Assembly: GCA_016649615.1 (NCBI GenBank)
Contig: JAENXK010000004.1
Location: forward strand, 1-45,407
Origin: Thermoleophilia bacterium
GTDB taxonomy: Bacteria > Actinomycetota > Thermoleophilia > Solirubrobacterales > 70-9
Reading direction: 5' to 3'
Length of the DNA: 45,407 nt
Positions 1 through 45,407 of this stretch are shown piece after piece. The notes beneath the pieces were generated by a model. It was not told the origin of the DNA and did no database searches. It worked only from the letters and a program-made list of their open reading frames with translations. The first letter of the stretch is position 1. Every line of letters starts with the position of its first letter. The position numbers and the translations under genes were made by a program.

Positions 1-1
1 G

Positions 2-232
2 GCACTCACCGTCCCGTCCTGGGCGCCGGCTCTGGCTTCGACCGGGCTGAGCACCGCCGACTACAGCTGGAGGGCGAGTCGCAACCCCTCAACCTGCAGT
101 GGTCCGATCAACAGCCAGACCTCGAGCCCCCAGACCAAGAAGAACAGCAAGCGGCGTTACGGATGCAGCTTCAGCGGAGCACAGATGCTCTATCGGGCGA
201 CGCTCAGCGGCAAGGTGTCAGGCGGGGCATAG
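2..232 (+). CDS. C-terminal end of an unknown, possibly exported protein (partial)
   Basis: An open frame runs from the window edge to a TAG at 230-232, giving 76 residues with no start inside the window. The visible part is rich in Ser, Thr, Asn and basic residues and has two cysteines, in STCSG and YGCSF, which could form a disulfide. This would suit the end of a secreted protein, but no family is recognised. A strong bidirectional hairpin follows 28 bases after the stop, which supports a real gene end here. The function is unknown and the call rests only on the open frame plus the terminator. Confidence 0.45.
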   Translation, partial: ALTVPSWAPALASTGLSTADYSWRASRNPSTCSGPINSQTSSPQTKKNSKRRYGCSFSGAQMLYRATLSGKVSGGA

Positions 233-260
233 GACCAGCACCGGAATGCACCTGCAACAA

Positions 261-286
261 AAAGGGCGGCCGAAAGGCCGCCCTTT
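261..286. terminator. Bidirectional Rho-independent terminator
   Basis: This is a perfect 11-bp stem (AAAGGGCGGCC / GGCCGCCCTTT) closed by a GAAA tetraloop. The arms end in A-run and T-run tails on both strands. It sits between two convergent genes, so it can terminate both. Confidence 0.88.
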
Positions 287-304
287 CTGCAGGGGAGAGG
301 TGGT

Positions 305-889
305 TCAGGCGGCTTCGGGAAGAACCCTCGGCGTCGCCTGATCCTTCGGGAGGGCCGCCGCAGCGGCCATCACGCTTTGAAACTCCCCGAGGGCGACATG
401 GGCCAGGGCTTCGAGGATCTGCTCGTCATCCCACCCGGCCTCTCGTGCTTCCTCGTGGAGATAGATCGGCGGGTCGCCCTCGGCCTCAAGGGCGGCTCTG
501 AGGTAAGTCAACAGGGCGGCCTCCCGCGGATCGGCAGAGCTGAAGCTCCGGGCCCGTGAAACCTCGTCGAGTCCGAGCCCTGCGTTTCGCGCGGTCTTGG
601 CGTACTGAACGACGCTATAGCTGTCGCCGCGATGCTCGGCGACCGCCAGGGCGATCCGGTGGCGGGTCGCCTGGGGCAGTTCACCCTGCTGCAGCTCGGC
701 CCGCATCCGGGTGTAAGCCCGGAGCACCGCCGGCGAGCCGGCCAGCACTCCGACCAGCTTGTTGACCGAACGTCCTCCGACCTGGATGCTTTTCAGGATC
801 GGCGCACTTTCGTCGGGGGCGGTTAATTCGTCGTGGATGTGAAACCGGCTGACTTCTGTTTTTACGGTCACGGTGCTCACGCTTCCCAT
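305..889 (-). CDS. AhpD-like / carboxymuconolactone decarboxylase-fold protein lacking the redox cysteines
   Basis: This 194-residue protein has the helical core of the carboxymuconolactone decarboxylase/AhpD family. The segment IALAVAEHRGDSYS (about residues 79-92) lines up with the usual family active-site segment ending in C-x-x-C. Here the CxxCxxxH positions read Asp89, Ser92 and Tyr96, and the whole protein contains no cysteine. Peroxidase or disulfide chemistry as in AhpD is therefore unlikely. It may be a degenerate, structural or sensing member, or use other chemistry. The start is the ATG at 889, with an AGGAGGG element about 15 bases upstream. It is transcribed divergently from glnA across an intergenic region with a symmetrical operator-like repeat. 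The fold family is fairly sure; the function is not known. Confidence 0.75.
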   Translation of the reverse strand: MGSVSTVTVKTEVSRFHIHDELTAPDESAPILKSIQVGGRSVNKLVGVLAGSPAVLRAYTRMRAELQQGELPQATRHRIALAVAEHRGDSYSVVQYAKTARNAGLGLDEVSRARSFSSADPREAALLTYLRAALEAEGDPPIYLHEEAREAGWDDEQILEALAHVALGEFQSVMAAAAALPKDQATPRVLPEAA

Positions 890-943
890 TCGTTCGGTAT
901 TGATCCCTCCTGGCGGTCTTTACGAGCCGCTTAGGAGGCCATT

Positions 944-973
944 ACTTTACTTTTAGCTTGTTACTTACCGCAA
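944..973 (-). promoter_or_regulatory. Probable promoter of the AhpD-like gene
   Basis: On the minus strand there is a TTGCGG -35-like box (968-973), an 18-base spacer and a TAAAGT -10-like box (944-949). Its -35 box lies inside the inverted repeat at 963-979, so one regulator could control both this gene and glnA. Confidence 0.45.
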
Positions 974-985
974 GTAAGTTATACC
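958..985 (+). promoter_or_regulatory. Probable glnA promoter
   Basis: TTGTTA (958-963) and TATACC (980-985) are separated by 16 bases. This would give a leader of roughly 85 bases before the glnA ATG. The spacer is almost exactly filled by an inverted repeat. Confidence 0.5.
963..979. promoter_or_regulatory. Operator-like inverted repeat ACTTAC-N5-GTAAGT
   Basis: Perfect 6-base arms (ACTTAC / GTAAGT) surround a 5-base centre in an AT-rich island of an otherwise GC-rich sequence. It fills the spacer of the plus-strand promoter and overlaps the -35 box of the minus-strand promoter. The size and symmetry resemble operators of TetR- or MarR-type repressors. No regulator gene is adjacent. Confidence 0.6.
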
Positions 986-1075
986 CCTTATCCCGGCGTT
1001 ATGCAAGCCCGGTCCCGTATCGTTTCGGCCACGGCGTCACCAAACCCGTCGATCGAGCAGTTCTGAAGGAGCCGA

Positions 1076-2428
1076 ATGGCAGAACAACCCAAGACCCCGA
1101 GCGATGTTCTCGAGCTGGTTGAGCAGCACGGAGTACGTTTCGTGCAACTCTGGTTCACGGACGTGCTCGGGCACCTCAAGAGCTTCTCGATCAATTCGAG
1201 TGAGCTCGAGGGTGCGTTCGAGCGGGGGATCGGGTTCGACGGGGCGTCAATGACCGGCTTCAACCCGGTCGAAGAGTCGGACATGTTCGCCCGCCCGGTG
1301 CCGGGAACCTTCGCGCTGATTCCGTGGCGCCCCGAAGGAGCAAACGCGGTCGCCCGGATGTACTGCTCGATCGAGTTTTCCGGTGGGCGACCCTACGAGG
1401 GCGATCCCCGGTGGATACTCGAAAGCGCTCTGGAGCGGGCCGCCGGGATGGGTTTCGACGGATACATGGTCGGTCCCGAGATCGAGTTTTTCTATTTCGC
1501 CTCTTCGAGGCCGGCCGACGGCCGGCCCGAGGTCCTCGACGAAGGCGGCTACTTTGACCTGACCACTCTCGACGCCGGATCCGAGGTGCGCAGAGAAACG
1601 GTGCTGGCCCTGGAGCGGATGGGTGTCGACGTGGCCTCGTCACACCATGAGGCCGGACCGTCACAGCACGAACTCGACATCAAGTCTGGCGGGGCGATGA
1701 ATACCGCCGACAACATCATGACTTCGAAGATCGTGGTCAAGGAGTACGCGGTTCAGGAGGGGTGGCACGCAACCTTCATGCCGAAACCGCTCGGCGATGC
1801 CAACGGGTCCGGCATGCACCTCCACCAGACCCTGACCCGCGACGGGGCCGATGCCTTCCAGGACCCGAAGCGCCCTGACGGTCTTTCGGCCACAGCCAGC
1901 TCGTTTATCGCCGGCCAGCTCCGTCACGCCCGCGAAATCTCGCCGCTGTACGCCCAGTGGGTGAATTCCTACAAGCGCCTCGTCCCCGGATTTGAGGCAC
2001 CGGTCTACCCGTCGTGGTCGCGGCGCAACCGGTCATCTCTGATCCGGGTGCCCCAGCTGCAGGCCACCGGCGAGCCCGATACCCGGGTCGAGTTGCGCTG
2101 TCCGGATCCGTCCTGCAATCCATACCTGTGCATGGCGGGCATGCTTCAGGCCGGGCTCGAGGGCATCGAGAAAGGCTACGAACTGCCCGATCCGATGGAA
2201 GAGAACCTGTACCACCTCGACCCCGACGAGATGGCCAGAAGGGGGATCGACCGGTTGCCGGCCACTCTCGGGGAGGCACTCGAACTGGCGGCTGGCTCTG
2301 AACTGGTCCTGCGCACGCTCGGTGAGCACACATTCCGCCGGTTCATCGACCTCAAGCGGCAGGAGTGGGACGCCTACAGGATTCAGGTGACGCCATTCGA
2401 GATCGAGCGCTTTCTCCCGGTCCTCTGA
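1076..2428 (+). CDS. glnA: Glutamine synthetase, type I
   Basis: It makes glutamine from glutamate, ammonia and ATP in the cytoplasm. The 450 residues cover the beta-grasp and catalytic domains. Near the N-terminus is FDGASMTGF, where the family usually has DGSS. Later come the metal-binding segment around GPEIEFF, the ATP-binding signature KPLGDANGSGMHLHQ and the C-terminal RVELRCPDPSCNPYL. The length is shorter than typical GSI-beta (about 470), suggesting the GSI-alpha subtype. However, a Tyr sits in NLYHL where adenylylated enzymes have NLYDL, so regulation by adenylylation cannot be excluded. A GAAGGAG ribosome site lies 4 bases before the ATG. It could also be a GlnA paralogue acting on another amine, since such paralogues are common in actinobacteria. 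Confidence 0.88.
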   Translation: MAEQPKTPSDVLELVEQHGVRFVQLWFTDVLGHLKSFSINSSELEGAFERGIGFDGASMTGFNPVEESDMFARPVPGTFALIPWRPEGANAVARMYCSIEFSGGRPYEGDPRWILESALERAAGMGFDGYMVGPEIEFFYFASSRPADGRPEVLDEGGYFDLTTLDAGSEVRRETVLALERMGVDVASSHHEAGPSQHELDIKSGGAMNTADNIMTSKIVVKEYAVQEGWHATFMPKPLGDANGSGMHLHQTLTRDGADAFQDPKRPDGLSATASSFIAGQLRHAREISPLYAQWVNSYKRLVPGFEAPVYPSWSRRNRSSLIRVPQLQATGEPDTRVELRCPDPSCNPYLCMAGMLQAGLEGIEKGYELPDPMEENLYHLDPDEMARRGIDRLPATLGEALELAAGSELVLRTLGEHTFRRFIDLKRQEWDAYRIQVTPFEIERFLPVL

Positions 2429-2482
2429 GCACCGGGCCGGGCTGGCGGCCATGGCGCCCGGAAGGGCCCGGACGGGTGTCGG

Positions 2483-2977
2483 TCAGCGCAGACCCCTGAG
2501 CCTGGCCAACGCCGAGGTCCTGAGGTTGAACACCCCCAGCATCGTCCTTTCGGCGACCGAGCCTGCCGCCGGCATCGCGCCCAGCTGGCGGGCCAGGTCG
2601 GCGCCATTGAGGATCGCCGTGATCTCCTGGAGCAGCCCGTCTTCGATGGTCACCAGATCAATGCCTTCGATCCCGATCCTGGCCCCGTTCGGTTTCAGCC
2701 CCTCGAACTCCCCGGTCCCGGAGAAGGTGCCCGTTGCCGACCAGCAAACCGACGCCCGGTTGCCCTCGGCGATGATCGACTCGACCGACATCGTGAAATC
2801 CGGGAAAGCCCTGAACGTGGCGCCGAACCACTCCCTGATCCCGTGCGGGGCGGTGAGTTCGACGACTCCGACTATCCGGCTCCGTCCTCCCGGCTTCCAC
2901 CGGCTGATCATGCCTTCGAGATCGCGACGTCCGACGGTGGCGAAGTATTCGCCGGCCAGCTCAGCTGTGGTTGGCAT
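2483..2977 (-). CDS. SnoaL-like / NTF2-fold protein
   Basis: This 164-residue protein has the NTF2/SnoaL cone fold pattern. An N-terminal helix (EYFATVGRRDLEGM) is followed by a middle segment with GIREWFGATFRAFPDF and a C-terminal LARQLGAMP like that of polyketide-cyclase-type SnoaL proteins. Such proteins may be ester cyclases, isomerases or hydrolases of small ligands, and the substrate cannot be read from sequence. Its ATG overlaps the end of the upstream YyaL-like gene by 17 bases, which indicates translational coupling. It converges on glnA. Confidence 0.7.
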   Translation of the reverse strand: MPTTAELAGEYFATVGRRDLEGMISRWKPGGRSRIVGVVELTAPHGIREWFGATFRAFPDFTMSVESIIAEGNRASVCWSATGTFSGTGEFEGLKPNGARIGIEGIDLVTIEDGLLQEITAILNGADLARQLGAMPAAGSVAERTMLGVFNLRTSALARLRGLR

Positions 2978-4967
2978 CGAGTTCCTCCTTCAGTGCTTGC
3001 GGGTCGGTAACTGGGGCTCGACAGGAAAAACCCTCGCAGACATAGGCGGTGGGCAGTCCTTCGATCGCGCGGCGATCAAGCATGAGCGGCGGTGCCGAGG
3101 TCCCTTCCGGGCCGGCGGCGATGACCAGCCCCGGTCGGTAGCGCGAGTGGACCACGTTCAGCAGCGCCGCCATTGCAGCCGGATCGACCTCTCGCCCGGC
3201 GATGACCAGAGCCAGCTCCCATGACGGGGACAGGTAAAGATCCAGCGCCTGCAGCAGATGCCCGAACGCGTCCGGCTGGCGCGCCGTCGCCGGGGCCAGC
3301 AGCTTCAGCACCCCTTCCGCCTGACGGATATACCTGCGGTCACCAGTCAGATTTCCCAGGCGAAGAAGGCCCAGGGCGGCCGAAGAGCTGCCGGACGGGA
3401 TCGGATGGTCCCCGACGTCTTTTCGCCTGGCTATCAGGGTTTCGTGATCATGGGAGGTCGAGAAGAACCCGCCGCGGTCCGGGTCGGCGAAGCGGTCGAT
3501 CATCGATTCGGCCAGACCCCGGGCACGAGTGAAGACGGTTTCGTCGAAGCTCGCCTGGTAGAGGCTGAGCAGGGCCTCGAGCAGGAAGGCGTAATCCTCG
3601 AGGTATGCGTTCAGCCGGCCATCACCTTTCCGCCAGCTCCGGAGCAGGGAGCCCTGGGGATCCCGCATTTCCGACCAGACGAAGTCCGCGCACTCCCTGG
3701 CCGCCTCAACGTAGTCGCTGCGGTTCAGTACCGCCCCGGCTTCGGCCAGAGCCGAAATCATCAGCGCGTTCCAGGAACAGAGCACCTTGTCGTCGAGCCC
3801 GGGCCGGACGCGTCCGGCGCGCTCTCTGAGAAGATCTGCCCGAACCGCCTCGACCTCGGGGTCGAGTTCATCCGGGGGCACCCCGGATGGGAGGTGGAGC
3901 ACGTTTCGCCCTTCGAAGTTCCCTGAGGGCGTGACCCCGAACGCCGCCATCGCCACTTCGGCCCGGTCTCCGAGAGCGTCACGGAGCTCGTCTGCCGTCC
4001 ATGTGTAGAACAGGCCCTCGCCACCGTCCGAGTCCGCGTCGAGTGATGCGTAGAAGCCGCCCGCGGGGTCGCTCATCTCGGTCATTGCCCAGTCAAGGGT
4101 TCTCTCGGTCACCCGGCGGTAGCGTTCGTGGCCGGTCTCCTGCCAGGCGTGCAGATAGGTCCGCGCCAGCAGCGCATTGTCGTAGAGCATCTTTTCGAAG
4201 TGGGGGACCCGCCAGGCGGAGTCGACCGAGTAGCGCGCGAATCCACCACCGATCTGGTCGAAGATGCCGCCGGCCGCCATTCGGTCGAGCGCCAGCTCGA
4301 CCGTTTCGGTCTCATCCCGGGCAAGCAGGAAGTCGAGGGTGGAGGCCGGTGGGAATTTGGGTGCCGATCCGAACCCGCCGTTTTCGGAATCGCCGAGTTC
4401 GACCAGGGCTGCCGTCCGCTGATCGAGCAGCCCCGGATCGAGATCACCCTCCCGGGCCGAGATCATCGAAACCGCGCCCAGCCGGGTTCTGACCTCCCCC
4501 GATTGAGCCCTGATCTCATCGCGGCGTTCGTCGAAGGCTTTGACGACCGCCTCCATCACGGTCATGAAGCTCGGCATTCCCCGGTTGCTGTCCGGGGGGA
4601 AATAGGTGCCGCCGTGAAATGGCACCCCGTCCGGATCAAGAAACACGGTCAGCGGCCAGCCGCCCTGACCGGTGATGGACTGGACCGCCTCCATGTAGAT
4701 CGCGTCGATGTCGGGACGTTCTTCCCGGTCGACCTTCACCGGTATGAAATGGCGGTTCATGTAGTCCGCGGTTTCCGGGTCCTCAAACGACTCGCGTTCC
4801 ATCACATGGCACCAGTGGCAGGCCGCGTATCCGACCGAGAGCAGGATCGGAAGGTCCTTTTCCCGGGCCACCTCAAGCGCCTGTTCGCCCCACGGGCGCC
4901 ACTCGACCGGGTTGTCCCTGTGCTGGAGCAGGTAGGGGCTGGTTTCGCCGGCAAGCTGGTTGGCCAT
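2961..4967 (-). CDS. YyaL/SSP411-type protein with N-terminal thioredoxin-like domain (DUF255)
   Basis: The 668 residues match the widespread YyaL/spermatogenesis-associated-protein-20 architecture. The N-terminal thioredoxin-like domain begins with SPYLLQHRDNPVEW and carries C50-H-W-C53. An (alpha/alpha)6-barrel region resembling N-acylglucosamine epimerases and glycosidases follows. Conserved blocks include GGWPLTVFLDPDG, GGTYFPP, HFEKMLYDNA and DDKVLCSWNALM. The biochemical role is not established for this family; a redox or sugar-related role is often assumed. It is the first gene of a two-gene unit with the SnoaL-like gene and lies divergent to a membrane-protein gene. Confidence 0.85.
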   Translation of the reverse strand: MANQLAGETSPYLLQHRDNPVEWRPWGEQALEVAREKDLPILLSVGYAACHWCHVMERESFEDPETADYMNRHFIPVKVDREERPDIDAIYMEAVQSITGQGGWPLTVFLDPDGVPFHGGTYFPPDSNRGMPSFMTVMEAVVKAFDERRDEIRAQSGEVRTRLGAVSMISAREGDLDPGLLDQRTAALVELGDSENGGFGSAPKFPPASTLDFLLARDETETVELALDRMAAGGIFDQIGGGFARYSVDSAWRVPHFEKMLYDNALLARTYLHAWQETGHERYRRVTERTLDWAMTEMSDPAGGFYASLDADSDGGEGLFYTWTADELRDALGDRAEVAMAAFGVTPSGNFEGRNVLHLPSGVPPDELDPEVEAVRADLLRERAGRVRPGLDDKVLCSWNALMISALAEAGAVLNRSDYVEAARECADFVWSEMRDPQGSLLRSWRKGDGRLNAYLEDYAFLLEALLSLYQASFDETVFTRARGLAESMIDRFADPDRGGFFSTSHDHETLIARRKDVGDHPIPSGSSSAALGLLRLGNLTGDRRYIRQAEGVLKLLAPATARQPDAFGHLLQALDLYLSPSWELALVIAGREVDPAAMAALLNVVHSRYRPGLVIAAGPEGTSAPPLMLDRRAIEGLPTAYVCEGFSCRAPVTDPQALKEELDANHS

Positions 4968-5068
4968 CGCTTCTATCTTGGCACTACCGGAGTCCCCCGG
5001 CCGTTCGACCGGACCGGGCCGGCGGGTGGGGTGGGCGAACCGGGCCGGTCTGCCTCGCCCGGTCGGAC

Positions 5069-5074
5069 TATTCT
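5069..5074 (+). promoter_or_regulatory. -10 box TATTCT for leaderless expression of the membrane-protein gene
   Basis: TATTCT (TANNNT class) ends 6 bases before the GTG at 5081, so transcription should start at or next to the start codon. No Shine-Dalgarno-like sequence fits before the GTG. Confidence 0.55.
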
Positions 5075-5080
5075 TGCGAG

Positions 5081-5842
5081 GTGGTCTTCGCCTCGATATT
5101 CACCCAGTTCTGGAATGACCAACTGGTCGAGAACAGCCAGCAGGGGCTGTTTCTGATCCTGGTCGGCTTTCTCGGCTCGTTTCTTTTCATCCGGATGAGC
5201 GCCCGCCTGATGCGGAGCCCGCGGGTGCCCTGGTGGCCCGGCAGCGTGGTCAGCGAAAGCGGCGTTCATCTGCACCACCTCGTATTCGGGATCGTCACGA
5301 TGATGGCGGCCGGCACGTTCGGATTCACCTTCTACAACGAGACCCCGGCGCTTGAGATCTGCGCCCTGCTGTTCGGTGTCGGCGCGGGACTCACGATCGA
5401 CGAGTTTGCCCTCTGGGTCCACCTGGAGGACGTCTACTGGGCAGAGGAAGGGCGTCGCTCGATTGACGCCACGGTGGTCGCGGCCGTCGTCATGGCGCTG
5501 CTGATGTTCGGTGGTCGGCCGTTCGAGGTGGCAACCAACGACGGCGTGGCCCCCCTGATCGGCACCATCGTGTTCGCGACCTTCCTGTTTTCGATGAGCG
5601 CGATCTGCTTCCTGAAGGAGCGCATCCTGCACGGTGTGATCGGGCCATTCTTCTTTCCGATATCCGTCTACGGAGCCTGCCGGCTGGGCAAGCCCGACTC
5701 GATCTGGGGACGCCGCCGCTATCGCGGGCGCAACCCCCGGAAGTTAGCCAAGGCCGAGGAGAGATTCAGTCCGGACCGGCGGACAGAGCGACTCAAGGAG
5801 TGGTTTCGCGACAAGGTCGGCGGCGGCATCAGCCAGCACTGA
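5081..5842 (+). CDS. Conserved integral membrane protein, function unknown
   Basis: The 253 residues hold several hydrophobic spans: around residues 20-40, the His-rich LHHLVFGIVTMMAAG, ALLFGVGAGLTI, VVAAVVMALLMF and GTIVFATFLFSMSAI. A basic cytoplasmic tail (GRRRYRGRNPRK) ends the protein. The motif SGVHLHHLVFG with following acidic residues (TIDEFALWVHLEDVYW) could bind a metal or lipid head group, but that is inference. Similar proteins are known only as hypothetical in actinobacteria. The start is GTG with a leaderless-type promoter directly upstream. Confidence 0.7.
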   Translation: MVFASIFTQFWNDQLVENSQQGLFLILVGFLGSFLFIRMSARLMRSPRVPWWPGSVVSESGVHLHHLVFGIVTMMAAGTFGFTFYNETPALEICALLFGVGAGLTIDEFALWVHLEDVYWAEEGRRSIDATVVAAVVMALLMFGGRPFEVATNDGVAPLIGTIVFATFLFSMSAICFLKERILHGVIGPFFFPISVYGACRLGKPDSIWGRRRYRGRNPRKLAKAEERFSPDRRTERLKEWFRDKVGGGISQH

Positions 5843-5918
5843 GCGAAGCCGGCGCAGGATGCAGCCGGCAGCGACCGAAAGTGACCGAAGGAGGCCGCGG
5901 CCGAATCTGCGGAAATGC

Positions 5919-5937
5919 CCGGAGGCATCACCTCCGG
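5919..5937. terminator. Hairpin between convergent genes
   Basis: A perfect 7-bp stem CCGGAGG / CCTCCGG with a CATCA loop lies just after the membrane-protein gene and before the convergent aminotransferase stop. There is no T-run, so termination strength is uncertain. Confidence 0.4.
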
Positions 5938-5944
5938 ACCGCGT

Positions 5945-7339
5945 TCAGGCGGTTGAGGTGACGTCGCGGGCGAACGCTTCGAATGCCTCGAGGTAATTCT
6001 CCAGATCCTGGTCCGAGTGGGCGATCGAAAGCGTCCACTCCTCTTCCACTCCGGGGGTCATGAAGATGCCGTGATTCATGTGGTAAAGCCAGGCCAGGGT
6101 CGAGAGCTCCTCGTTCACCTTGGTCAGATAGTCACGGTATTCGTAGAGCCGCTCGGGCGAGAAGACCACGCAACCCTTGCAGCCCATCCCCTCGGTGTAG
6201 GCCGGAAGGCCGTAGCGGTCGATGATCTCCTGACAGCCGTCGAGCAGCTTCCTGTTCTTGGCTTCGAGCTCGGCATAGGCCTCATCGGTCAGCACGTCGA
6301 GCAGGGTGGCCTCGGCGGCCGCCATCACCAGCGGGTTGCCGTTGAAGGTCCCGTACTGCTTGACGTCGTCTGCCTCGATCAGGTCGGCCAGTTCCCGGGT
6401 CATCCCGATCGCGCCTCCCGGGTAACCGCCGCAGGTGGCCTTGGCCAGGGTGATCATGTCGGGAATCACTCCGAAGCGGGCGGTGGCTCCGCCGGCCGAG
6501 ATCGTCGCCCCGGTCTTGACTTCGTCAAAGATCAGCTTGATTCCGTACTGCTCGGTCAATTCACGGACCCGCTCGAGGTAGCCCTCCTTCGGCGGGATGA
6601 TGTTGATGTTCATCATCGAAGGCTCCATGATCAGCCCGGCGACCTGGTCACCGATCTTCTCGAAAACGCTTGCGAGCGCATCGGCGTCATTGAAGGGGAC
6701 CGCCCGGGTGAGTTCGTTCATGGCGTCGGGCGTGCCTTTGCCTTCCGGCACGCTGACCGGGTCATCACGGTCGCCGAGCGCTTCGAGCGGTGGGTAGACC
6801 GAGACCATCACCGAGTCGTGGTGGCCGTGGTAGGACCCCTCGATTTTCAGCAGGATGTCGCGCCCGGTGGCACCCCGGGCGAGGTGAACCGCGTCCATGG
6901 TCGACTCGGTGCCGGAGTTGGTGAAGCGCCACTGGGGAAGGCCGAAACGCCTGGAAAGCTCCCTGGCGACCGTGATCGATCCCTCGGTCGGGGCGGCAAA
7001 GTGGGTGCCTTCGTCGATACGTGCCTTGACCGCCTCGCCGACGATCGGGTTCGCGTGTCCGATCGCCATGACGCCGAAGCCGTTGTGAAAGTCGGTGTAC
7101 TCGTTGCCATCGACGTCCCAGACCTGCGAGCCCACTCCGCGATCGAGATATACCGGCCACGGCTCGTTCACCTGGAAAGACGAAGGGACCCCGCCCGGCA
7201 TGAACTCCTCCGCCCGCTGGAAGGTCTCGGCCGACTTGCCGGTCCGGTTGCGAAAGGTCTCCTGCTGCTGTTCGGTCAATGCGGCGATCCGTTTGGGGTC
7301 GAACGGTGTGGGCTCGCCGCCAGTGCTCTCTTCAGTCAT
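5945..7339 (-). CDS. Class-III aminotransferase, glutamate-1-semialdehyde aminomutase-like
   Basis: This is a PLP-dependent enzyme of 464 residues. Visible landmarks include [21 protein letters not shown], the cofactor-phosphate region [34 protein letters not shown] and the Schiff-base lysine in [12 protein letters not shown]. It resembles the HemL-type subgroup, but several positions differ from true HemL (LAKATCGG rather than the usual LGKxIGGG) and no haem genes are nearby. It could act on a beta- or omega-amino acid or amino-acyl-CoA. It is the last gene of the operon with the AMP-forming ligase (gap 35 bases), ferredoxin and two-subunit CoA ligase, so its product may be a carboxylic acid that is then activated with CoA. 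A GGAGGA ribosome site precedes the ATG. Confidence 0.75.
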
Positions 7340-7374
7340 CGTTCCTCCGGTTGGTGATCTCGATTCCGGCCAGA

Positions 7375-8862
7375 CTACTCTTCCCGCGCCCGGAGTTCGG
7401 CCCTCTTGATCTTGCCGCTGGACGTCTTCGGCAACTCGTGGACGAACTCGATCAGCCGCGGGTACTTGTAGGGGGCGGTCGCCTCCCTGCAGTGCTGCTG
7501 AAGCTCGCCGATCAGCGGATCATCCGAGCGTCGGTTACCGGGGTCCGCTCCGGCGTCACGGTCAGCTTCGGCGCGCAGGACGACCACGGCCTTGACGACC
7601 GTCCCCCGCTCGGGATCGGGCGCGGCGATCACGGCGGCTTCGGCGACCGCCGGATGGGTGAGCAGCACCGATTCGACTTCGACCGGGCCGATCCGGTAGC
7701 CCGCCGATGAGATCAAGTCGTCGTTTCTGCCCTGGTGAAAAAGAAAACCGTCGCTGTCGGCCGTGACCAGATCACCGGTCGGCCACCACTCTTCACTGAA
7801 CGAGGTGCCGTCGAGATACCTGGAAAAGAAGGTGGGGGAGGTGCTCACCCTCACCTGGAGTTCTTCGTCAGCTATCCGGGTCTCTATCCCCGGCAGCGGA
7901 CGGCCCATCGAACCCTCTCTTCCTTCCAGCTGGTCTCCGGGTCGGATCCCGGTCACAGCGCCGGTTTCGGTCTGTCCGTAACCATCGGCGATCTCGAGAC
8001 CGGTCGTCTTGCGGAAGGCGTCGATCACCTCGGGGTTCAGCGACTCGCCGGCCGAGACCATCCGCCTGACCGATGGCATCGGGGAAAGCTCGGTCCTGCG
8101 AGCCAGGATCCGGAACTCGGTCGGCGCCTGGCAGAGCACGTTGACCCCCTGATCACGCACGATGTCGAGCCGGGTCGCCGGGTCGAAACGCTCGTCGACC
8201 AGAAGTGATTTGGCCCCCGTCAGCCAGGGGGCGATGAACGAATTGCGGGACGACTTGGACCATCCGGGGGCGGCGGTGCACCAGGCCAACTCCCCGGGCC
8301 GGGCTCCCAGCCAGTGCTCGGCCTGAGTCTTCTGGCCGAACAGGTAACGCTGCGAATGGACCACACCTTTCGGATCGCCGGTCGACCCGGAAGTGAAGAC
8401 GATCAGGGCGGGGTCACCGGGATCGAGCTTTGCGCTGGCCGCGGGGGTGGCCTGGGACCGATCTTCGTCGAAGATCCGCTCGAGGTCGTCCATGTCCAGG
8501 TAAGGAACGCCGTCGGGAAGGTCGGCCAGGTGGCGGGCCTCTCCGATCGCAAGAGCCGGGTCCGTTGCTGCCGCCCGCTTGGCGAGGTCCGCCGCAGTGA
8601 GCTGGGTATTGCAGGGCAGGGCGATCGCTCCCATGCGGAAGCAGGCCAGCATCGCGATCACCCACTCGATCCGGCTGCCGGTCAGAAGCATCACCACGTC
8701 GCCCCGCCGCACCCCGTTGGCCATCATCGCCCCGGACAGCCCGAGGCTCCGGGTGAACAGATGGCTGAAGTAGTGGACCTCCCTTTCGCCTCCGGCATCA
8801 ACCGTGATGACCGCCTCCTGCGAGAAAGGAAACCTCTGTATTACGTCTTCAATGAAGTTCAT
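7375..8862 (-). CDS. AMP-forming acyl-CoA synthetase (ANL superfamily)
   Basis: It would activate a carboxylate to its CoA thioester via an acyl-adenylate. The 495 residues contain the P-loop-like [11 protein letters not shown], the A5 motif YGQTETG, the hinge region [19 protein letters not shown] and the C-terminal catalytic lysine in [11 protein letters not shown]. This layout is closest to medium-chain/AcsM-like and short-chain ligases; the acyl substrate is not predictable. It follows the ferredoxin gene by 43 bases and precedes the aminotransferase. A TAAGAT box lies 8 bases upstream of the ATG, so an internal leaderless-type promoter is possible. Confidence 0.85.
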
Positions 8863-8905
8863 CGACCCGGATCTTAGGCTGAGACCGGAGCCGGAGCGGA
8901 GGCTG

Positions 8906-9142
8906 CTACTGCTCGTAGAGTTTGATGATCCTGATCGAGCCGGCCGGGGCGGTCTCGATGCAGAGGTTGCAGAGTACGCATTCGTCCAGGGCCGGCACCT
9001 GGATCTCGGTGCCGGCTTCGGTCGCCTTGAAGATGCCGACCGGGCAGACTTCTTCCAGTTCTGTGGCGAGCTTGATGTCCGACTTTGCCGGTTCGTCGAT
9101 CTCGACGTCGATGAAGACCTTGTTCAGGGTTTCGGAGCTCAT
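8906..9142 (-). CDS. Small single-cluster ferredoxin, FixX-like
   Basis: A 78-residue protein has four cysteines: C33 in EVCPVGIF and C55, C58, C61 in ECVLCNLC. This is the arrangement of one [4Fe-4S] cluster in FixX-like and RNA-polymerase-D-like ferredoxin domains. The position where a second cluster would need a Cys reads IETAPAG. The ATG overlaps the TGA of the preceding SucD-like gene (ATGA), so synthesis is probably coupled to that CoA-ligase subunit. A role as electron carrier or as a structural subunit of the ligase is possible; neither can be decided from sequence. A longer reading upstream would overlap the previous gene and is rejected. Confidence 0.8.
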   Translation of the reverse strand: MSSETLNKVFIDVEIDEPAKSDIKLATELEEVCPVGIFKATEAGTEIQVPALDECVLCNLCIETAPAGSIRIIKLYEQ

Positions 9143-10050
9143 TTTGCGATCTTCTCCTTGACTGCGTCTGGAATCTCGTCGATTCGCTCCACCACGGTGA
9201 TCCCGGCCGCCTGGAGGCGGGCGATCTTCTCGGTGGCAGAATCCTCTTTGCCTTCGACGATCGTGCCGGCGTGGCCGAAGCTCATGCCCTGCATCTCGTC
9301 CTCGTCCATGAACTTGCCGGCCATGAAAGCGACGATCGGCAGCCGGGAGTTGTTCTCCTGGACCCACTCCGACAGCTGGGCCTCCATGCGGCCACCGGGC
9401 TCGGTGTAGATCACGATCGCTTCCGTCTGCTCGTCGGCCTCGAAGTAGGGCATCAATTCAGCGTAGGTCGAGCCGATGATTGCGTCGCCGCCGATCGAGA
9501 TCGCGGTCGAGACGCCCAGCCCGGCCGCGGTCAGCGACGACGAGATCTCGGTGGTCATGCCCCCGGACCGGGACATGACGCCGATAACCCCGGGCTCGTA
9601 CGACTTTGCAGCGTCTTTGGCCGGGCCGCCGATGCCACCCATCTTGCAGACCTCGGGGACGATCAGTCCGAGGCAGTTGGGCCCGATGATCCGGGCGCCC
9701 CGCAGGTCAGCCAGTTCGACCATCTGGGCGACGTCTCCGCGCGGGATGCGCTCGGTGACGATCACGATCAGCTTGATCCCGTTCTCGATCGCCTCCAGAA
9801 CGGCATCCTTGGTGAAGCCGGGGGGAACCGTCACGACCGAGCCGTCGATCGGGCCACCGTGGTTTTCGACGGCCTGGGCGACCGTGTCGAATACCGGGAC
9901 CCCGTGGACTTCGCGGCCCTTGCGGCCGGGAGTGACTCCGCCGACGATCTTCGAGCCGTAGTCGAGACACTCGCGGGTCAGGTTGATCGCTTCGCGCCCG
10001 GTTATGCCCTGGACGATGAAGGTCGTGTCCCGGTTGAGAAGGACGCTCAT
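9139..10050 (-). CDS. Divergent succinyl-CoA synthetase alpha-like subunit, ATP-citrate-lyase/citryl-CoA-synthetase flavoured
   Basis: The 303-residue protein has the SucD layout: a CoA-binding Rossmann domain (VQGITGREA, GGVTPGRKG), GPNCLG, and the phospho-histidine loop FGHAGTI near the C-terminus. Canonical SucD has SRSGTLTYE, a KxGxxPGH segment and MGHAGAI. Here the sequence reads SRSGGMTTE, has CKMGGIGG instead of the PGH segment, and has FGHAG. These variants recall ATP-citrate lyase and citryl-CoA synthetase, as I remember those families. The substrate is therefore open: succinate, malate, citrate or another acid. It overlaps both neighbours by 4 bases (ATGA). Confidence 0.8.
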   Translation of the reverse strand: MSVLLNRDTTFIVQGITGREAINLTRECLDYGSKIVGGVTPGRKGREVHGVPVFDTVAQAVENHGGPIDGSVVTVPPGFTKDAVLEAIENGIKLIVIVTERIPRGDVAQMVELADLRGARIIGPNCLGLIVPEVCKMGGIGGPAKDAAKSYEPGVIGVMSRSGGMTTEISSSLTAAGLGVSTAISIGGDAIIGSTYAELMPYFEADEQTEAIVIYTEPGGRMEAQLSEWVQENNSRLPIVAFMAGKFMDEDEMQGMSFGHAGTIVEGKEDSATEKIARLQAAGITVVERIDEIPDAVKEKIAK

Positions 10051-11264
10051 GCTGCCTCCCCCTGGATCTTGGCAACCGCCCGGCCGGCGGCATCCCAGAG
10101 GGAGACCGACCGGTCGCAGTACTCGACTCCATACTTGTCGAGGATCTCGAAGCCTTCGTCTTCCCAGGCCCCCGGGATGCGGAAGATCGCGATCGTCTCG
10201 GCCGGATCAAGGCCCAGTTCGAGGCAGGCCTTGATCACGCCCCGGGCGACGATGTCGACCCGGGTGTTCGAGACGATCGACATCATCACCGCGATCTTCT
10301 CGACGCCGTCTTTCTGAAGAACCTCTTTGGCCAGGCCACAGGCCTTTGCCACCGAGGGGTTGCCGCCGATCTCGGAATAGTTTGCCGGCCTGCCGCCCTG
10401 GTTGCGGACCGCGTCGGTCAAAGTGAGCGAGCCGCCGCCGGCTCCGATCACCAGGCCGAGATCGCCTTTGAATCCGTGGTCCTTGCCCTGGATCACGCCG
10501 CGATGGTCGGCGCCGTCGATCGCCTTCACGTTGCGCTCGAAATCGCTCGGCTCATAGTTGTCGCGGGTGTCGTCCTCGGCGATCTTCAGCTCTTTTCGCA
10601 GCAGCTGCTTCTGACGCCCGATCGCCTCTTCTTCCATGTCCATGTGGGCATCGAGGGCGACGAATGATCCGTCGTTCAGCTCGGCCAGCGGGTTGATCTC
10701 GGCCAGGGTCATGTCGTACTTGAGGAAGAGCCGGGCCAGGCGGGCCAGGATCGGGGTCGCCCGGTTGAGCTGGCTGCCGGTGACGCCTGTGGCGGCGATC
10801 ACCTGTTTTGCCTCGAAGTCGAAAACCGGGAGCAGATTCGAGATGTGGGCGCGGCCGACGTAGTCTGGATGTTCTTCGGCGACTTCTTCGATATCGATCC
10901 CGCCCATGTAGCTGAACAGCATCAGGGGCTTCTTGGCGGTGCCGTCCCAGACGACCGAGACGTAGTACTCGCGCTTGACTTCGGCTTTCGGATCGACCAG
11001 GACGCCACGCGGCATCAGGCCGTTGATCTCCAGATCAAGGATCGTGGCGGCGTGGTCCGCGGCCTCGTCGGGGGTATCGGCGAACTGAACGCCACCGGCC
11101 TTCATCCGGCCGCCGCTCAATACCTGGGATTTGATCACGACCGGGCCGTCGATCTCCTCGGCGACCTCGCGTGCTTCGTCAGCTGTCTGGCAGAAGCCGT
11201 ACTTGGTGACCGGGATCCCGGCCAACTCGACGATCTTTCTGGCCTCGTATTCGTAGAAGCGCAT
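10047..11264 (-). CDS. Divergent succinyl-CoA synthetase beta-like (ATP-grasp) subunit
   Basis: The 405 residues start with the SucC-type N-terminus (MRFYEYEARKIVELAGIPV). The ATP-grasp domain follows, with VIKSQVLSGGRMKAGGV and AEINPLAEL, and a C-terminal CoA-ligase domain. In that domain canonical SucC has FLDVGGGA and NIFGGI. This protein has ANYSEIGGNPS and SIVSNTRVD, closer to the ANYGEYSG-type segment I recall from ATP-citrate lyase. Together with the SucD-like partner (4-base overlap) it should form an NTP-dependent CoA ligase with an intermediate phospho-histidine. It is the first gene of the operon; the start is the ATG at 11264. Calling it plain succinyl-CoA synthetase is the conservative alternative. 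Confidence 0.8.
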   Translation of the reverse strand: MRFYEYEARKIVELAGIPVTKYGFCQTADEAREVAEEIDGPVVIKSQVLSGGRMKAGGVQFADTPDEAADHAATILDLEINGLMPRGVLVDPKAEVKREYYVSVVWDGTAKKPLMLFSYMGGIDIEEVAEEHPDYVGRAHISNLLPVFDFEAKQVIAATGVTGSQLNRATPILARLARLFLKYDMTLAEINPLAELNDGSFVALDAHMDMEEEAIGRQKQLLRKELKIAEDDTRDNYEPSDFERNVKAIDGADHRGVIQGKDHGFKGDLGLVIGAGGGSLTLTDAVRNQGGRPANYSEIGGNPSVAKACGLAKEVLQKDGVEKIAVMMSIVSNTRVDIVARGVIKACLELGLDPAETIAIFRIPGAWEDEGFEILDKYGVEYCDRSVSLWDAAGRAVAKIQGEAA

Positions 11265-11345
11265 ATGCGGCGGAGAATCTATTCGATGGGGGCGTCGACT
11301 GCTATTCCGATCCGGACGGTAGGAATCGGCGGACTCCGCCAGGTA

Positions 11346-11351
11346 TAGGCT
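11346..11351 (+). promoter_or_regulatory. -10 box TAGGCT for the DUF4333 lipoprotein gene
   Basis: TAGGCT ends 7 bases before the GTG at 11359. This spacing fits leaderless initiation, and no ribosome site is visible. Confidence 0.55.
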
Positions 11352-11358
11352 CCGGACC

Positions 11359-11658
11359 GTGACGACCGTGTCCTCTCACTCTCTGCGGGTCTCTCTGCTG
11401 GTTCCGGTGGTCGCGCTGGCCGGATGTGCCGGAACGGTGATCGATTCGCAGAAGGCCGAGGATGCGATCGCCGACAACGTGGAAACGGCCACCCGGGTCC
11501 AGGTCAAGACGGTCACCTGCCCAGACGATGTCGAGGTGGCGACCGGGGCCCGATTTGACTGCGAGGTGACTACGGCTGACGGACGCCGGGCGGTGGCCGA
11601 ACTGAAGATCCTCAACGAAGACGCCGACGTCCGTGTGGTGAGGTTGAGCAGGCAGTAA
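11359..11658 (+). CDS. DUF4333 lipoprotein
   Basis: The 99-residue protein begins with a signal peptide ending in a lipobox, ALAGC with Cys23 as the lipidation site. The mature part carries the DUF4333 pattern: a helix (QKAEDAIADNV) followed by TCPDDVEVATGARFDC, whose C54 and C68 probably form a disulfide. Such proteins are attached to the outer face of the membrane in actinobacteria. Their role is unknown. The start is GTG with a TAGGCT box 7 bases upstream. It is divergent from the CoA-ligase operon. Confidence 0.8.
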   Translation: MTTVSSHSLRVSLLVPVVALAGCAGTVIDSQKAEDAIADNVETATRVQVKTVTCPDDVEVATGARFDCEVTTADGRRAVAELKILNEDADVRVVRLSRQ

Positions 11659-11802
11659 CGGATCGGTGCCCGGTGGCGCCGGATCGCACAGCACGGCAAC
11701 GGGTATCTGCGCAACAATCAGGGAAAGGGCCCGATTAGGGTTCCCTCAACAGTCCCAATCGCCCCTATCGTCCAGGGTCGCAACAAAGGAGTTAGAGCGC
11801 TC

Positions 11803-13611
11803 GTGAGTGAGACCACCGAGGTATCCGCGCCGACCGACAACGCCAGGCTTCTCGCCTGGGTGGATGAAGTCGCCGAACTGACCCAGCCAGACTCGATCCA
11901 CTGGTGCGACGGTTCGGCCGAAGAGTACAACCGGCTCGCCGAGGGACTCGTCGAGGCCGGGACCTTCGAGCGGCTCGACCAGGCCAAGCGACCGAACTCA
12001 TACCTCGCCTCATCCGACCCGGCCGACGTGGCCCGGGTCGAAGACCGCACCTTCATCTGCTCCGCTCAGGAAGAGGACGCCGGTCCGACCAACAACTGGA
12101 AAGGCCCGGAGGAGATGCGGGGGATTCTGAATCCGCTGTTCAAGGGCTCGATGAAGGGCCGGACCATGTATGTGGTGCCTTTCTCGATGGGCCCGCTCGG
12201 CTCGCCGATCGCTCACATCGGGGTTCAGCTGACCGATTCGGCCTACGTCGCGACTTCGATGCGGATCATGACCAGGATGGGCGCCGGCGCGCTGGACGCT
12301 CTCGGCTCGGACGGCTTCTTCGTGCCCTGCGTCCACTCGGTCGGCATGCCGCTCGACGAGGGTCAGGACGACGTTGCCTGGCCCTGCAACGCCGACAACA
12401 AGTACATCGTGCATTTCCCCGAGAGTCGCGAGATCTGGTCATTCGGGTCCGGGTACGGCGGCAACGCCCTGCTCGGCAAGAAGTGCTTTGCGCTGAGGAT
12501 CGCCTCGGTAATGGCGCGCGACGAGGGCTGGATGGCCGAACACATGCTGATCATCAAGGTGACCAATCCCGAGGGTGAGGTCAAGTACATGACCGGCGCT
12601 TTTCCTTCGATGTGCGGCAAGACCAACCTGGCGATGCTGGCCCCCAGCATTCCCGGCTGGACGGTCGAGACGATCGGCGACGACATCGCCTGGATGAAGT
12701 TCGATGACGACGGCAGGCTGCGGGCGGTCAATCCCGAGGCCGGATTCTTCGGGGTGGCCCCCGGAACGGGCGAGGAGACCAACCACAACGCGATGGAGAC
12801 GATCGGATCGAACACGATCTTCACCAATACCGCCAGGACAGATGACGGCGACGTCTGGTGGGAGGGCAAGAGCAAGGAGGTGCCCGGGCACCTGATCGAC
12901 TGGCAGGGCAACGACTGGACCCCGGATTCAGACCAGCCCTCATCGCACCCGAATGCCCGCTTCACCGCTCCGGCCTGCCAGAGCCCGAGCATCGCTTCCG
13001 AGTGGGAGGACTCGGCCGGAGTTCCGATCGATGCCTTCCTCTTCGGCGGCCGGCGCGCCACGGTCATTCCGCTGGTGACCGAGGCTTTCGACTGGAACCA
13101 CGGCGTGTTCCTCGGCGCGACCATGTCTTCGGAGACGACCGCGGCCGCGGCCGGCGCGGTCGGTGAGCTGCGCTTTGATCCGATGGCGATGCTGCCGTTC
13201 TGCGGGTACAACATGGCCGAATACTTCGGCCACTGGCTGAATATAGGTCAGCGCGAAGGGGCAGTGTTGCCGAAGATCTTCTACGTCAACTGGTTCCGCA
13301 AGGACCCCACCGGGAACTTCATCTGGCCGGGCTTCAATGACAACAGCCGCGTGCTCGAGTGGATTTTCAAACGCTGTGACGGGGAAGGGGAGACCTTCGA
13401 GACCGTGCTCGGCCTGCTGCCTTCGATCGGCGACCTCAACCTGGAGGGAATTGACATTTCGGCCGAGGCACTCGACGAGATCCTGACCGTTGACGACGAC
13501 GCGGTCAGAAGGCAGTTGCCGCAGACCGAAGGGCACCTGGCCAAGTTCGGCGATTCGCTTCCTGAAGGGATCACCGAGCAGCTGGAGGCCCTGAAAGAGC
13601 GTCTGGCCTGA
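11803..13611 (+). CDS. pckG: Phosphoenolpyruvate carboxykinase, GTP type
   Basis: It interconverts oxaloacetate + GTP and phosphoenolpyruvate + CO2 + GDP, the entry to gluconeogenesis. The 602 residues match the usual family length. Visible features are FVPCVHSVG, the nucleotide-binding [13 protein letters not shown] at about residue 265-277 (the hyper-reactive Cys of the GTP-type enzymes), the metal region [11 protein letters not shown], and [17 protein letters not shown]. The start is GTG with an AAAGGAG ribosome site; a TATCGT -10-like box at 11766-11771 gives a short leader. With the ethylmalonyl-CoA genes downstream it fits growth on C2 compounds or fatty acids. The next gene begins 16 bases after its stop. 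Confidence 0.95.
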
Positions 13612-13627
13612 CCGCCGGAAGAGCCTG

Positions 13628-14368
13628 ATGCTGGCGGTCATCGGCGGCAGCGGTCTCTACCTCCTCGGGGGGCTGGAGGTCGAAGACAGCCGGATCGTCC
13701 GGAACCGTTTCGGGGCGACCTCGGGACCGCTGGTCAGGGGCCGCCTCGGCGGCGAGGAGATCGTCTTTCTCGCCCGTCATGGCGAGGATCATTCGATCGC
13801 CCCGCACCGGATCAACTACCGGGCCAACGTCGACGCCCTGCGCGGGGCCGGGGCGGACCGGGTTCTCTCGATCGCCACCGTCGGTGGGATCGGCCCGGGC
13901 TGCACGCCGGGCGCCCTTGTCGTGCCCGATCAGATCATTGATTACACCTGGGGCCGGGAGCAGACCTTCAGCGAGGCCGGCGATCCGGTCGTCCACGCCG
14001 ACTTCACCGACCCCTACTCGCCGGGCTGGAGGTCCGAGATAACTGCCGCCCTGACCGCACTCGGCATAGAGCACATGGACGGTGGAACCTACGGGGCCAT
14101 CCAGGGGCCTAGATTCGAATCGGCGGCCGAGATCAAGCGGCTGAGCCGGGACGGATGCTCCGTCATCGGAATGACCGGCATGCCCGAGGCGATCCTGGCC
14201 CGCGAGGCCGGGCTCGCCTACGCCGCACTCTGCCCGGTGGGCAATCTGGCCGCCGGGATCGGGGGCGATCCGCTCGAGGCCGAGCAGGTGGTCGCGGCGG
14301 TCGAGCCCGCGATGGCCCTGGTCGAACCACTTGTGAGAGAACTGCTTGATCGCGGCCCTGCCGATTAG
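13628..14368 (+). CDS. 5'-methylthioadenosine/S-methyl-5'-thioinosine phosphorylase family protein
   Basis: It would cleave a methylthio-nucleoside with phosphate to the base and 5-methylthioribose-1-phosphate (methionine/purine salvage). The 246 residues show the family marks: IGGSGLY, phosphate-binding RHG and HRINYRAN, GTYGAIQGPRFES, and IGMTGMPEAILARE. The MTGMPE motif, with Gly-Met rather than the Thr-Val of human-type MTAP, resembles methylthioinosine phosphorylases such as that of Pseudomonas aeruginosa. Substrate preference (MTI, MTA or another nucleoside) is therefore uncertain. It lies directly after pckG on the same strand. Confidence 0.82.
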   Translation: MLAVIGGSGLYLLGGLEVEDSRIVRNRFGATSGPLVRGRLGGEEIVFLARHGEDHSIAPHRINYRANVDALRGAGADRVLSIATVGGIGPGCTPGALVVPDQIIDYTWGREQTFSEAGDPVVHADFTDPYSPGWRSEITAALTALGIEHMDGGTYGAIQGPRFESAAEIKRLSRDGCSVIGMTGMPEAILAREAGLAYAALCPVGNLAAGIGGDPLEAEQVVAAVEPAMALVEPLVRELLDRGPAD

Positions 14369-14413
14369 CGTTAGCATCGGCCGAACGCACCGGATCCGAG
14401 CACGAGGAGAGCA

Positions 14414-15778
14414 ATGACCGAGGAACAGACAAAGTACATCCTGCCGGAGTCTTCAATCCCGACCAGTTGGGTGAACATCCTGCCCGACCTCCCCGGTGAA
14501 CCCCTGCCTCCGCTCAGCCCGGCTACCGGCCAGCCGGCCGGACCGGACGACCTTTCGGCGATCTTCCCGATGGATCTGATCGCGCAGGAGATGTCGGCGG
14601 ACCCCGAGATCGAGATACCTGAAGAGGTCCGCGAGATCTACAAGCTCTGGAGGCCGACTCCTCTGGTCAGGGCGCGCCGGCTGGAAAAGGCACTCGACAC
14701 ACCTGCCCATATCTACTTCAAGTACGAAGGAACCTCGCCGGCCGGATCGCACAAACCGAACTCGGCGGTCGCCCAGGCCTTCTACAACCGTGAGGCCGGA
14801 GTCGAGAAGCTGGTAACCGAAACCGGGGCCGGCCAGTGGGGCTCGGCGCTTTCGATGGCCTGCCAGATGTTCGGGCTCGAGTGCGAGGTGTTCATGGTCG
14901 GTGTCTCCTACGACCAGAAGCCATACCGCCGGTCGATGATCGAGACCTGGGGCGGCACGGTCCACCGGAGCCCTTCGGGGCTGACCGAGGCGGGCCGTTC
15001 CCAGGCGTCACACCCAAGTGGCAGCCTCGGCATCGCGATCTCCGAAGCGGTGGAGGTGGCGGCCGGCTCGAGCAACGCCAACTACGCGCTCGGCTCGGTG
15101 CTGAACCATGTCTGCCTGCACCAGACGGTGATCGGTCAGGAGGCGATCGAGGCGATGGAGATGGCCGGCGAGTACCCCGACGTAGTCATCGGCTGTGTCG
15201 GCGGGGGGTCGAACTTCGCCGGGCTGATCTACCCGTTTGTCCGCCAGAACCTCAAGAGCGGTAAGAACACGCGTTTTGTCGGCGCCGAGCCGGCCGCTTG
15301 CCCGACTCTCACCAAGGGCGTATACGCCTACGATTACGGCGATACGGTCGGGATGACCCCGTTGATGCCGATGTACACGCTCGGCCACGACTTCGTGCCG
15401 CCGCCGGTCCATTCAGGCGGATTGCGCTATCACGGCGATGCCCCGAGCCTGTGCGCCCTGGTCAAGTCGGGAATGGTCGAGGCGACCGCCATTCCGCAGG
15501 GGGCCGCCTTCGACGCAGCGGTGCGCTTTGCCAGGGCGGAAGGGATAATCCCGGCCCCCGAGCCGGCCCATGCCCTCCGGGCTGCCTTCGACGAGGCTGA
15601 AGCGGCGCGCGAGGCTGACGAGGAGCGGGTCATCCTGGTCGGGATCTGCGGCCACGGCCACCTCGACCTGGCGGCCTACGACGCTTTTCTGGCCGGCGAT
15701 CTCGAGGATCTCGAATTCCCCCAGGGCGAGCTTGACGCAGCGATTGCCGGCCTTCCCGAGGCTCCCTCAATCGCCTGA
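14414..15778 (+). CDS. trpB2: Tryptophan synthase beta-like protein, TrpB2 type
   Basis: A PLP enzyme of 454 residues. It has the long N-terminus typical of TrpB2 ([18 protein letters not shown]), the substrate/PLP region [15 protein letters not shown], the Schiff-base Lys114 in GSHKPNSA and the phosphate-binding glycine loop [12 protein letters not shown]. TrpB2 enzymes convert indole and serine to tryptophan, often without a TrpA partner; some act on phosphoserine. No other trp gene is nearby, so an indole-salvage role is possible. A TAGCAT -10-like box lies about 40 bases upstream and a GAGGAG ribosome site precedes the ATG. A strong terminator follows. Confidence 0.9.
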
Positions 15779-15787
15779 TTGCGCGGC

Positions 15788-15819
15788 ACCCCCGCAACCC
15801 TGCGGGTAGCGGGGGTTTT
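15788..15819 (+). terminator. Rho-independent terminator after trpB2
   Basis: An 8-bp stem ACCCCCGC / GCGGGGGT is followed by TTT. The region between the arms can also pair (CCCGCA / TGCGGG). It lies 9 bases after the trpB2 stop and, on the same strand, just before the next gene's start. Confidence 0.85.
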
Positions 15820-15826
15820 CGGGTTC

Positions 15827-17119
15827 GTGGAGCCGAACCGGAAATCCGTCAGCCCGGGAAACAGCGGAGCGCGCCCGACGGCCTGGCGCCTTCTGATCGC
15901 CAGCATCGCAACCGGACTTCTTGTGGCCTTCGGACTCCTGGTCCTCTGCCACCCGAACGCCCGGGCCGCCGAGCCCTACGTGACCCAGAGCGACATCAGC
16001 TACGACCTGGGTTCTCCGCCGGCCGATCCGGCCCAGAACCGGCTCGATATCTACCAGCCGCCCGGACCGTCCTCAAACCTTCGACCTTTCGTTCTGCATA
16101 TCCACGGTGGTGGCTGGAGACGGGGCGACAAGGCGAATGCGTCGATGCCTGACAAGGCGGCCCTGTTCACCGGCCTCGGCTATGGACTGGTCAGCATCAA
16201 CTACCGGCTCTCCCCGAACACCGGTGACCCTGACAACCCGGACCCGAACCGGATCATGTTCCCCGACCATCCCGATGACGTCGGTGAGGCGATCGGCTGG
16301 TTGGACCGAAACGCCGCCGCCTACGGCCTCGATCCCGACCGGATCATCCTGATGGGCCATTCCGCGGGAGCCCATCTGGCTTCCCTGGTCAGCACCGAGC
16401 CGAAGTACATCGAGCGCTACGGAGTCGACAGGCGACAGATCCTCGGCACGATCCCCCTCGACACAGCCGCCTTCGACATCGAGCAGTCGGTCCTCGGCAG
16501 TGACCCGGAAGAGCCTTCAGCACTGTTCGCCAGCGCTTTTGGTACGCCGGCCGAGAACGCCGTCAGCGATATCTGGGCGACCGCTTCTCCGCTGACCTGG
16601 GCCGACCCGTCGGACCCACGCCACCTATTCGTCGTTCAGACAATTCCCTACCGGATCAGCCGCCAGGTGGCGATGGCGAGCAAGCTTGGTCAGGAGGAGT
16701 CTTCCGTAGTCGCAGTTCCCCTGAACCACAACGGCGTCAACCGGGCGATCGGCTCGCCGACCGACACCACCCAGGCCACTCCGGCCGTGGTCCAGTTCGT
16801 CGCCGAGAGGCTTTCTTCTTACCGCGAGCCTCGCGTGAAGATTCTCAAGCGGCCTTCGAAGCTGGTCCGGCTCGGGCGCAAGGCCCGCAGCGGCAAGCCG
16901 AAGAAAAAGACGGTCCGCTTCGCTTTCAAGGGCTTGGAGAACGTTTCAGGTTTCCAGTGCCGGATCGACGGCGCCGACTTCCGAAGCTGCACGTCGCCCC
17001 GCCGCTATCGGGTCGGTCCAGGGAAGCACCGCTTTCGGGTAAGGCCGCCCTACCCGAGTGGCAGACCGGGCGAGGTGAAGCTGATCAAGTTCAGGGCTCT
17101 GGTGAAGAAGCGGCGCTGA
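15827..17119 (+). CDS. Secreted alpha/beta-hydrolase (esterase) with a C-terminal beta domain
   Basis: The chosen GTG at 15827 lies just past the trpB2 terminator; earlier in-frame starts would place the terminator inside the gene. The 430 residues start with a basic stretch and a hydrophobic signal segment (LLIASIATGLLVAFGLLVL) ending near ARAAEP. The hydrolase domain has the oxyanion motif HGGGW, the nucleophile elbow GHSAGAH, and a likely catalytic His in LNHNGVNRAIG. After a basic linker rich in Lys and Arg, a C-terminal domain shows the FQCRIDGADFRSC pattern with a probable disulfide. I recall that pattern as frequent on secreted Thermoleophilia proteins. It is probably an exported carboxylesterase; the substrate is unknown. 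Confidence 0.8.
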   Translation: MEPNRKSVSPGNSGARPTAWRLLIASIATGLLVAFGLLVLCHPNARAAEPYVTQSDISYDLGSPPADPAQNRLDIYQPPGPSSNLRPFVLHIHGGGWRRGDKANASMPDKAALFTGLGYGLVSINYRLSPNTGDPDNPDPNRIMFPDHPDDVGEAIGWLDRNAAAYGLDPDRIILMGHSAGAHLASLVSTEPKYIERYGVDRRQILGTIPLDTAAFDIEQSVLGSDPEEPSALFASAFGTPAENAVSDIWATASPLTWADPSDPRHLFVVQTIPYRISRQVAMASKLGQEESSVVAVPLNHNGVNRAIGSPTDTTQATPAVVQFVAERLSSYREPRVKILKRPSKLVRLGRKARSGKPKKKTVRFAFKGLENVSGFQCRIDGADFRSCTSPRRYRVGPGKHRFRVRPPYPSGRPGEVKLIKFRALVKKRR

Positions 17120-17147
17120 TCAGCCGCGCTTCACCTGCCGGCGCTGA

Positions 17148-18167
17148 CTACATCCCGTACTGCTCGGCCAGCTCGGGGTCCTTGGCGGCCAGCATCTCGG
17201 CCAGCTCGACCATCACCTTGCACTGCTTCCAGGTGGCGTCGTCCTGCATCTTGCCGTCGATCATGTGGACTCCGCGACCGTCGGGGATCGCCTCGATCAC
17301 CTTCCTGGCGAAGATGACTTCGTCTGCCGGGGGAGAGAAGACCTTCTTGGCGATCTTGATCTGGACCGGGTGAAGTGACCAGGCGCCGACGCAGCCGAGC
17401 AGAAAGGCGGCGCGGAACTGCGTCTCACAGCCCTCGACGTCCTTGATGTCGCCGAACGGGCCATAGAAGGGCAGGATGTCGTTCGCGGCGCAGGCGTCGA
17501 CCATGCGGGCGATCGAGTAGTGCCAGGGATCCTGCTGGGCAGTCACGCGGGCGGCCTCGAGATCGTCGAGGTCCGGGTCTTCCATCGATCGATAGCCGGG
17601 GTGACCGCCGCCGACTCTCGTGGTCTTCATCCGGCGCGAGGCGGCCAGGTCGGCCGGGCCGAAGCTCATGCCCTGCATGCGCGAGCTGGCCGCGGCGATC
17701 TCTTCCAGGTTGGTCACGCCCTGGGCGGTCTCGAGGATCGCGTGGACCAGGATCGGCCGCTCGACCGAAGCCTTGGCTTCGAGCTGGGCCAGCAGCTGGT
17801 CGATGTAGTGGATGTCCCAGGGACCCTCGACCTTGGGCACCATGATCACGTCGATCCTGTCGCCGACCTCGGTGACCAGGGTGGTCAGATCGTCGAGGAC
17901 CCAGGGGCTCTCGAGCGAGTTGATCCTCGTCCAGAGCTGGGTGTCGCCGAGGTCGGCTTCTTTGGCGACTTTGACCAGGCCGGCCCGCGCGGCCTCCTTG
18001 TTGTCGACCGGGACCGCGTCTTCGAGGTTTCCGAGCAGGATGTCGGCCTGCTTGGCCATGTCGGGCACTTTGGCCGCCATCTTCTCGTTCGAGGCGTCGA
18101 AGAAGTGGATCATCCGTGAAGGCCCGAACGGGATCTCGGTTACCGGATCCGGGGCGCCGATGGCCAT
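17148..18167 (-). CDS. mcl: L-malyl-CoA / beta-methylmalyl-CoA lyase (HpcH/CitE family)
   Basis: It cleaves beta-methylmalyl-CoA to glyoxylate and propionyl-CoA, and condenses glyoxylate with acetyl-CoA to malyl-CoA, in the ethylmalonyl-CoA pathway. The 339 residues align by eye with Rhodobacter Mcl1. Shared blocks are [33 protein letters not shown], the metal ligands Glu in ILETAQGV and Asp in [24 protein letters not shown] and [11 protein letters not shown]. The start is the ATG at 18167, which keeps about 18 residues before the first conserved block as in Mcl1. An alternative ATG is at 18113. It is divergent from the GNAT-mcd unit and has its own TATAAA promoter. Confidence 0.88.
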
Positions 18168-18270
18168 GGGCTGGAAAAAGTTCCTCGGGTTTCGCAAGCT
18201 GCTCCTTCGATTCGTTTGGAAAGACCGCCGACCGTGCGGCGAGTGTCGCCGGACTACGCGACGGTCCCAA

Positions 18271-18276
18271 TTTATA
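18271..18276 (-). promoter_or_regulatory. -10 box TATAAA of mcl
   Basis: TATAAA on the minus strand lies inside the near-palindrome CCCA-N7-TGGG (18266-18280), about 105 bases upstream of the mcl ATG. The symmetry suggests that a regulator may bind over the -10 element. Confidence 0.4.
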
Positions 18277-18311
18277 TGGGTTCGAACCGGAGCGGCGGTC
18301 GCTGCCGGCGC

Positions 18312-18317
18312 TAGGCT
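18312..18317 (+). promoter_or_regulatory. -10 box TAGGCT of the GNAT gene
   Basis: TAGGCT ends 6 bases before the GTG at 18324, the same leaderless arrangement as several other genes in the window. Confidence 0.6.
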
Positions 18318-18323
18318 GGCCGG

Positions 18324-18794
18324 GTGAGCTATGCAGTCCGAGAGGCCGTCGTGGGCGAAGAGGAAGCGATCCTGCCGCTCTACGACTGGCTCTTCGCCGA
18401 TCCGGGTACCCGGCCTTCGGGCTGGGAGCCCGGCTGGGCCACCGCGGCGCTGGTGACGGCCCTGGAGGGCCATGAAACTGCCGTATTGGTGGCCCAGATG
18501 GGAGGGCAAGGGCGTTTTCTCGGCTTCTGCACCGCCTACATCGACCTGCCGTCGGTGCGTTACGGGACCCGCTGCTGGGTTGAAGACCTGGCGGTCGACC
18601 CCGGCCACAGGTCATCCGGAATCGGCAAGCTGCTGCTCGACCGGGCGGAGTCTTGGGCGGCCGGTCTCGGGGCGACCCACCTCGAGCTGGCCACCGGTGC
18701 CGCCCGGGTCGATTCCCAGCGGTTCTACGAATCCAGAAACCCTTCGGAGAAGAGCGTCATCTACCGATGGAGGCTGGATCCCCGGGGTTCCTGA
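18324..18794 (+). CDS. GNAT-family N-acetyltransferase
   Basis: The 156 residues have the GNAT core. A beta-strand [21 protein letters not shown] carries the acetyl-CoA pyrophosphate loop (HRSSGIG), and a C-terminal motif [18 protein letters not shown] closes the fold. The acceptor is unknown. It starts with GTG directly after a TAGGCT box and is probably leaderless. Its stop codon lies in a hairpin that separates it from mcd, so it may be transcribed apart from the acyl-CoA genes despite the shared strand. Confidence 0.82.
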
Positions 18795-18806
18795 CCCCGG
18801 TATTCT
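18782..18806 (+). terminator. Hairpin terminator after the GNAT gene, running into a -10-like box
   Basis: A perfect 7-bp stem CCGGGGT / ACCCCGG with a 5-base loop spans the GNAT stop codon and is followed by the T-rich TATTCTT. The same TATTCT (18801-18806) could serve as the -10 box for mcd, which starts 65 bases downstream. The element may both end one transcript and start the next. Confidence 0.5.
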
Positions 18807-18871
18807 TCAGTTTCTTGCGCGTTCGCCGACCGGGCGAGCCTCCATTTCCCCAGACCCTTCAAAGAGGAGCC

Positions 18872-20080
18872 ATGTCCCAAGCGAGCTACCAGGAGATGAC
18901 CGAGGACCAGAAGGCCATTATCGAGATGGTCCGTCAGTTCGTCGACGAGCAGATACTTCCCAACGCCGAAGAGTATGACCACGAGGACAAGTTCCCGGAG
19001 CCGATCGTCGAGCAGATGAAAGAACTCGGCCTCTTCGGGGTGACGGTTCCCGAGGAGTACGGCGGCATGGGGCTGGACCTGACCACCTACGCGATGATCG
19101 TCGAGGAACTCTCCCGCGGCTGGATCTCGATCTCGGGCGTGGTCAACACCCACTTCATCGGTTCCTACCTGCTGATGAAGTTCGGCACCGACGAACAGAA
19201 GCAGACCTTTCTCCCGAAGATGGCGACCGGCGAGATGCGGGCGGCCTTTTCGCTCTCCGAACCGGAAACCGGCTCTGACGTCCAGGCCATCAAGGCGAGC
19301 GCCAGGAAGGACGACGACGGCATGTGGGAGATCAACGGCCAGAAGATGTGGGTGACGAACGGCCTCGGCTCCAGCCTCGTGTTCGTCCTCGTCAAAAACG
19401 ACGCCGACGCCGACCCGCCTTACAAGGGCATGACCTGCTTCATCACAGAGAAGGAACCGTGGGTCGAGACCAATACCGGCGACTTCGCCGGACTGGTCGT
19501 GCCACCCAAGATCAAGAAGATGGGCTACAAAGGGGTCGAATCGACCGAGCTGGTCTACGACGGCTACCGCTGCCCGCCGGACCGTATCCTCGGTGGCGAG
19601 GAGGACGGTCTCGGGAAAGGTTTCACCCAGATGATGGACGCGCTCGAGGTCGGCCGCGTGAACGTCGCCGCCCGCGGCGTCGGGATCGCCCAGCGGGCCC
19701 TCGAGCTCGCTCTCCGCTACAGCCAAGAGCGCAAGACGTTCGGCAAGCCGATCGCCCAGCACCAGGCGATCCAGTTCAAGCTTGCCGACATGGCGACCAA
19801 GATCGAGGCCGCCCGTCTGGTGACCCGCAAGGCCTGCCGGATGAAAGATGCCGGCGAGCGCTCCGATCTCGAGGCCGGCATGGCCAAGCTGATCGCATCC
19901 GAGACCGGCAAGGAGTGCGTCGAAGACTGCTTCCGGATCCACGGTGGCTACGGCTACTCGAAGGAATACGAGATCGAGCGCCTTTACCGCGATGCCCCGC
20001 TGCTTCTGATCGGCGAAGGGACGTCGGAGATTCAGCGCATGGTGATCGGCAAGAAGCTGCTTCAGCGCCACAAGATCTGA
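18872..20080 (+). CDS. mcd: Acyl-CoA dehydrogenase, probable methylsuccinyl-CoA dehydrogenase
   Basis: This is a flavoprotein of 402 residues. It has the acyl-CoA dehydrogenase blocks FSLSEPETGSD, KMWVTNG, RVNVAARGVGIAQRAL, RKTFGKPIAQHQAIQF, IHGGYGYSKEYEIERLYRDAP and the catalytic-base region GEGTSEIQR. On sequence alone it could be a short-chain dehydrogenase. The position between mcl and the MaoC hydratase makes oxidation of methylsuccinyl-CoA to mesaconyl-CoA the likeliest job. It has the ordinary length and lacks the long N-terminal extension of proteobacterial Mcd. The ATG at 18872 has an AGAGGAG ribosome site; upstream starts would run into the GNAT gene. Confidence 0.85.
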   Translation: MSQASYQEMTEDQKAIIEMVRQFVDEQILPNAEEYDHEDKFPEPIVEQMKELGLFGVTVPEEYGGMGLDLTTYAMIVEELSRGWISISGVVNTHFIGSYLLMKFGTDEQKQTFLPKMATGEMRAAFSLSEPETGSDVQAIKASARKDDDGMWEINGQKMWVTNGLGSSLVFVLVKNDADADPPYKGMTCFITEKEPWVETNTGDFAGLVVPPKIKKMGYKGVESTELVYDGYRCPPDRILGGEEDGLGKGFTQMMDALEVGRVNVAARGVGIAQRALELALRYSQERKTFGKPIAQHQAIQFKLADMATKIEAARLVTRKACRMKDAGERSDLEAGMAKLIASETGKECVEDCFRIHGGYGYSKEYEIERLYRDAPLLLIGEGTSEIQRMVIGKKLLQRHKI

Positions 20081-20094
20081 GCGCCGCAGGGGTC

Positions 20095-20539
20095 GTGCAG
20101 AGCGAGGCGGGAACCCAGGACGAGTACCTCGACAGCCTCCCGGAGGAGCGCCGCGAGGCGATCGCCGAGGTTCGGGAAACGATCCTGCGAAACCTCCCCG
20201 AAGGTTACGAAGAGACCATGCAGTACGGAATGCTGAGCTACGTGATTTCGCTCGGGCGCTACCCGGAGACCTAACGGTCAGCCACTCGGCTATGTGGCCC
20301 TGGCCTCGCAAAAGCGCTACATGTCGCTCTACCTGATGGGGACCTACGGCGAGGTCGACGGGCGCAACTGGTTCGAGGCCGAGGCCGCGAAACGCGGCGC
20401 CAAACTCGATATCGGCAAGGCCTGTGTCCGGTTCAAGCGGATCGAGGACCTGCCGCTCGACCTGGTCGGGGAAGCGGTGGCAATGATCGGAGTCGAGGAT
20501 TTCATCGAGAAGTACGAACGGAGCCGGCCGGGGGACTGA
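20095..20539 (+). pseudogene. DUF1801-domain gene broken by a two-base deletion
   Basis: Two adjoining frames together give one DUF1801 protein. The first (GTG 20095) reads EYLDSLPEERREAI, then MQYGMLSYVISLGRYPET, then TAA at 20272-20274. The second frame resumes with GQPLGYVALASQKRYMSLYL and runs to 20539. The expected join is RYPETYNGQPL. The bases ACCTAACGGTCAG look like ACCTACAACGGTCAG minus two bases. The repaired gene would encode about 148 residues, normal for the family. DUF1801 proteins resemble iron-chaperone YdhG-like domains; their role is unclear. Either a recent pseudogene or a sequencing/assembly error. Confidence 0.8.
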
Positions 20540-20573
20540 GCCGAAAGCGCCCGGTCCCTGATAGACAGTCAAT

Positions 20574-20939
20574 ATGGCATCAACTGCACAGCTGATCGAG
20601 CAGGCCGTCACGCACCTGCAGGAGGAGGTTCCGGCCCTCAAGAAGCTGAAGCTGGTCTTCGGGCTGGATCTCAGGGCCAAGGGAGACACGCAGACCTACC
20701 GGGTCGAGGTTCCCGGTCCTGAAGTGAGCAAGGGACGAGGAGAGGATGAACGCTGCCGGATCGAGATCGACCGGGCACAGTTCAACCAGTTGGCCGACGA
20801 AAAGAGCACCGTCGGGTCGTACCGGCGCGCCGCGGAGACGGGCCATATCCGCTTCGACGGTGATCCGAACGTCGCCAAGCTGATCATCAGGGTCTTCGAG
20901 ACCCATGAGCAGCGGGCCAAAGTAAAAAAGGTCCATTGA
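20574..20939 (+). CDS. Small SCP2-like protein
   Basis: The 121 residues have a pattern resembling sterol-carrier-protein-2-like domains: an acidic/basic beta half ending in the helix and turn SYRRAAETGHIRFDGDPNVAKLI, where GxIxxxGDxxxxxKL is typical. These proteins bind lipids or acyl groups non-covalently. It lies 54 bases before the MaoC hydratase in the acyl-CoA gene island, so a ligand-carrier role would fit, but this is inference. A TAGACA box ends 6 bases before the ATG. Confidence 0.55.
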   Translation: MASTAQLIEQAVTHLQEEVPALKKLKLVFGLDLRAKGDTQTYRVEVPGPEVSKGRGEDERCRIEIDRAQFNQLADEKSTVGSYRRAAETGHIRFDGDPNVAKLIIRVFETHEQRAKVKKVH

Positions 20940-20993
20940 GAACCAATCAGGACCGCTGACGCGGTCCACCAAACAAGGAAAGTCACCAGACCC

Positions 20994-21539
20994 ATGAGTG
21001 AAGAGTCAACCAGCGAGTTCACGACCGACCAGGCCGAGCGCGAAGCGACCGGGGCCCATTCCTACGGCCGCTATCTCGAGGAATTCGAGGTGGGAGCCAC
21101 CTACAAGCACTGGCCCGCCAAGACGGTCACCGAGAGCGACGACCACCTTTTCTGCCTGATAACCATGAATCACCATCCGCTGCACCTGAACGACGTGTAC
21201 GCGGCCGAATCGCAGCAGAAGCAGAACGTCGTGGTCGGCCCGCTGGTCTACTCGCTGGCCCTGGGCATGTCGGTTTCAGACGTTTCAGGCAAAGCGATCG
21301 CCAACCTGGCGACCGAGGAGCTGAGCCACCCGAATCCGGTCTTCCATGGCGACACCCTGTTCTGCGAGTCCGAGGTCCTCGACGTCCGTCCCTCGAAGTC
21401 GAAGCCCGACCGCGGCATCGTCAAGGTTCATACGCGTGTCCTGAACCAGGACGGCGTCCTGGTCGCCGAGTTCAAGCGAACGGTGCTGATCCCGCGCAAG
21501 GAGCATGGCGCGGCTCACACCGAAGGCAACGTCGAGTAG
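20994..21539 (+). CDS. mch: MaoC-like hydratase, probable mesaconyl-CoA hydratase
   Basis: A hotdog-fold protein of 181 residues. Landmarks are GRYLEEFEVGATYKHWPAKT, TESDDHLFCLITMNHHPLHLN (the R-hydratase-like catalytic Asp/His region), VVGPLVYSLALGMSVSDVSG and NPVFHGDTLFCESEVL. It closely resembles, from memory, the short MaoC protein encoded next to ccr and meaA in Streptomyces, and is about half the length of proteobacterial Mch. It should hydrate mesaconyl-CoA to beta-methylmalyl-CoA, the substrate of the nearby mcl product. It follows the SCP2-like gene by 54 bases. Confidence 0.85.
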   Translation: MSEESTSEFTTDQAEREATGAHSYGRYLEEFEVGATYKHWPAKTVTESDDHLFCLITMNHHPLHLNDVYAAESQQKQNVVVGPLVYSLALGMSVSDVSGKAIANLATEELSHPNPVFHGDTLFCESEVLDVRPSKSKPDRGIVKVHTRVLNQDGVLVAEFKRTVLIPRKEHGAAHTEGNVE

Positions 21540-21552
21540 TCAAAGGGCGACG

Positions 21553-21581
21553 GCCGGGACCGGGCAGCGTCAGCTCCCGGC
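21553..21581. terminator. Hairpin between convergent mch and the Cys-rich hypothetical gene
   Basis: A perfect 7-bp stem GCCGGGA / TCCCGGC with a 15-base loop lies in the 53-base convergent gap. There is no T-run, so it is a weak prediction. Confidence 0.35.
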
Positions 21582-21592
21582 TGTCCGCGGCG

Positions 21593-22159
21593 CTAGTGGG
21601 GGCTGTCTGAGGCGTGGGCCGGGGGGCGGGACTCTTCGGCCAGGGAAGTGATTTCGAGAGCACCGCAGGCGGCGCCATCAAGAACTTCGGTCGCCTCCTC
21701 CGGCGAACGGGCGTACAGCTCGACCAGCAGGTGAACCGAGATCTGGTCGTCGTGGTGCTTGTGAAAACGCACATGGGTGAAGAACTCGCGGATGCCGGGA
21801 TCGCCGAGTGCGCCGTAGGTCAGTGCCTCGACTGCGTCCGGTCCTGAGCAGGCCTCGACCTGATCGGCGCCGACCGTGACGGTGCAGGAGGCGATCCAGG
21901 GGGTTCCGGCGACCATTCGCTCCCAGCGGTCCTCGATCGGGACGACTCGTTCCCCGTCAAAGGTCAGGTGCGGCTGATCGTGCATGCAGTCGAGGCACTG
22001 GACCACCGATTCCTGAATTTCGTCCACCCCCTCGGCCGGGGCTCCCGATTCGGAATCGACCCTGCGGATCGCGTCGTAGTGGTACTGGACCTCGAGGTTC
22101 CGGGACCAGCAGCGATAACAGCGGAGCCACGACGATATTTCACCGTTCATGGCTTCCAT
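21593..22159 (-). CDS. Hypothetical protein with a probable zinc ribbon
   Basis: The 188 residues carry two CxxC knuckles, C14-YR-C17 and C55-LD-C58, spaced as in a zinc ribbon. A mixed alpha/beta region follows, with a His-rich stretch FFTHVRFHKHHDD and a C-terminal ELYARSPEEATEVLDGAACG. No known family is recognised. It ends the minus-strand unit ecm-vkor-dsbA, 24 bases after dsbA, so it may be co-transcribed. A second ATG nine bases downstream (MNGEIS) is an alternative start. Confidence 0.6.
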   Translation of the reverse strand: MEAMNGEISSWLRCYRCWSRNLEVQYHYDAIRRVDSESGAPAEGVDEIQESVVQCLDCMHDQPHLTFDGERVVPIEDRWERMVAGTPWIASCTVTVGADQVEACSGPDAVEALTYGALGDPGIREFFTHVRFHKHHDDQISVHLLVELYARSPEEATEVLDGAACGALEITSLAEESRPPAHASDSPH

Positions 22160-22183
22160 TCCTGCGCCCGGGAGGGTCCGGCG

Positions 22184-22939
22184 CTACTGGGCCTGATTGA
22201 TCGCCTTGATCAGTTCGTCGGCTGAATTGGCGGGAACAACCTCGACTTTGCCCTTGCTGTCCCGAATCGCAAACGACGGGGTGCCGGTCAGGCCGAGCTT
22301 GCTGGCCTGTTCATCGGTTGCCGCAAGATCATCGTCCCAGCGCGGATCGTTGCGATCCTCCTCCCACTTGTCGATGTCGGGGACGCCGGCCTTCTCGGCG
22401 ATGCCCTTGAGGAAGTCGTCGGTCACGTAGCCGGAGTTCTCAAAGCCCTGGTCGGCGTAGAAGTTCTCGACGAATTGCCAGTATTTGCCCTGCAGCGAAG
22501 CTGCCAGCGACGCCCTGGCCGCAGTAACCGAGTCTTCGCCGAGGATCGCCCAGTTCTGGAATTCAAAGTTGGCGGTGCCGTCCTTGACCGGCCCGGAGAC
22601 CACGTCCGGAACGATCGTTTCGGAGGCCTGCTTGCAGGACGGGCACTGCAGGTCGCCGAACTCGATCAGAGTGACTTTGGATGCCGGGTCGCCGAGAACG
22701 GTTCCTTCCTGTGGGATTCCGGCCAGCAGTTCGTCGACCTCGCCGCTGCTCTTTGCCGGCTCGTCCGAACCGGAGCTCGAAACGACGATTGCGACGACGA
22801 TCGCGATGACCGCGACGAATATCGCGGCACCGATGATCTTGACCATGTTCTGGCGGCGATCGGTCCCTTTGGCGGCGGACTCTGCCGCCAGGCGCTTTTC
22901 GCGGAGTTCTTTTCTCTTCTGCTGCGGTCCGGTAGCCAT
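22184..22939 (-). CDS. Membrane-anchored DsbA-like thiol oxidoreductase
   Basis: The 251 residues begin with a basic cytoplasmic tail, then one transmembrane helix at about 33-54. The thioredoxin-fold domain has FGDLQCPSC (C99-P-S-C102), the helical insertion typical of DsbA, and the cis-proline loop LTGTPSFAI. It should introduce disulfides in exported proteins and be re-oxidised by the VKOR protein encoded 16 bases upstream. The mature extracytoplasmic proteins in this window with paired cysteines would be natural clients. Confidence 0.88.
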   Translation of the reverse strand: MATGPQQKRKELREKRLAAESAAKGTDRRQNMVKIIGAAIFVAVIAIVVAIVVSSSGSDEPAKSSGEVDELLAGIPQEGTVLGDPASKVTLIEFGDLQCPSCKQASETIVPDVVSGPVKDGTANFEFQNWAILGEDSVTAARASLAASLQGKYWQFVENFYADQGFENSGYVTDDFLKGIAEKAGVPDIDKWEEDRNDPRWDDDLAATDEQASKLGLTGTPSFAIRDSKGKVEVVPANSADELIKAINQAQ

Positions 22940-22955
22940 ATACGGGTGATCCTAC

Positions 22956-23429
22956 CTAACTGCCGGGCCCGGGTACCGGGTCTGTTCCGTCCTGGTCCGG
23001 CGGTTGCTGGTCGAGCCCGAAGTAGCCCAGCACACGGGCCGTGTTGACCGCGAACAGCAGGGTCATCACGGTCGCGCTGGCGATGCACCACTGGCAGATC
23101 GCCTCGATCACGAAGAACTCGAGATAGGTCAGATAGAGGCTGAAGCCGAAGCCGAACAGTGAGAGCACAAACGCGGTTATCCGGCCGGGATCTCCCCGCC
23201 AGAGCGTGGCCCCGAGAATCGAGGCGTACCCGACCAGCCCGAAGACCGAAACGTGGATTCCGATTATCTCCGAGTACTTGCTCTTTTCCACCGTCGCGCA
23301 GCCGGTACTGCCGCCCACGCACTGGGGGATGCCGCCACCGGCCACGGTGATCGCCACCGAGCCGGCGATGCCCAGCCCCAGCAGGCAGAGCACGGCAGCC
23401 GCGATCCTGAGGTGTCGCTCGGAGGGCAT
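22956..23429 (-). CDS. Vitamin K epoxide reductase (VKOR) family protein
   Basis: A 157-residue membrane protein with four or five helices. It carries all four redox cysteines: the loop pair C37 and C44 in PQCVGGSTGC, and the active-site pair C112-QW-C115. VKOR homologues replace DsbB in many actinobacteria and pass electrons from DsbA to quinone. The direct link with the DsbA-like gene supports that role. Its start is 24 bases after the ecm stop. Confidence 0.88.
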   Translation of the reverse strand: MPSERHLRIAAAVLCLLGLGIAGSVAITVAGGGIPQCVGGSTGCATVEKSKYSEIIGIHVSVFGLVGYASILGATLWRGDPGRITAFVLSLFGFGFSLYLTYLEFFVIEAICQWCIASATVMTLLFAVNTARVLGYFGLDQQPPDQDGTDPVPGPGS

Positions 23430-23453
23430 CGGGAATCCTGGGCCGGCTCGCCG

Positions 23454-25451
23454 CTAGGCCCTGGCTCCGGCCGGCTCATGGCGCCGGGCGACCAGTTCGA
23501 CCATCTCGCCCATGATCTCGTTCATGTCGAAATCCTTTGGCGTATAGACCCCGGAGACCCCTTGGCGGAGTAGATCCCCGGCGTCTTCGGGCGGGATGAT
23601 CCCTCCGGCCACCACGGGAATTTCGAGCCCCTCCGCGGCCAATAGCCTGACCACTTCAGGAACCAGCTCCAAGTGGGATCCGGAGAGGATCGAAAGGCCG
23701 ACCAGGTCCACATCTTCCTGAAGCGCAGACTCGACGATCTGCTCCGGGGTCAGCCTGATTCCCTGGTAGACGACTTCCATGCCGACGTCCCTGGCTCGCA
23801 GCGCTATCTGCTCGGAGCCGTTGGAGTGACCGTCCAGCCCGGGCTTGCCGACCAGAATCCTGACCCTGTGGCCGATCTGCTCCGAGACCTGGTCCACCTG
23901 GGCCCTGGTCTCGGCCAGCACGTCCCGGTCCCCGGCCGGTGCGGCGCCACTCACCCCGGTCGGGCCGCGGTAGGCACCGAATACACCGCGAAGGGTCTCG
24001 GCCCACTCACCGGTGGTTGCACCGGCCTTTGCGGCCGCAATCGTGGCCGGCATGATGTTCTCCTCTTCTGCTTCGGCCACTCGTGCGACCTCTGCCAGCG
24101 CGGAGTCGACGGCGCTCTGGTCGCGATCGCGGCGCCAGGCCTCGAGAGCCTCGATCCGCTCGCGCTCGACCTCGGGATCCGGCTTCATTATGCCGCCGTC
24201 GACACCTTTGGTCAGGGGTGACTCTTCGGTCTCGACATAGCTGTTGAGGCCGACCACCTTCTGTTCGCCGTTCTCGATCCGGGCGAACCGTTCGCGGTGG
24301 GACTCGACCAGGCTGGCCTTCATGTAGGGGACCGCGGCGACGGCGCCTCCCTTTTCTGCGACGACGTCCATCTCCCTGTGGGCGCCGGTGGTGAATTCTT
24401 CAACCAGGCCCTCCATCACCTGCGAGCCCTCGAAGATGTCGGGGTACTCGAGCATGTCGGTCTCGTAGGCGAGAACCTGCTGGATCCTGAGACTCCACTG
24501 CTGATCCCAGGGGCGGGGGAGACCCATCGCCTCGTTCCAGGCGGGAAGCTGAAGCGCCCGGGCCCGGGCATCACGGGCAAGGGTCACGGCCAGTGCTTCA
24601 AGCACTATCCGCTGGACGTTGTTCTCCGGCTGGGCCTCGGTCAGGCCGAGCGAGTTGACCTGAACCCCGTAGCGGAAACGCAGCATCTTTTCGTCCGTGA
24701 CCCCGTAGCGTTCACGGCCGATTTCGGTCCAGATCCGGCCCATCGTCTTCAACTTGGCGATCTCCTCGATGAAGCGGATACCGGCGTTCACGAAGAAGGA
24801 AATCCGGCCGAAGACCTTGGGGAAGTCCTCGTCGGCCACCTGGCCCCGGGCCTTGACTTCGTCGAGCACGGCGACTGCGGTCGAGATCGAATAGGCGATC
24901 TCCTGGATCGGGGTGGCGCCGGCCTCCTGCAGGTGGTAGCTGCAGATGTTGACCGGATTCCAGCTCGGCACCTCGTTCACGGTAAAGGCGACCATGTCGG
25001 CGATCAGCCGCATCGAAGGCTCTGGCGGGAAAGCGTAGGTGCCACGCGAGAGGTACTCCTTGATGATGTCGTTCTGGGTCGTGCCCTTGAGCTCCGCCCG
25101 GTCTACGCCGGTCTCTTCGGCCGCGGCGACGTAGAGGCCGAGCATCCAGGCAGCGACCGCGTTGATCGTCATCGACGTATTCATCGTGCCCAGCGGGATC
25201 TGGTCCATCAGCGCCTCCATGTCGCCGAGGTGGGCCACCGAGACGCCGACCTTGCCGACCTCGCCGCGGGCGAGGATGTGATCGGGGTCATAGCCGGTCT
25301 GGGTAGGCAGATCGAAGGCGACCGAGAGCCCGGTCTGGCCTTTGGCAAGGTTGTTCCGGTACAGCTCGTTCGACCGGCGGGCATCGGAGTGGCCCGCGTA
25401 GGTGCGCATCACCCAGGGGCGGTCGCTTTCGGGCAGGCGGTGTTCGCTCAT
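23454..25451 (-). CDS. ecm: Ethylmalonyl-CoA mutase (MeaA-like)
   Basis: A coenzyme-B12-dependent mutase converting ethylmalonyl-CoA to methylsuccinyl-CoA. The 665 residues have an N-terminal TIM barrel with RPWVMRTYAGHSDARRSN, LSVAFDLPTQTGYDPDH and GTTQNDIIKEYLSRG. The DLPTQ-GYDPDH wording matches Ecm/MeaA rather than methylmalonyl-CoA mutase (DLATHRGYDSDH). A C-terminal B12 domain has the DxHxxG motif in GKPGLDGHSNG, followed by LSGSH and GGIIPPED. The ATG at 25451 is preferred over longer readings because the conserved region begins just after it. A TATCTT box 7 bases upstream suggests a leaderless mRNA. The vkor gene follows 24 bases after its stop. Confidence 0.92.
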   Translation of the reverse strand: MSEHRLPESDRPWVMRTYAGHSDARRSNELYRNNLAKGQTGLSVAFDLPTQTGYDPDHILARGEVGKVGVSVAHLGDMEALMDQIPLGTMNTSMTINAVAAWMLGLYVAAAEETGVDRAELKGTTQNDIIKEYLSRGTYAFPPEPSMRLIADMVAFTVNEVPSWNPVNICSYHLQEAGATPIQEIAYSISTAVAVLDEVKARGQVADEDFPKVFGRISFFVNAGIRFIEEIAKLKTMGRIWTEIGRERYGVTDEKMLRFRYGVQVNSLGLTEAQPENNVQRIVLEALAVTLARDARARALQLPAWNEAMGLPRPWDQQWSLRIQQVLAYETDMLEYPDIFEGSQVMEGLVEEFTTGAHREMDVVAEKGGAVAAVPYMKASLVESHRERFARIENGEQKVVGLNSYVETEESPLTKGVDGGIMKPDPEVERERIEALEAWRRDRDQSAVDSALAEVARVAEAEEENIMPATIAAAKAGATTGEWAETLRGVFGAYRGPTGVSGAAPAGDRDVLAETRAQVDQVSEQIGHRVRILVGKPGLDGHSNGSEQIALRARDVGMEVVYQGIRLTPEQIVESALQEDVDLVGLSILSGSHLELVPEVVRLLAAEGLEIPVVAGGIIPPEDAGDLLRQGVSGVYTPKDFDMNEIMGEMVELVARRHEPAGARA

Positions 25452-25458
25452 ACGACAG

Positions 25459-25464
25459 AAGATA
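25459..25464 (-). promoter_or_regulatory. -10 box TATCTT of ecm
   Basis: On the minus strand TATCTT ends 7 bases before the ecm ATG, and no ribosome site is visible. This is consistent with leaderless transcription of the key pathway gene. Confidence 0.5.
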
Positions 25465-25510
25465 CTGCGAACGTCGCCAATTACCCCCGGCCATGGGGTC
25501 AGCGATCCGC

Positions 25511-25544
25511 CGGGAGTCGCTGCCACCGCCCGGAAGTCACTGCC
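25511..25544. repeat. Short direct repeat in the ecm upstream region
   Basis: CGGGAGTCGCTGCC (25511-25524) and CGGAAGTCACTGCC (25531-25544) match at 12 of 14 positions with a 20-base period, close to two helical turns. They lie about 50-85 bases upstream of the ecm -10 box, where an activator could bind. The rest of the 274-base gap shows no gene. Confidence 0.35.
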
Positions 25545-25713
25545 GATTCCGTCCGGGCCCCGGCGCAACTCTGGTTGGCCTCTTCGGCCCGGTCTGCGGC
25601 CGAAACGGTCCCTGGACGGACTCCATTGCCGCCGCGGCCGAATCTGAAACGGGCCCGAGCGGCATTTTCCCGTTCTCGACCCGGGGCCGCACCCTTTCGG
25701 AGGTCGGTGTGTT

Positions 25714-25719
25714 TAGGCT
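25714..25719 (+). promoter_or_regulatory. -10 box TAGGCT of the secreted-protein gene
   Basis: TAGGCT ends 6 bases before the ATG at 25726. It is another leaderless-type arrangement. Confidence 0.6.
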
Positions 25720-25725
25720 TTTTGT

Positions 25726-26460
25726 ATGCATTCACTCAACTTCCCCTCGATATCCGGCCCGCTGCGGATCGCCCTGGTCGCGGTGCTTGCCGCCGCCTGT
25801 GGCCTCGCATTCGCCCCGGCAGCTCATTCGGCCAGCGCCCTGACCATCTACAAGAACGACCTGCGCACCTCTGACGGTCGCGGAGATATCCGTCAGTACG
25901 GCAGCAAAGCCAATTGCGAGCGCGGCGGTTCAGATTCGGCCTTCCGGATCAAGGTGGGCAAAAAGACGAGGGACTGTTACTACTCGATCCCTGTGGTCGG
26001 ACGGGATCTTCAGGTTGCGGCGACCGCGCGCATATTCAAGTCGACGCCGAAGAAGGTGAAGCCCAAGGTATTCGCGGCCGTCAGCCTGCGGCAGGGCAAG
26101 AACGGCAGCCGCTATCAACTTTCCGTCTACCCGAGCGGGAACCGCTACCGGGTCACAAAAGTCTCAGGTAACGGCAACAAGAGGGTTCTCGCCGGCGGCA
26201 AGGCCGGCAAAGCAGTGAACGGCTTCGGTGAGGCAAACCGGCTGACGCTTCGGGCTTTCAACGACGTCAAGGGCCAGCCGGCCGGCTCGGCCAGGCTGCT
26301 GGCGATCGTCAACGGCAAGCGACTGGCCGTGATCAACGACCGTGAGGGCGGAAAGCTCGAAAGCCGGGACTCGACCTTCTCGATCGGCGCCGACCAGAAC
26401 GCGACCGGAGCCGGCGGCAGCTTCGTCAATCTGAAGCTGGGAGTGCCGGACCCGTTCTAG
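25726..26460 (+). CDS. Secreted protein with a lectin-like beta pattern, function unknown
   Basis: The 244 residues begin with a signal peptide (hydrophobic core IALVAVLAAACGLAFAP, cleavage probably after AHSA). The mature part alternates short beta strands and glycine turns, with blocks such as YQLSVYPSGNRYRV and VNGKRLAVIND, reminiscent of concanavalin-like/LamG folds. Two cysteines, in ANCERG and RDCYYS, may form a disulfide. No enzyme motif is seen. It lies between the divergent ecm and convergent small gene and is probably an independent leaderless transcript. Confidence 0.65.
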   Translation: MHSLNFPSISGPLRIALVAVLAAACGLAFAPAAHSASALTIYKNDLRTSDGRGDIRQYGSKANCERGGSDSAFRIKVGKKTRDCYYSIPVVGRDLQVAATARIFKSTPKKVKPKVFAAVSLRQGKNGSRYQLSVYPSGNRYRVTKVSGNGNKRVLAGGKAGKAVNGFGEANRLTLRAFNDVKGQPAGSARLLAIVNGKRLAVINDREGGKLESRDSTFSIGADQNATGAGGSFVNLKLGVPDPF

Positions 26461-26471
26461 AGATAGCTGGC

Positions 26472-26496
26472 GACGGGGCGGCTGCGCCGACCCGTC
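26472..26496. terminator. Hairpin between convergent genes
   Basis: GACGGG / CCCGTC flank a 13-base interior in the 34-base convergent gap, overlapping the stop codon of the minus-strand gene. Weak prediction without a T-run. Confidence 0.3.
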
Positions 26497-26788
26497 AGCC
26501 CGAGATGATCGGGGTATTCCAGACCGGCAGCAGCGGCTTGTCGTAGAGGTCGACGATTCCGGCGCGGTACTCGGAAATCTCATCCGAATACCAGTAGTCC
26601 TCGAAATCGCTCTTCCTGTTCCACACCGACAGCTGCCGGAACCGCAGGGGGTCATCATTCGACCGGTAGATCTGCCAGCTCTCGGCTCCGTACTCGGTCG
26701 CCTTGGCCGCGGCCGGGCCCCAGAGATCCAGCCAGCGCTGCGTCCGGTAGGGGGTCACGTGCCAGGAGATCTCGGAAATGTATGCCAT
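26495..26788 (-). CDS. Small dimeric alpha/beta-barrel-like protein
   Basis: From the ATG at 26788 the protein has 97 residues. A purine-rich GGAGAGGGAG stretch lies upstream; a longer reading would overlap ccr. The pattern (YISEISWHVTPYRTQRWLDLW, then a helix and SWQIYRSNDDPLRFRQLSVW, DFEDYWYSDEISEYR) resembles ferredoxin-like dimeric barrels such as ABM or EthD-type domains. It directly follows ccr by 22 bases, so it is probably co-transcribed. Its role beside ccr is unknown. Confidence 0.6.
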   Translation of the reverse strand: MAYISEISWHVTPYRTQRWLDLWGPAAAKATEYGAESWQIYRSNDDPLRFRQLSVWNRKSDFEDYWYSDEISEYRAGIVDLYDKPLLPVWNTPIISG

Positions 26789-26810
26789 GGAGGCTGCTCC
26801 CTCTCCTTGT

Positions 26811-28067
26811 TCAGGCGCCGACTTCGGCCCGGATCGCGCCCGGTCCCTCGGTCTCTCGCCCGTCGTCTTCGTCTTCGGCTCCGACCAGAATCGCAATCTT
26901 GCCGAGGTGCTGGTTCTCGTGAAGCATCTGGTGTGCTTCGGGGACCCCGTCGAACTCCATCGTCTTCCAGAGCACCGGCCGGATCTTGCCCTCGGCCATC
27001 AACTGGTTGGCCTTCATGCACTCGTAGGCATTGGCGAAGTGGGAACCGATGATCTGCTTCTGGCGCATCCAGAGGTACCGCACGTCGAAGTCGAGATTGT
27101 AGCCCGAGGTTGCGCCGCAGATCACTACTTTTCCGAACGGCTTGACCATGAACACCGAGGTCGGGAAGGTTGCCTGCCCGACATGCTCAAAGACCACATC
27201 CGGTGCGTCACCGAGGATCTCCTTGGCCCGCTTGGCGAATGCCCGCGACACCTTGAAACGCTCCTTTTCCTCTTCGGGCGTCTCGTTTCCGGTTCGCATC
27301 ATGCCCGAGAACTCGTTGCGGTTGATGTAGTCGACCGCGCCCAGCTTCTTGACCAGCTCGCCCTTTTCGTCGGAGGAGACCACTCCGACCGCGTTTGCCC
27401 CGGCCGCCTTGCAGAGCTGAACGGCGAACACGCCGAGCCCGCCGGCTGCGCCCCAGATCAGCACGTTGTGACCGGCCTGGATCCTGGCCTGGTCCATCAG
27501 CATCCGGTAGGCGGTGAAATAGGTCAGCCCGTAGGAAGACGCCTCGGCCCAGGAGAGGTTTCTGGGCCTGGGAAGCAGTTGCTGGGCCTGGACCTTGGTG
27601 AACTGGGCGAATGAGCCCCAGGTGGTCTCGTAGCCCCAGATCTTCTGACTGGGTGCCGCCATCGGGTCGAGGCCGTGGACTTCGACGTCCTCATACGAGG
27701 CCTGGTTGCAGTGGACCACGACCTCGTCACCGGGCTTCCATCTGGTCACACCGTCTCCGACCTTCCAGACGACGCCGGACGCGTCGGAGCCGCCGATGTG
27801 GTGTCCGTACTCGGGGTGATCGCCGTAACCGAAGACCGAAACCGGCTTGCCGAGAGCGGCCCAGACGTTGTTGAAATTGACCCCGGCGGCCATGACTCTG
27901 ACGATGACTTCGAAAGCGCCCGGTTCGGGGGTCTCGATTTCTTCGAGTTTGAAGGCCTCATTCGGCTCGCCCATCGTTTCGGGGCGGATAACCCAGGCAG
28001 CCATCTTCTCGGGGAGATCCCCCGGCTGCACATCGAGGCTGCTTACTTCAGCGAGGTCTACGGGCAC
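26811..28067 (-). CDS. ccr: Crotonyl-CoA carboxylase/reductase
   Basis: It reductively carboxylates crotonyl-CoA with NADPH and CO2 to ethylmalonyl-CoA, the hallmark step of the ethylmalonyl-CoA pathway. The 418 residues form a medium-chain dehydrogenase/reductase. Residues known to hold CO2 in this family can be located: Asn in GVNFNNVW (64/66), Tyr146-Glu147 in IWGYETTWGSFAQF and His343 in IIGSHFAN. The NADPH loop is WGAAGGLGVFA (about 206-215). These support true carboxylating activity rather than a plain enoyl reductase. The start is GTG at 28067 with a GAGAGGA ribosome site. It is followed by a small barrel-like gene. Confidence 0.92.
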   Translation of the reverse strand: MPVDLAEVSSLDVQPGDLPEKMAAWVIRPETMGEPNEAFKLEEIETPEPGAFEVIVRVMAAGVNFNNVWAALGKPVSVFGYGDHPEYGHHIGGSDASGVVWKVGDGVTRWKPGDEVVVHCNQASYEDVEVHGLDPMAAPSQKIWGYETTWGSFAQFTKVQAQQLLPRPRNLSWAEASSYGLTYFTAYRMLMDQARIQAGHNVLIWGAAGGLGVFAVQLCKAAGANAVGVVSSDEKGELVKKLGAVDYINRNEFSGMMRTGNETPEEEKERFKVSRAFAKRAKEILGDAPDVVFEHVGQATFPTSVFMVKPFGKVVICGATSGYNLDFDVRYLWMRQKQIIGSHFANAYECMKANQLMAEGKIRPVLWKTMEFDGVPEAHQMLHENQHLGKIAILVGAEDEDDGRETEGPGAIRAEVGA

Positions 28068-28108
28068 TTAGTTCCTCTCGGGTCAGGTCGTGGTGGAAAC
28101 GTGCGGTC

Positions 28109-28114
28109 ATCCTA
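28109..28114 (-). promoter_or_regulatory. -10 box TAGGAT of ccr
   Basis: TAGGAT on the minus strand, 41 bases upstream of the GTG, gives a short leader with its own ribosome site. This differs from the leaderless genes nearby. No clear -35 box is seen. Confidence 0.4.
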
Positions 28115-28160
28115 CATTCGCGGACCGGAAAACGACTGCTGCACCCCCGGTGCGATCCGG

Positions 28161-28184
28161 AGCGGGCGCCTCCGGCGCCCCGCT
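28161..28184 (-). terminator. Hairpin terminator after the lipoprotein gene
   Basis: AGCGGGCGCC / GGCGCCCCGCT pair with one bulged base around a TCC loop, directly after the lipoprotein stop. There is no T-run on either strand, but the stem is strong and would insulate ccr from the upstream gene. Confidence 0.5.
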
Positions 28185-28185
28185 G

Positions 28186-28653
28186 CTACGGCGTCAGCAG
28201 GTCGCCCGATGACGAGACCCGGCTCGGTCCGACCAGCAGCCGGGCGGTACCCCGGCTCAGATTCGAGCTGAGGCGGTAGATCCCGGTGGGGAGACCGGCG
28301 GTGAACGAGCCCGACCCGTTGGCGAAGAGCGGCTCGACCCTGCGGATCGGACCCGCCAGAAGGAGTCGCCCGCGGACCGAGGTCGCGTTCGCCAGAGCGA
28401 ACTTCACGTCGAGCGGCACACCGCGTTCCGCCTGGTTCTGGGGGGCGGTCCGGTTCTGGTTGATGTTCGGCTGGCGCTCGAGGGGGAGACCGACCGCCTC
28501 GGGTTCGACTTCGACGCCCTTGGCGGTGACCGCGACGCTGATGACGGTCGGGATCGGCTGCCTGGGATCATTTTCGTGGCTCTTGGCAGAGCACCCGGAA
28601 AACAGCGCGGTAGCCGCGAACAGTGCAGCGAGACAGGACGAGATTCCCCTCAC
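28186..28653 (-). CDS. Putative lipoprotein, function unknown
   Basis: The 155 residues start with a signal peptide ending in the lipobox FSGC (Cys21). The mature part has a proline- and asparagine-rich segment and then a beta-rich region (GRLLLAGPIRRVEPLF, GIYRLSSNLSRGTARLLVGPS). No known domain is recognised. The start is GTG, and a TAGATT box ends 7 bases upstream. It ends beside a strong hairpin. Confidence 0.65.
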   Translation of the reverse strand: MRGISSCLAALFAATALFSGCSAKSHENDPRQPIPTVISVAVTAKGVEVEPEAVGLPLERQPNINQNRTAPQNQAERGVPLDVKFALANATSVRGRLLLAGPIRRVEPLFANGSGSFTAGLPTGIYRLSSNLSRGTARLLVGPSRVSSSGDLLTP

Positions 28654-28660
28654 GACCCGG

Positions 28661-28666
28661 AATCTA
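28661..28666 (-). promoter_or_regulatory. -10 box TAGATT of the lipoprotein gene
   Basis: On the minus strand TAGATT ends 7 bases before the GTG start, matching the leaderless pattern. Confidence 0.5.
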
Positions 28667-28681
28667 TCCGACTCGGGGGCG

Positions 28682-29713
28682 TCAACCCATCCAGACTGAC
28701 TTGCGCCGGCCGACCATCTGGTCGAGCTCGATCTGGATGTCGGCCCGGATTCGCTCGGAGATCTCCTGGATCTCGGCCGGGTCCGAGGCCGTTTCGGGCG
28801 GATATCCGCTCAAGTCAACCGGCTTGAGAAAGCGGATTTTGAACTTGGCCGGCATGTACATCATTGCCGCAGCAAGCCCGAATAGCGGAAAGGTCGGAGT
28901 GAGCGGAAAATAAAGCAGGCCGGAGAGCTTCTGCAGGAGGCTCAGGTGGGCGAAAATCGGCATCGCTTCTTCACCACCCACCAGTGCGACCGGCACGATC
29001 GGGACCTTTGCCCGGAGCGCCGTGCGGACGAATCCGCCGCGCCCGAACCGCCGGAGCCGGTAGCGCTGCCAGTAGAGCTTGCGGGACCCCTTCTGGCCTT
29101 CCGGCATGACTACCGCCAGTCGGCCCTCGTCGCTGAGCAGGCGCTGGGCGTTGTCCCGGTGGGCCGGCACCACCCCCATCTTGTTGACCACCATCGATAC
29201 TCCCGGGAAGCCCTTGAACCAGTGTTCGCCGAGCATGTAAAGGGGGCGGGGGTTGGGGTGCTCGTTGCGGATCGCCTGCATGATCATCGGGCCGTCGGGC
29301 GGCAGCGCCCCGGAGTGATTGGAGACCAGCAGTGCCCCGCCATGGCCGGGAACGTTCTCGATCCCTTCGGTCTCGACCCGGAACCAGTAGCGGTAGTAGA
29401 AATTGAGCAGGGGGTCAAGCAGGGAGACAAATGCCTCCGATCGCCCCCAGTCGTCGAGGGAGCGGCCGTCTTCGGCCGCGGGGAGAAGATCCCGGAGGTC
29501 TCGCAGCTGGGCTTCGGCTGCGGCCAGCTCCTGAGCAGACGGAACCGGGTCGGTCTCGGCGACGTAAGGATCGGACCTGGGATCCCAGGGGGGGATCGGC
29601 TCGGGGGGAGACGCTTCCGCATCGCCGCCAGTCTCCGGTTTCGGCGTTCCACCGAAAAGCGGGCTGTCCGAGCCGAGTGGTGACCCGCCGAGTCCCTGGT
29701 GACGGGAACTCAT
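28682..29713 (-). CDS. PlsC-like lysophospholipid acyltransferase
   Basis: The 343 residues begin with about 100 residues of a low-complexity Pro/Gly/Asp-rich leader. The glycerolipid acyltransferase domain follows: catalytic LLVSNHSGALPPDGP (HxxxxxD variant: His then Asp), the acceptor-binding region GVVPAHRDN and VMPEGQKGSRK. The product should be a membrane-associated acyltransferase acting on a lysophospholipid or glycolipid; the acceptor is not known. The ATG overlaps the stop of the preceding ygfZ-like gene (ATGA), so they form an operon. Confidence 0.8.
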   Translation of the reverse strand: MSSRHQGLGGSPLGSDSPLFGGTPKPETGGDAEASPPEPIPPWDPRSDPYVAETDPVPSAQELAAAEAQLRDLRDLLPAAEDGRSLDDWGRSEAFVSLLDPLLNFYYRYWFRVETEGIENVPGHGGALLVSNHSGALPPDGPMIMQAIRNEHPNPRPLYMLGEHWFKGFPGVSMVVNKMGVVPAHRDNAQRLLSDEGRLAVVMPEGQKGSRKLYWQRYRLRRFGRGGFVRTALRAKVPIVPVALVGGEEAMPIFAHLSLLQKLSGLLYFPLTPTFPLFGLAAAMMYMPAKFKIRFLKPVDLSGYPPETASDPAEIQEISERIRADIQIELDQMVGRRKSVWMG

Positions 29714-30714
29714 TCGTGTGACCCCTTCTCAAACGGGAGCCCGGCAACCTCGGCCGGTACCTCTCCTGTGGCGGTCTCAATGGTCACGATGTCGCCCGGT
29801 TCGGCCTCTTTGCGCAGGATCGCCAGCCCAATTCGGCCGAAAGCCGGTGATACGACCGCGGTACCGACCGAGCCCAGTTCGCGCTCGGAATTGCTGACCG
29901 TATCTCCGCGTCCGACGGGGCCTGAAAAGCGGAGGCCGCGCAGGTGGCGATTGGGCCGGCCCCTGTAGTGGAGGCGGGCGACCGGTTCCTGGCCGATATA
30001 GCAGCCCTTGTTGAAATCGACGGCACGCTCGACTATGCCTGCCTCCGCCGGCATGGTCGCTTCGCTCATTTCGATTCCGTAGCGGGGCCGGCCCGATTCG
30101 ACCCGGAGAATCTCGGCCGCCGCCGGCGTGACCGGAACTGCGCCCCGCCTCGTCAGCTCGGCCACTACTTCCCCACGGTCTCCGGAATCACAGATCACAT
30201 CCTGGCCCAGGTCGGTGCCCGCGACCAGGCAGCTCGCGCCGGCCAGGGAGAGGTCGGCGAAGTCGTGTTCCCCGCCGGGGGTGAGGCCCGTCACCTCGGG
30301 AGATCCGGGTCCGATCAGCGAGACGATCGATCGCTCTGACGAGGTGACCTCCACCTCCCGGCCGATCTTGTAGGTGGTCAGATGCCTGATCGCCCGCGGG
30401 GCCGAACCGGTGCCCGCGTCAAGCCAGAATTCGTCCTCGGCGATCCGGAGAAGACGGAGGTCCGTCTGGATGTGGCCCTTCCGGTCGAGCAGGGCGGCAT
30501 AGCCACCGCTGCCCGGCTCCAGCGTCTCGGTTTCGTTTGTGATCTGCCCCTGGAGGAATTCCGCGGCCTCGGGACCCTTTACCGTGAAAGTTGTCCGGTC
30601 CGTTTCCTCCAGCAGGCCGCAGGCTTCGCGCATCTCCCGGTACTCGGCATCGAGATCGGGACGGACGTTCTCCGACTCGCTCTGCTCAGTGCCGGGTTTG
30701 ATCTTCGGGCTCAT
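29710..30714 (-). CDS. YgfZ/GcvT-like folate-binding protein
   Basis: The 334 residues match the YgfZ (CAF17-like) family. An N-terminal GcvT-like domain has TDRTTFTVKGPEAAEFLQGQ, and the family signature NKGCYIGQEPVAR carries its conserved Cys. YgfZ proteins support repair or maturation of some Fe-S enzymes using tetrahydrofolate. Radical-SAM FbiC and the ferredoxin encoded in this window would be possible beneficiaries, which is inference. It is the first gene of the unit with the acyltransferase. A TAGAAT box lies 6 bases before the ATG. Confidence 0.85.
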   Translation of the reverse strand: MSPKIKPGTEQSESENVRPDLDAEYREMREACGLLEETDRTTFTVKGPEAAEFLQGQITNETETLEPGSGGYAALLDRKGHIQTDLRLLRIAEDEFWLDAGTGSAPRAIRHLTTYKIGREVEVTSSERSIVSLIGPGSPEVTGLTPGGEHDFADLSLAGASCLVAGTDLGQDVICDSGDRGEVVAELTRRGAVPVTPAAAEILRVESGRPRYGIEMSEATMPAEAGIVERAVDFNKGCYIGQEPVARLHYRGRPNRHLRGLRFSGPVGRGDTVSNSERELGSVGTAVVSPAFGRIGLAILRKEAEPGDIVTIETATGEVPAEVAGLPFEKGSHE

Positions 30715-30720
30715 GGGACG

Positions 30721-30747
30721 ATTCTAGAAGAGGAGGAGCGGTAGGCT
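30721..30747. promoter_or_regulatory. Pair of divergent leaderless -10 boxes
   Basis: TAGAAT on the minus strand (30721-30726) ends 6 bases before the ygfZ-like ATG. TAGGCT on the plus strand (30742-30747) ends 6 bases before the ATG at 30754. The two -10 boxes are only 15 bases apart, so the polymerases must compete or alternate. Confidence 0.55.
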
Positions 30748-30753
30748 TGCCGC

Positions 30754-31116
30754 ATGCCGCTGACCGACGACTTTCAGGACGTGCTCGATTCGCTCCCTGA
30801 GGACTGGACCGACCTCGAGTTCGACCTTCGGATCGACGACGAGTCGCGCTACATCGACGCGGCGGTGGAGCTGACCCGGATCAACGCCCAGCCCTACTCC
30901 CGGGCCGACTGGCACTGGCGAATTCCGGTCGCCCACCATTTCGGAAAGGCCGCCGCCGCCCAGACCGTGCTCGGCGTCATGAACCGGCTGGACGCCGGAG
31001 GCTACTCCGGCGAGATTCAGCTGCGCGAAGTGCGGGAGGGACGTTCCGAAGTGGTCCAGATGTGGGGCCGCCCGGAGAGCGTTCGCGAAGAGTTTCGCAA
31101 GCGCCGCTCGATCTGA
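30754..31116 (+). CDS. Conserved hypothetical small acidic protein
   Basis: The 120 residues start MPLTDDFQDVLDSLPEDWTDLEFDL and continue with an IDAAVELTRINAQPYSRADWHWRIPVAHHFGKAAA core. The C-terminus is basic (EEFRKRRSI). No domain is recognised; similar proteins are known in actinobacteria as hypothetical. It is leaderless by the TAGGCT box, divergent from ygfZ, and followed 6 bases later by the receiver-like gene, so the two probably form a unit. Confidence 0.65.
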   Translation: MPLTDDFQDVLDSLPEDWTDLEFDLRIDDESRYIDAAVELTRINAQPYSRADWHWRIPVAHHFGKAAAAQTVLGVMNRLDAGGYSGEIQLREVREGRSEVVQMWGRPESVREEFRKRRSI

Positions 31117-31122
31117 GCCAGG

Positions 31123-31443
31123 GTGGCGCGAGTACTTGCCTGCGTAGCCGATCTGATGCTGGCCAGCCGGGTCAGCGAGTCGCTCGGTTCGGCAGGCCAT
31201 CAGGTCGTGGTCACGGCCGCCCCCCCGGAAGCGACCGACTGCGACCTGGTCGTCTGTGATCTCGAGACCTGCGATCCGGCGGCAGTAGCCGGGCTCGGGC
31301 CTCCGGCGATCGGCTTTTACTCCCATCTCGACACCGGGACCCGCGAGCGGGCGACCTCGGCCGGGGTCGACCTGGTGATCCCCCGCTCGAGAATGGCCCG
31401 CGAGCTGCCGGCCCTGGTCGACCGGATGCTCGGTCAACGTTGA
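31123..31443 (+). CDS. Receiver-like (CheY-fold) small protein, probably degenerate
   Basis: The 106 residues follow the alternating strand-helix order of a response-regulator receiver domain: MARVLACVADLML, DCDLVVCDLETCDP, PAIGFYSHLD and AGVDLVIPRSRM. The position of the phosphate-accepting Asp may be the one in VVCDLE. The N-terminal acidic pair is reduced to one Asp, and the usual Lys before the last turn is absent (VIPRS). A phosphorylation-independent pseudo-receiver is likely. The start is GTG, coupled to the preceding gene with a 6-base gap. Confidence in the fold is moderate. Confidence 0.5.
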   Translation: MARVLACVADLMLASRVSESLGSAGHQVVVTAAPPEATDCDLVVCDLETCDPAAVAGLGPPAIGFYSHLDTGTRERATSAGVDLVIPRSRMARELPALVDRMLGQR

Positions 31444-31489
31444 GCGCGTTCGGCGTGCCCGGCCGATAGACTCGCGGCCGCACGGAGAC

Positions 31490-31524
31490 CCTGACGGGTC
31501 AGGATCGGGCGGGACGGCTAGACT
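31490..31524 (+). promoter_or_regulatory. Promoter with an inverted repeat upstream of the aquaporin gene
   Basis: A perfect inverted repeat CCTGAC-GG-GTCAGG (31490-31503) lies about 15 bases upstream of a TAGACT -10-like box (31519-31524). It covers the expected -35 area and is a candidate operator. The leader then holds a small hairpin CCGGC/GCCGG (31533-31547). Confidence 0.4.
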
Positions 31525-31583
31525 TCGCCCGCCCGGCCGAATGCCGGCAGGTACTAATCGACAAGCCACGGAGGTTGGATTTC

Positions 31584-32315
31584 ATGCAAGAACGCGGTCT
31601 CGCCGCATATATCGCCGAACTGGTCGGGACTCTGTTCCTGGTCTTTTTCATCACTGCGGTAGGTGTTCTCTACATCTCGGTTGGAGATTCCGCGCAGTTC
31701 GGATCCGACTATGCCGTTCTCGGTCTGGTCTATGGCTTCATCCTCATGGTCCTGATAATCGGGATCGGCATGGCCAGCGGCGGTCACTTCAACCCCGCGA
31801 TCACCCTCGGAGCGGCGATGATGAAGAAGATCGCGCCGGTCGACGCGGCGATCTACATGCTGGCCCAGCTCTCCGGCGGTGTGCTCGGCGCGCTGCTGAC
31901 CAAGGGACTGCTGGAGGATGAGGGTCGCGCCTCCAACTGGGGCGCGGCTACGGTCAGCCCACTTCTGGGCGGGGCCTCCCAAGGGGCCATCGTGGAGGGC
32001 CTCGGCACGTTCCTGCTGGTGCTGACCGTGCTTGCTGTGGCACTCGGGATAAAGGCGAAGAAGGAATGGGCCCCGCTGGCGATCGGTCTCACCTTCGCTG
32101 CGATCGGCATGGTCTTCGGGCCGCTCACCGGCGCCTCGGTCAACCCGGCACGCTGGTTCGGACCGGCTCTGGTCGCAACCGACTTCTCCGATGCCTGGGT
32201 GTACATCATCGGCCCGATCGTCGGCTCGCTGCTGGCGTTCCTGTTCTACAAGTTCGTGATTGCGAAGGGTGATGCCGAGGAAGAGACCTCGGTCGCGCCC
32301 GGCACGCAGAACTAG
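31584..32315 (+). CDS. MIP-family aquaporin
   Basis: The 243 residues carry the six-helix MIP fold with both half-helix motifs: SGGHFNPAITLG in the first repeat and GASVNPARWFGPAL in the second. The Arg after the second NPA and the overall length suit water-selective AqpZ-like channels more than glycerol facilitators, though selectivity is uncertain. The ATG at 31584 has a GGAGG ribosome site at 31570-31574 (9-base spacing). An in-frame TTG nine bases earlier is less likely. A strong hairpin follows the gene. Confidence 0.9.
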   Translation: MQERGLAAYIAELVGTLFLVFFITAVGVLYISVGDSAQFGSDYAVLGLVYGFILMVLIIGIGMASGGHFNPAITLGAAMMKKIAPVDAAIYMLAQLSGGVLGALLTKGLLEDEGRASNWGAATVSPLLGGASQGAIVEGLGTFLLVLTVLAVALGIKAKKEWAPLAIGLTFAAIGMVFGPLTGASVNPARWFGPALVATDFSDAWVYIIGPIVGSLLAFLFYKFVIAKGDAEEETSVAPGTQN

Positions 32316-32355
32316 CTCAATCGCCGCCGAACCTCTCGGCGGTGCGCGCAGTGAC

Positions 32356-32381
32356 CGGAGGGCCCCGTACGGGGCCCTCCG
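32356..32381. terminator. Strong hairpin between convergent genes
   Basis: An 11-bp perfect stem (C plus GGAGGGCCCC / GGGGCCCTCC plus G) has a GTAC loop. It lies about 40 bases after the aquaporin stop and faces the broken HEAT-like gene. It lacks a T-run but is very stable. Confidence 0.6.
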
Positions 32382-32441
32382 CCGCTTAACGAGGCCCCGG
32401 TGATCCGCCGGGACCGCCGCTCCCGGCGATGCCACGACGAT

Positions 32442-32975
32442 TCAGGACACATCGATGAGGCCGGCCCGGAGCCGGGCGGCACGCCGGGCCACTGATTTCC
32501 GCCTGTCCTGGGTGAGGCGAACGAGTTCGGGAATCAGCCACCCGGCCAGGTCGGGATCCGTGGCCGACCACTCGGCCAGGATCGTCATCGAAGTGTTGAG
32601 CACGATCCAGTCATCGGACTCGGCCAGGTAGCCCTTCACGAGTGCGGTCGCACGGTCGCGCTGCCCGGTTTCGAGCCGTTGCCGAAGGTGCTGGAGGATC
32701 TGGGCCTAGTGCCACTGGACCGACGGCTGGTCGATCGATCCGATTTCCGTGAGGATCGTTTCAGCGTACGGCTCGAGCCACTGCGGGCGCTCGCGGCAGA
32801 CTTTCTCGAGCGCGTCGCCGGCCCGCATCCGCACCAGCTCGTCGGGAGATTCGAGGGTCGCAAAGAGCTCCTCAACCCGACCCGGGTCGGCCAGAACCTC
32901 GCCTATGACCTCGTCGGTCCGGCCCAGGGAATTGTGATGGCCGCCGCTGAGGACCTCTGCAAACGGCTCGCTCAT
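32442..32975 (-). pseudogene. HEAT-repeat-like gene interrupted by an in-frame TAG
   Basis: One frame runs from the ATG at 32975 to the stop at 32442 and would give 177 residues of helical HEAT-like repeats. Segments include DPGRVEELFATLESPDELVRMRAGDALEKV and, further on, WIVLNTSMTILAEWSATDPDLAGWLIPELVRL. A TAG at 32706-32708 splits it after SVQWH; the frame continues directly with AQILQHL. HEAT consensus would place a hydrophobic residue there, so one base change (for example TTG to TAG) explains it. Readthrough or a sequencing error is possible. The function is unknown; such proteins are protein-binding scaffolds. Confidence 0.7.
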
Positions 32976-32988
32976 CCGGCCTCCGCGG

Positions 32989-33447
32989 CTACTTGACCTT
33001 GAGCGTTCCTTCCATGCCGGCTTCGCGGTGGCCCGGAACCGAACAGTAGAACGTGTAGTCGTCCGCCTTGGCGTCGAAGCTCACTACCTCACTCGAGCCG
33101 GTGATCACCGAACTCCCGGCGACTTTCTTGCCATCCTGCTCGATGACCACGTCGTGGCCGACCGGGGAATCGTTGGTGAAGTCGATCTGTACCTTTCCCG
33201 GCTGCTCTGCGGTAAGTGTTTTCTGCTCGTAGGCCAGAGCCCCGCTCGGGTCGGCGGAGAGCTCGAGAACGTCACCCTGGGCGGCCGCTTTGTCTTCGTT
33301 CGCGCTTCCCGAAGGCTGCTCGGTCTGGGTGGTGCCGGTCGATGTGTCGGTGCTCGACGAATCAGATGAGCTGTCATCGCCGCCACAGCCCGCCAGCAGG
33401 ACGATCGCGGTGAGGGGCAGGGCTAGCAGGGTTGCTGTCTTCTTCAT
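32989..33447 (-). CDS. Cupredoxin-like lipoprotein
   Basis: From the ATG at 33447 (AAGGAG ribosome site) the protein has 152 residues. A lipobox LLAGC places the lipidation site at Cys21. A Ser/Thr/Asp-rich linker leads to a plastocyanin-like domain with a complete type-1 copper set: His98 in SPVGHD, then Cys135, His140 and Met145 in YCSVPGHREAGM. It is probably an outer-face electron carrier or copper protein. It lies 13 bases from the HEAT-like gene and divergent from fbiC. Confidence 0.88.
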   Translation of the reverse strand: MKKTATLLALPLTAIVLLAGCGGDDSSSDSSSTDTSTGTTQTEQPSGSANEDKAAAQGDVLELSADPSGALAYEQKTLTAEQPGKVQIDFTNDSPVGHDVVIEQDGKKVAGSSVITGSSEVVSFDAKADDYTFYCSVPGHREAGMEGTLKVK

Positions 33448-33587
33448 GCGGATCTCCTTGAGAGTGGCTGTGCGGCCTTGTGGCTCCGGGTTCACACTAC
33501 TTCAGAGGGAATCTCCAAGTGGCTTTTCCCCGGCCGTATTTTTGCTGCCGCTCGGGAGCGAAGGCGCTGCGATAGTTTGACGGGGCG

Positions 33588-35885
33588 ATGCGCAGGATCA
33601 CTTTTTCCCGCAACTACACGATCTCCCTGTCGCGGACCTGTCAGTGCTACTGCAAGTACTGCGCCTTCGCAACTCATCAGGCTCACATCCATCCGCCGGA
33701 CGAGGTGGAATCGCGTCTGGACGAAGCCGCGCGGCGCAACGTCAAGGAACTGCTCTTTCTGACCGGCGAAAGCCCTGAGGTCAACGCGGTGGTCGCCGAG
33801 AGGCTGCGGTCATGGGGGCACGATGACTTCACCTCCTATGTGGTCTGGGCGTGTGAGCGGGCGCTGGAGCGGGGGATCCTGCCCCACACCAATATCGGTG
33901 TCGTCGGGACCGAGGATCTTGCCCGGCTGAGGGAGGTGACCGCTTCCCAGGGCCTGATGCTCGAGTCATCCTCGGATCGCCTGATGGAGACCGTCCATGC
34001 CGGTTCGCCGACCAAACACCCGGACCGTCGACTGGCGACGATCGAGGCCGCCGGCCACATGAAGATCCCGTTCACCACAGGCATCCTGGTCGGGATCGGA
34101 GAGACCCCGGAGGAGCGCATCGAATCGCTCGAGGCTCTTGCGGATCTCCATTCGCGTTACGGGCACATCCAGGAGGTGATCATCCAGAACTTCGTCCTGC
34201 ATCCCGACTACTACGGCCGGGAGCCCGCCGAGATCGCCGACCGGGCGTCGGCCGAGCGATGGACCGGCCAAGGCAGGTGGTCCCCCGAAAGCGGTGTGTG
34301 GGAGACCGGAGACGGCGTCTCCGAATCCGGAGGGGAGCGGGAAGAGACCCCCGGGGAGCCGGCCGTGCCGATGCCGGACTGGGCCTGTCCGGTCACGATC
34401 GACGACCTCAGGTTTCTCGTGGCTGAGACCGCGCGGCTGATGCCGGGCGTCGGGATCCAGATTCCCCCGAATCTCTCGGACTGGTGGATCGAACTGGCCG
34501 AAGCAGGGGCGACCGACTTCGGAGGACTGTCGGCCAACGGGGACCACATCTCACCCGAGCACCCGTTCCCCAGCCCGCACCAGATCCGCAAGCAGCTGAC
34601 CCCGCTCGGCTTCGCCCTGACCGAGAGACTGTGCGTATATCCGCAGTACATGAATGCGGATTGGATGGAACAGGGTGTGCTTGACGTGATCAAGCTGAAG
34701 TACTGGAGCTTCATACCGCGGCTCGGCTCCGGGCGGCGGAGCGACGAAGAGACCGACCCCGGGGTCGCCCCGGAAGCGATCGCGAAAGGACGCGAAGGCG
34801 CCGGCCTGAGCGAGGATGAGCTGACTGCGCTGTTCGCGGAGACCCGGCCGGAGGTGATCGAGGAGATGAGGGTCGCGGCCGATGGCCTGCGGGCCGAACT
34901 GGCGGGGGATACGGCGACCTTCGTGGTTAATCGCAACATCAACTTCACCAATATCTGCGTGGTCGGCTGCGCCTTTTGCGGGTTCGGCCAGGGAAAGCGT
35001 TCCCCCGATGCCTATGAGTCGAGCCAGGAGGAGTTCATCGGCCGGGTTGAGGAAGCGGTTGAGTTCGGGGCGACCGAGCTCTGCATGCAGGGAGGAATTC
35101 ACCCGGAGTTGGACCTCGAGACATACGGCGGCTGGCTCAGGCTGGCAAAGCAGGTGGCTCCGGACATCCACCTCCACGCCTACTCACCGATGGAGATCAA
35201 CCACATGTGCGAGCGGTCCGGTCTGCCGCCAGGCCAGGTCTTCGAGTATTTGATCGAATGCGGGCTCGGCTCGACTCCGGGGACCGCGGCCGAGGTACTC
35301 GACGACGGAGTCCGCCAGCGGATCTCACCGAACAAACTGCCGGTGGCCCGCTGGGTCGAGATCATCGAGGCCGCCCACGCCGCCGGACTTAGGTCGACCT
35401 CGACCGTGATGTTCGGTCACATCGAAGAGCCGCGGGAGCTGGCTCGCCACATGGAAGTGGTCCGCTCGCTCCAGGAGCGCACCGGTGGCATCACGGAATT
35501 CGTCCCGCTCAGCTTCATCCCGTTCAACACCCTGCTCGGCCGGACCCACGGGGTCGCCGAGATATCGATCGAGGAGAACCTCAAGCACACCGCGGCCTTC
35601 CGGCTCGCCCTGGGGCATTCGATCACCAACCTACAGGCGAGCTGGGTCAAGATGGGACTCGAAGGAGCGACCGAGGCCATGCGCTGGGGAGTCAACGACC
35701 TTGGCGGGACCCTGATGGAGGAGAGCATCTCGCGGATGGCCGGCTCGCAGCACGGGGTCCGGCTCGAGATCGAAGAACTGGTGGCGGCAGCCCACCGGGC
35801 CGGCCGCTTCGCCGCCCAGCGCAGCACCGGGTACGAGATCCTCGAAACTTTCCCCGAGGCGGCCCCGGAGCCGGCCGCCGCCTGA
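33588..35885 (+). CDS. fbiC: FO synthase, fused CofG-CofH (FbiC)
   Basis: It makes the deazaflavin FO from tyrosine and the ribityl-aminouracil flavin precursor, using two radical-SAM centres. The CofG half (about 1-400) has the cluster motif C18-x3-C22-x2-C25. The CofH half (about 410-765) has C457-x3-C461-x2-C464 in CVVGCAFC. The order CofG then CofH is normal for actinobacteria. At 765 residues it is shorter than mycobacterial FbiC (about 850). The CofG half has an unusual Gly/Glu-rich insertion near residues 220-262 (SPESGVWETGDGVSESGG). A TAGTTT box 9 bases before the ATG suggests a very short leader. The next gene starts one base after the stop. Confidence 0.93.
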   Translation: MRRITFSRNYTISLSRTCQCYCKYCAFATHQAHIHPPDEVESRLDEAARRNVKELLFLTGESPEVNAVVAERLRSWGHDDFTSYVVWACERALERGILPHTNIGVVGTEDLARLREVTASQGLMLESSSDRLMETVHAGSPTKHPDRRLATIEAAGHMKIPFTTGILVGIGETPEERIESLEALADLHSRYGHIQEVIIQNFVLHPDYYGREPAEIADRASAERWTGQGRWSPESGVWETGDGVSESGGEREETPGEPAVPMPDWACPVTIDDLRFLVAETARLMPGVGIQIPPNLSDWWIELAEAGATDFGGLSANGDHISPEHPFPSPHQIRKQLTPLGFALTERLCVYPQYMNADWMEQGVLDVIKLKYWSFIPRLGSGRRSDEETDPGVAPEAIAKGREGAGLSEDELTALFAETRPEVIEEMRVAADGLRAELAGDTATFVVNRNINFTNICVVGCAFCGFGQGKRSPDAYESSQEEFIGRVEEAVEFGATELCMQGGIHPELDLETYGGWLRLAKQVAPDIHLHAYSPMEINHMCERSGLPPGQVFEYLIECGLGSTPGTAAEVLDDGVRQRISPNKLPVARWVEIIEAAHAAGLRSTSTVMFGHIEEPRELARHMEVVRSLQERTGGITEFVPLSFIPFNTLLGRTHGVAEISIEENLKHTAAFRLALGHSITNLQASWVKMGLEGATEAMRWGVNDLGGTLMEESISRMAGSQHGVRLEIEELVAAAHRAGRFAAQRSTGYEILETFPEAAPEPAAA

Positions 35886-35886
35886 G

Positions 35887-36876
35887 ATGAAGGCGATGCT
35901 GCTCGAAACCCAGCCCGGCCGGCTTCGGCTGGCCGAGGTCCGGGAGCCGGAACCGGGTCCCGGGGAGGTCGGGCTCGAGGTGTCAGCCTGCGGGGTCTGC
36001 CGTACCGATCTCCACCTGATCGATGGAGAGCTCGGGGGTGCGCGGTTGCCCCTGATCCCGGGCCATCAGATAGTGGCCAGAGTCAGCTCTCTGGGAAGCG
36101 GAAGCGGACGTTTTTCGGTGGGTGACCGGGTCGGTGTTCCCTGGCTCGGCTGGGCATGCGGCGAGTGCCGCTACTGCGTGTCGGGGCGGGAAAACCTCTG
36201 CCCGCGGGCGCTGTTCACCGGCTTCACCGTGAATGGCGGTTACGCCGAGCGGACGGTCGCCGACGAACGCTTCTGTTTTCCCCTGCCGGACGAACTCGGC
36301 GACATCGAGGTCGCTCCCCTGCTCTGCGCGGGAATGATCGGGCACCGGGCGCTCAGAATCGCCGGCGACGGCGACCGGCTCGGCCTCTATGGCTTCGGCT
36401 CGTCCGCCCACATCCTCTGTCAGATCGCGGTCGGCCAGGGGAGGAGGGTTTTCGCTTTCACCCGGCCCGGGGATTCAGACGGTCAGGCCTTCGCCCTTGA
36501 GATCGGTGCCGAGTGGGCCGGGGAATCGGGCGAGACCCCGCCGGAGCCGCTTGACGCGGCGATCATCTTCGCCCCGGTCGGAGAGCTGATGGTCACCGCG
36601 CTCAAGGCGAGTGCTCCGGGGGCCAGGGTCGTCAGCGCCGGAATCCATATGAGCGATATTCCCTCGTTTCCGTACGAACTGCTCTGGGAGGAGCGCAGCC
36701 TGCATTCGGTCGCCAACCTGACCCGGGCCGACGGCGACGCGCTGCTGGCTCAGGCGGCCGAGTACGGGGTCAGGACCCGGGTCGCCACCCGCCCGCTCGA
36801 GCAGGCCGGTGCGGCGCTGGAAGACCTGCGCTCGGGCCGGATCCAGGGTTCAGTCGCCCTGGACATGAATCTCTGA
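35887..36876 (+). CDS. Zinc-dependent alcohol dehydrogenase family protein
   Basis: The 329 residues form a medium-chain dehydrogenase. The catalytic zinc site is seen in ACGVCRTDLHL and in IPGHQIVARV, where the family GHE is GHQ. The structural zinc loop is CGECRYCVSGRENLC (four cysteines). The nucleotide-binding loop reads LYGFGSSAH instead of the classical GxGxxG. The GHQ subgroup is known among bacterial zinc alcohol dehydrogenases of undefined substrate. It begins one base after fbiC, so it is co-expressed with F420 synthesis. Its cofactor looks like NAD(P) rather than F420. Confidence 0.85.
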   Translation: MKAMLLETQPGRLRLAEVREPEPGPGEVGLEVSACGVCRTDLHLIDGELGGARLPLIPGHQIVARVSSLGSGSGRFSVGDRVGVPWLGWACGECRYCVSGRENLCPRALFTGFTVNGGYAERTVADERFCFPLPDELGDIEVAPLLCAGMIGHRALRIAGDGDRLGLYGFGSSAHILCQIAVGQGRRVFAFTRPGDSDGQAFALEIGAEWAGESGETPPEPLDAAIIFAPVGELMVTALKASAPGARVVSAGIHMSDIPSFPYELLWEERSLHSVANLTRADGDALLAQAAEYGVRTRVATRPLEQAGAALEDLRSGRIQGSVALDMNL

Positions 36877-36893
36877 GCGCCGCTGCTGCCAAA

Positions 36894-36908
36894 CCGGGCC
36901 GGGCCCGG
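36894..36908. terminator. Small hairpin between convergent adh and cofE
   Basis: CCGGGC-CGG-GCCCGG forms a 6-bp stem with a triloop in the 44-base convergent gap. Weak prediction. Confidence 0.35.
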
Positions 36909-36920
36909 GGGCGGGTCGTC

Positions 36921-37682
36921 TCAGCGGAACAGATCCTCTGAACCGGATCTGATCTGCGCGCCACAACCGGGGCCGTCGTCTGCTCCCACATACCTGCCGA
37001 GTCCTCGAACCAGGGCTGCCGGGGTCCCGCTCGTCTTGTCACGGATCAGGTCGGCAGCCGCAGCGATTTCGTCGGCGATTCCGATCGAGGTCGCCTCCAG
37101 AACCGTGCCGGCACGATCTGTCCGGCCGCGCCAGTCGTCGAGCGGCCCGATCCCGGCCATGCCGATCGCTACTTCGACCTGACCCAGGCGCCAGGCGCGG
37201 CCGAAGCTGTCGGAGATTATTACCGCCGGTCTTGTTCCGGCTGCGGCCGTAATTTCGGCCCTGATGCGCCGGGCCGATCCGTCGGGGTCCTCCGGCAGAA
37301 GCGCCACGGTCCCGGGGTGGCGGAGGTTCGAGGCATCGATCCCGGCATTGGCGCAGACGAAGCCATGCCTGGTCTCGGTTATCAGGATGCCCCGCTCCGG
37401 ATCGGCCCGGACGATCCGCCGGCTCTCGCGCAGGATCAGCTCGACCAGCCGGGGATCGTGGTCCAGCTCCGCCCCCATTTTCTGCGCCACCGCCCCCGGC
37501 TCGACCGCCGAAAGGTCCACCAGGCGGTTTTCCGCCTTGGAGACGACCTTCTGGGAGATGACTATGACGTCTCCGTCGGCGATGTCGACCGAGCCGGCCA
37601 GAGCCGCTCCGAATTCGAACCCGGGAACGATCTCCGGCAGTCCGGGGACGGCCGTGACTGTGATCTCCCGGCCCTGTTCCAC
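36921..37682 (-). CDS. cofE: Coenzyme F420-0:L-glutamate ligase
   Basis: It adds the glutamate tail to F420-0 with GTP. The 253 residues show PGLPEIVPG, DGDVIVISQKVVSKAENR, ITETRHGFVCANAGIDASN, ISDSFGRAWRLGQ and ATSIGIADEIAAAADL, as in the ligase domain of FbiB. The protein ends at SEDLFR, exactly where the nitroreductase-like second half of mycobacterial FbiB would follow, so that half is absent here. The start chosen is GTG 37682, 4 bases after the cofC stop. An upstream GTG at 37724 would overlap cofC by 38 bases. It is the last gene of the npdG-cofD-cofC-cofE operon. Confidence 0.9.
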   Translation of the reverse strand: MEQGREITVTAVPGLPEIVPGFEFGAALAGSVDIADGDVIVISQKVVSKAENRLVDLSAVEPGAVAQKMGAELDHDPRLVELILRESRRIVRADPERGILITETRHGFVCANAGIDASNLRHPGTVALLPEDPDGSARRIRAEITAAAGTRPAVIISDSFGRAWRLGQVEVAIGMAGIGPLDDWRGRTDRAGTVLEATSIGIADEIAAAADLIRDKTSGTPAALVRGLGRYVGADDGPGCGAQIRSGSEDLFR

Positions 37683-37686
37683 CGGC

Positions 37687-38328
37687 TCAGATCCCGAGTA
37701 CTGAAGCGGTCCGCGGGGCCCCACCCGGTTCGGCGGCGAGCCTGGCGGTCAGGGCGACGATGTCTGCCGGCGTGTCGAGGTCGAGCGCCAGGCCGGCCAG
37801 TTCCTCGGTGACTCCGGGGACCCCGGCCGCCCGGGCCGAATCGAGGTGACGTGCGCAGCTGCCTTCGCCGAATGAAGGTTCGATCGCGTCGGGCGGCGAC
37901 AGCACCAGCGAGTTGGTCCCGGTTCCGTGGCGATCCGGGACGACGGTCGCAAAGGGGGAGGGGACTCCGGTGAGCAGATGGTCGAGCTCCCGTGGTTTGA
38001 GCAGCGGGCAATCTCCCGGAAGGAGGATCACCGTTTCGGCACCCCGTTCGAGCGCCCGTTTCACCCCGAGCACTGCTGCGGCGGAGTGTCCGATGCCGCC
38101 GGGGTCGGAAACGACCTCGGCTCCGCAGGATTCGGCCAGCGCGGCGGCGGCCGGCTCGCCGGTAACGACCAGAATCTCCCCGATCATGCGGGAACCGACG
38201 ACCGCCTCGAGAACATCGCCCAGCATCGCCTCGACCAGATCGCGCCGGAGGCCCGGATCGACCGAACCGACCATGCGCTGCTTGGCCTCACCGAACTGCT
38301 TGGCCGTGACTACCGCGACCGCTTTCAT
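37687..38328 (-). CDS. cofC: 2-phospho-L-lactate (or phosphoenolpyruvate) guanylyltransferase
   Basis: It activates the phospho-C3 acid with GTP for F420 side-chain assembly. The 213 residues start AVAVVTAKQFGEAKQRM (nucleotide-binding loop) and contain VILLPGDCPLLKP and the DRHGTGTNSLVL block typical of CofC/FbiD. Whether the substrate is 2-phospholactate or phosphoenolpyruvate cannot be read here; in actinobacteria PEP is now favoured. The ATG overlaps the cofD stop by 4 bases. Confidence 0.9.
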   Translation of the reverse strand: MKAVAVVTAKQFGEAKQRMVGSVDPGLRRDLVEAMLGDVLEAVVGSRMIGEILVVTGEPAAAALAESCGAEVVSDPGGIGHSAAAVLGVKRALERGAETVILLPGDCPLLKPRELDHLLTGVPSPFATVVPDRHGTGTNSLVLSPPDAIEPSFGEGSCARHLDSARAAGVPGVTEELAGLALDLDTPADIVALTARLAAEPGGAPRTASVLGI

Positions 38329-39251
38329 GTTTCCGCGAGCTGAAGGCCGACCTTCAACACCCCACGGGCGACGGTCTGGCGGCTTTCAGTGCTGTGCATC
38401 AGGGTCGAGGCGGAAAAGGCCCGAACCCCCGTGGGGGCGGGGTCGGGGTCGTCGGCGTCGCAGATCATCGCCTCGATGATTCCCTCGTAAAGGGACGCTA
38501 CACCGGCTGCGGTGGTCGACCGTCCGATCGCCTTCATGAACAGGTCGGTCGGTCCCTTGACCACCTTTCCGGCAACGTAGGGGCTGACCGCCACGACCGG
38601 CGCGGAAGCCTCGATGATTGCGTCTCTGATCCCCGGTACGGCGAGGATCGGTCCAATGCTGATCACCGGGTTGGAAGGGCCGATCACGATCAGTTCGGCT
38701 TCGGCGATCGCGGCAAGCACCTCCGGAGTCGGCTCGGCTTCGGCGATCCCCTCGAGCTCAACCCCTTCGACTTCGGCAGCGCCGCCCTCGAGGATCAGGT
38801 ACTCCTGAAGGCCGCGCCAGCTGCCGCTGCTCATGATCCGGGTCCGGACCGGCTGGTCGGACATGGGCAGGACCCGGGCGGCGATGCCCAGCCCCCTGCC
38901 GATCTGGGCCTGGGCATCGGTCAGCCTGCCGCCCTCGGTCACGAAGTCCCTGCGGTAAAGGCAGGCGGCGAGATCGAGGTCGGAGAGCGAAAACCAGTCC
39001 GGGGCGCCGAAGGTGGTCATGCGCTTGAAGACGTTGAAGGTGTCGTCTTTGATCCCCCAGCCCCGGAGCTGGTCAATCTGTCCGGCAAGCCAGTAGGTGA
39101 CCAGGTCGGGGTCCGGCGAAACGTACACACCGAGTGCCTCGATGTCATCGCCGGTGTTGGCGATGACATCGAGTTCATCCCCGACCACGTCCTGCATTCC
39201 CGCCGCGAGTTTGGCCCCGCCGGTACCGCCGGCGAGAAGTGCGACCTTCAC
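38325..39251 (-). CDS. cofD: 2-phospho-L-lactate transferase
   Basis: It joins the activated C3 moiety to FO, giving (dehydro-)F420-0. From the GTG at 39251 the protein has 308 residues. It begins with the glycine-rich family signature VALLAGGTGGAKLA, followed by VIANTGDDIEALGVYVSPDPD and later IVIGPSNPVISIGPI. A longer reading would add about 40 residues of non-conserved sequence and is rejected. It sits between npdG and cofC. Confidence 0.92.
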   Translation of the reverse strand: MKVALLAGGTGGAKLAAGMQDVVGDELDVIANTGDDIEALGVYVSPDPDLVTYWLAGQIDQLRGWGIKDDTFNVFKRMTTFGAPDWFSLSDLDLAACLYRRDFVTEGGRLTDAQAQIGRGLGIAARVLPMSDQPVRTRIMSSGSWRGLQEYLILEGGAAEVEGVELEGIAEAEPTPEVLAAIAEAELIVIGPSNPVISIGPILAVPGIRDAIIEASAPVVAVSPYVAGKVVKGPTDLFMKAIGRSTTAAGVASLYEGIIEAMICDADDPDPAPTGVRAFSASTLMHSTESRQTVARGVLKVGLQLAET

Positions 39252-39324
39252 GATCGGCGCGCCGGGGGAGGCGCGGTGCGCAGTTCTCCGAAGGCGGGAG
39301 CCCTCGGGGCTGCGGTTACAGGAC

Positions 39325-40023
39325 TCATGAAAACGGGTCCCCTTCGGGGAGGCCGGTGAAGCGGACCCCGGCATGGGTCTTGTAGCGAATGTTGATCGAG
39401 ATGAGCAGCGGTGTCAGCTGTTCGACGATGCGCGAGGTCTCGAGACTGCCGGCGTTTACCGGGCGGAGGCCTTCGATTCTCCCGATCAGTCGGGCGACCT
39501 TCGCTTTGTCCTCTTTGCGGTCGCCACAGATCGGCACGTCTTCCCCGGGTTCGACCGAAAGGTCGGCCAGGCCGGGACCACTCACCGTGTGAAGGGCCGA
39601 GACTACGGTCACCCCGTCCGGGGCCATCTCCTGGGCCTGCTGGGCAGCCGATCCCTGCCAGATCCCGATCGTCCGCGTTGCCTTGCCACCGATCGCCGCA
39701 GCCAGCGGGACCGAGCAGTCGACCAGGATCTGACCCTCCCGGAGGACCTCCCTGAGGTTGGTCATGTACTCCGACTGGTTGCGGAATGGCACGGTCAGAA
39801 AGATGACTTCGGCCATTCGGGCCGCCTCCTGGTTGGTCAGCCCGGTCACCACGCCGCCGCTCTCGGCGGCCGCTTTCCTGGCCGCTTCCGCGGCTCGGCC
39901 GGCGTCGCGGGAGCCGATGATCACTTCGGCGCCGCTCTTCGCCCACCGTTTGGCCAGCCCCGAGCCGAGGGCCCCGGTTCCGCCGAGGACAGGAATGACT
40001 GGACTGCTCTGGTTATCGCTCAC
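39325..40023 (-). CDS. npdG: NADPH-dependent F420 reductase
   Basis: It transfers hydride between NADPH and F420. The 232 residues open with the Rossmann motif VLGGTGALGSGLAKRWAK and IIGSRDAGRA, followed by FLTVPFRNQ and later PICGDRKEDKAKV, as in Fno/NpdG. It heads the cofactor operon, so F420 synthesis and its main reduction step are co-regulated. The start is GTG, 8 bases after a TAGACT box that overlaps the divergent promoter of the thioesterase gene. Confidence 0.9.
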   Translation of the reverse strand: MSDNQSSPVIPVLGGTGALGSGLAKRWAKSGAEVIIGSRDAGRAAEAARKAAAESGGVVTGLTNQEAARMAEVIFLTVPFRNQSEYMTNLREVLREGQILVDCSVPLAAAIGGKATRTIGIWQGSAAQQAQEMAPDGVTVVSALHTVSGPGLADLSVEPGEDVPICGDRKEDKAKVARLIGRIEGLRPVNAGSLETSRIVEQLTPLLISINIRYKTHAGVRFTGLPEGDPFS

Positions 40024-40031
40024 GGCGCCGG

Positions 40032-40041
40032 AGTCTATTCT
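40032..40041. promoter_or_regulatory. Overlapping divergent -10 boxes (npdG / thioesterase)
   Basis: AGTCTATTCT holds TATTCT on the plus strand (40036-40041), ending 6 bases before the thioesterase ATG. It also holds TAGACT on the minus strand (40032-40037), ending 8 bases before the npdG GTG. The boxes share the central TA, so only one can be open at a time. Both genes would be leaderless or nearly so. Confidence 0.6.
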
Positions 40042-40047
40042 TCGGCC

Positions 40048-40431
40048 ATGTCAATAATTGACCAGGTAGGAAGCGAACGCGAAGAGACCTTCACCGTCGA
40101 TGGATGGTTGACCACGGACGTGGGAGGGACGATCGGTGCTCACGTTCTGTCCACCCCGGGGATGATCGGGACGATGGAGCACAACGCGACCCTGCTGGCC
40201 GCGCCTTACCTCGAGGAGGGAACGGCCACGGTCGGGTTCGAAGTCTCGATCAAGCACGTGGCCGGGGCATTCAAGGGAGCCGAATGCACGGCCTGGGCCA
40301 GGCTGGATGAAGTGATCGACGGTCGCAAGTTACGTTTCGCGGTCGAGGTCCGGGAGGGTGATCGCACGATCGGGACGGGCACGCACGAGCGCCGGGTGAT
40401 CGAAGTCCCCGACACCGGGACGGACGGTTGA
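40048..40431 (+). CDS. Thioesterase of the fluoroacetyl-CoA-thioesterase-like (FlK) hotdog family
   Basis: The 127 residues fold as a single hotdog: GAHVLSTPGMIGTMEHNATLL, then YLEEGTATVGFEVSIKHVAGAFKG and a terminal FAVEVREGDRTIGTGTHERRVI. The order and HxxxGTHERR end match FlK-like thioesterases found in many bacteria. It probably hydrolyses a small acyl-CoA. It is leaderless by its TATTCT box, and its TGA overlaps the TTG start of the HMG-CoA lyase-like gene, suggesting coupled roles in acyl-CoA turnover. Confidence 0.78.
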   Translation: MSIIDQVGSEREETFTVDGWLTTDVGGTIGAHVLSTPGMIGTMEHNATLLAAPYLEEGTATVGFEVSIKHVAGAFKGAECTAWARLDEVIDGRKLRFAVEVREGDRTIGTGTHERRVIEVPDTGTDG

Positions 40432-41357
40432 GCCCGTCCGTCGAAACGGCACTGCCGGACGAGGTCCGGATCCGCGAGGTCGGTCCCCGGGACGGCTTTC
40501 AGAACGAGCCCGAAGTGATCGCCACGGCCGACAAGATCAGGCTGATCGACCTGCTCTCAGCCACGGGACTCAAGCGGATCGAGGTGACTTCGTTCGTCCG
40601 CCCCGACGTGATCCGGCAACTGGCCGACGGGGAGGAGGTCCTGCGGGGGATCGAGCGTCGCGAGGGCGTCGCATTTGCGGTCCTCGTTCCGAACCGGCGC
40701 GGCCTCGACCGCGCACTTCAGCTTCGTGACCGCTTTGATGACGCCAGCTTCTTTCTATCGGCCTCCGAGACCCACAATCAGAAGAACGTCAATCGTTCGA
40801 TTGAAGAGTCCCTGGTCGGGCTCGAGCAGTCGATCCCGGTGGCCAGGGAGGCGGGGATCGGGTGCACCAGTGTTATCGCCACTTCGTTCGGTTGCCCGTA
40901 TGAGGGCAGGGTCCCCACCGAGCAGGTCTTTTCCATCGCCGAGCGGCTGATTGCCGCCGGCAGTGATGAAATCGGGTTCGGTGATACCACCGGGATGGCC
41001 AATCCGGTCCAGGTCGGCGCCTTTTTCGAGGAGGCACGGCGCCGTCTGACCGGAGTCGAGCTGACCGCCCATTTCCATGACACTCGTGGTCAGGGACTGG
41101 CCAACGTGCTGGCGGCCCTCCAGGAAGGGGTCGGCTCGTTCGAGTCCAGTTTCGGCGAGCTGGGTGGCTGCCCGGTTCCGCCCGGGGCCACCGGCAACGT
41201 CGCAACCGAGGACGTGATCTCGATGATCGGAGAAATGGGGATCGAGACCGGGGTGGACCTTCCGCGGCTCATCGAGGCCTCGGCCGCAGCCCAGGAGGTG
41301 CTCGGCCGCCGGCTCGGCTCCCATGTGCTCAAAGCCGGCCCGGTCGAGTGGCGGTAG
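40428..41357 (+). CDS. Hydroxymethylglutaryl-CoA lyase family protein
   Basis: It would cleave a 3-hydroxy-3-methylglutaryl-CoA-type substrate to acetyl-CoA and acetoacetate. The 309 residues of this TIM barrel show VREVGPRDGFQNE-like catalytic residues (IREVGPRDGFQNEP), IATSFGCPYEG, the metal-binding HFHDTRGQGLAN and the catalytic cysteine in GGCPVPPGATGNVATED. The start is a TTG inside TTGA, overlapping the thioesterase stop. Acetoacetate from this reaction could be re-activated by the acetoacetyl-CoA synthetase encoded at the window end. Its TAG stop is part of the next gene's -10 box. Confidence 0.88.
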   Translation: MSPSVETALPDEVRIREVGPRDGFQNEPEVIATADKIRLIDLLSATGLKRIEVTSFVRPDVIRQLADGEEVLRGIERREGVAFAVLVPNRRGLDRALQLRDRFDDASFFLSASETHNQKNVNRSIEESLVGLEQSIPVAREAGIGCTSVIATSFGCPYEGRVPTEQVFSIAERLIAAGSDEIGFGDTTGMANPVQVGAFFEEARRRLTGVELTAHFHDTRGQGLANVLAALQEGVGSFESSFGELGGCPVPPGATGNVATEDVISMIGEMGIETGVDLPRLIEASAAAQEVLGRRLGSHVLKAGPVEWR

Positions 41358-41360
41358 GCT
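41355..41360 (+). promoter_or_regulatory. -10 box TAGGCT built on the lyase stop codon
   Basis: TAGGCT begins with the TAG stop of the preceding gene (41355-41357) and ends 6 bases before the GTG at 41367. The next gene can thus be leaderless as well as read through from the operon. Confidence 0.55.
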
Positions 41361-41366
41361 GAGTCC

Positions 41367-41753
41367 GTGAAAAGCGACGCGTTCAGAGCAGCGGCCGAGT
41401 CCAAAGATTTTGATGCAGCAGATGATCTCTTCGCGACGGAAGTCGTATTCAACAGTCCGTTCGTATTCAGGCCATACCAGGGGCTGGATGCACTGAAGAT
41501 CCTGCTCGGCAACGTGATCGAGGTGCTGGAGGACTTTCGCTACATAGCCCACACCGAGACCGGCGACAGCGCGACTCTGGTGTTCGAAGCCGCGGTCGGC
41601 GACCGGCTGCTCCAGGGGGTTGACGTGCTCCGGTTCGGTGAGGACGGCAAGATCGCCGAGATGTCAGTGATGATCCGGCCGATGAGCGGCCTCCAGGCGG
41701 TCGGTGAGAAGATGAGCGAGCGCATGGCCGCCGCCGGTATTGAACCGGCCTGA
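41367..41753 (+). CDS. NTF2/SnoaL-like small protein
   Basis: The 128 residues show the SnoaL-like pattern: DAADDLFATEVVFNSPFVFRP, LKILLGNVIEVLEDF, LVFEAAVGDRLLQGVDVLRFGEDGKI and a terminal helix. Such folds bind small hydrophobic ligands or act as isomerases. No catalytic residues can be assigned. It lies between two acyl-CoA genes and has its own -10 box. Confidence 0.7.
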   Translation: MKSDAFRAAAESKDFDAADDLFATEVVFNSPFVFRPYQGLDALKILLGNVIEVLEDFRYIAHTETGDSATLVFEAAVGDRLLQGVDVLRFGEDGKIAEMSVMIRPMSGLQAVGEKMSERMAAAGIEPA

Positions 41754-41756
41754 GCC

Positions 41757-41772
41757 GGCCCGGGACCGGGCC
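41757..41772 (+). terminator. Hairpin after the SnoaL-like gene
   Basis: GGCCCGG-GA-CCGGGCC is a self-complementary 16-mer 4 bases after the stop, ahead of the hbd promoter. No T-run follows directly. Confidence 0.4.
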
Positions 41773-41794
41773 CGACTCGCCTTCTGATTCCCGT

Positions 41795-41809
41795 TAGGCT
41801 CTCAAGCCT
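41795..41809 (+). promoter_or_regulatory. hbd promoter: TAGGCT -10 box embedded in an inverted repeat
   Basis: TAGGCT (41795-41800) is part of AGGCT-CTCA-AGCCT (41796-41809). The start codon lies 59 bases downstream and has an AGGAGGA ribosome site, so this gene has a leader. The repeat over the -10 box may be an operator or a hairpin at the 5' end of the transcript. Confidence 0.45.
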
Positions 41810-41859
41810 GTCGTCCGGTCAACCGGGCCGAAAACCTTTCCACCAGGAGGACATTCCGT

Positions 41860-42744
41860 ATGGAGATCAAGAAGGTAGGCGTCGCCGGGTGCGGCCTGAT
41901 GGGTCACGGCATCACCCAGGTCAGCGCCGAAGCCGGCTACGAAGTGGTAGTGACCGAGCTCACCCAGGAACGGCTTGACGCCGGGATCGGCAAGATCTCC
42001 AAGCAGCTCAACCGCGCAGTCGAAAAGGGAAAGCTCGAGCAGGCGGAGGCCGACGGCATCATCGGGAGGATCACTCCGACGCTTGACCAGAGTGAGTTCG
42101 CTGACTGTGACCTAGTGCTCGAGGCGATCACCGAGGACCTGGATCTCAAGCTGGATCTCTGGAAAGAGCTGAGCGGGATCGTCAAGGACGGCGCGCTTTT
42201 CGCGACCAACACGTCTTCACTACCGGTGATCACCCAGGCGGCGGCCACCGATCGCCCCGAAAGCTTCATCGGGCTCCATTTCTTCAACCCGGTTCAGCGG
42301 ATGCCGCTGCTGGAGGTGATCCAGTCGGTCACATCCTCGCCCGCGGCGATGGCGGCCGGCCTCGCCTACGGCGAGAAGCTCGGCAAGACCACGGTCGAGA
42401 CCAAGGACAAGGCCGGCTTCATCGTCAACCGGCTGCTGGTGCCGTATTTACTCGACGGAATCAGGGGGCTGGAAGAGGGGATCGGTTCGATCGAGGAGAT
42501 CGATCTGGCGATGAAAGCCGGGGCCGGGCACCCGATGGGCCCGCTCACGCTGGCCGACTTCGTCGGCCTGGACACCCTCGATTCGATCGCCGGCGTGATG
42601 TTCGACGAGTTTCGCGAGCGCCGGTTCGCCGCGCCGCCAACTCTTCGCAAGATGGTCGCCGCCGGCTTCTACGGGGTCAAGTCAGGCCGGGGTTTTTACG
42701 ACTATTCCGGCGAGAAGCCCGAAGCCGTCAACCCGGGTCTCTAG
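41860..42744 (+). CDS. hbd: 3-hydroxybutyryl-CoA dehydrogenase
   Basis: It interconverts acetoacetyl-CoA and 3-hydroxybutyryl-CoA with NAD(P). The 294 residues start with the Rossmann loop GVAGCGLMGHGI, contain the adenine-pocket and substrate blocks NTSSLPV, the catalytic His in GLHFFNPVQRMPLLEVI, and GFIVNRLLVPYL in the C-terminal helical domain. The length is typical. It is likely to feed the crotonyl-CoA route to Ccr, or act in beta-oxidation. A good ribosome site precedes the ATG. The carboxylase beta gene follows 24 bases later. Confidence 0.92.
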   Translation: MEIKKVGVAGCGLMGHGITQVSAEAGYEVVVTELTQERLDAGIGKISKQLNRAVEKGKLEQAEADGIIGRITPTLDQSEFADCDLVLEAITEDLDLKLDLWKELSGIVKDGALFATNTSSLPVITQAAATDRPESFIGLHFFNPVQRMPLLEVIQSVTSSPAAMAAGLAYGEKLGKTTVETKDKAGFIVNRLLVPYLLDGIRGLEEGIGSIEEIDLAMKAGAGHPMGPLTLADFVGLDTLDSIAGVMFDEFRERRFAAPPTLRKMVAAGFYGVKSGRGFYDYSGEKPEAVNPGL

Positions 42745-42745
42745 A

Positions 42746-42760
42746 CCCCGGAGACCGGGG
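42746..42760 (+). terminator. Intergenic hairpin between hbd and the carboxylase gene
   Basis: CCCCGG-AGA-CCGGGG lies in the 24-base gap. It may attenuate read-through into the downstream carboxylase gene or stabilise the hbd mRNA end. Confidence 0.35.
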
Positions 42761-42768
42761 CGCCGGCC

Positions 42769-44295
42769 GTGACCAAAGTGGATCTCGACCCGGCACTCCG
42801 GGCCGCGCTCGGGGGTGGTCCGGAGCGCCATCACGCCAAGACCGCCGGACAGGGCAAGCTCCCGGTGCGGGAGCGTGTCGCTCTGCTGCTCGACGAGGGA
42901 ACATTTGTCGAGGAGGCGCTGTTGGCCAACTGGGACCAGGACGGTCTCGGAGCCGACGGGGTGGTCACCGGAACCGGGCTGATAGACGGGCGGCCGGTCG
43001 CCCTGATGGCCAACGATCCCACGGTCAAGGCCGGCTCCTGGGGTCCGAAGACTGTCGAGAAGATCCTCCGCATTCAGGAGAAGGCGATCAGGCTCGAAAT
43101 CCCCATGGTCTACATGGTCGATTCGGCCGGAGCCAGGATCACCGAACAGGTCCGGATGTTCCCCGGCAGGCGCGGGGCCGGACGGATCTTTTACAACGAA
43201 GTGAGGATGTCGGGCCGGGTTCCCCAGGTTTGCCTGCTGTTTGGCCCCAGCGCCGCCGGAGGCGCCTACATCCCGGCTTTCTGCGATGTCGTGATCATGC
43301 GCGCGGGCAACGCCTCGATGTATCTGGGCTCTCCGAGGATGGCCGAGATGGTGATCGGCGAGTCGGTCTCTCTGGAGGAGATGGGCGGGGCGAAGATGCA
43401 CACTTCGAAGTCGGGCTGCGGCCACTTCCTGGTCAAGACCGATGAGGAGGCGATCGAAACCGGTCGCCGCTACCTCGGCTACATGCCGACGAACTGGCGT
43501 GATGAGCCGCCGGCGGCCGAGTCCAGAGCGCCCGAATCGACGGCCGGGATCGACGGGATCATTCCGGCTGACGAAAACGTTCCGTTCGACATGGTCGAAG
43601 TGCTCGACGCGCTGCTTGACGCAGGTTCGTTCACGCAGGTGCACAAGCGCTGGGCCAGGGAACTGATCGTCGGCTATGGCCGACTCGACGGCAAAGTGGT
43701 CGGCGTGGTGGCCAACCAGCCCCGCCAGAAGGGCGGGGTGCTATTCGTTGATTCGGCCGACAAGGCGGCCCGGTTCATAAGCACGTGCAATGCGTTCAAC
43801 ATCCCGCTGCTCTTCCTCGCTGACATCCCCGGCTTCATGATCGGCACCGCGGTGGAGAAGCAGGGCATCATCAGGCACGGGGCGAAGATGATCTCGGCGG
43901 TGTCCGAGGCGACGGTGCCGAAGATTTCGGTGGTCGTCCGCAAGGCCTACGGGGCCGGTCTGTACGCGATGGCCGGGCCCGCCTTCGAGCCTGACTGCTG
44001 TATCGCGCTTCCCAGTGCCTCAATTGCCGTGATGGGCCCGCAGGCCGCGGTCAACGCCGTCTTTTACAACCAGATCCAGGCAATCGAAGACGAGGCCGAG
44101 CGCGAGCAGTTCATCGCCGGGAAGCGGGAAGAGTACGCCGAAGGCGTGGACCTGCTCCACCTTGCGTCGGAGATGGTCGTCGATGCCGTAATCGAATCCG
44201 CAGATCTCCGGGCGGAGCTGATCAGCCGGTTCGCCGCGGCCCAGGGCCGCGACCGCTCCTTCACCGAGCGCCGCAACCCGATCACCCCCGCCTGA
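42769..44295 (+). CDS. Acyl-CoA carboxylase, carboxyltransferase (beta) subunit
   Basis: It transfers carboxyl from biotin to an acyl-CoA, most likely propionyl-CoA (to methylmalonyl-CoA) or a relative. The 508 residues hold two crotonase-like domains. The oxyanion-forming loops are FGPSAAGGAYIPAFCD in the first and KAYGAGLYAMAGPAFEPD in the second; GKLPVRERVALLLDEGTF is at the N-terminus. Substrate choice is not decided by these motifs. The biotin carboxylase/BCCP subunit is not in the window. With the ethylmalonyl-CoA pathway yielding propionyl-CoA, a propionyl-CoA role is plausible. The start is GTG; it is probably co-transcribed with hbd. Confidence 0.88.
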   Translation: MTKVDLDPALRAALGGGPERHHAKTAGQGKLPVRERVALLLDEGTFVEEALLANWDQDGLGADGVVTGTGLIDGRPVALMANDPTVKAGSWGPKTVEKILRIQEKAIRLEIPMVYMVDSAGARITEQVRMFPGRRGAGRIFYNEVRMSGRVPQVCLLFGPSAAGGAYIPAFCDVVIMRAGNASMYLGSPRMAEMVIGESVSLEEMGGAKMHTSKSGCGHFLVKTDEEAIETGRRYLGYMPTNWRDEPPAAESRAPESTAGIDGIIPADENVPFDMVEVLDALLDAGSFTQVHKRWARELIVGYGRLDGKVVGVVANQPRQKGGVLFVDSADKAARFISTCNAFNIPLLFLADIPGFMIGTAVEKQGIIRHGAKMISAVSEATVPKISVVVRKAYGAGLYAMAGPAFEPDCCIALPSASIAVMGPQAAVNAVFYNQIQAIEDEAEREQFIAGKREEYAEGVDLLHLASEMVVDAVIESADLRAELISRFAAAQGRDRSFTERRNPITPA

Positions 44296-44332
44296 TCCGG
44301 TTGCCCGGCCTCCGGCCGAACAGGTTTCAGCG

Positions 44333-44977
44333 GTGAATCCCCTGACCAGACGGCTGCTTGCCGGCGCACTTCTCTGCGCTGCGGGGGTGGCGCTCCTTGC
44401 GCTCTTCTTTTACGGATCCGATCGCTTCAACCACTACGACAGCACCCTGACCGCCCACCTGCTGGCCGCGGCCGGGTCGGGACGCGAAAGTCTCGCTGAA
44501 CTCGCTTCGGACGCGGCCAACCCGCTGCCGTTGCTGGTCGCACTGGCCGGCATCACGGCCATGGCCGTGGTCTGGGGCCGGCCCTGGCACCTGCTCGCGG
44601 CGGGCGGAGTCATCCTGTTCGCCAACCTGACCACCCAGATCATGAAGCTGGTCCTCGCCCACCCGCGGCTGCAGGGAGCGCTCGGGGCGAGCTACCCGAT
44701 CGAGATCGGGTATCCGAGCGGCCACACCACCGCGGCCTTCTCGGCCGGCTTCGCGCTCTGGCTGGTCGCCCCTCCACGCTGGCGGGGCTGGGCGGCGGCG
44801 GCCGGACTTGCCTACGGCTGTATGGTCGGGGCGGGCGTAGTGGTCGCAGGATGGCACTTCATAAGCGACGTGCTCGGAGCAATCCTGGTGGTCGGTTTCT
44901 GGGGTCTGCTCGCACTGGCCGCTCTGGTCGCGGCCCGGCTCGAAGCCCCGGACGATTGGCTTCCGCGTCCGGAGTAG
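44333..44977 (+). CDS. PAP2-family membrane phosphatase-like protein, motif 3 altered
   Basis: The 214 residues have about six membrane segments and the PAP2 phosphatase motifs. Motif 1 reads KLVLAHPRL (Lys and Arg present, the following Pro is Leu). Motif 2 is YPSGHTTA with the catalytic His. Motif 3 is VVVAGWHFISDVLG: the nucleophilic His and Asp are present, but the usual Arg six positions before the His is Val. Activity on lipid phosphates is therefore uncertain. The start chosen is a GTG 37 bases after the carboxylase stop. Confidence 0.78.
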   Translation: MNPLTRRLLAGALLCAAGVALLALFFYGSDRFNHYDSTLTAHLLAAAGSGRESLAELASDAANPLPLLVALAGITAMAVVWGRPWHLLAAGGVILFANLTTQIMKLVLAHPRLQGALGASYPIEIGYPSGHTTAAFSAGFALWLVAPPRWRGWAAAAGLAYGCMVGAGVVVAGWHFISDVLGAILVVGFWGLLALAALVAARLEAPDDWLPRPE

Positions 44978-45022
44978 GTCGGTCCGCCCGCCGGGGGCTT
45001 CCATCGGGTCCGACCTGCCGTT

Positions 45023-45407
45023 TCATTTCAGCTTCGCGGCGTAATCGGCAAAGAAGTCGAGGCTTTCGGGGTTGGCCAGGGAGTCGCGGCTGGCGGCCTT
45101 TTCGGCCGGAGTGCCGGTGAGGATCCGTTTGACCGGTACCTCGAGGATCTTGCCGCTCAGGGTCCGGGGAATCGATTCGACCGCGACCAACTCGTCCGGC
45201 ACGTGCCGGGGGGAGCAGCGCGTCCTGATTTCCCCGGCAACACGCCGCCTGAGTTCGTCGTCCAGTCGGGACCCACCGGCAAGGACCAGAAACAGCGGCA
45301 TCCAGCCCTCGGTTCCGGCTTTCGGGATGTCAACGACGAGCGCGTCGGTGACTTCGGGGAGGGCCAGCACCGCGCGGTAGATCTCGGCCGTCCCCATCCT
45401 GATTCCA
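45023..45407 (-). CDS. aacS: Acetoacetyl-CoA synthetase, C-terminal part
   Basis: The frame is open through the window edge on the minus strand, so only the last about 128 residues are seen. GIRMGTAEIYRAVLALPEV, MPLFLVLAGG, CSPRHVPDELVAV, IPRTLSGKILEVPVK and the terminal NPESLDFF match the end of acetoacetyl-CoA synthetases rather than acetyl-CoA synthetase. The lysine in TLSGK is the adenylation-domain catalytic Lys. It would activate acetoacetate with ATP to acetoacetyl-CoA, linking the HMG-CoA lyase and 3-hydroxybutyryl-CoA dehydrogenase encoded nearby. Confidence 0.88.
   Translation of the reverse strand, partial: GIRMGTAEIYRAVLALPEVTDALVVDIPKAGTEGWMPLFLVLAGGSRLDDELRRRVAGEIRTRCSPRHVPDELVAVESIPRTLSGKILEVPVKRILTGTPAEKAASRDSLANPESLDFFADYAAKLK

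Follow-up and report, generated by a model that had tools for sequence, protein, structure and literature searches.

What does a SucC-like/SucD-like CoA ligase do when its genes are followed by that of a small ferredoxin? The question is raised by a locus of a Thermoleophilia bacterium in contig JAENXK010000004.1, analyzed over a stretch of 45,407 nucleotides, here called the window. A preliminary description had recorded five genes on one strand, the first three overlapping, and had proposed an operon for a new CoA-activating route. Five minus-strand reading frames were indeed found between 5945 and 11264, and the overlaps among the first three genes are four bases each. That description did not mention the malyl-CoA lyase (Mcl) gene, 6 kb upstream of the SucC-like/SucD-like/ferredoxin trio, or the ethylmalonyl-CoA-pathway-like cluster in the same window to which Mcl belongs (Table 1). 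Judged from this gene context, the SucC-like/SucD-like pair is probably an ADP-forming malate-CoA ligase of the citryl-CoA-synthetase type, which would keep the energy of malyl-CoA as ATP.

Genes of the locus

Table 1. Features of the window discussed in the text
Feature	Coordinates	Strand	Remarks
HemL-like class III aminotransferase	5945-7339	-	464 aa; adjoins the trio only in close relatives
AMP-forming acyl-CoA synthetase	7375-8862	-	495 aa; often, not always, 3' of the trio
One-cluster [4Fe-4S] ferredoxin	8906-9142	-	78 aa counted from ATG
SucD-like, CoA-binding small subunit with GHAG histidine	9139-10050	-	303 aa
SucC-like, ATP-grasp large subunit of proposed malate-CoA ligase	10047-11264	-	405 aa
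GTP-type PEP carboxykinase	11803-13611	+	neighbor in 13/20 order neighborhoods
Malyl-CoA lyase (Mcl), Chloroflexus type	17148-18197	-	same strand as trio, upstream
Acyl-CoA dehydrogenase, candidate methylsuccinyl-CoA dehydrogenase	18869-20080	+	substrate inferred; start set by homology
SCP2-like small protein	20574-20939	+	recurs across neighborhoods
MaoC hydratase, candidate mesaconyl-CoA hydratase	20994-21539	+	half-size; under NCBIfam cut-offs
B12-dependent acyl-CoA mutase, candidate ethylmalonyl-CoA mutase	23454-25568	-	name inferred from proximity to Ccr
Crotonyl-CoA carboxylase/reductase (Ccr)	26811-28067	-	TIGR01751, 505.6 bits vs cut-off 378.55

The acyl-CoA dehydrogenase has FadE3 as its best solved match (402 bits), with 6es9 at 291 bits. 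The mutase frame opens at the first TTG, and the real start is probably further in.

As to the supposed five-gene operon, the trio is conserved but the last two genes are not part of a fixed unit. Among 20 neighborhoods of the order (Solirubrobacterales), a homolog of the AMP-forming ligase is present in 12, at varying distance, and one of the HemL-like aminotransferase in two, the window counted. A scan of genome contigs with the ferredoxin gave ten loci, all close relatives judged by identity or name; in these loci, picked by ferredoxin similarity, the AMP-forming ligase is found in 10/10 and the aminotransferase in 1/10. The route from amino acid to acid to acyl-CoA suggested earlier was rejected because the aminotransferase does not accompany the trio consistently, and the context instead suggests malyl-CoA metabolism. 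The aminotransferase is probably outside the system.

Relationship to known CoA ligases

The motifs reported in the preliminary description (SRSGGMTTE and FGHAGTI in the SucD-like protein, ANYSEIGGNPS in the SucC-like one) were found in the translations, and the SucD-like protein lacks the PGH segment seen in the comparison SucD rows. SGGMTTE and EPGG in the SucD-like subunit, and DHRG, GGNP and NTR[VI]D in the SucC-like subunit, occur in 25/25 clade members and in 0/17 comparison sequences per subunit; these diagnostic motifs are therefore not chance. GGG[AGS]S was tried as a further diagnostic motif and occurs in only 5/25 clade members. The GHAG histidine and EINP glutamate motifs shared with SucCD are kept in 25/25, whereas the NIF[GA]GI loop of 15/17 other SucC sequences is found in 0/25. 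The three large-subunit motifs are also present in the large subunit of citryl-CoA synthetase (CCS, CcsAB), 6hxq_B (1/1).

In plain pairwise comparison, succinyl-CoA synthetases score top for both subunits, best solved matches included, and against the SucD-like query they outscore the small subunit of CCS. SucC and SucD are also the best-scoring curated models, though the pair misses their cut-offs: TIGR01016 gives 233.2 bits (cut-off 375.55), TIGR01019 280 (353.2), NF001913 240 (370) and NF004230 282.4 (336). The malate-CoA ligase model NF010647 gives 175.9 bits, under its cut-off of 604. An AlphaFold model of the SucC-like subunit, built on a seven-row alignment, has a mean pLDDT of 54.7 and carries no weight here.

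In the trees, both subunits form their own clade, separate from canonical SucCD and from MtkAB. AU tests, whose groups were defined after an earlier tree had been inspected, rejected placing the new sequences in one clade with the canonical SucC of relatives (p 0.008) or with MtkAB (p 0.003). CCS, represented by its large subunit only, is sister to the clade in the first SucC tree (98/100, SH-aLRT/bootstrap; one partial CCS row). In the second, which omits 12/20 order rows, it is again sister (94/90, bootstrap/SH-aLRT; one partial CCS row), with the node not starred and with a long-branch warning. The placement of CCS is unsure because its branch is very long. The SucC set omits the E. coli L135 SucC, which is split into two frames. 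A second SucD of about 40% identity is present in 58/61 genomes of the order, and the eight placed in trees are canonical.

Plain SucCD membership is rejected on curated-model scores and tree, despite the top pairwise scores, and MtkAB membership on model score and tree. The earlier view that the pair lies outside ordinary succinyl-CoA synthetases agrees with its separate clade and different loops. A separate canonical sucCD exists in relatives, but none was seen in the window's own MAG (~90% complete). Of the suggested citryl-CoA-synthetase or ATP-citrate-lyase flavor, the former persists in the large-subunit loop motifs, while ATP-citrate lyase (AclAB) is rejected on domain content and scores. 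The 303-aa SucD-like subunit has no fused citrate-synthase-like domain, and the pair matches PF16114 at 19.9 bits (cut-off 26.8) and PF24948 at 28.8 (cut-off 83). SRSGGM presumably also occurs in the ATP-citrate lyase small subunit, a family with no row in the alignment.

Malyl-CoA lyase as probable partner of the trio

The window Mcl aligns with its closest solved relative, MCLC (4l7z), at 511 bits, and the MCLC residues Arg92, Glu157, Asp184 and Asp318 are all conserved (4/4). It was found that, among the 61 order genomes, the SucD-like gene is present in 55, Mcl in 52 and both in 48; co-occurrence alone is uninformative in these relatives because both genes are nearly universal there. A single contig carries both genes in 35 of these 48 genomes, with Mcl upstream of the SucD-like gene on the same strand in 35/35, within 5 kb in 23/35 and within 2.5 kb in 13/35. 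In the window, the gap between them is 7 kb, with other genes in between.

Ccr is present in 55/61 order genomes, malate synthase (PF01274) in 13/61 and isocitrate lyase (PF00463) in 5/61. With Ccr in most of the order and malate synthase mostly absent, glyoxylate has to be consumed. A clear malate synthase (>300 bits) was found in 11/61 genomes, and ten of these 11 also carry the SucD-like gene, so the step sometimes has a backup. Ccr is missing from two genomes (G038, G041) that carry both Mcl and the SucD-like gene; the unit is therefore not bound to the ethylmalonyl-CoA pathway.

Among the 55 genomes that carry the SucD-like gene, seven (G008, G011, G013, G017, G032, G034, G059), 73-94% complete, have no Mcl match. 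The SucD-like gene is itself absent from six of the 61. In two of these the absence was traced to contig ends: in G019 contig L120 terminates in a SucC-like fragment, and in G052 contig L119 stops just past Mcl. G030 is 54% complete, G043 (99% complete) and G048 have neither the SucD-like gene nor Mcl, and G058 has Mcl and lacks both the SucD-like and the thioesterase-type genes.

Exchange with a thioesterase-type gene

The distribution data cover one phylum, as a 396-genome sample and the 61 order genomes. A strong Mcl match (E <= 1e-150) was obtained in 49 genomes of the sample; the SucD-like and thioesterase-type genes were called at E <= 1e-65 and E <= 1e-45. Inside the order, 12/13 strong-Mcl genomes carry the SucD-like gene and 0/13 the thioesterase-type gene; outside the order, the corresponding counts are 0/36 and 33/36. 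No genome in the sample has both. In the 33 outside genomes, this CitE paralog is the next gene after Mcl, on the same strand and at 2-149 nt (aligned spans). At the MCLC Asp318 position, the residue is Glu in 33/33 paralogs and Asp in 37/37 Mcl copies, and Glu here marks the malyl-CoA-thioesterase group according to a passage of PMC3832036.

The best match to the thioesterase-type gene in the 61 order genomes, in G019, has 39% identity (E 1.1e-47), and of the 15 order matches at E <= 1e-20, 13 have Asp and two are unscorable. Neither partner gene accompanies Mcl in three outside genomes, all of a single genus, and the thioesterase-type gene also occurs in four genomes (G155, G344, G425, G432) in which this Mcl finds no match at E <= 1e-50. 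The exchange of Mcl partners may represent just one or two evolutionary events.

Proposed function and alternatives

In the ethylmalonyl-CoA pathway, glyoxylate is converted to malate through malyl-CoA and a thioesterase or by malate synthase, as given in parts of PMC2948502 and PMC8307300. In the proposed mechanism, Mcl would condense acetyl-CoA with glyoxylate from this pathway into (S)-malyl-CoA, and the pair would then convert malyl-CoA, ADP and Pi into malate, CoA and ATP. Catalysis would proceed via a small-subunit phosphohistidine and the large-subunit ATP-grasp site. Mcl and the pair would together substitute for malate synthase and recoup the thioester energy, which would be lost with the CitE paralog in other actinobacteria. 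The pair would share with (3S)-malyl-CoA thioesterase a position after Mcl and malate as product, but it belongs to an unrelated protein family, and hydrolysis does not conserve the thioester energy.

Malyl-CoA, citramalyl-CoA and citryl-CoA have a common 3-carboxy-3-hydroxypropionyl-CoA core and undergo the same retro-Claisen cleavage, which would account for a citryl-CoA-synthetase-like site acting on malyl-CoA. Also in favor of the proposal, the trio lies next to C-C lyase genes of other kinds in two further lineages, and a C-C lyase gene was found near canonical SucCD in 0/8 loci. Canonical succinate-CoA ligases reportedly form malyl-CoA in vitro, so another enzyme could perform the step.

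The same enzymes might run in the opposite direction, with malate and ATP giving malyl-CoA and Mcl yielding acetyl-CoA and glyoxylate, as with MtkAB in the serine cycle. We regard this as unlikely, if the strongest of the alternatives. MtkAB works toward malyl-CoA (in a passage of PMC2948502). MtkAB-type genes of Ruegeria and Paracoccus adjoin serine-cycle genes and a malyl-CoA-lyase-like CoA ester lyase, a partnership that resembles ours. The ten genomes with both malate synthase and the SucD-like gene, and the two with Mcl and no Ccr, also suit this direction. However, the trio fills the slot of a thioesterase-type gene whose action goes only toward malate, and Ccr is common in an order where 48/61 genomes have no PF01274 malate synthase. 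MtkAB differs further in its family branch and in the absence of the CCS-type motifs, and neither of the two loci shows an adjacent ferredoxin gene. A somewhat smaller chance is given to another 2-hydroxydicarboxylate as natural substrate, for example (S)-citramalate or 3-methylmalate; citramalyl-CoA would then be split into acetyl-CoA and pyruvate. MCLC cleaves (S)-citramalyl-CoA too (in the portion of PMC3832036 used here), and two lineages besides the order have the trio next to C-C lyase genes other than Mcl. In family f31, the neighbors are glutamate mutase, methylaspartate ammonia-lyase and a citryl-CoA-lyase-like gene; in family f7, they are TRAP transporter genes and a CitE-like lyase, with an MmgE/PrpD protein in 1/2 loci. 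Both families include genomes with the trio and without an Mcl match. Within the order, the thioesterase-type gene replaced by the trio nevertheless indicates malyl-CoA, and substrates of the one clade may differ among lineages.

Activation of citrate for cleavage, as by citryl-CoA synthetase, appears improbable. That enzyme likewise has two subunits and acts together with a C-C lyase. The shared large-subunit motifs and the tentative sister position of CCS speak for this reading, as does the gene above the NCBIfam citryl-CoA lyase cut-offs next to the trio in 3/3 f31 loci. However, the neighboring lyase of the order is Mcl, and a homolog of the f31 lyase was not found in the 20 order neighborhoods (E <= 1e-15); the long CCS branch and the lower score of its small subunit argue in the same direction. 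The trio also differs from CcsAB by its attached ferredoxin gene. The least probable reading, to which very little weight is given, is a second succinyl-CoA synthetase, perhaps coupled by ferredoxin to 2-oxoglutarate:ferredoxin oxidoreductase. It would suit the top family scores, a ferredoxin partner and the window's MAG, where no canonical SucD was seen; moreover, a Sulfurovum plasmid has canonical sucCD near genes for a 4Fe-4S protein and 2-oxoglutarate synthase. The missed SucC and SucD cut-offs, the missing NIF[GA]GI loop and the coexisting canonical-type SucD in 58/61 genomes argue against it.

If the malate-CoA ligase assignment is true, this would be a third, ATP-conserving route from glyoxylate to malate, its SucD-like gene present in 55/61 genomes, and would shift the energy balance of acetate assimilation. 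Citryl-CoA-synthetase-type binding sites would extend to smaller hydroxyacids, and a new malyl-CoA ligase would be available to synthetic pathways. One such pathway employs Mtk, according to an excerpt of PMC9889269.

Ferredoxin and the trio as a possible ligase class

The earlier pairing of the ferredoxin with a CoA ligase holds well beyond the window, where the two genes overlap by four bases: the ferredoxin gene adjoins the SucD-like gene in 25/25 neighborhoods. All 25 ferredoxins have four cysteines for one [4Fe-4S] cluster, as one upstream Cys and CxxCxxC, a layout that we take to be of the FixX/ETF-QO type. The window protein has no Pfam match and only weak NCBIfam ferredoxin matches. 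Its presence is constant, and the proposed chemistry has no electron-requiring step; it may form a complex with the pair, perhaps as an accessory or redox-sensing subunit.

More tentatively, the trio could represent a CoA ligase class not described before, with three components including the ferredoxin, that serves at least three kinds of 3-carboxy-3-hydroxyacyl-CoA lyases (Mcl, CitE-like and citryl-CoA-lyase-like). In Solirubrobacterales-like actinobacteria it would act within the ethylmalonyl-CoA pathway as an ATP-yielding malate-synthase substitute. The ferredoxin would then be a true redox-sensing or electron-transferring subunit, tying acetate assimilation to redox state. Searches of the open-licence PMC literature turned up no such system. 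A plasmid search with the SucD-like protein returned 109 records, every one below 60% identity.

The ligase unit and its conservation

As judged from sequence, the SucC-like and SucD-like proteins of the window most likely form a citryl-CoA-synthetase-type ligase for malate and malyl-CoA, coupled to malyl-CoA lyase (Mcl) and a ferredoxin. The five minus-strand frames put forward as an operon in the preliminary description are all present, and the first three (the trio of SucC-like, SucD-like and ferredoxin genes) overlap by four bases. Scores of the ligase pair fall well short of the curated cut-offs for SucC and SucD, and very far short of that of the malate--CoA ligase beta model. Ranked by plain sequence score, solved succinyl-CoA synthetase chains nevertheless come first for both subunits, with SucD-like giving 224 bits to 1oi7_A vs 192 to the citryl-CoA synthetase small subunit, and SucC-like giving 178 bits to 3ufx_B, 138 to the E. 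coli chain and 136 to the large subunit of citryl-CoA synthetase.

Features of the window and of two related loci (positions are those of the window unless a locus is named)
Feature	Positions	Strand	Remarks
SucC-like subunit	10047-11264	-	Pfam ATP-grasp_2
SucD-like subunit	9139-10050	-	Pfam CoA_binding, Ligase_CoA
Ferredoxin	8906-9142	-	78 aa; no family match in Pfam
AMP ligase (fourth gene)	7375-8862	-	Pfam AMP-binding
HemL-like aminotransferase (fifth gene)	5945-7339	-	Pfam Aminotran_3
Mcl	17148-18197	- (as trio)	349 aa; six kilobases upstream of trio; 511 bits to 4l7z
MaoC hydratase	20994-21539
F420-biosynthesis-like frames (by eye)	33588-35885 and 36921-39374
Methylaspartate-pathway genes beside trio and citryl-CoA-lyase-like gene, locus L073	4973-12998
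TRAP transporter, trio and lyase row, locus L109	2534-13694	one strand

Conservation was followed in an order sample of 61 genomes, the window's MAG and 60 relatives, with "order" meaning kinship as given by the genome search; the ten loci found by ferredoxin include several Solirubrobacterales. A close SucD-like homologue (81-95% identity to that of the window) occurs in 55 of the 61, counting partial hits in G001 and G017. A second SucD of about 40% identity was found in 58, three of them partial hits, the exceptions being G000, G036 and G050; the eight second copies placed in trees are canonical. Neighbourhoods were compared for 20 order genomes (window included), three genomes of f31, a different family within the phylum, and two of f7, a different family within the class. 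The ferredoxin gene directly follows the SucD-like gene in 25/25, a pairing that is partly by choice for f31, whose genomes were first found by ferredoxin search, the others having been picked by the SucD-like gene. Among the 20 order neighbourhoods (E <= 1e-15, window counted), Mcl and the MaoC hydratase each occur in at least 16, PEP carboxykinase in at least 13, the AMP ligase homologue in at least 12 and the HemL-like aminotransferase in at least two; these are lower bounds, since lengths vary and some contigs end early.

Phylogeny and motifs of the two subunits

The new sequences form a single clade in the tree of each subunit, with SH-aLRT/bootstrap support of 90.7/97 for SucC and 97.9/100 for SucD. 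In a mixture-model SucC tree of 31 rows, with 12 of the 20 order rows left out and the f31 rows flagged by the program for unusual composition, support for the clade was 100/98. Approximately unbiased (AU) tests on this tree, for groups named only after the first tree was seen, rejected grouping the new sequences with canonical SucC of the relatives (p 0.008) and with the two MtkA-type rows (p 0.003). The citryl-CoA synthetase large subunit was the sister of the new clade (94/90), on a very long branch for which the program warned that long branches meet. The motifs DHRG, GGNP and NTR[VI]D are found in 25/25 new SucC-like proteins and in citryl-CoA synthetase, and in 0/17 others. The citryl-CoA flavour ascribed to the pair from the sequence is sound for the large subunit, the one for which the alignment included a citryl-CoA synthetase row. 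SGGMTTE and EPGG are carried by 25/25 new SucD-like proteins and 0/17 others, and GHAG by all SucD-type proteins compared.

Malyl-CoA lyase and the ethylmalonyl-CoA pathway

The Mcl of the window, unmentioned in the preliminary description, keeps all four named active-site residues of the Chloroflexus aurantiacus enzyme (4l7z). The window also encodes crotonyl-CoA carboxylase/reductase (Ccr; 505.6 bits vs a cut-off of 378.55), a B12 acyl-CoA mutase, an acyl-CoA dehydrogenase and the MaoC hydratase, none of the last three above an NCBIfam equivalog cut-off. Taken together, these genes resemble the ethylmalonyl-CoA pathway, with context as the basis for the roles given to the candidate mutase, dehydrogenase and hydratase. 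The hydratase is half as large as the solved beta-methylmalyl-CoA dehydratase (8hgn), so that a one-domain mesaconyl-CoA hydratase may operate.

Mcl was found in 52 of the 61 order genomes and Ccr in 55 (53 above cut-off), PF01274 malate synthase in 13 (two weak or broken) and PF00463 isocitrate lyase in five (two convincing). Mcl and the SucD-like gene occur together in 48 genomes, on one contig in 35 and on separate contigs in 13; of the two genes, seven genomes carry only the SucD-like one and four only Mcl. Where they share a contig, Mcl is always upstream and in the same orientation (35/35), within 5 kb in 23 and within 2.5 kb in 13. Genomes G038 and G041, noted together with locus L059, have Mcl, the SucD-like gene and malate synthase, and Ccr was not found in them, so the Mcl-ligase unit can exist apart from the ethylmalonyl-CoA pathway.

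Exchange of the ligase with a thioesterase-type gene

In a phylum sample of 396 genomes, 63 match Mcl at E <= 1e-50. Strong matches (E <= 1e-150) occur in 49, of which 13 belong to the order and 36 do not; the remaining 14 (37-41% identity) were set aside. A CitE-like paralogue lies downstream of Mcl in 33 of the 36 outside genomes, on the same strand at 2-149 nt by aligned spans. At the position of Asp318 of the Chloroflexus lyase, these paralogues have Glu (33/33) and the Mcl copies Asp (37/37). According to PMC3832036, the group of the R. sphaeroides malyl-CoA thioesterase is the only one with Glu in place of this Asp.

The SucD-like gene was found in none of the 36 outside genomes (E <= 1e-65), and in 12 of the 13 order genomes with strong Mcl; in the thirteenth, G052, the contig ends right after Mcl. 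Conversely, the thioesterase-type gene was found in none of these 13 (E <= 1e-45). Its best match in the 61 order genomes has 39% identity and E 1.1e-47 (G019, outside the phylum sample), and identity is at least 51% in the 37 carriers of the phylum sample. Fifteen matches at E <= 1e-20 in the 61 genomes have Asp in 13 cases, with two not scorable. Exceptions are three genomes of one genus outside the order (G218, G301, G312; loci L178, L174, L170) and G058 of the order, with Mcl and neither gene, and four genomes (G155, G344, G425, G432) with the thioesterase-type gene and no match to this Mcl. G058 (L118) is the sole order genome with Mcl surroundings intact yet the trio missing, and has a CitE paralogue with lyase-type Asp about 5 kb downstream of Mcl. 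The mutual exclusion may reflect only one or two evolutionary events.

The trio beside other C-C lyases

A citryl-CoA-lyase homologue adjoins the trio in 3/3 f31 loci, which belong to small-genome actinobacteria. In L073 it scores above two NCBIfam citryl-CoA-lyase cut-offs, among others, and methylaspartate mutase S, GlmL, mutase E and methylaspartate ammonia-lyase are each above cut-off. The gene row of L111 is like that of L073 by eye, and L072 ends within the mutase S gene. A variant glutamate fermentation through citramalyl-CoA is possible for this row. In both f7 loci (L109, L110), the trio has TRAP transporter genes on one side and a CitE-like lyase carrying the lyase-type Asp on the other; the contig of L109 extends further, to genes for an MmgE/PrpD protein and a fumarate-reductase-like flavoprotein. 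The genes of these loci form a row on one strand, possibly a catabolic operon for a C4/C5 hydroxydicarboxylate. No Mcl match was found in the five f31 and f7 genomes, and none of the three lyases near any of eight canonical SucCD loci from the order. The contexts in the order, f31 and f7 point to one ligase-ferredoxin unit common to three kinds of C-C lyase.

Proposed reaction and role of the ferredoxin

Malyl-, citramalyl- and citryl-CoA have a common 3-carboxy-3-hydroxypropionyl-CoA core, and their cleavage gives acetyl-CoA and glyoxylate, pyruvate or oxaloacetate, respectively. The direction toward malate is favored because the ligase is swapped with a hydrolase-type gene and malate synthase is rare. 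Counterevidence comes from ten genomes in which malate synthase accompanies the SucD-like gene, and from two that combine the SucD-like gene with Mcl and have no Ccr. In M. extorquens on acetate, Mcl and thioesterase make up the apparent malate synthase (PMC2948502), and malyl-CoA is hydrolysed in R. sphaeroides (PMC8307300). In the place of the thioesterase, a ligase would conserve the energy of the thioester as ATP, and by free energies the overall reaction would remain slightly favorable. Full-text searches of open-licence papers brought up no description of a ligase-Mcl-ferredoxin system.

All four one-cluster cysteines are kept in 25/25 ferredoxins. Those of the second cluster are 4/4 in the three f31 proteins, 2/4 in the two f7 proteins and absent from the 20 order proteins. 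Electrons are needed by nothing in the proposed reaction. A putative accessory or sensing role is suggested by the strict pairing with the SucD-like gene, by the overlap of the two genes in the window, and by the retention of one cluster where the second has been lost.

Elsewhere in the window, the frames resembling coenzyme F420 biosynthesis genes comprise, by eye, a fused CofG/CofH-like radical SAM protein and CofD/CofE-like genes.
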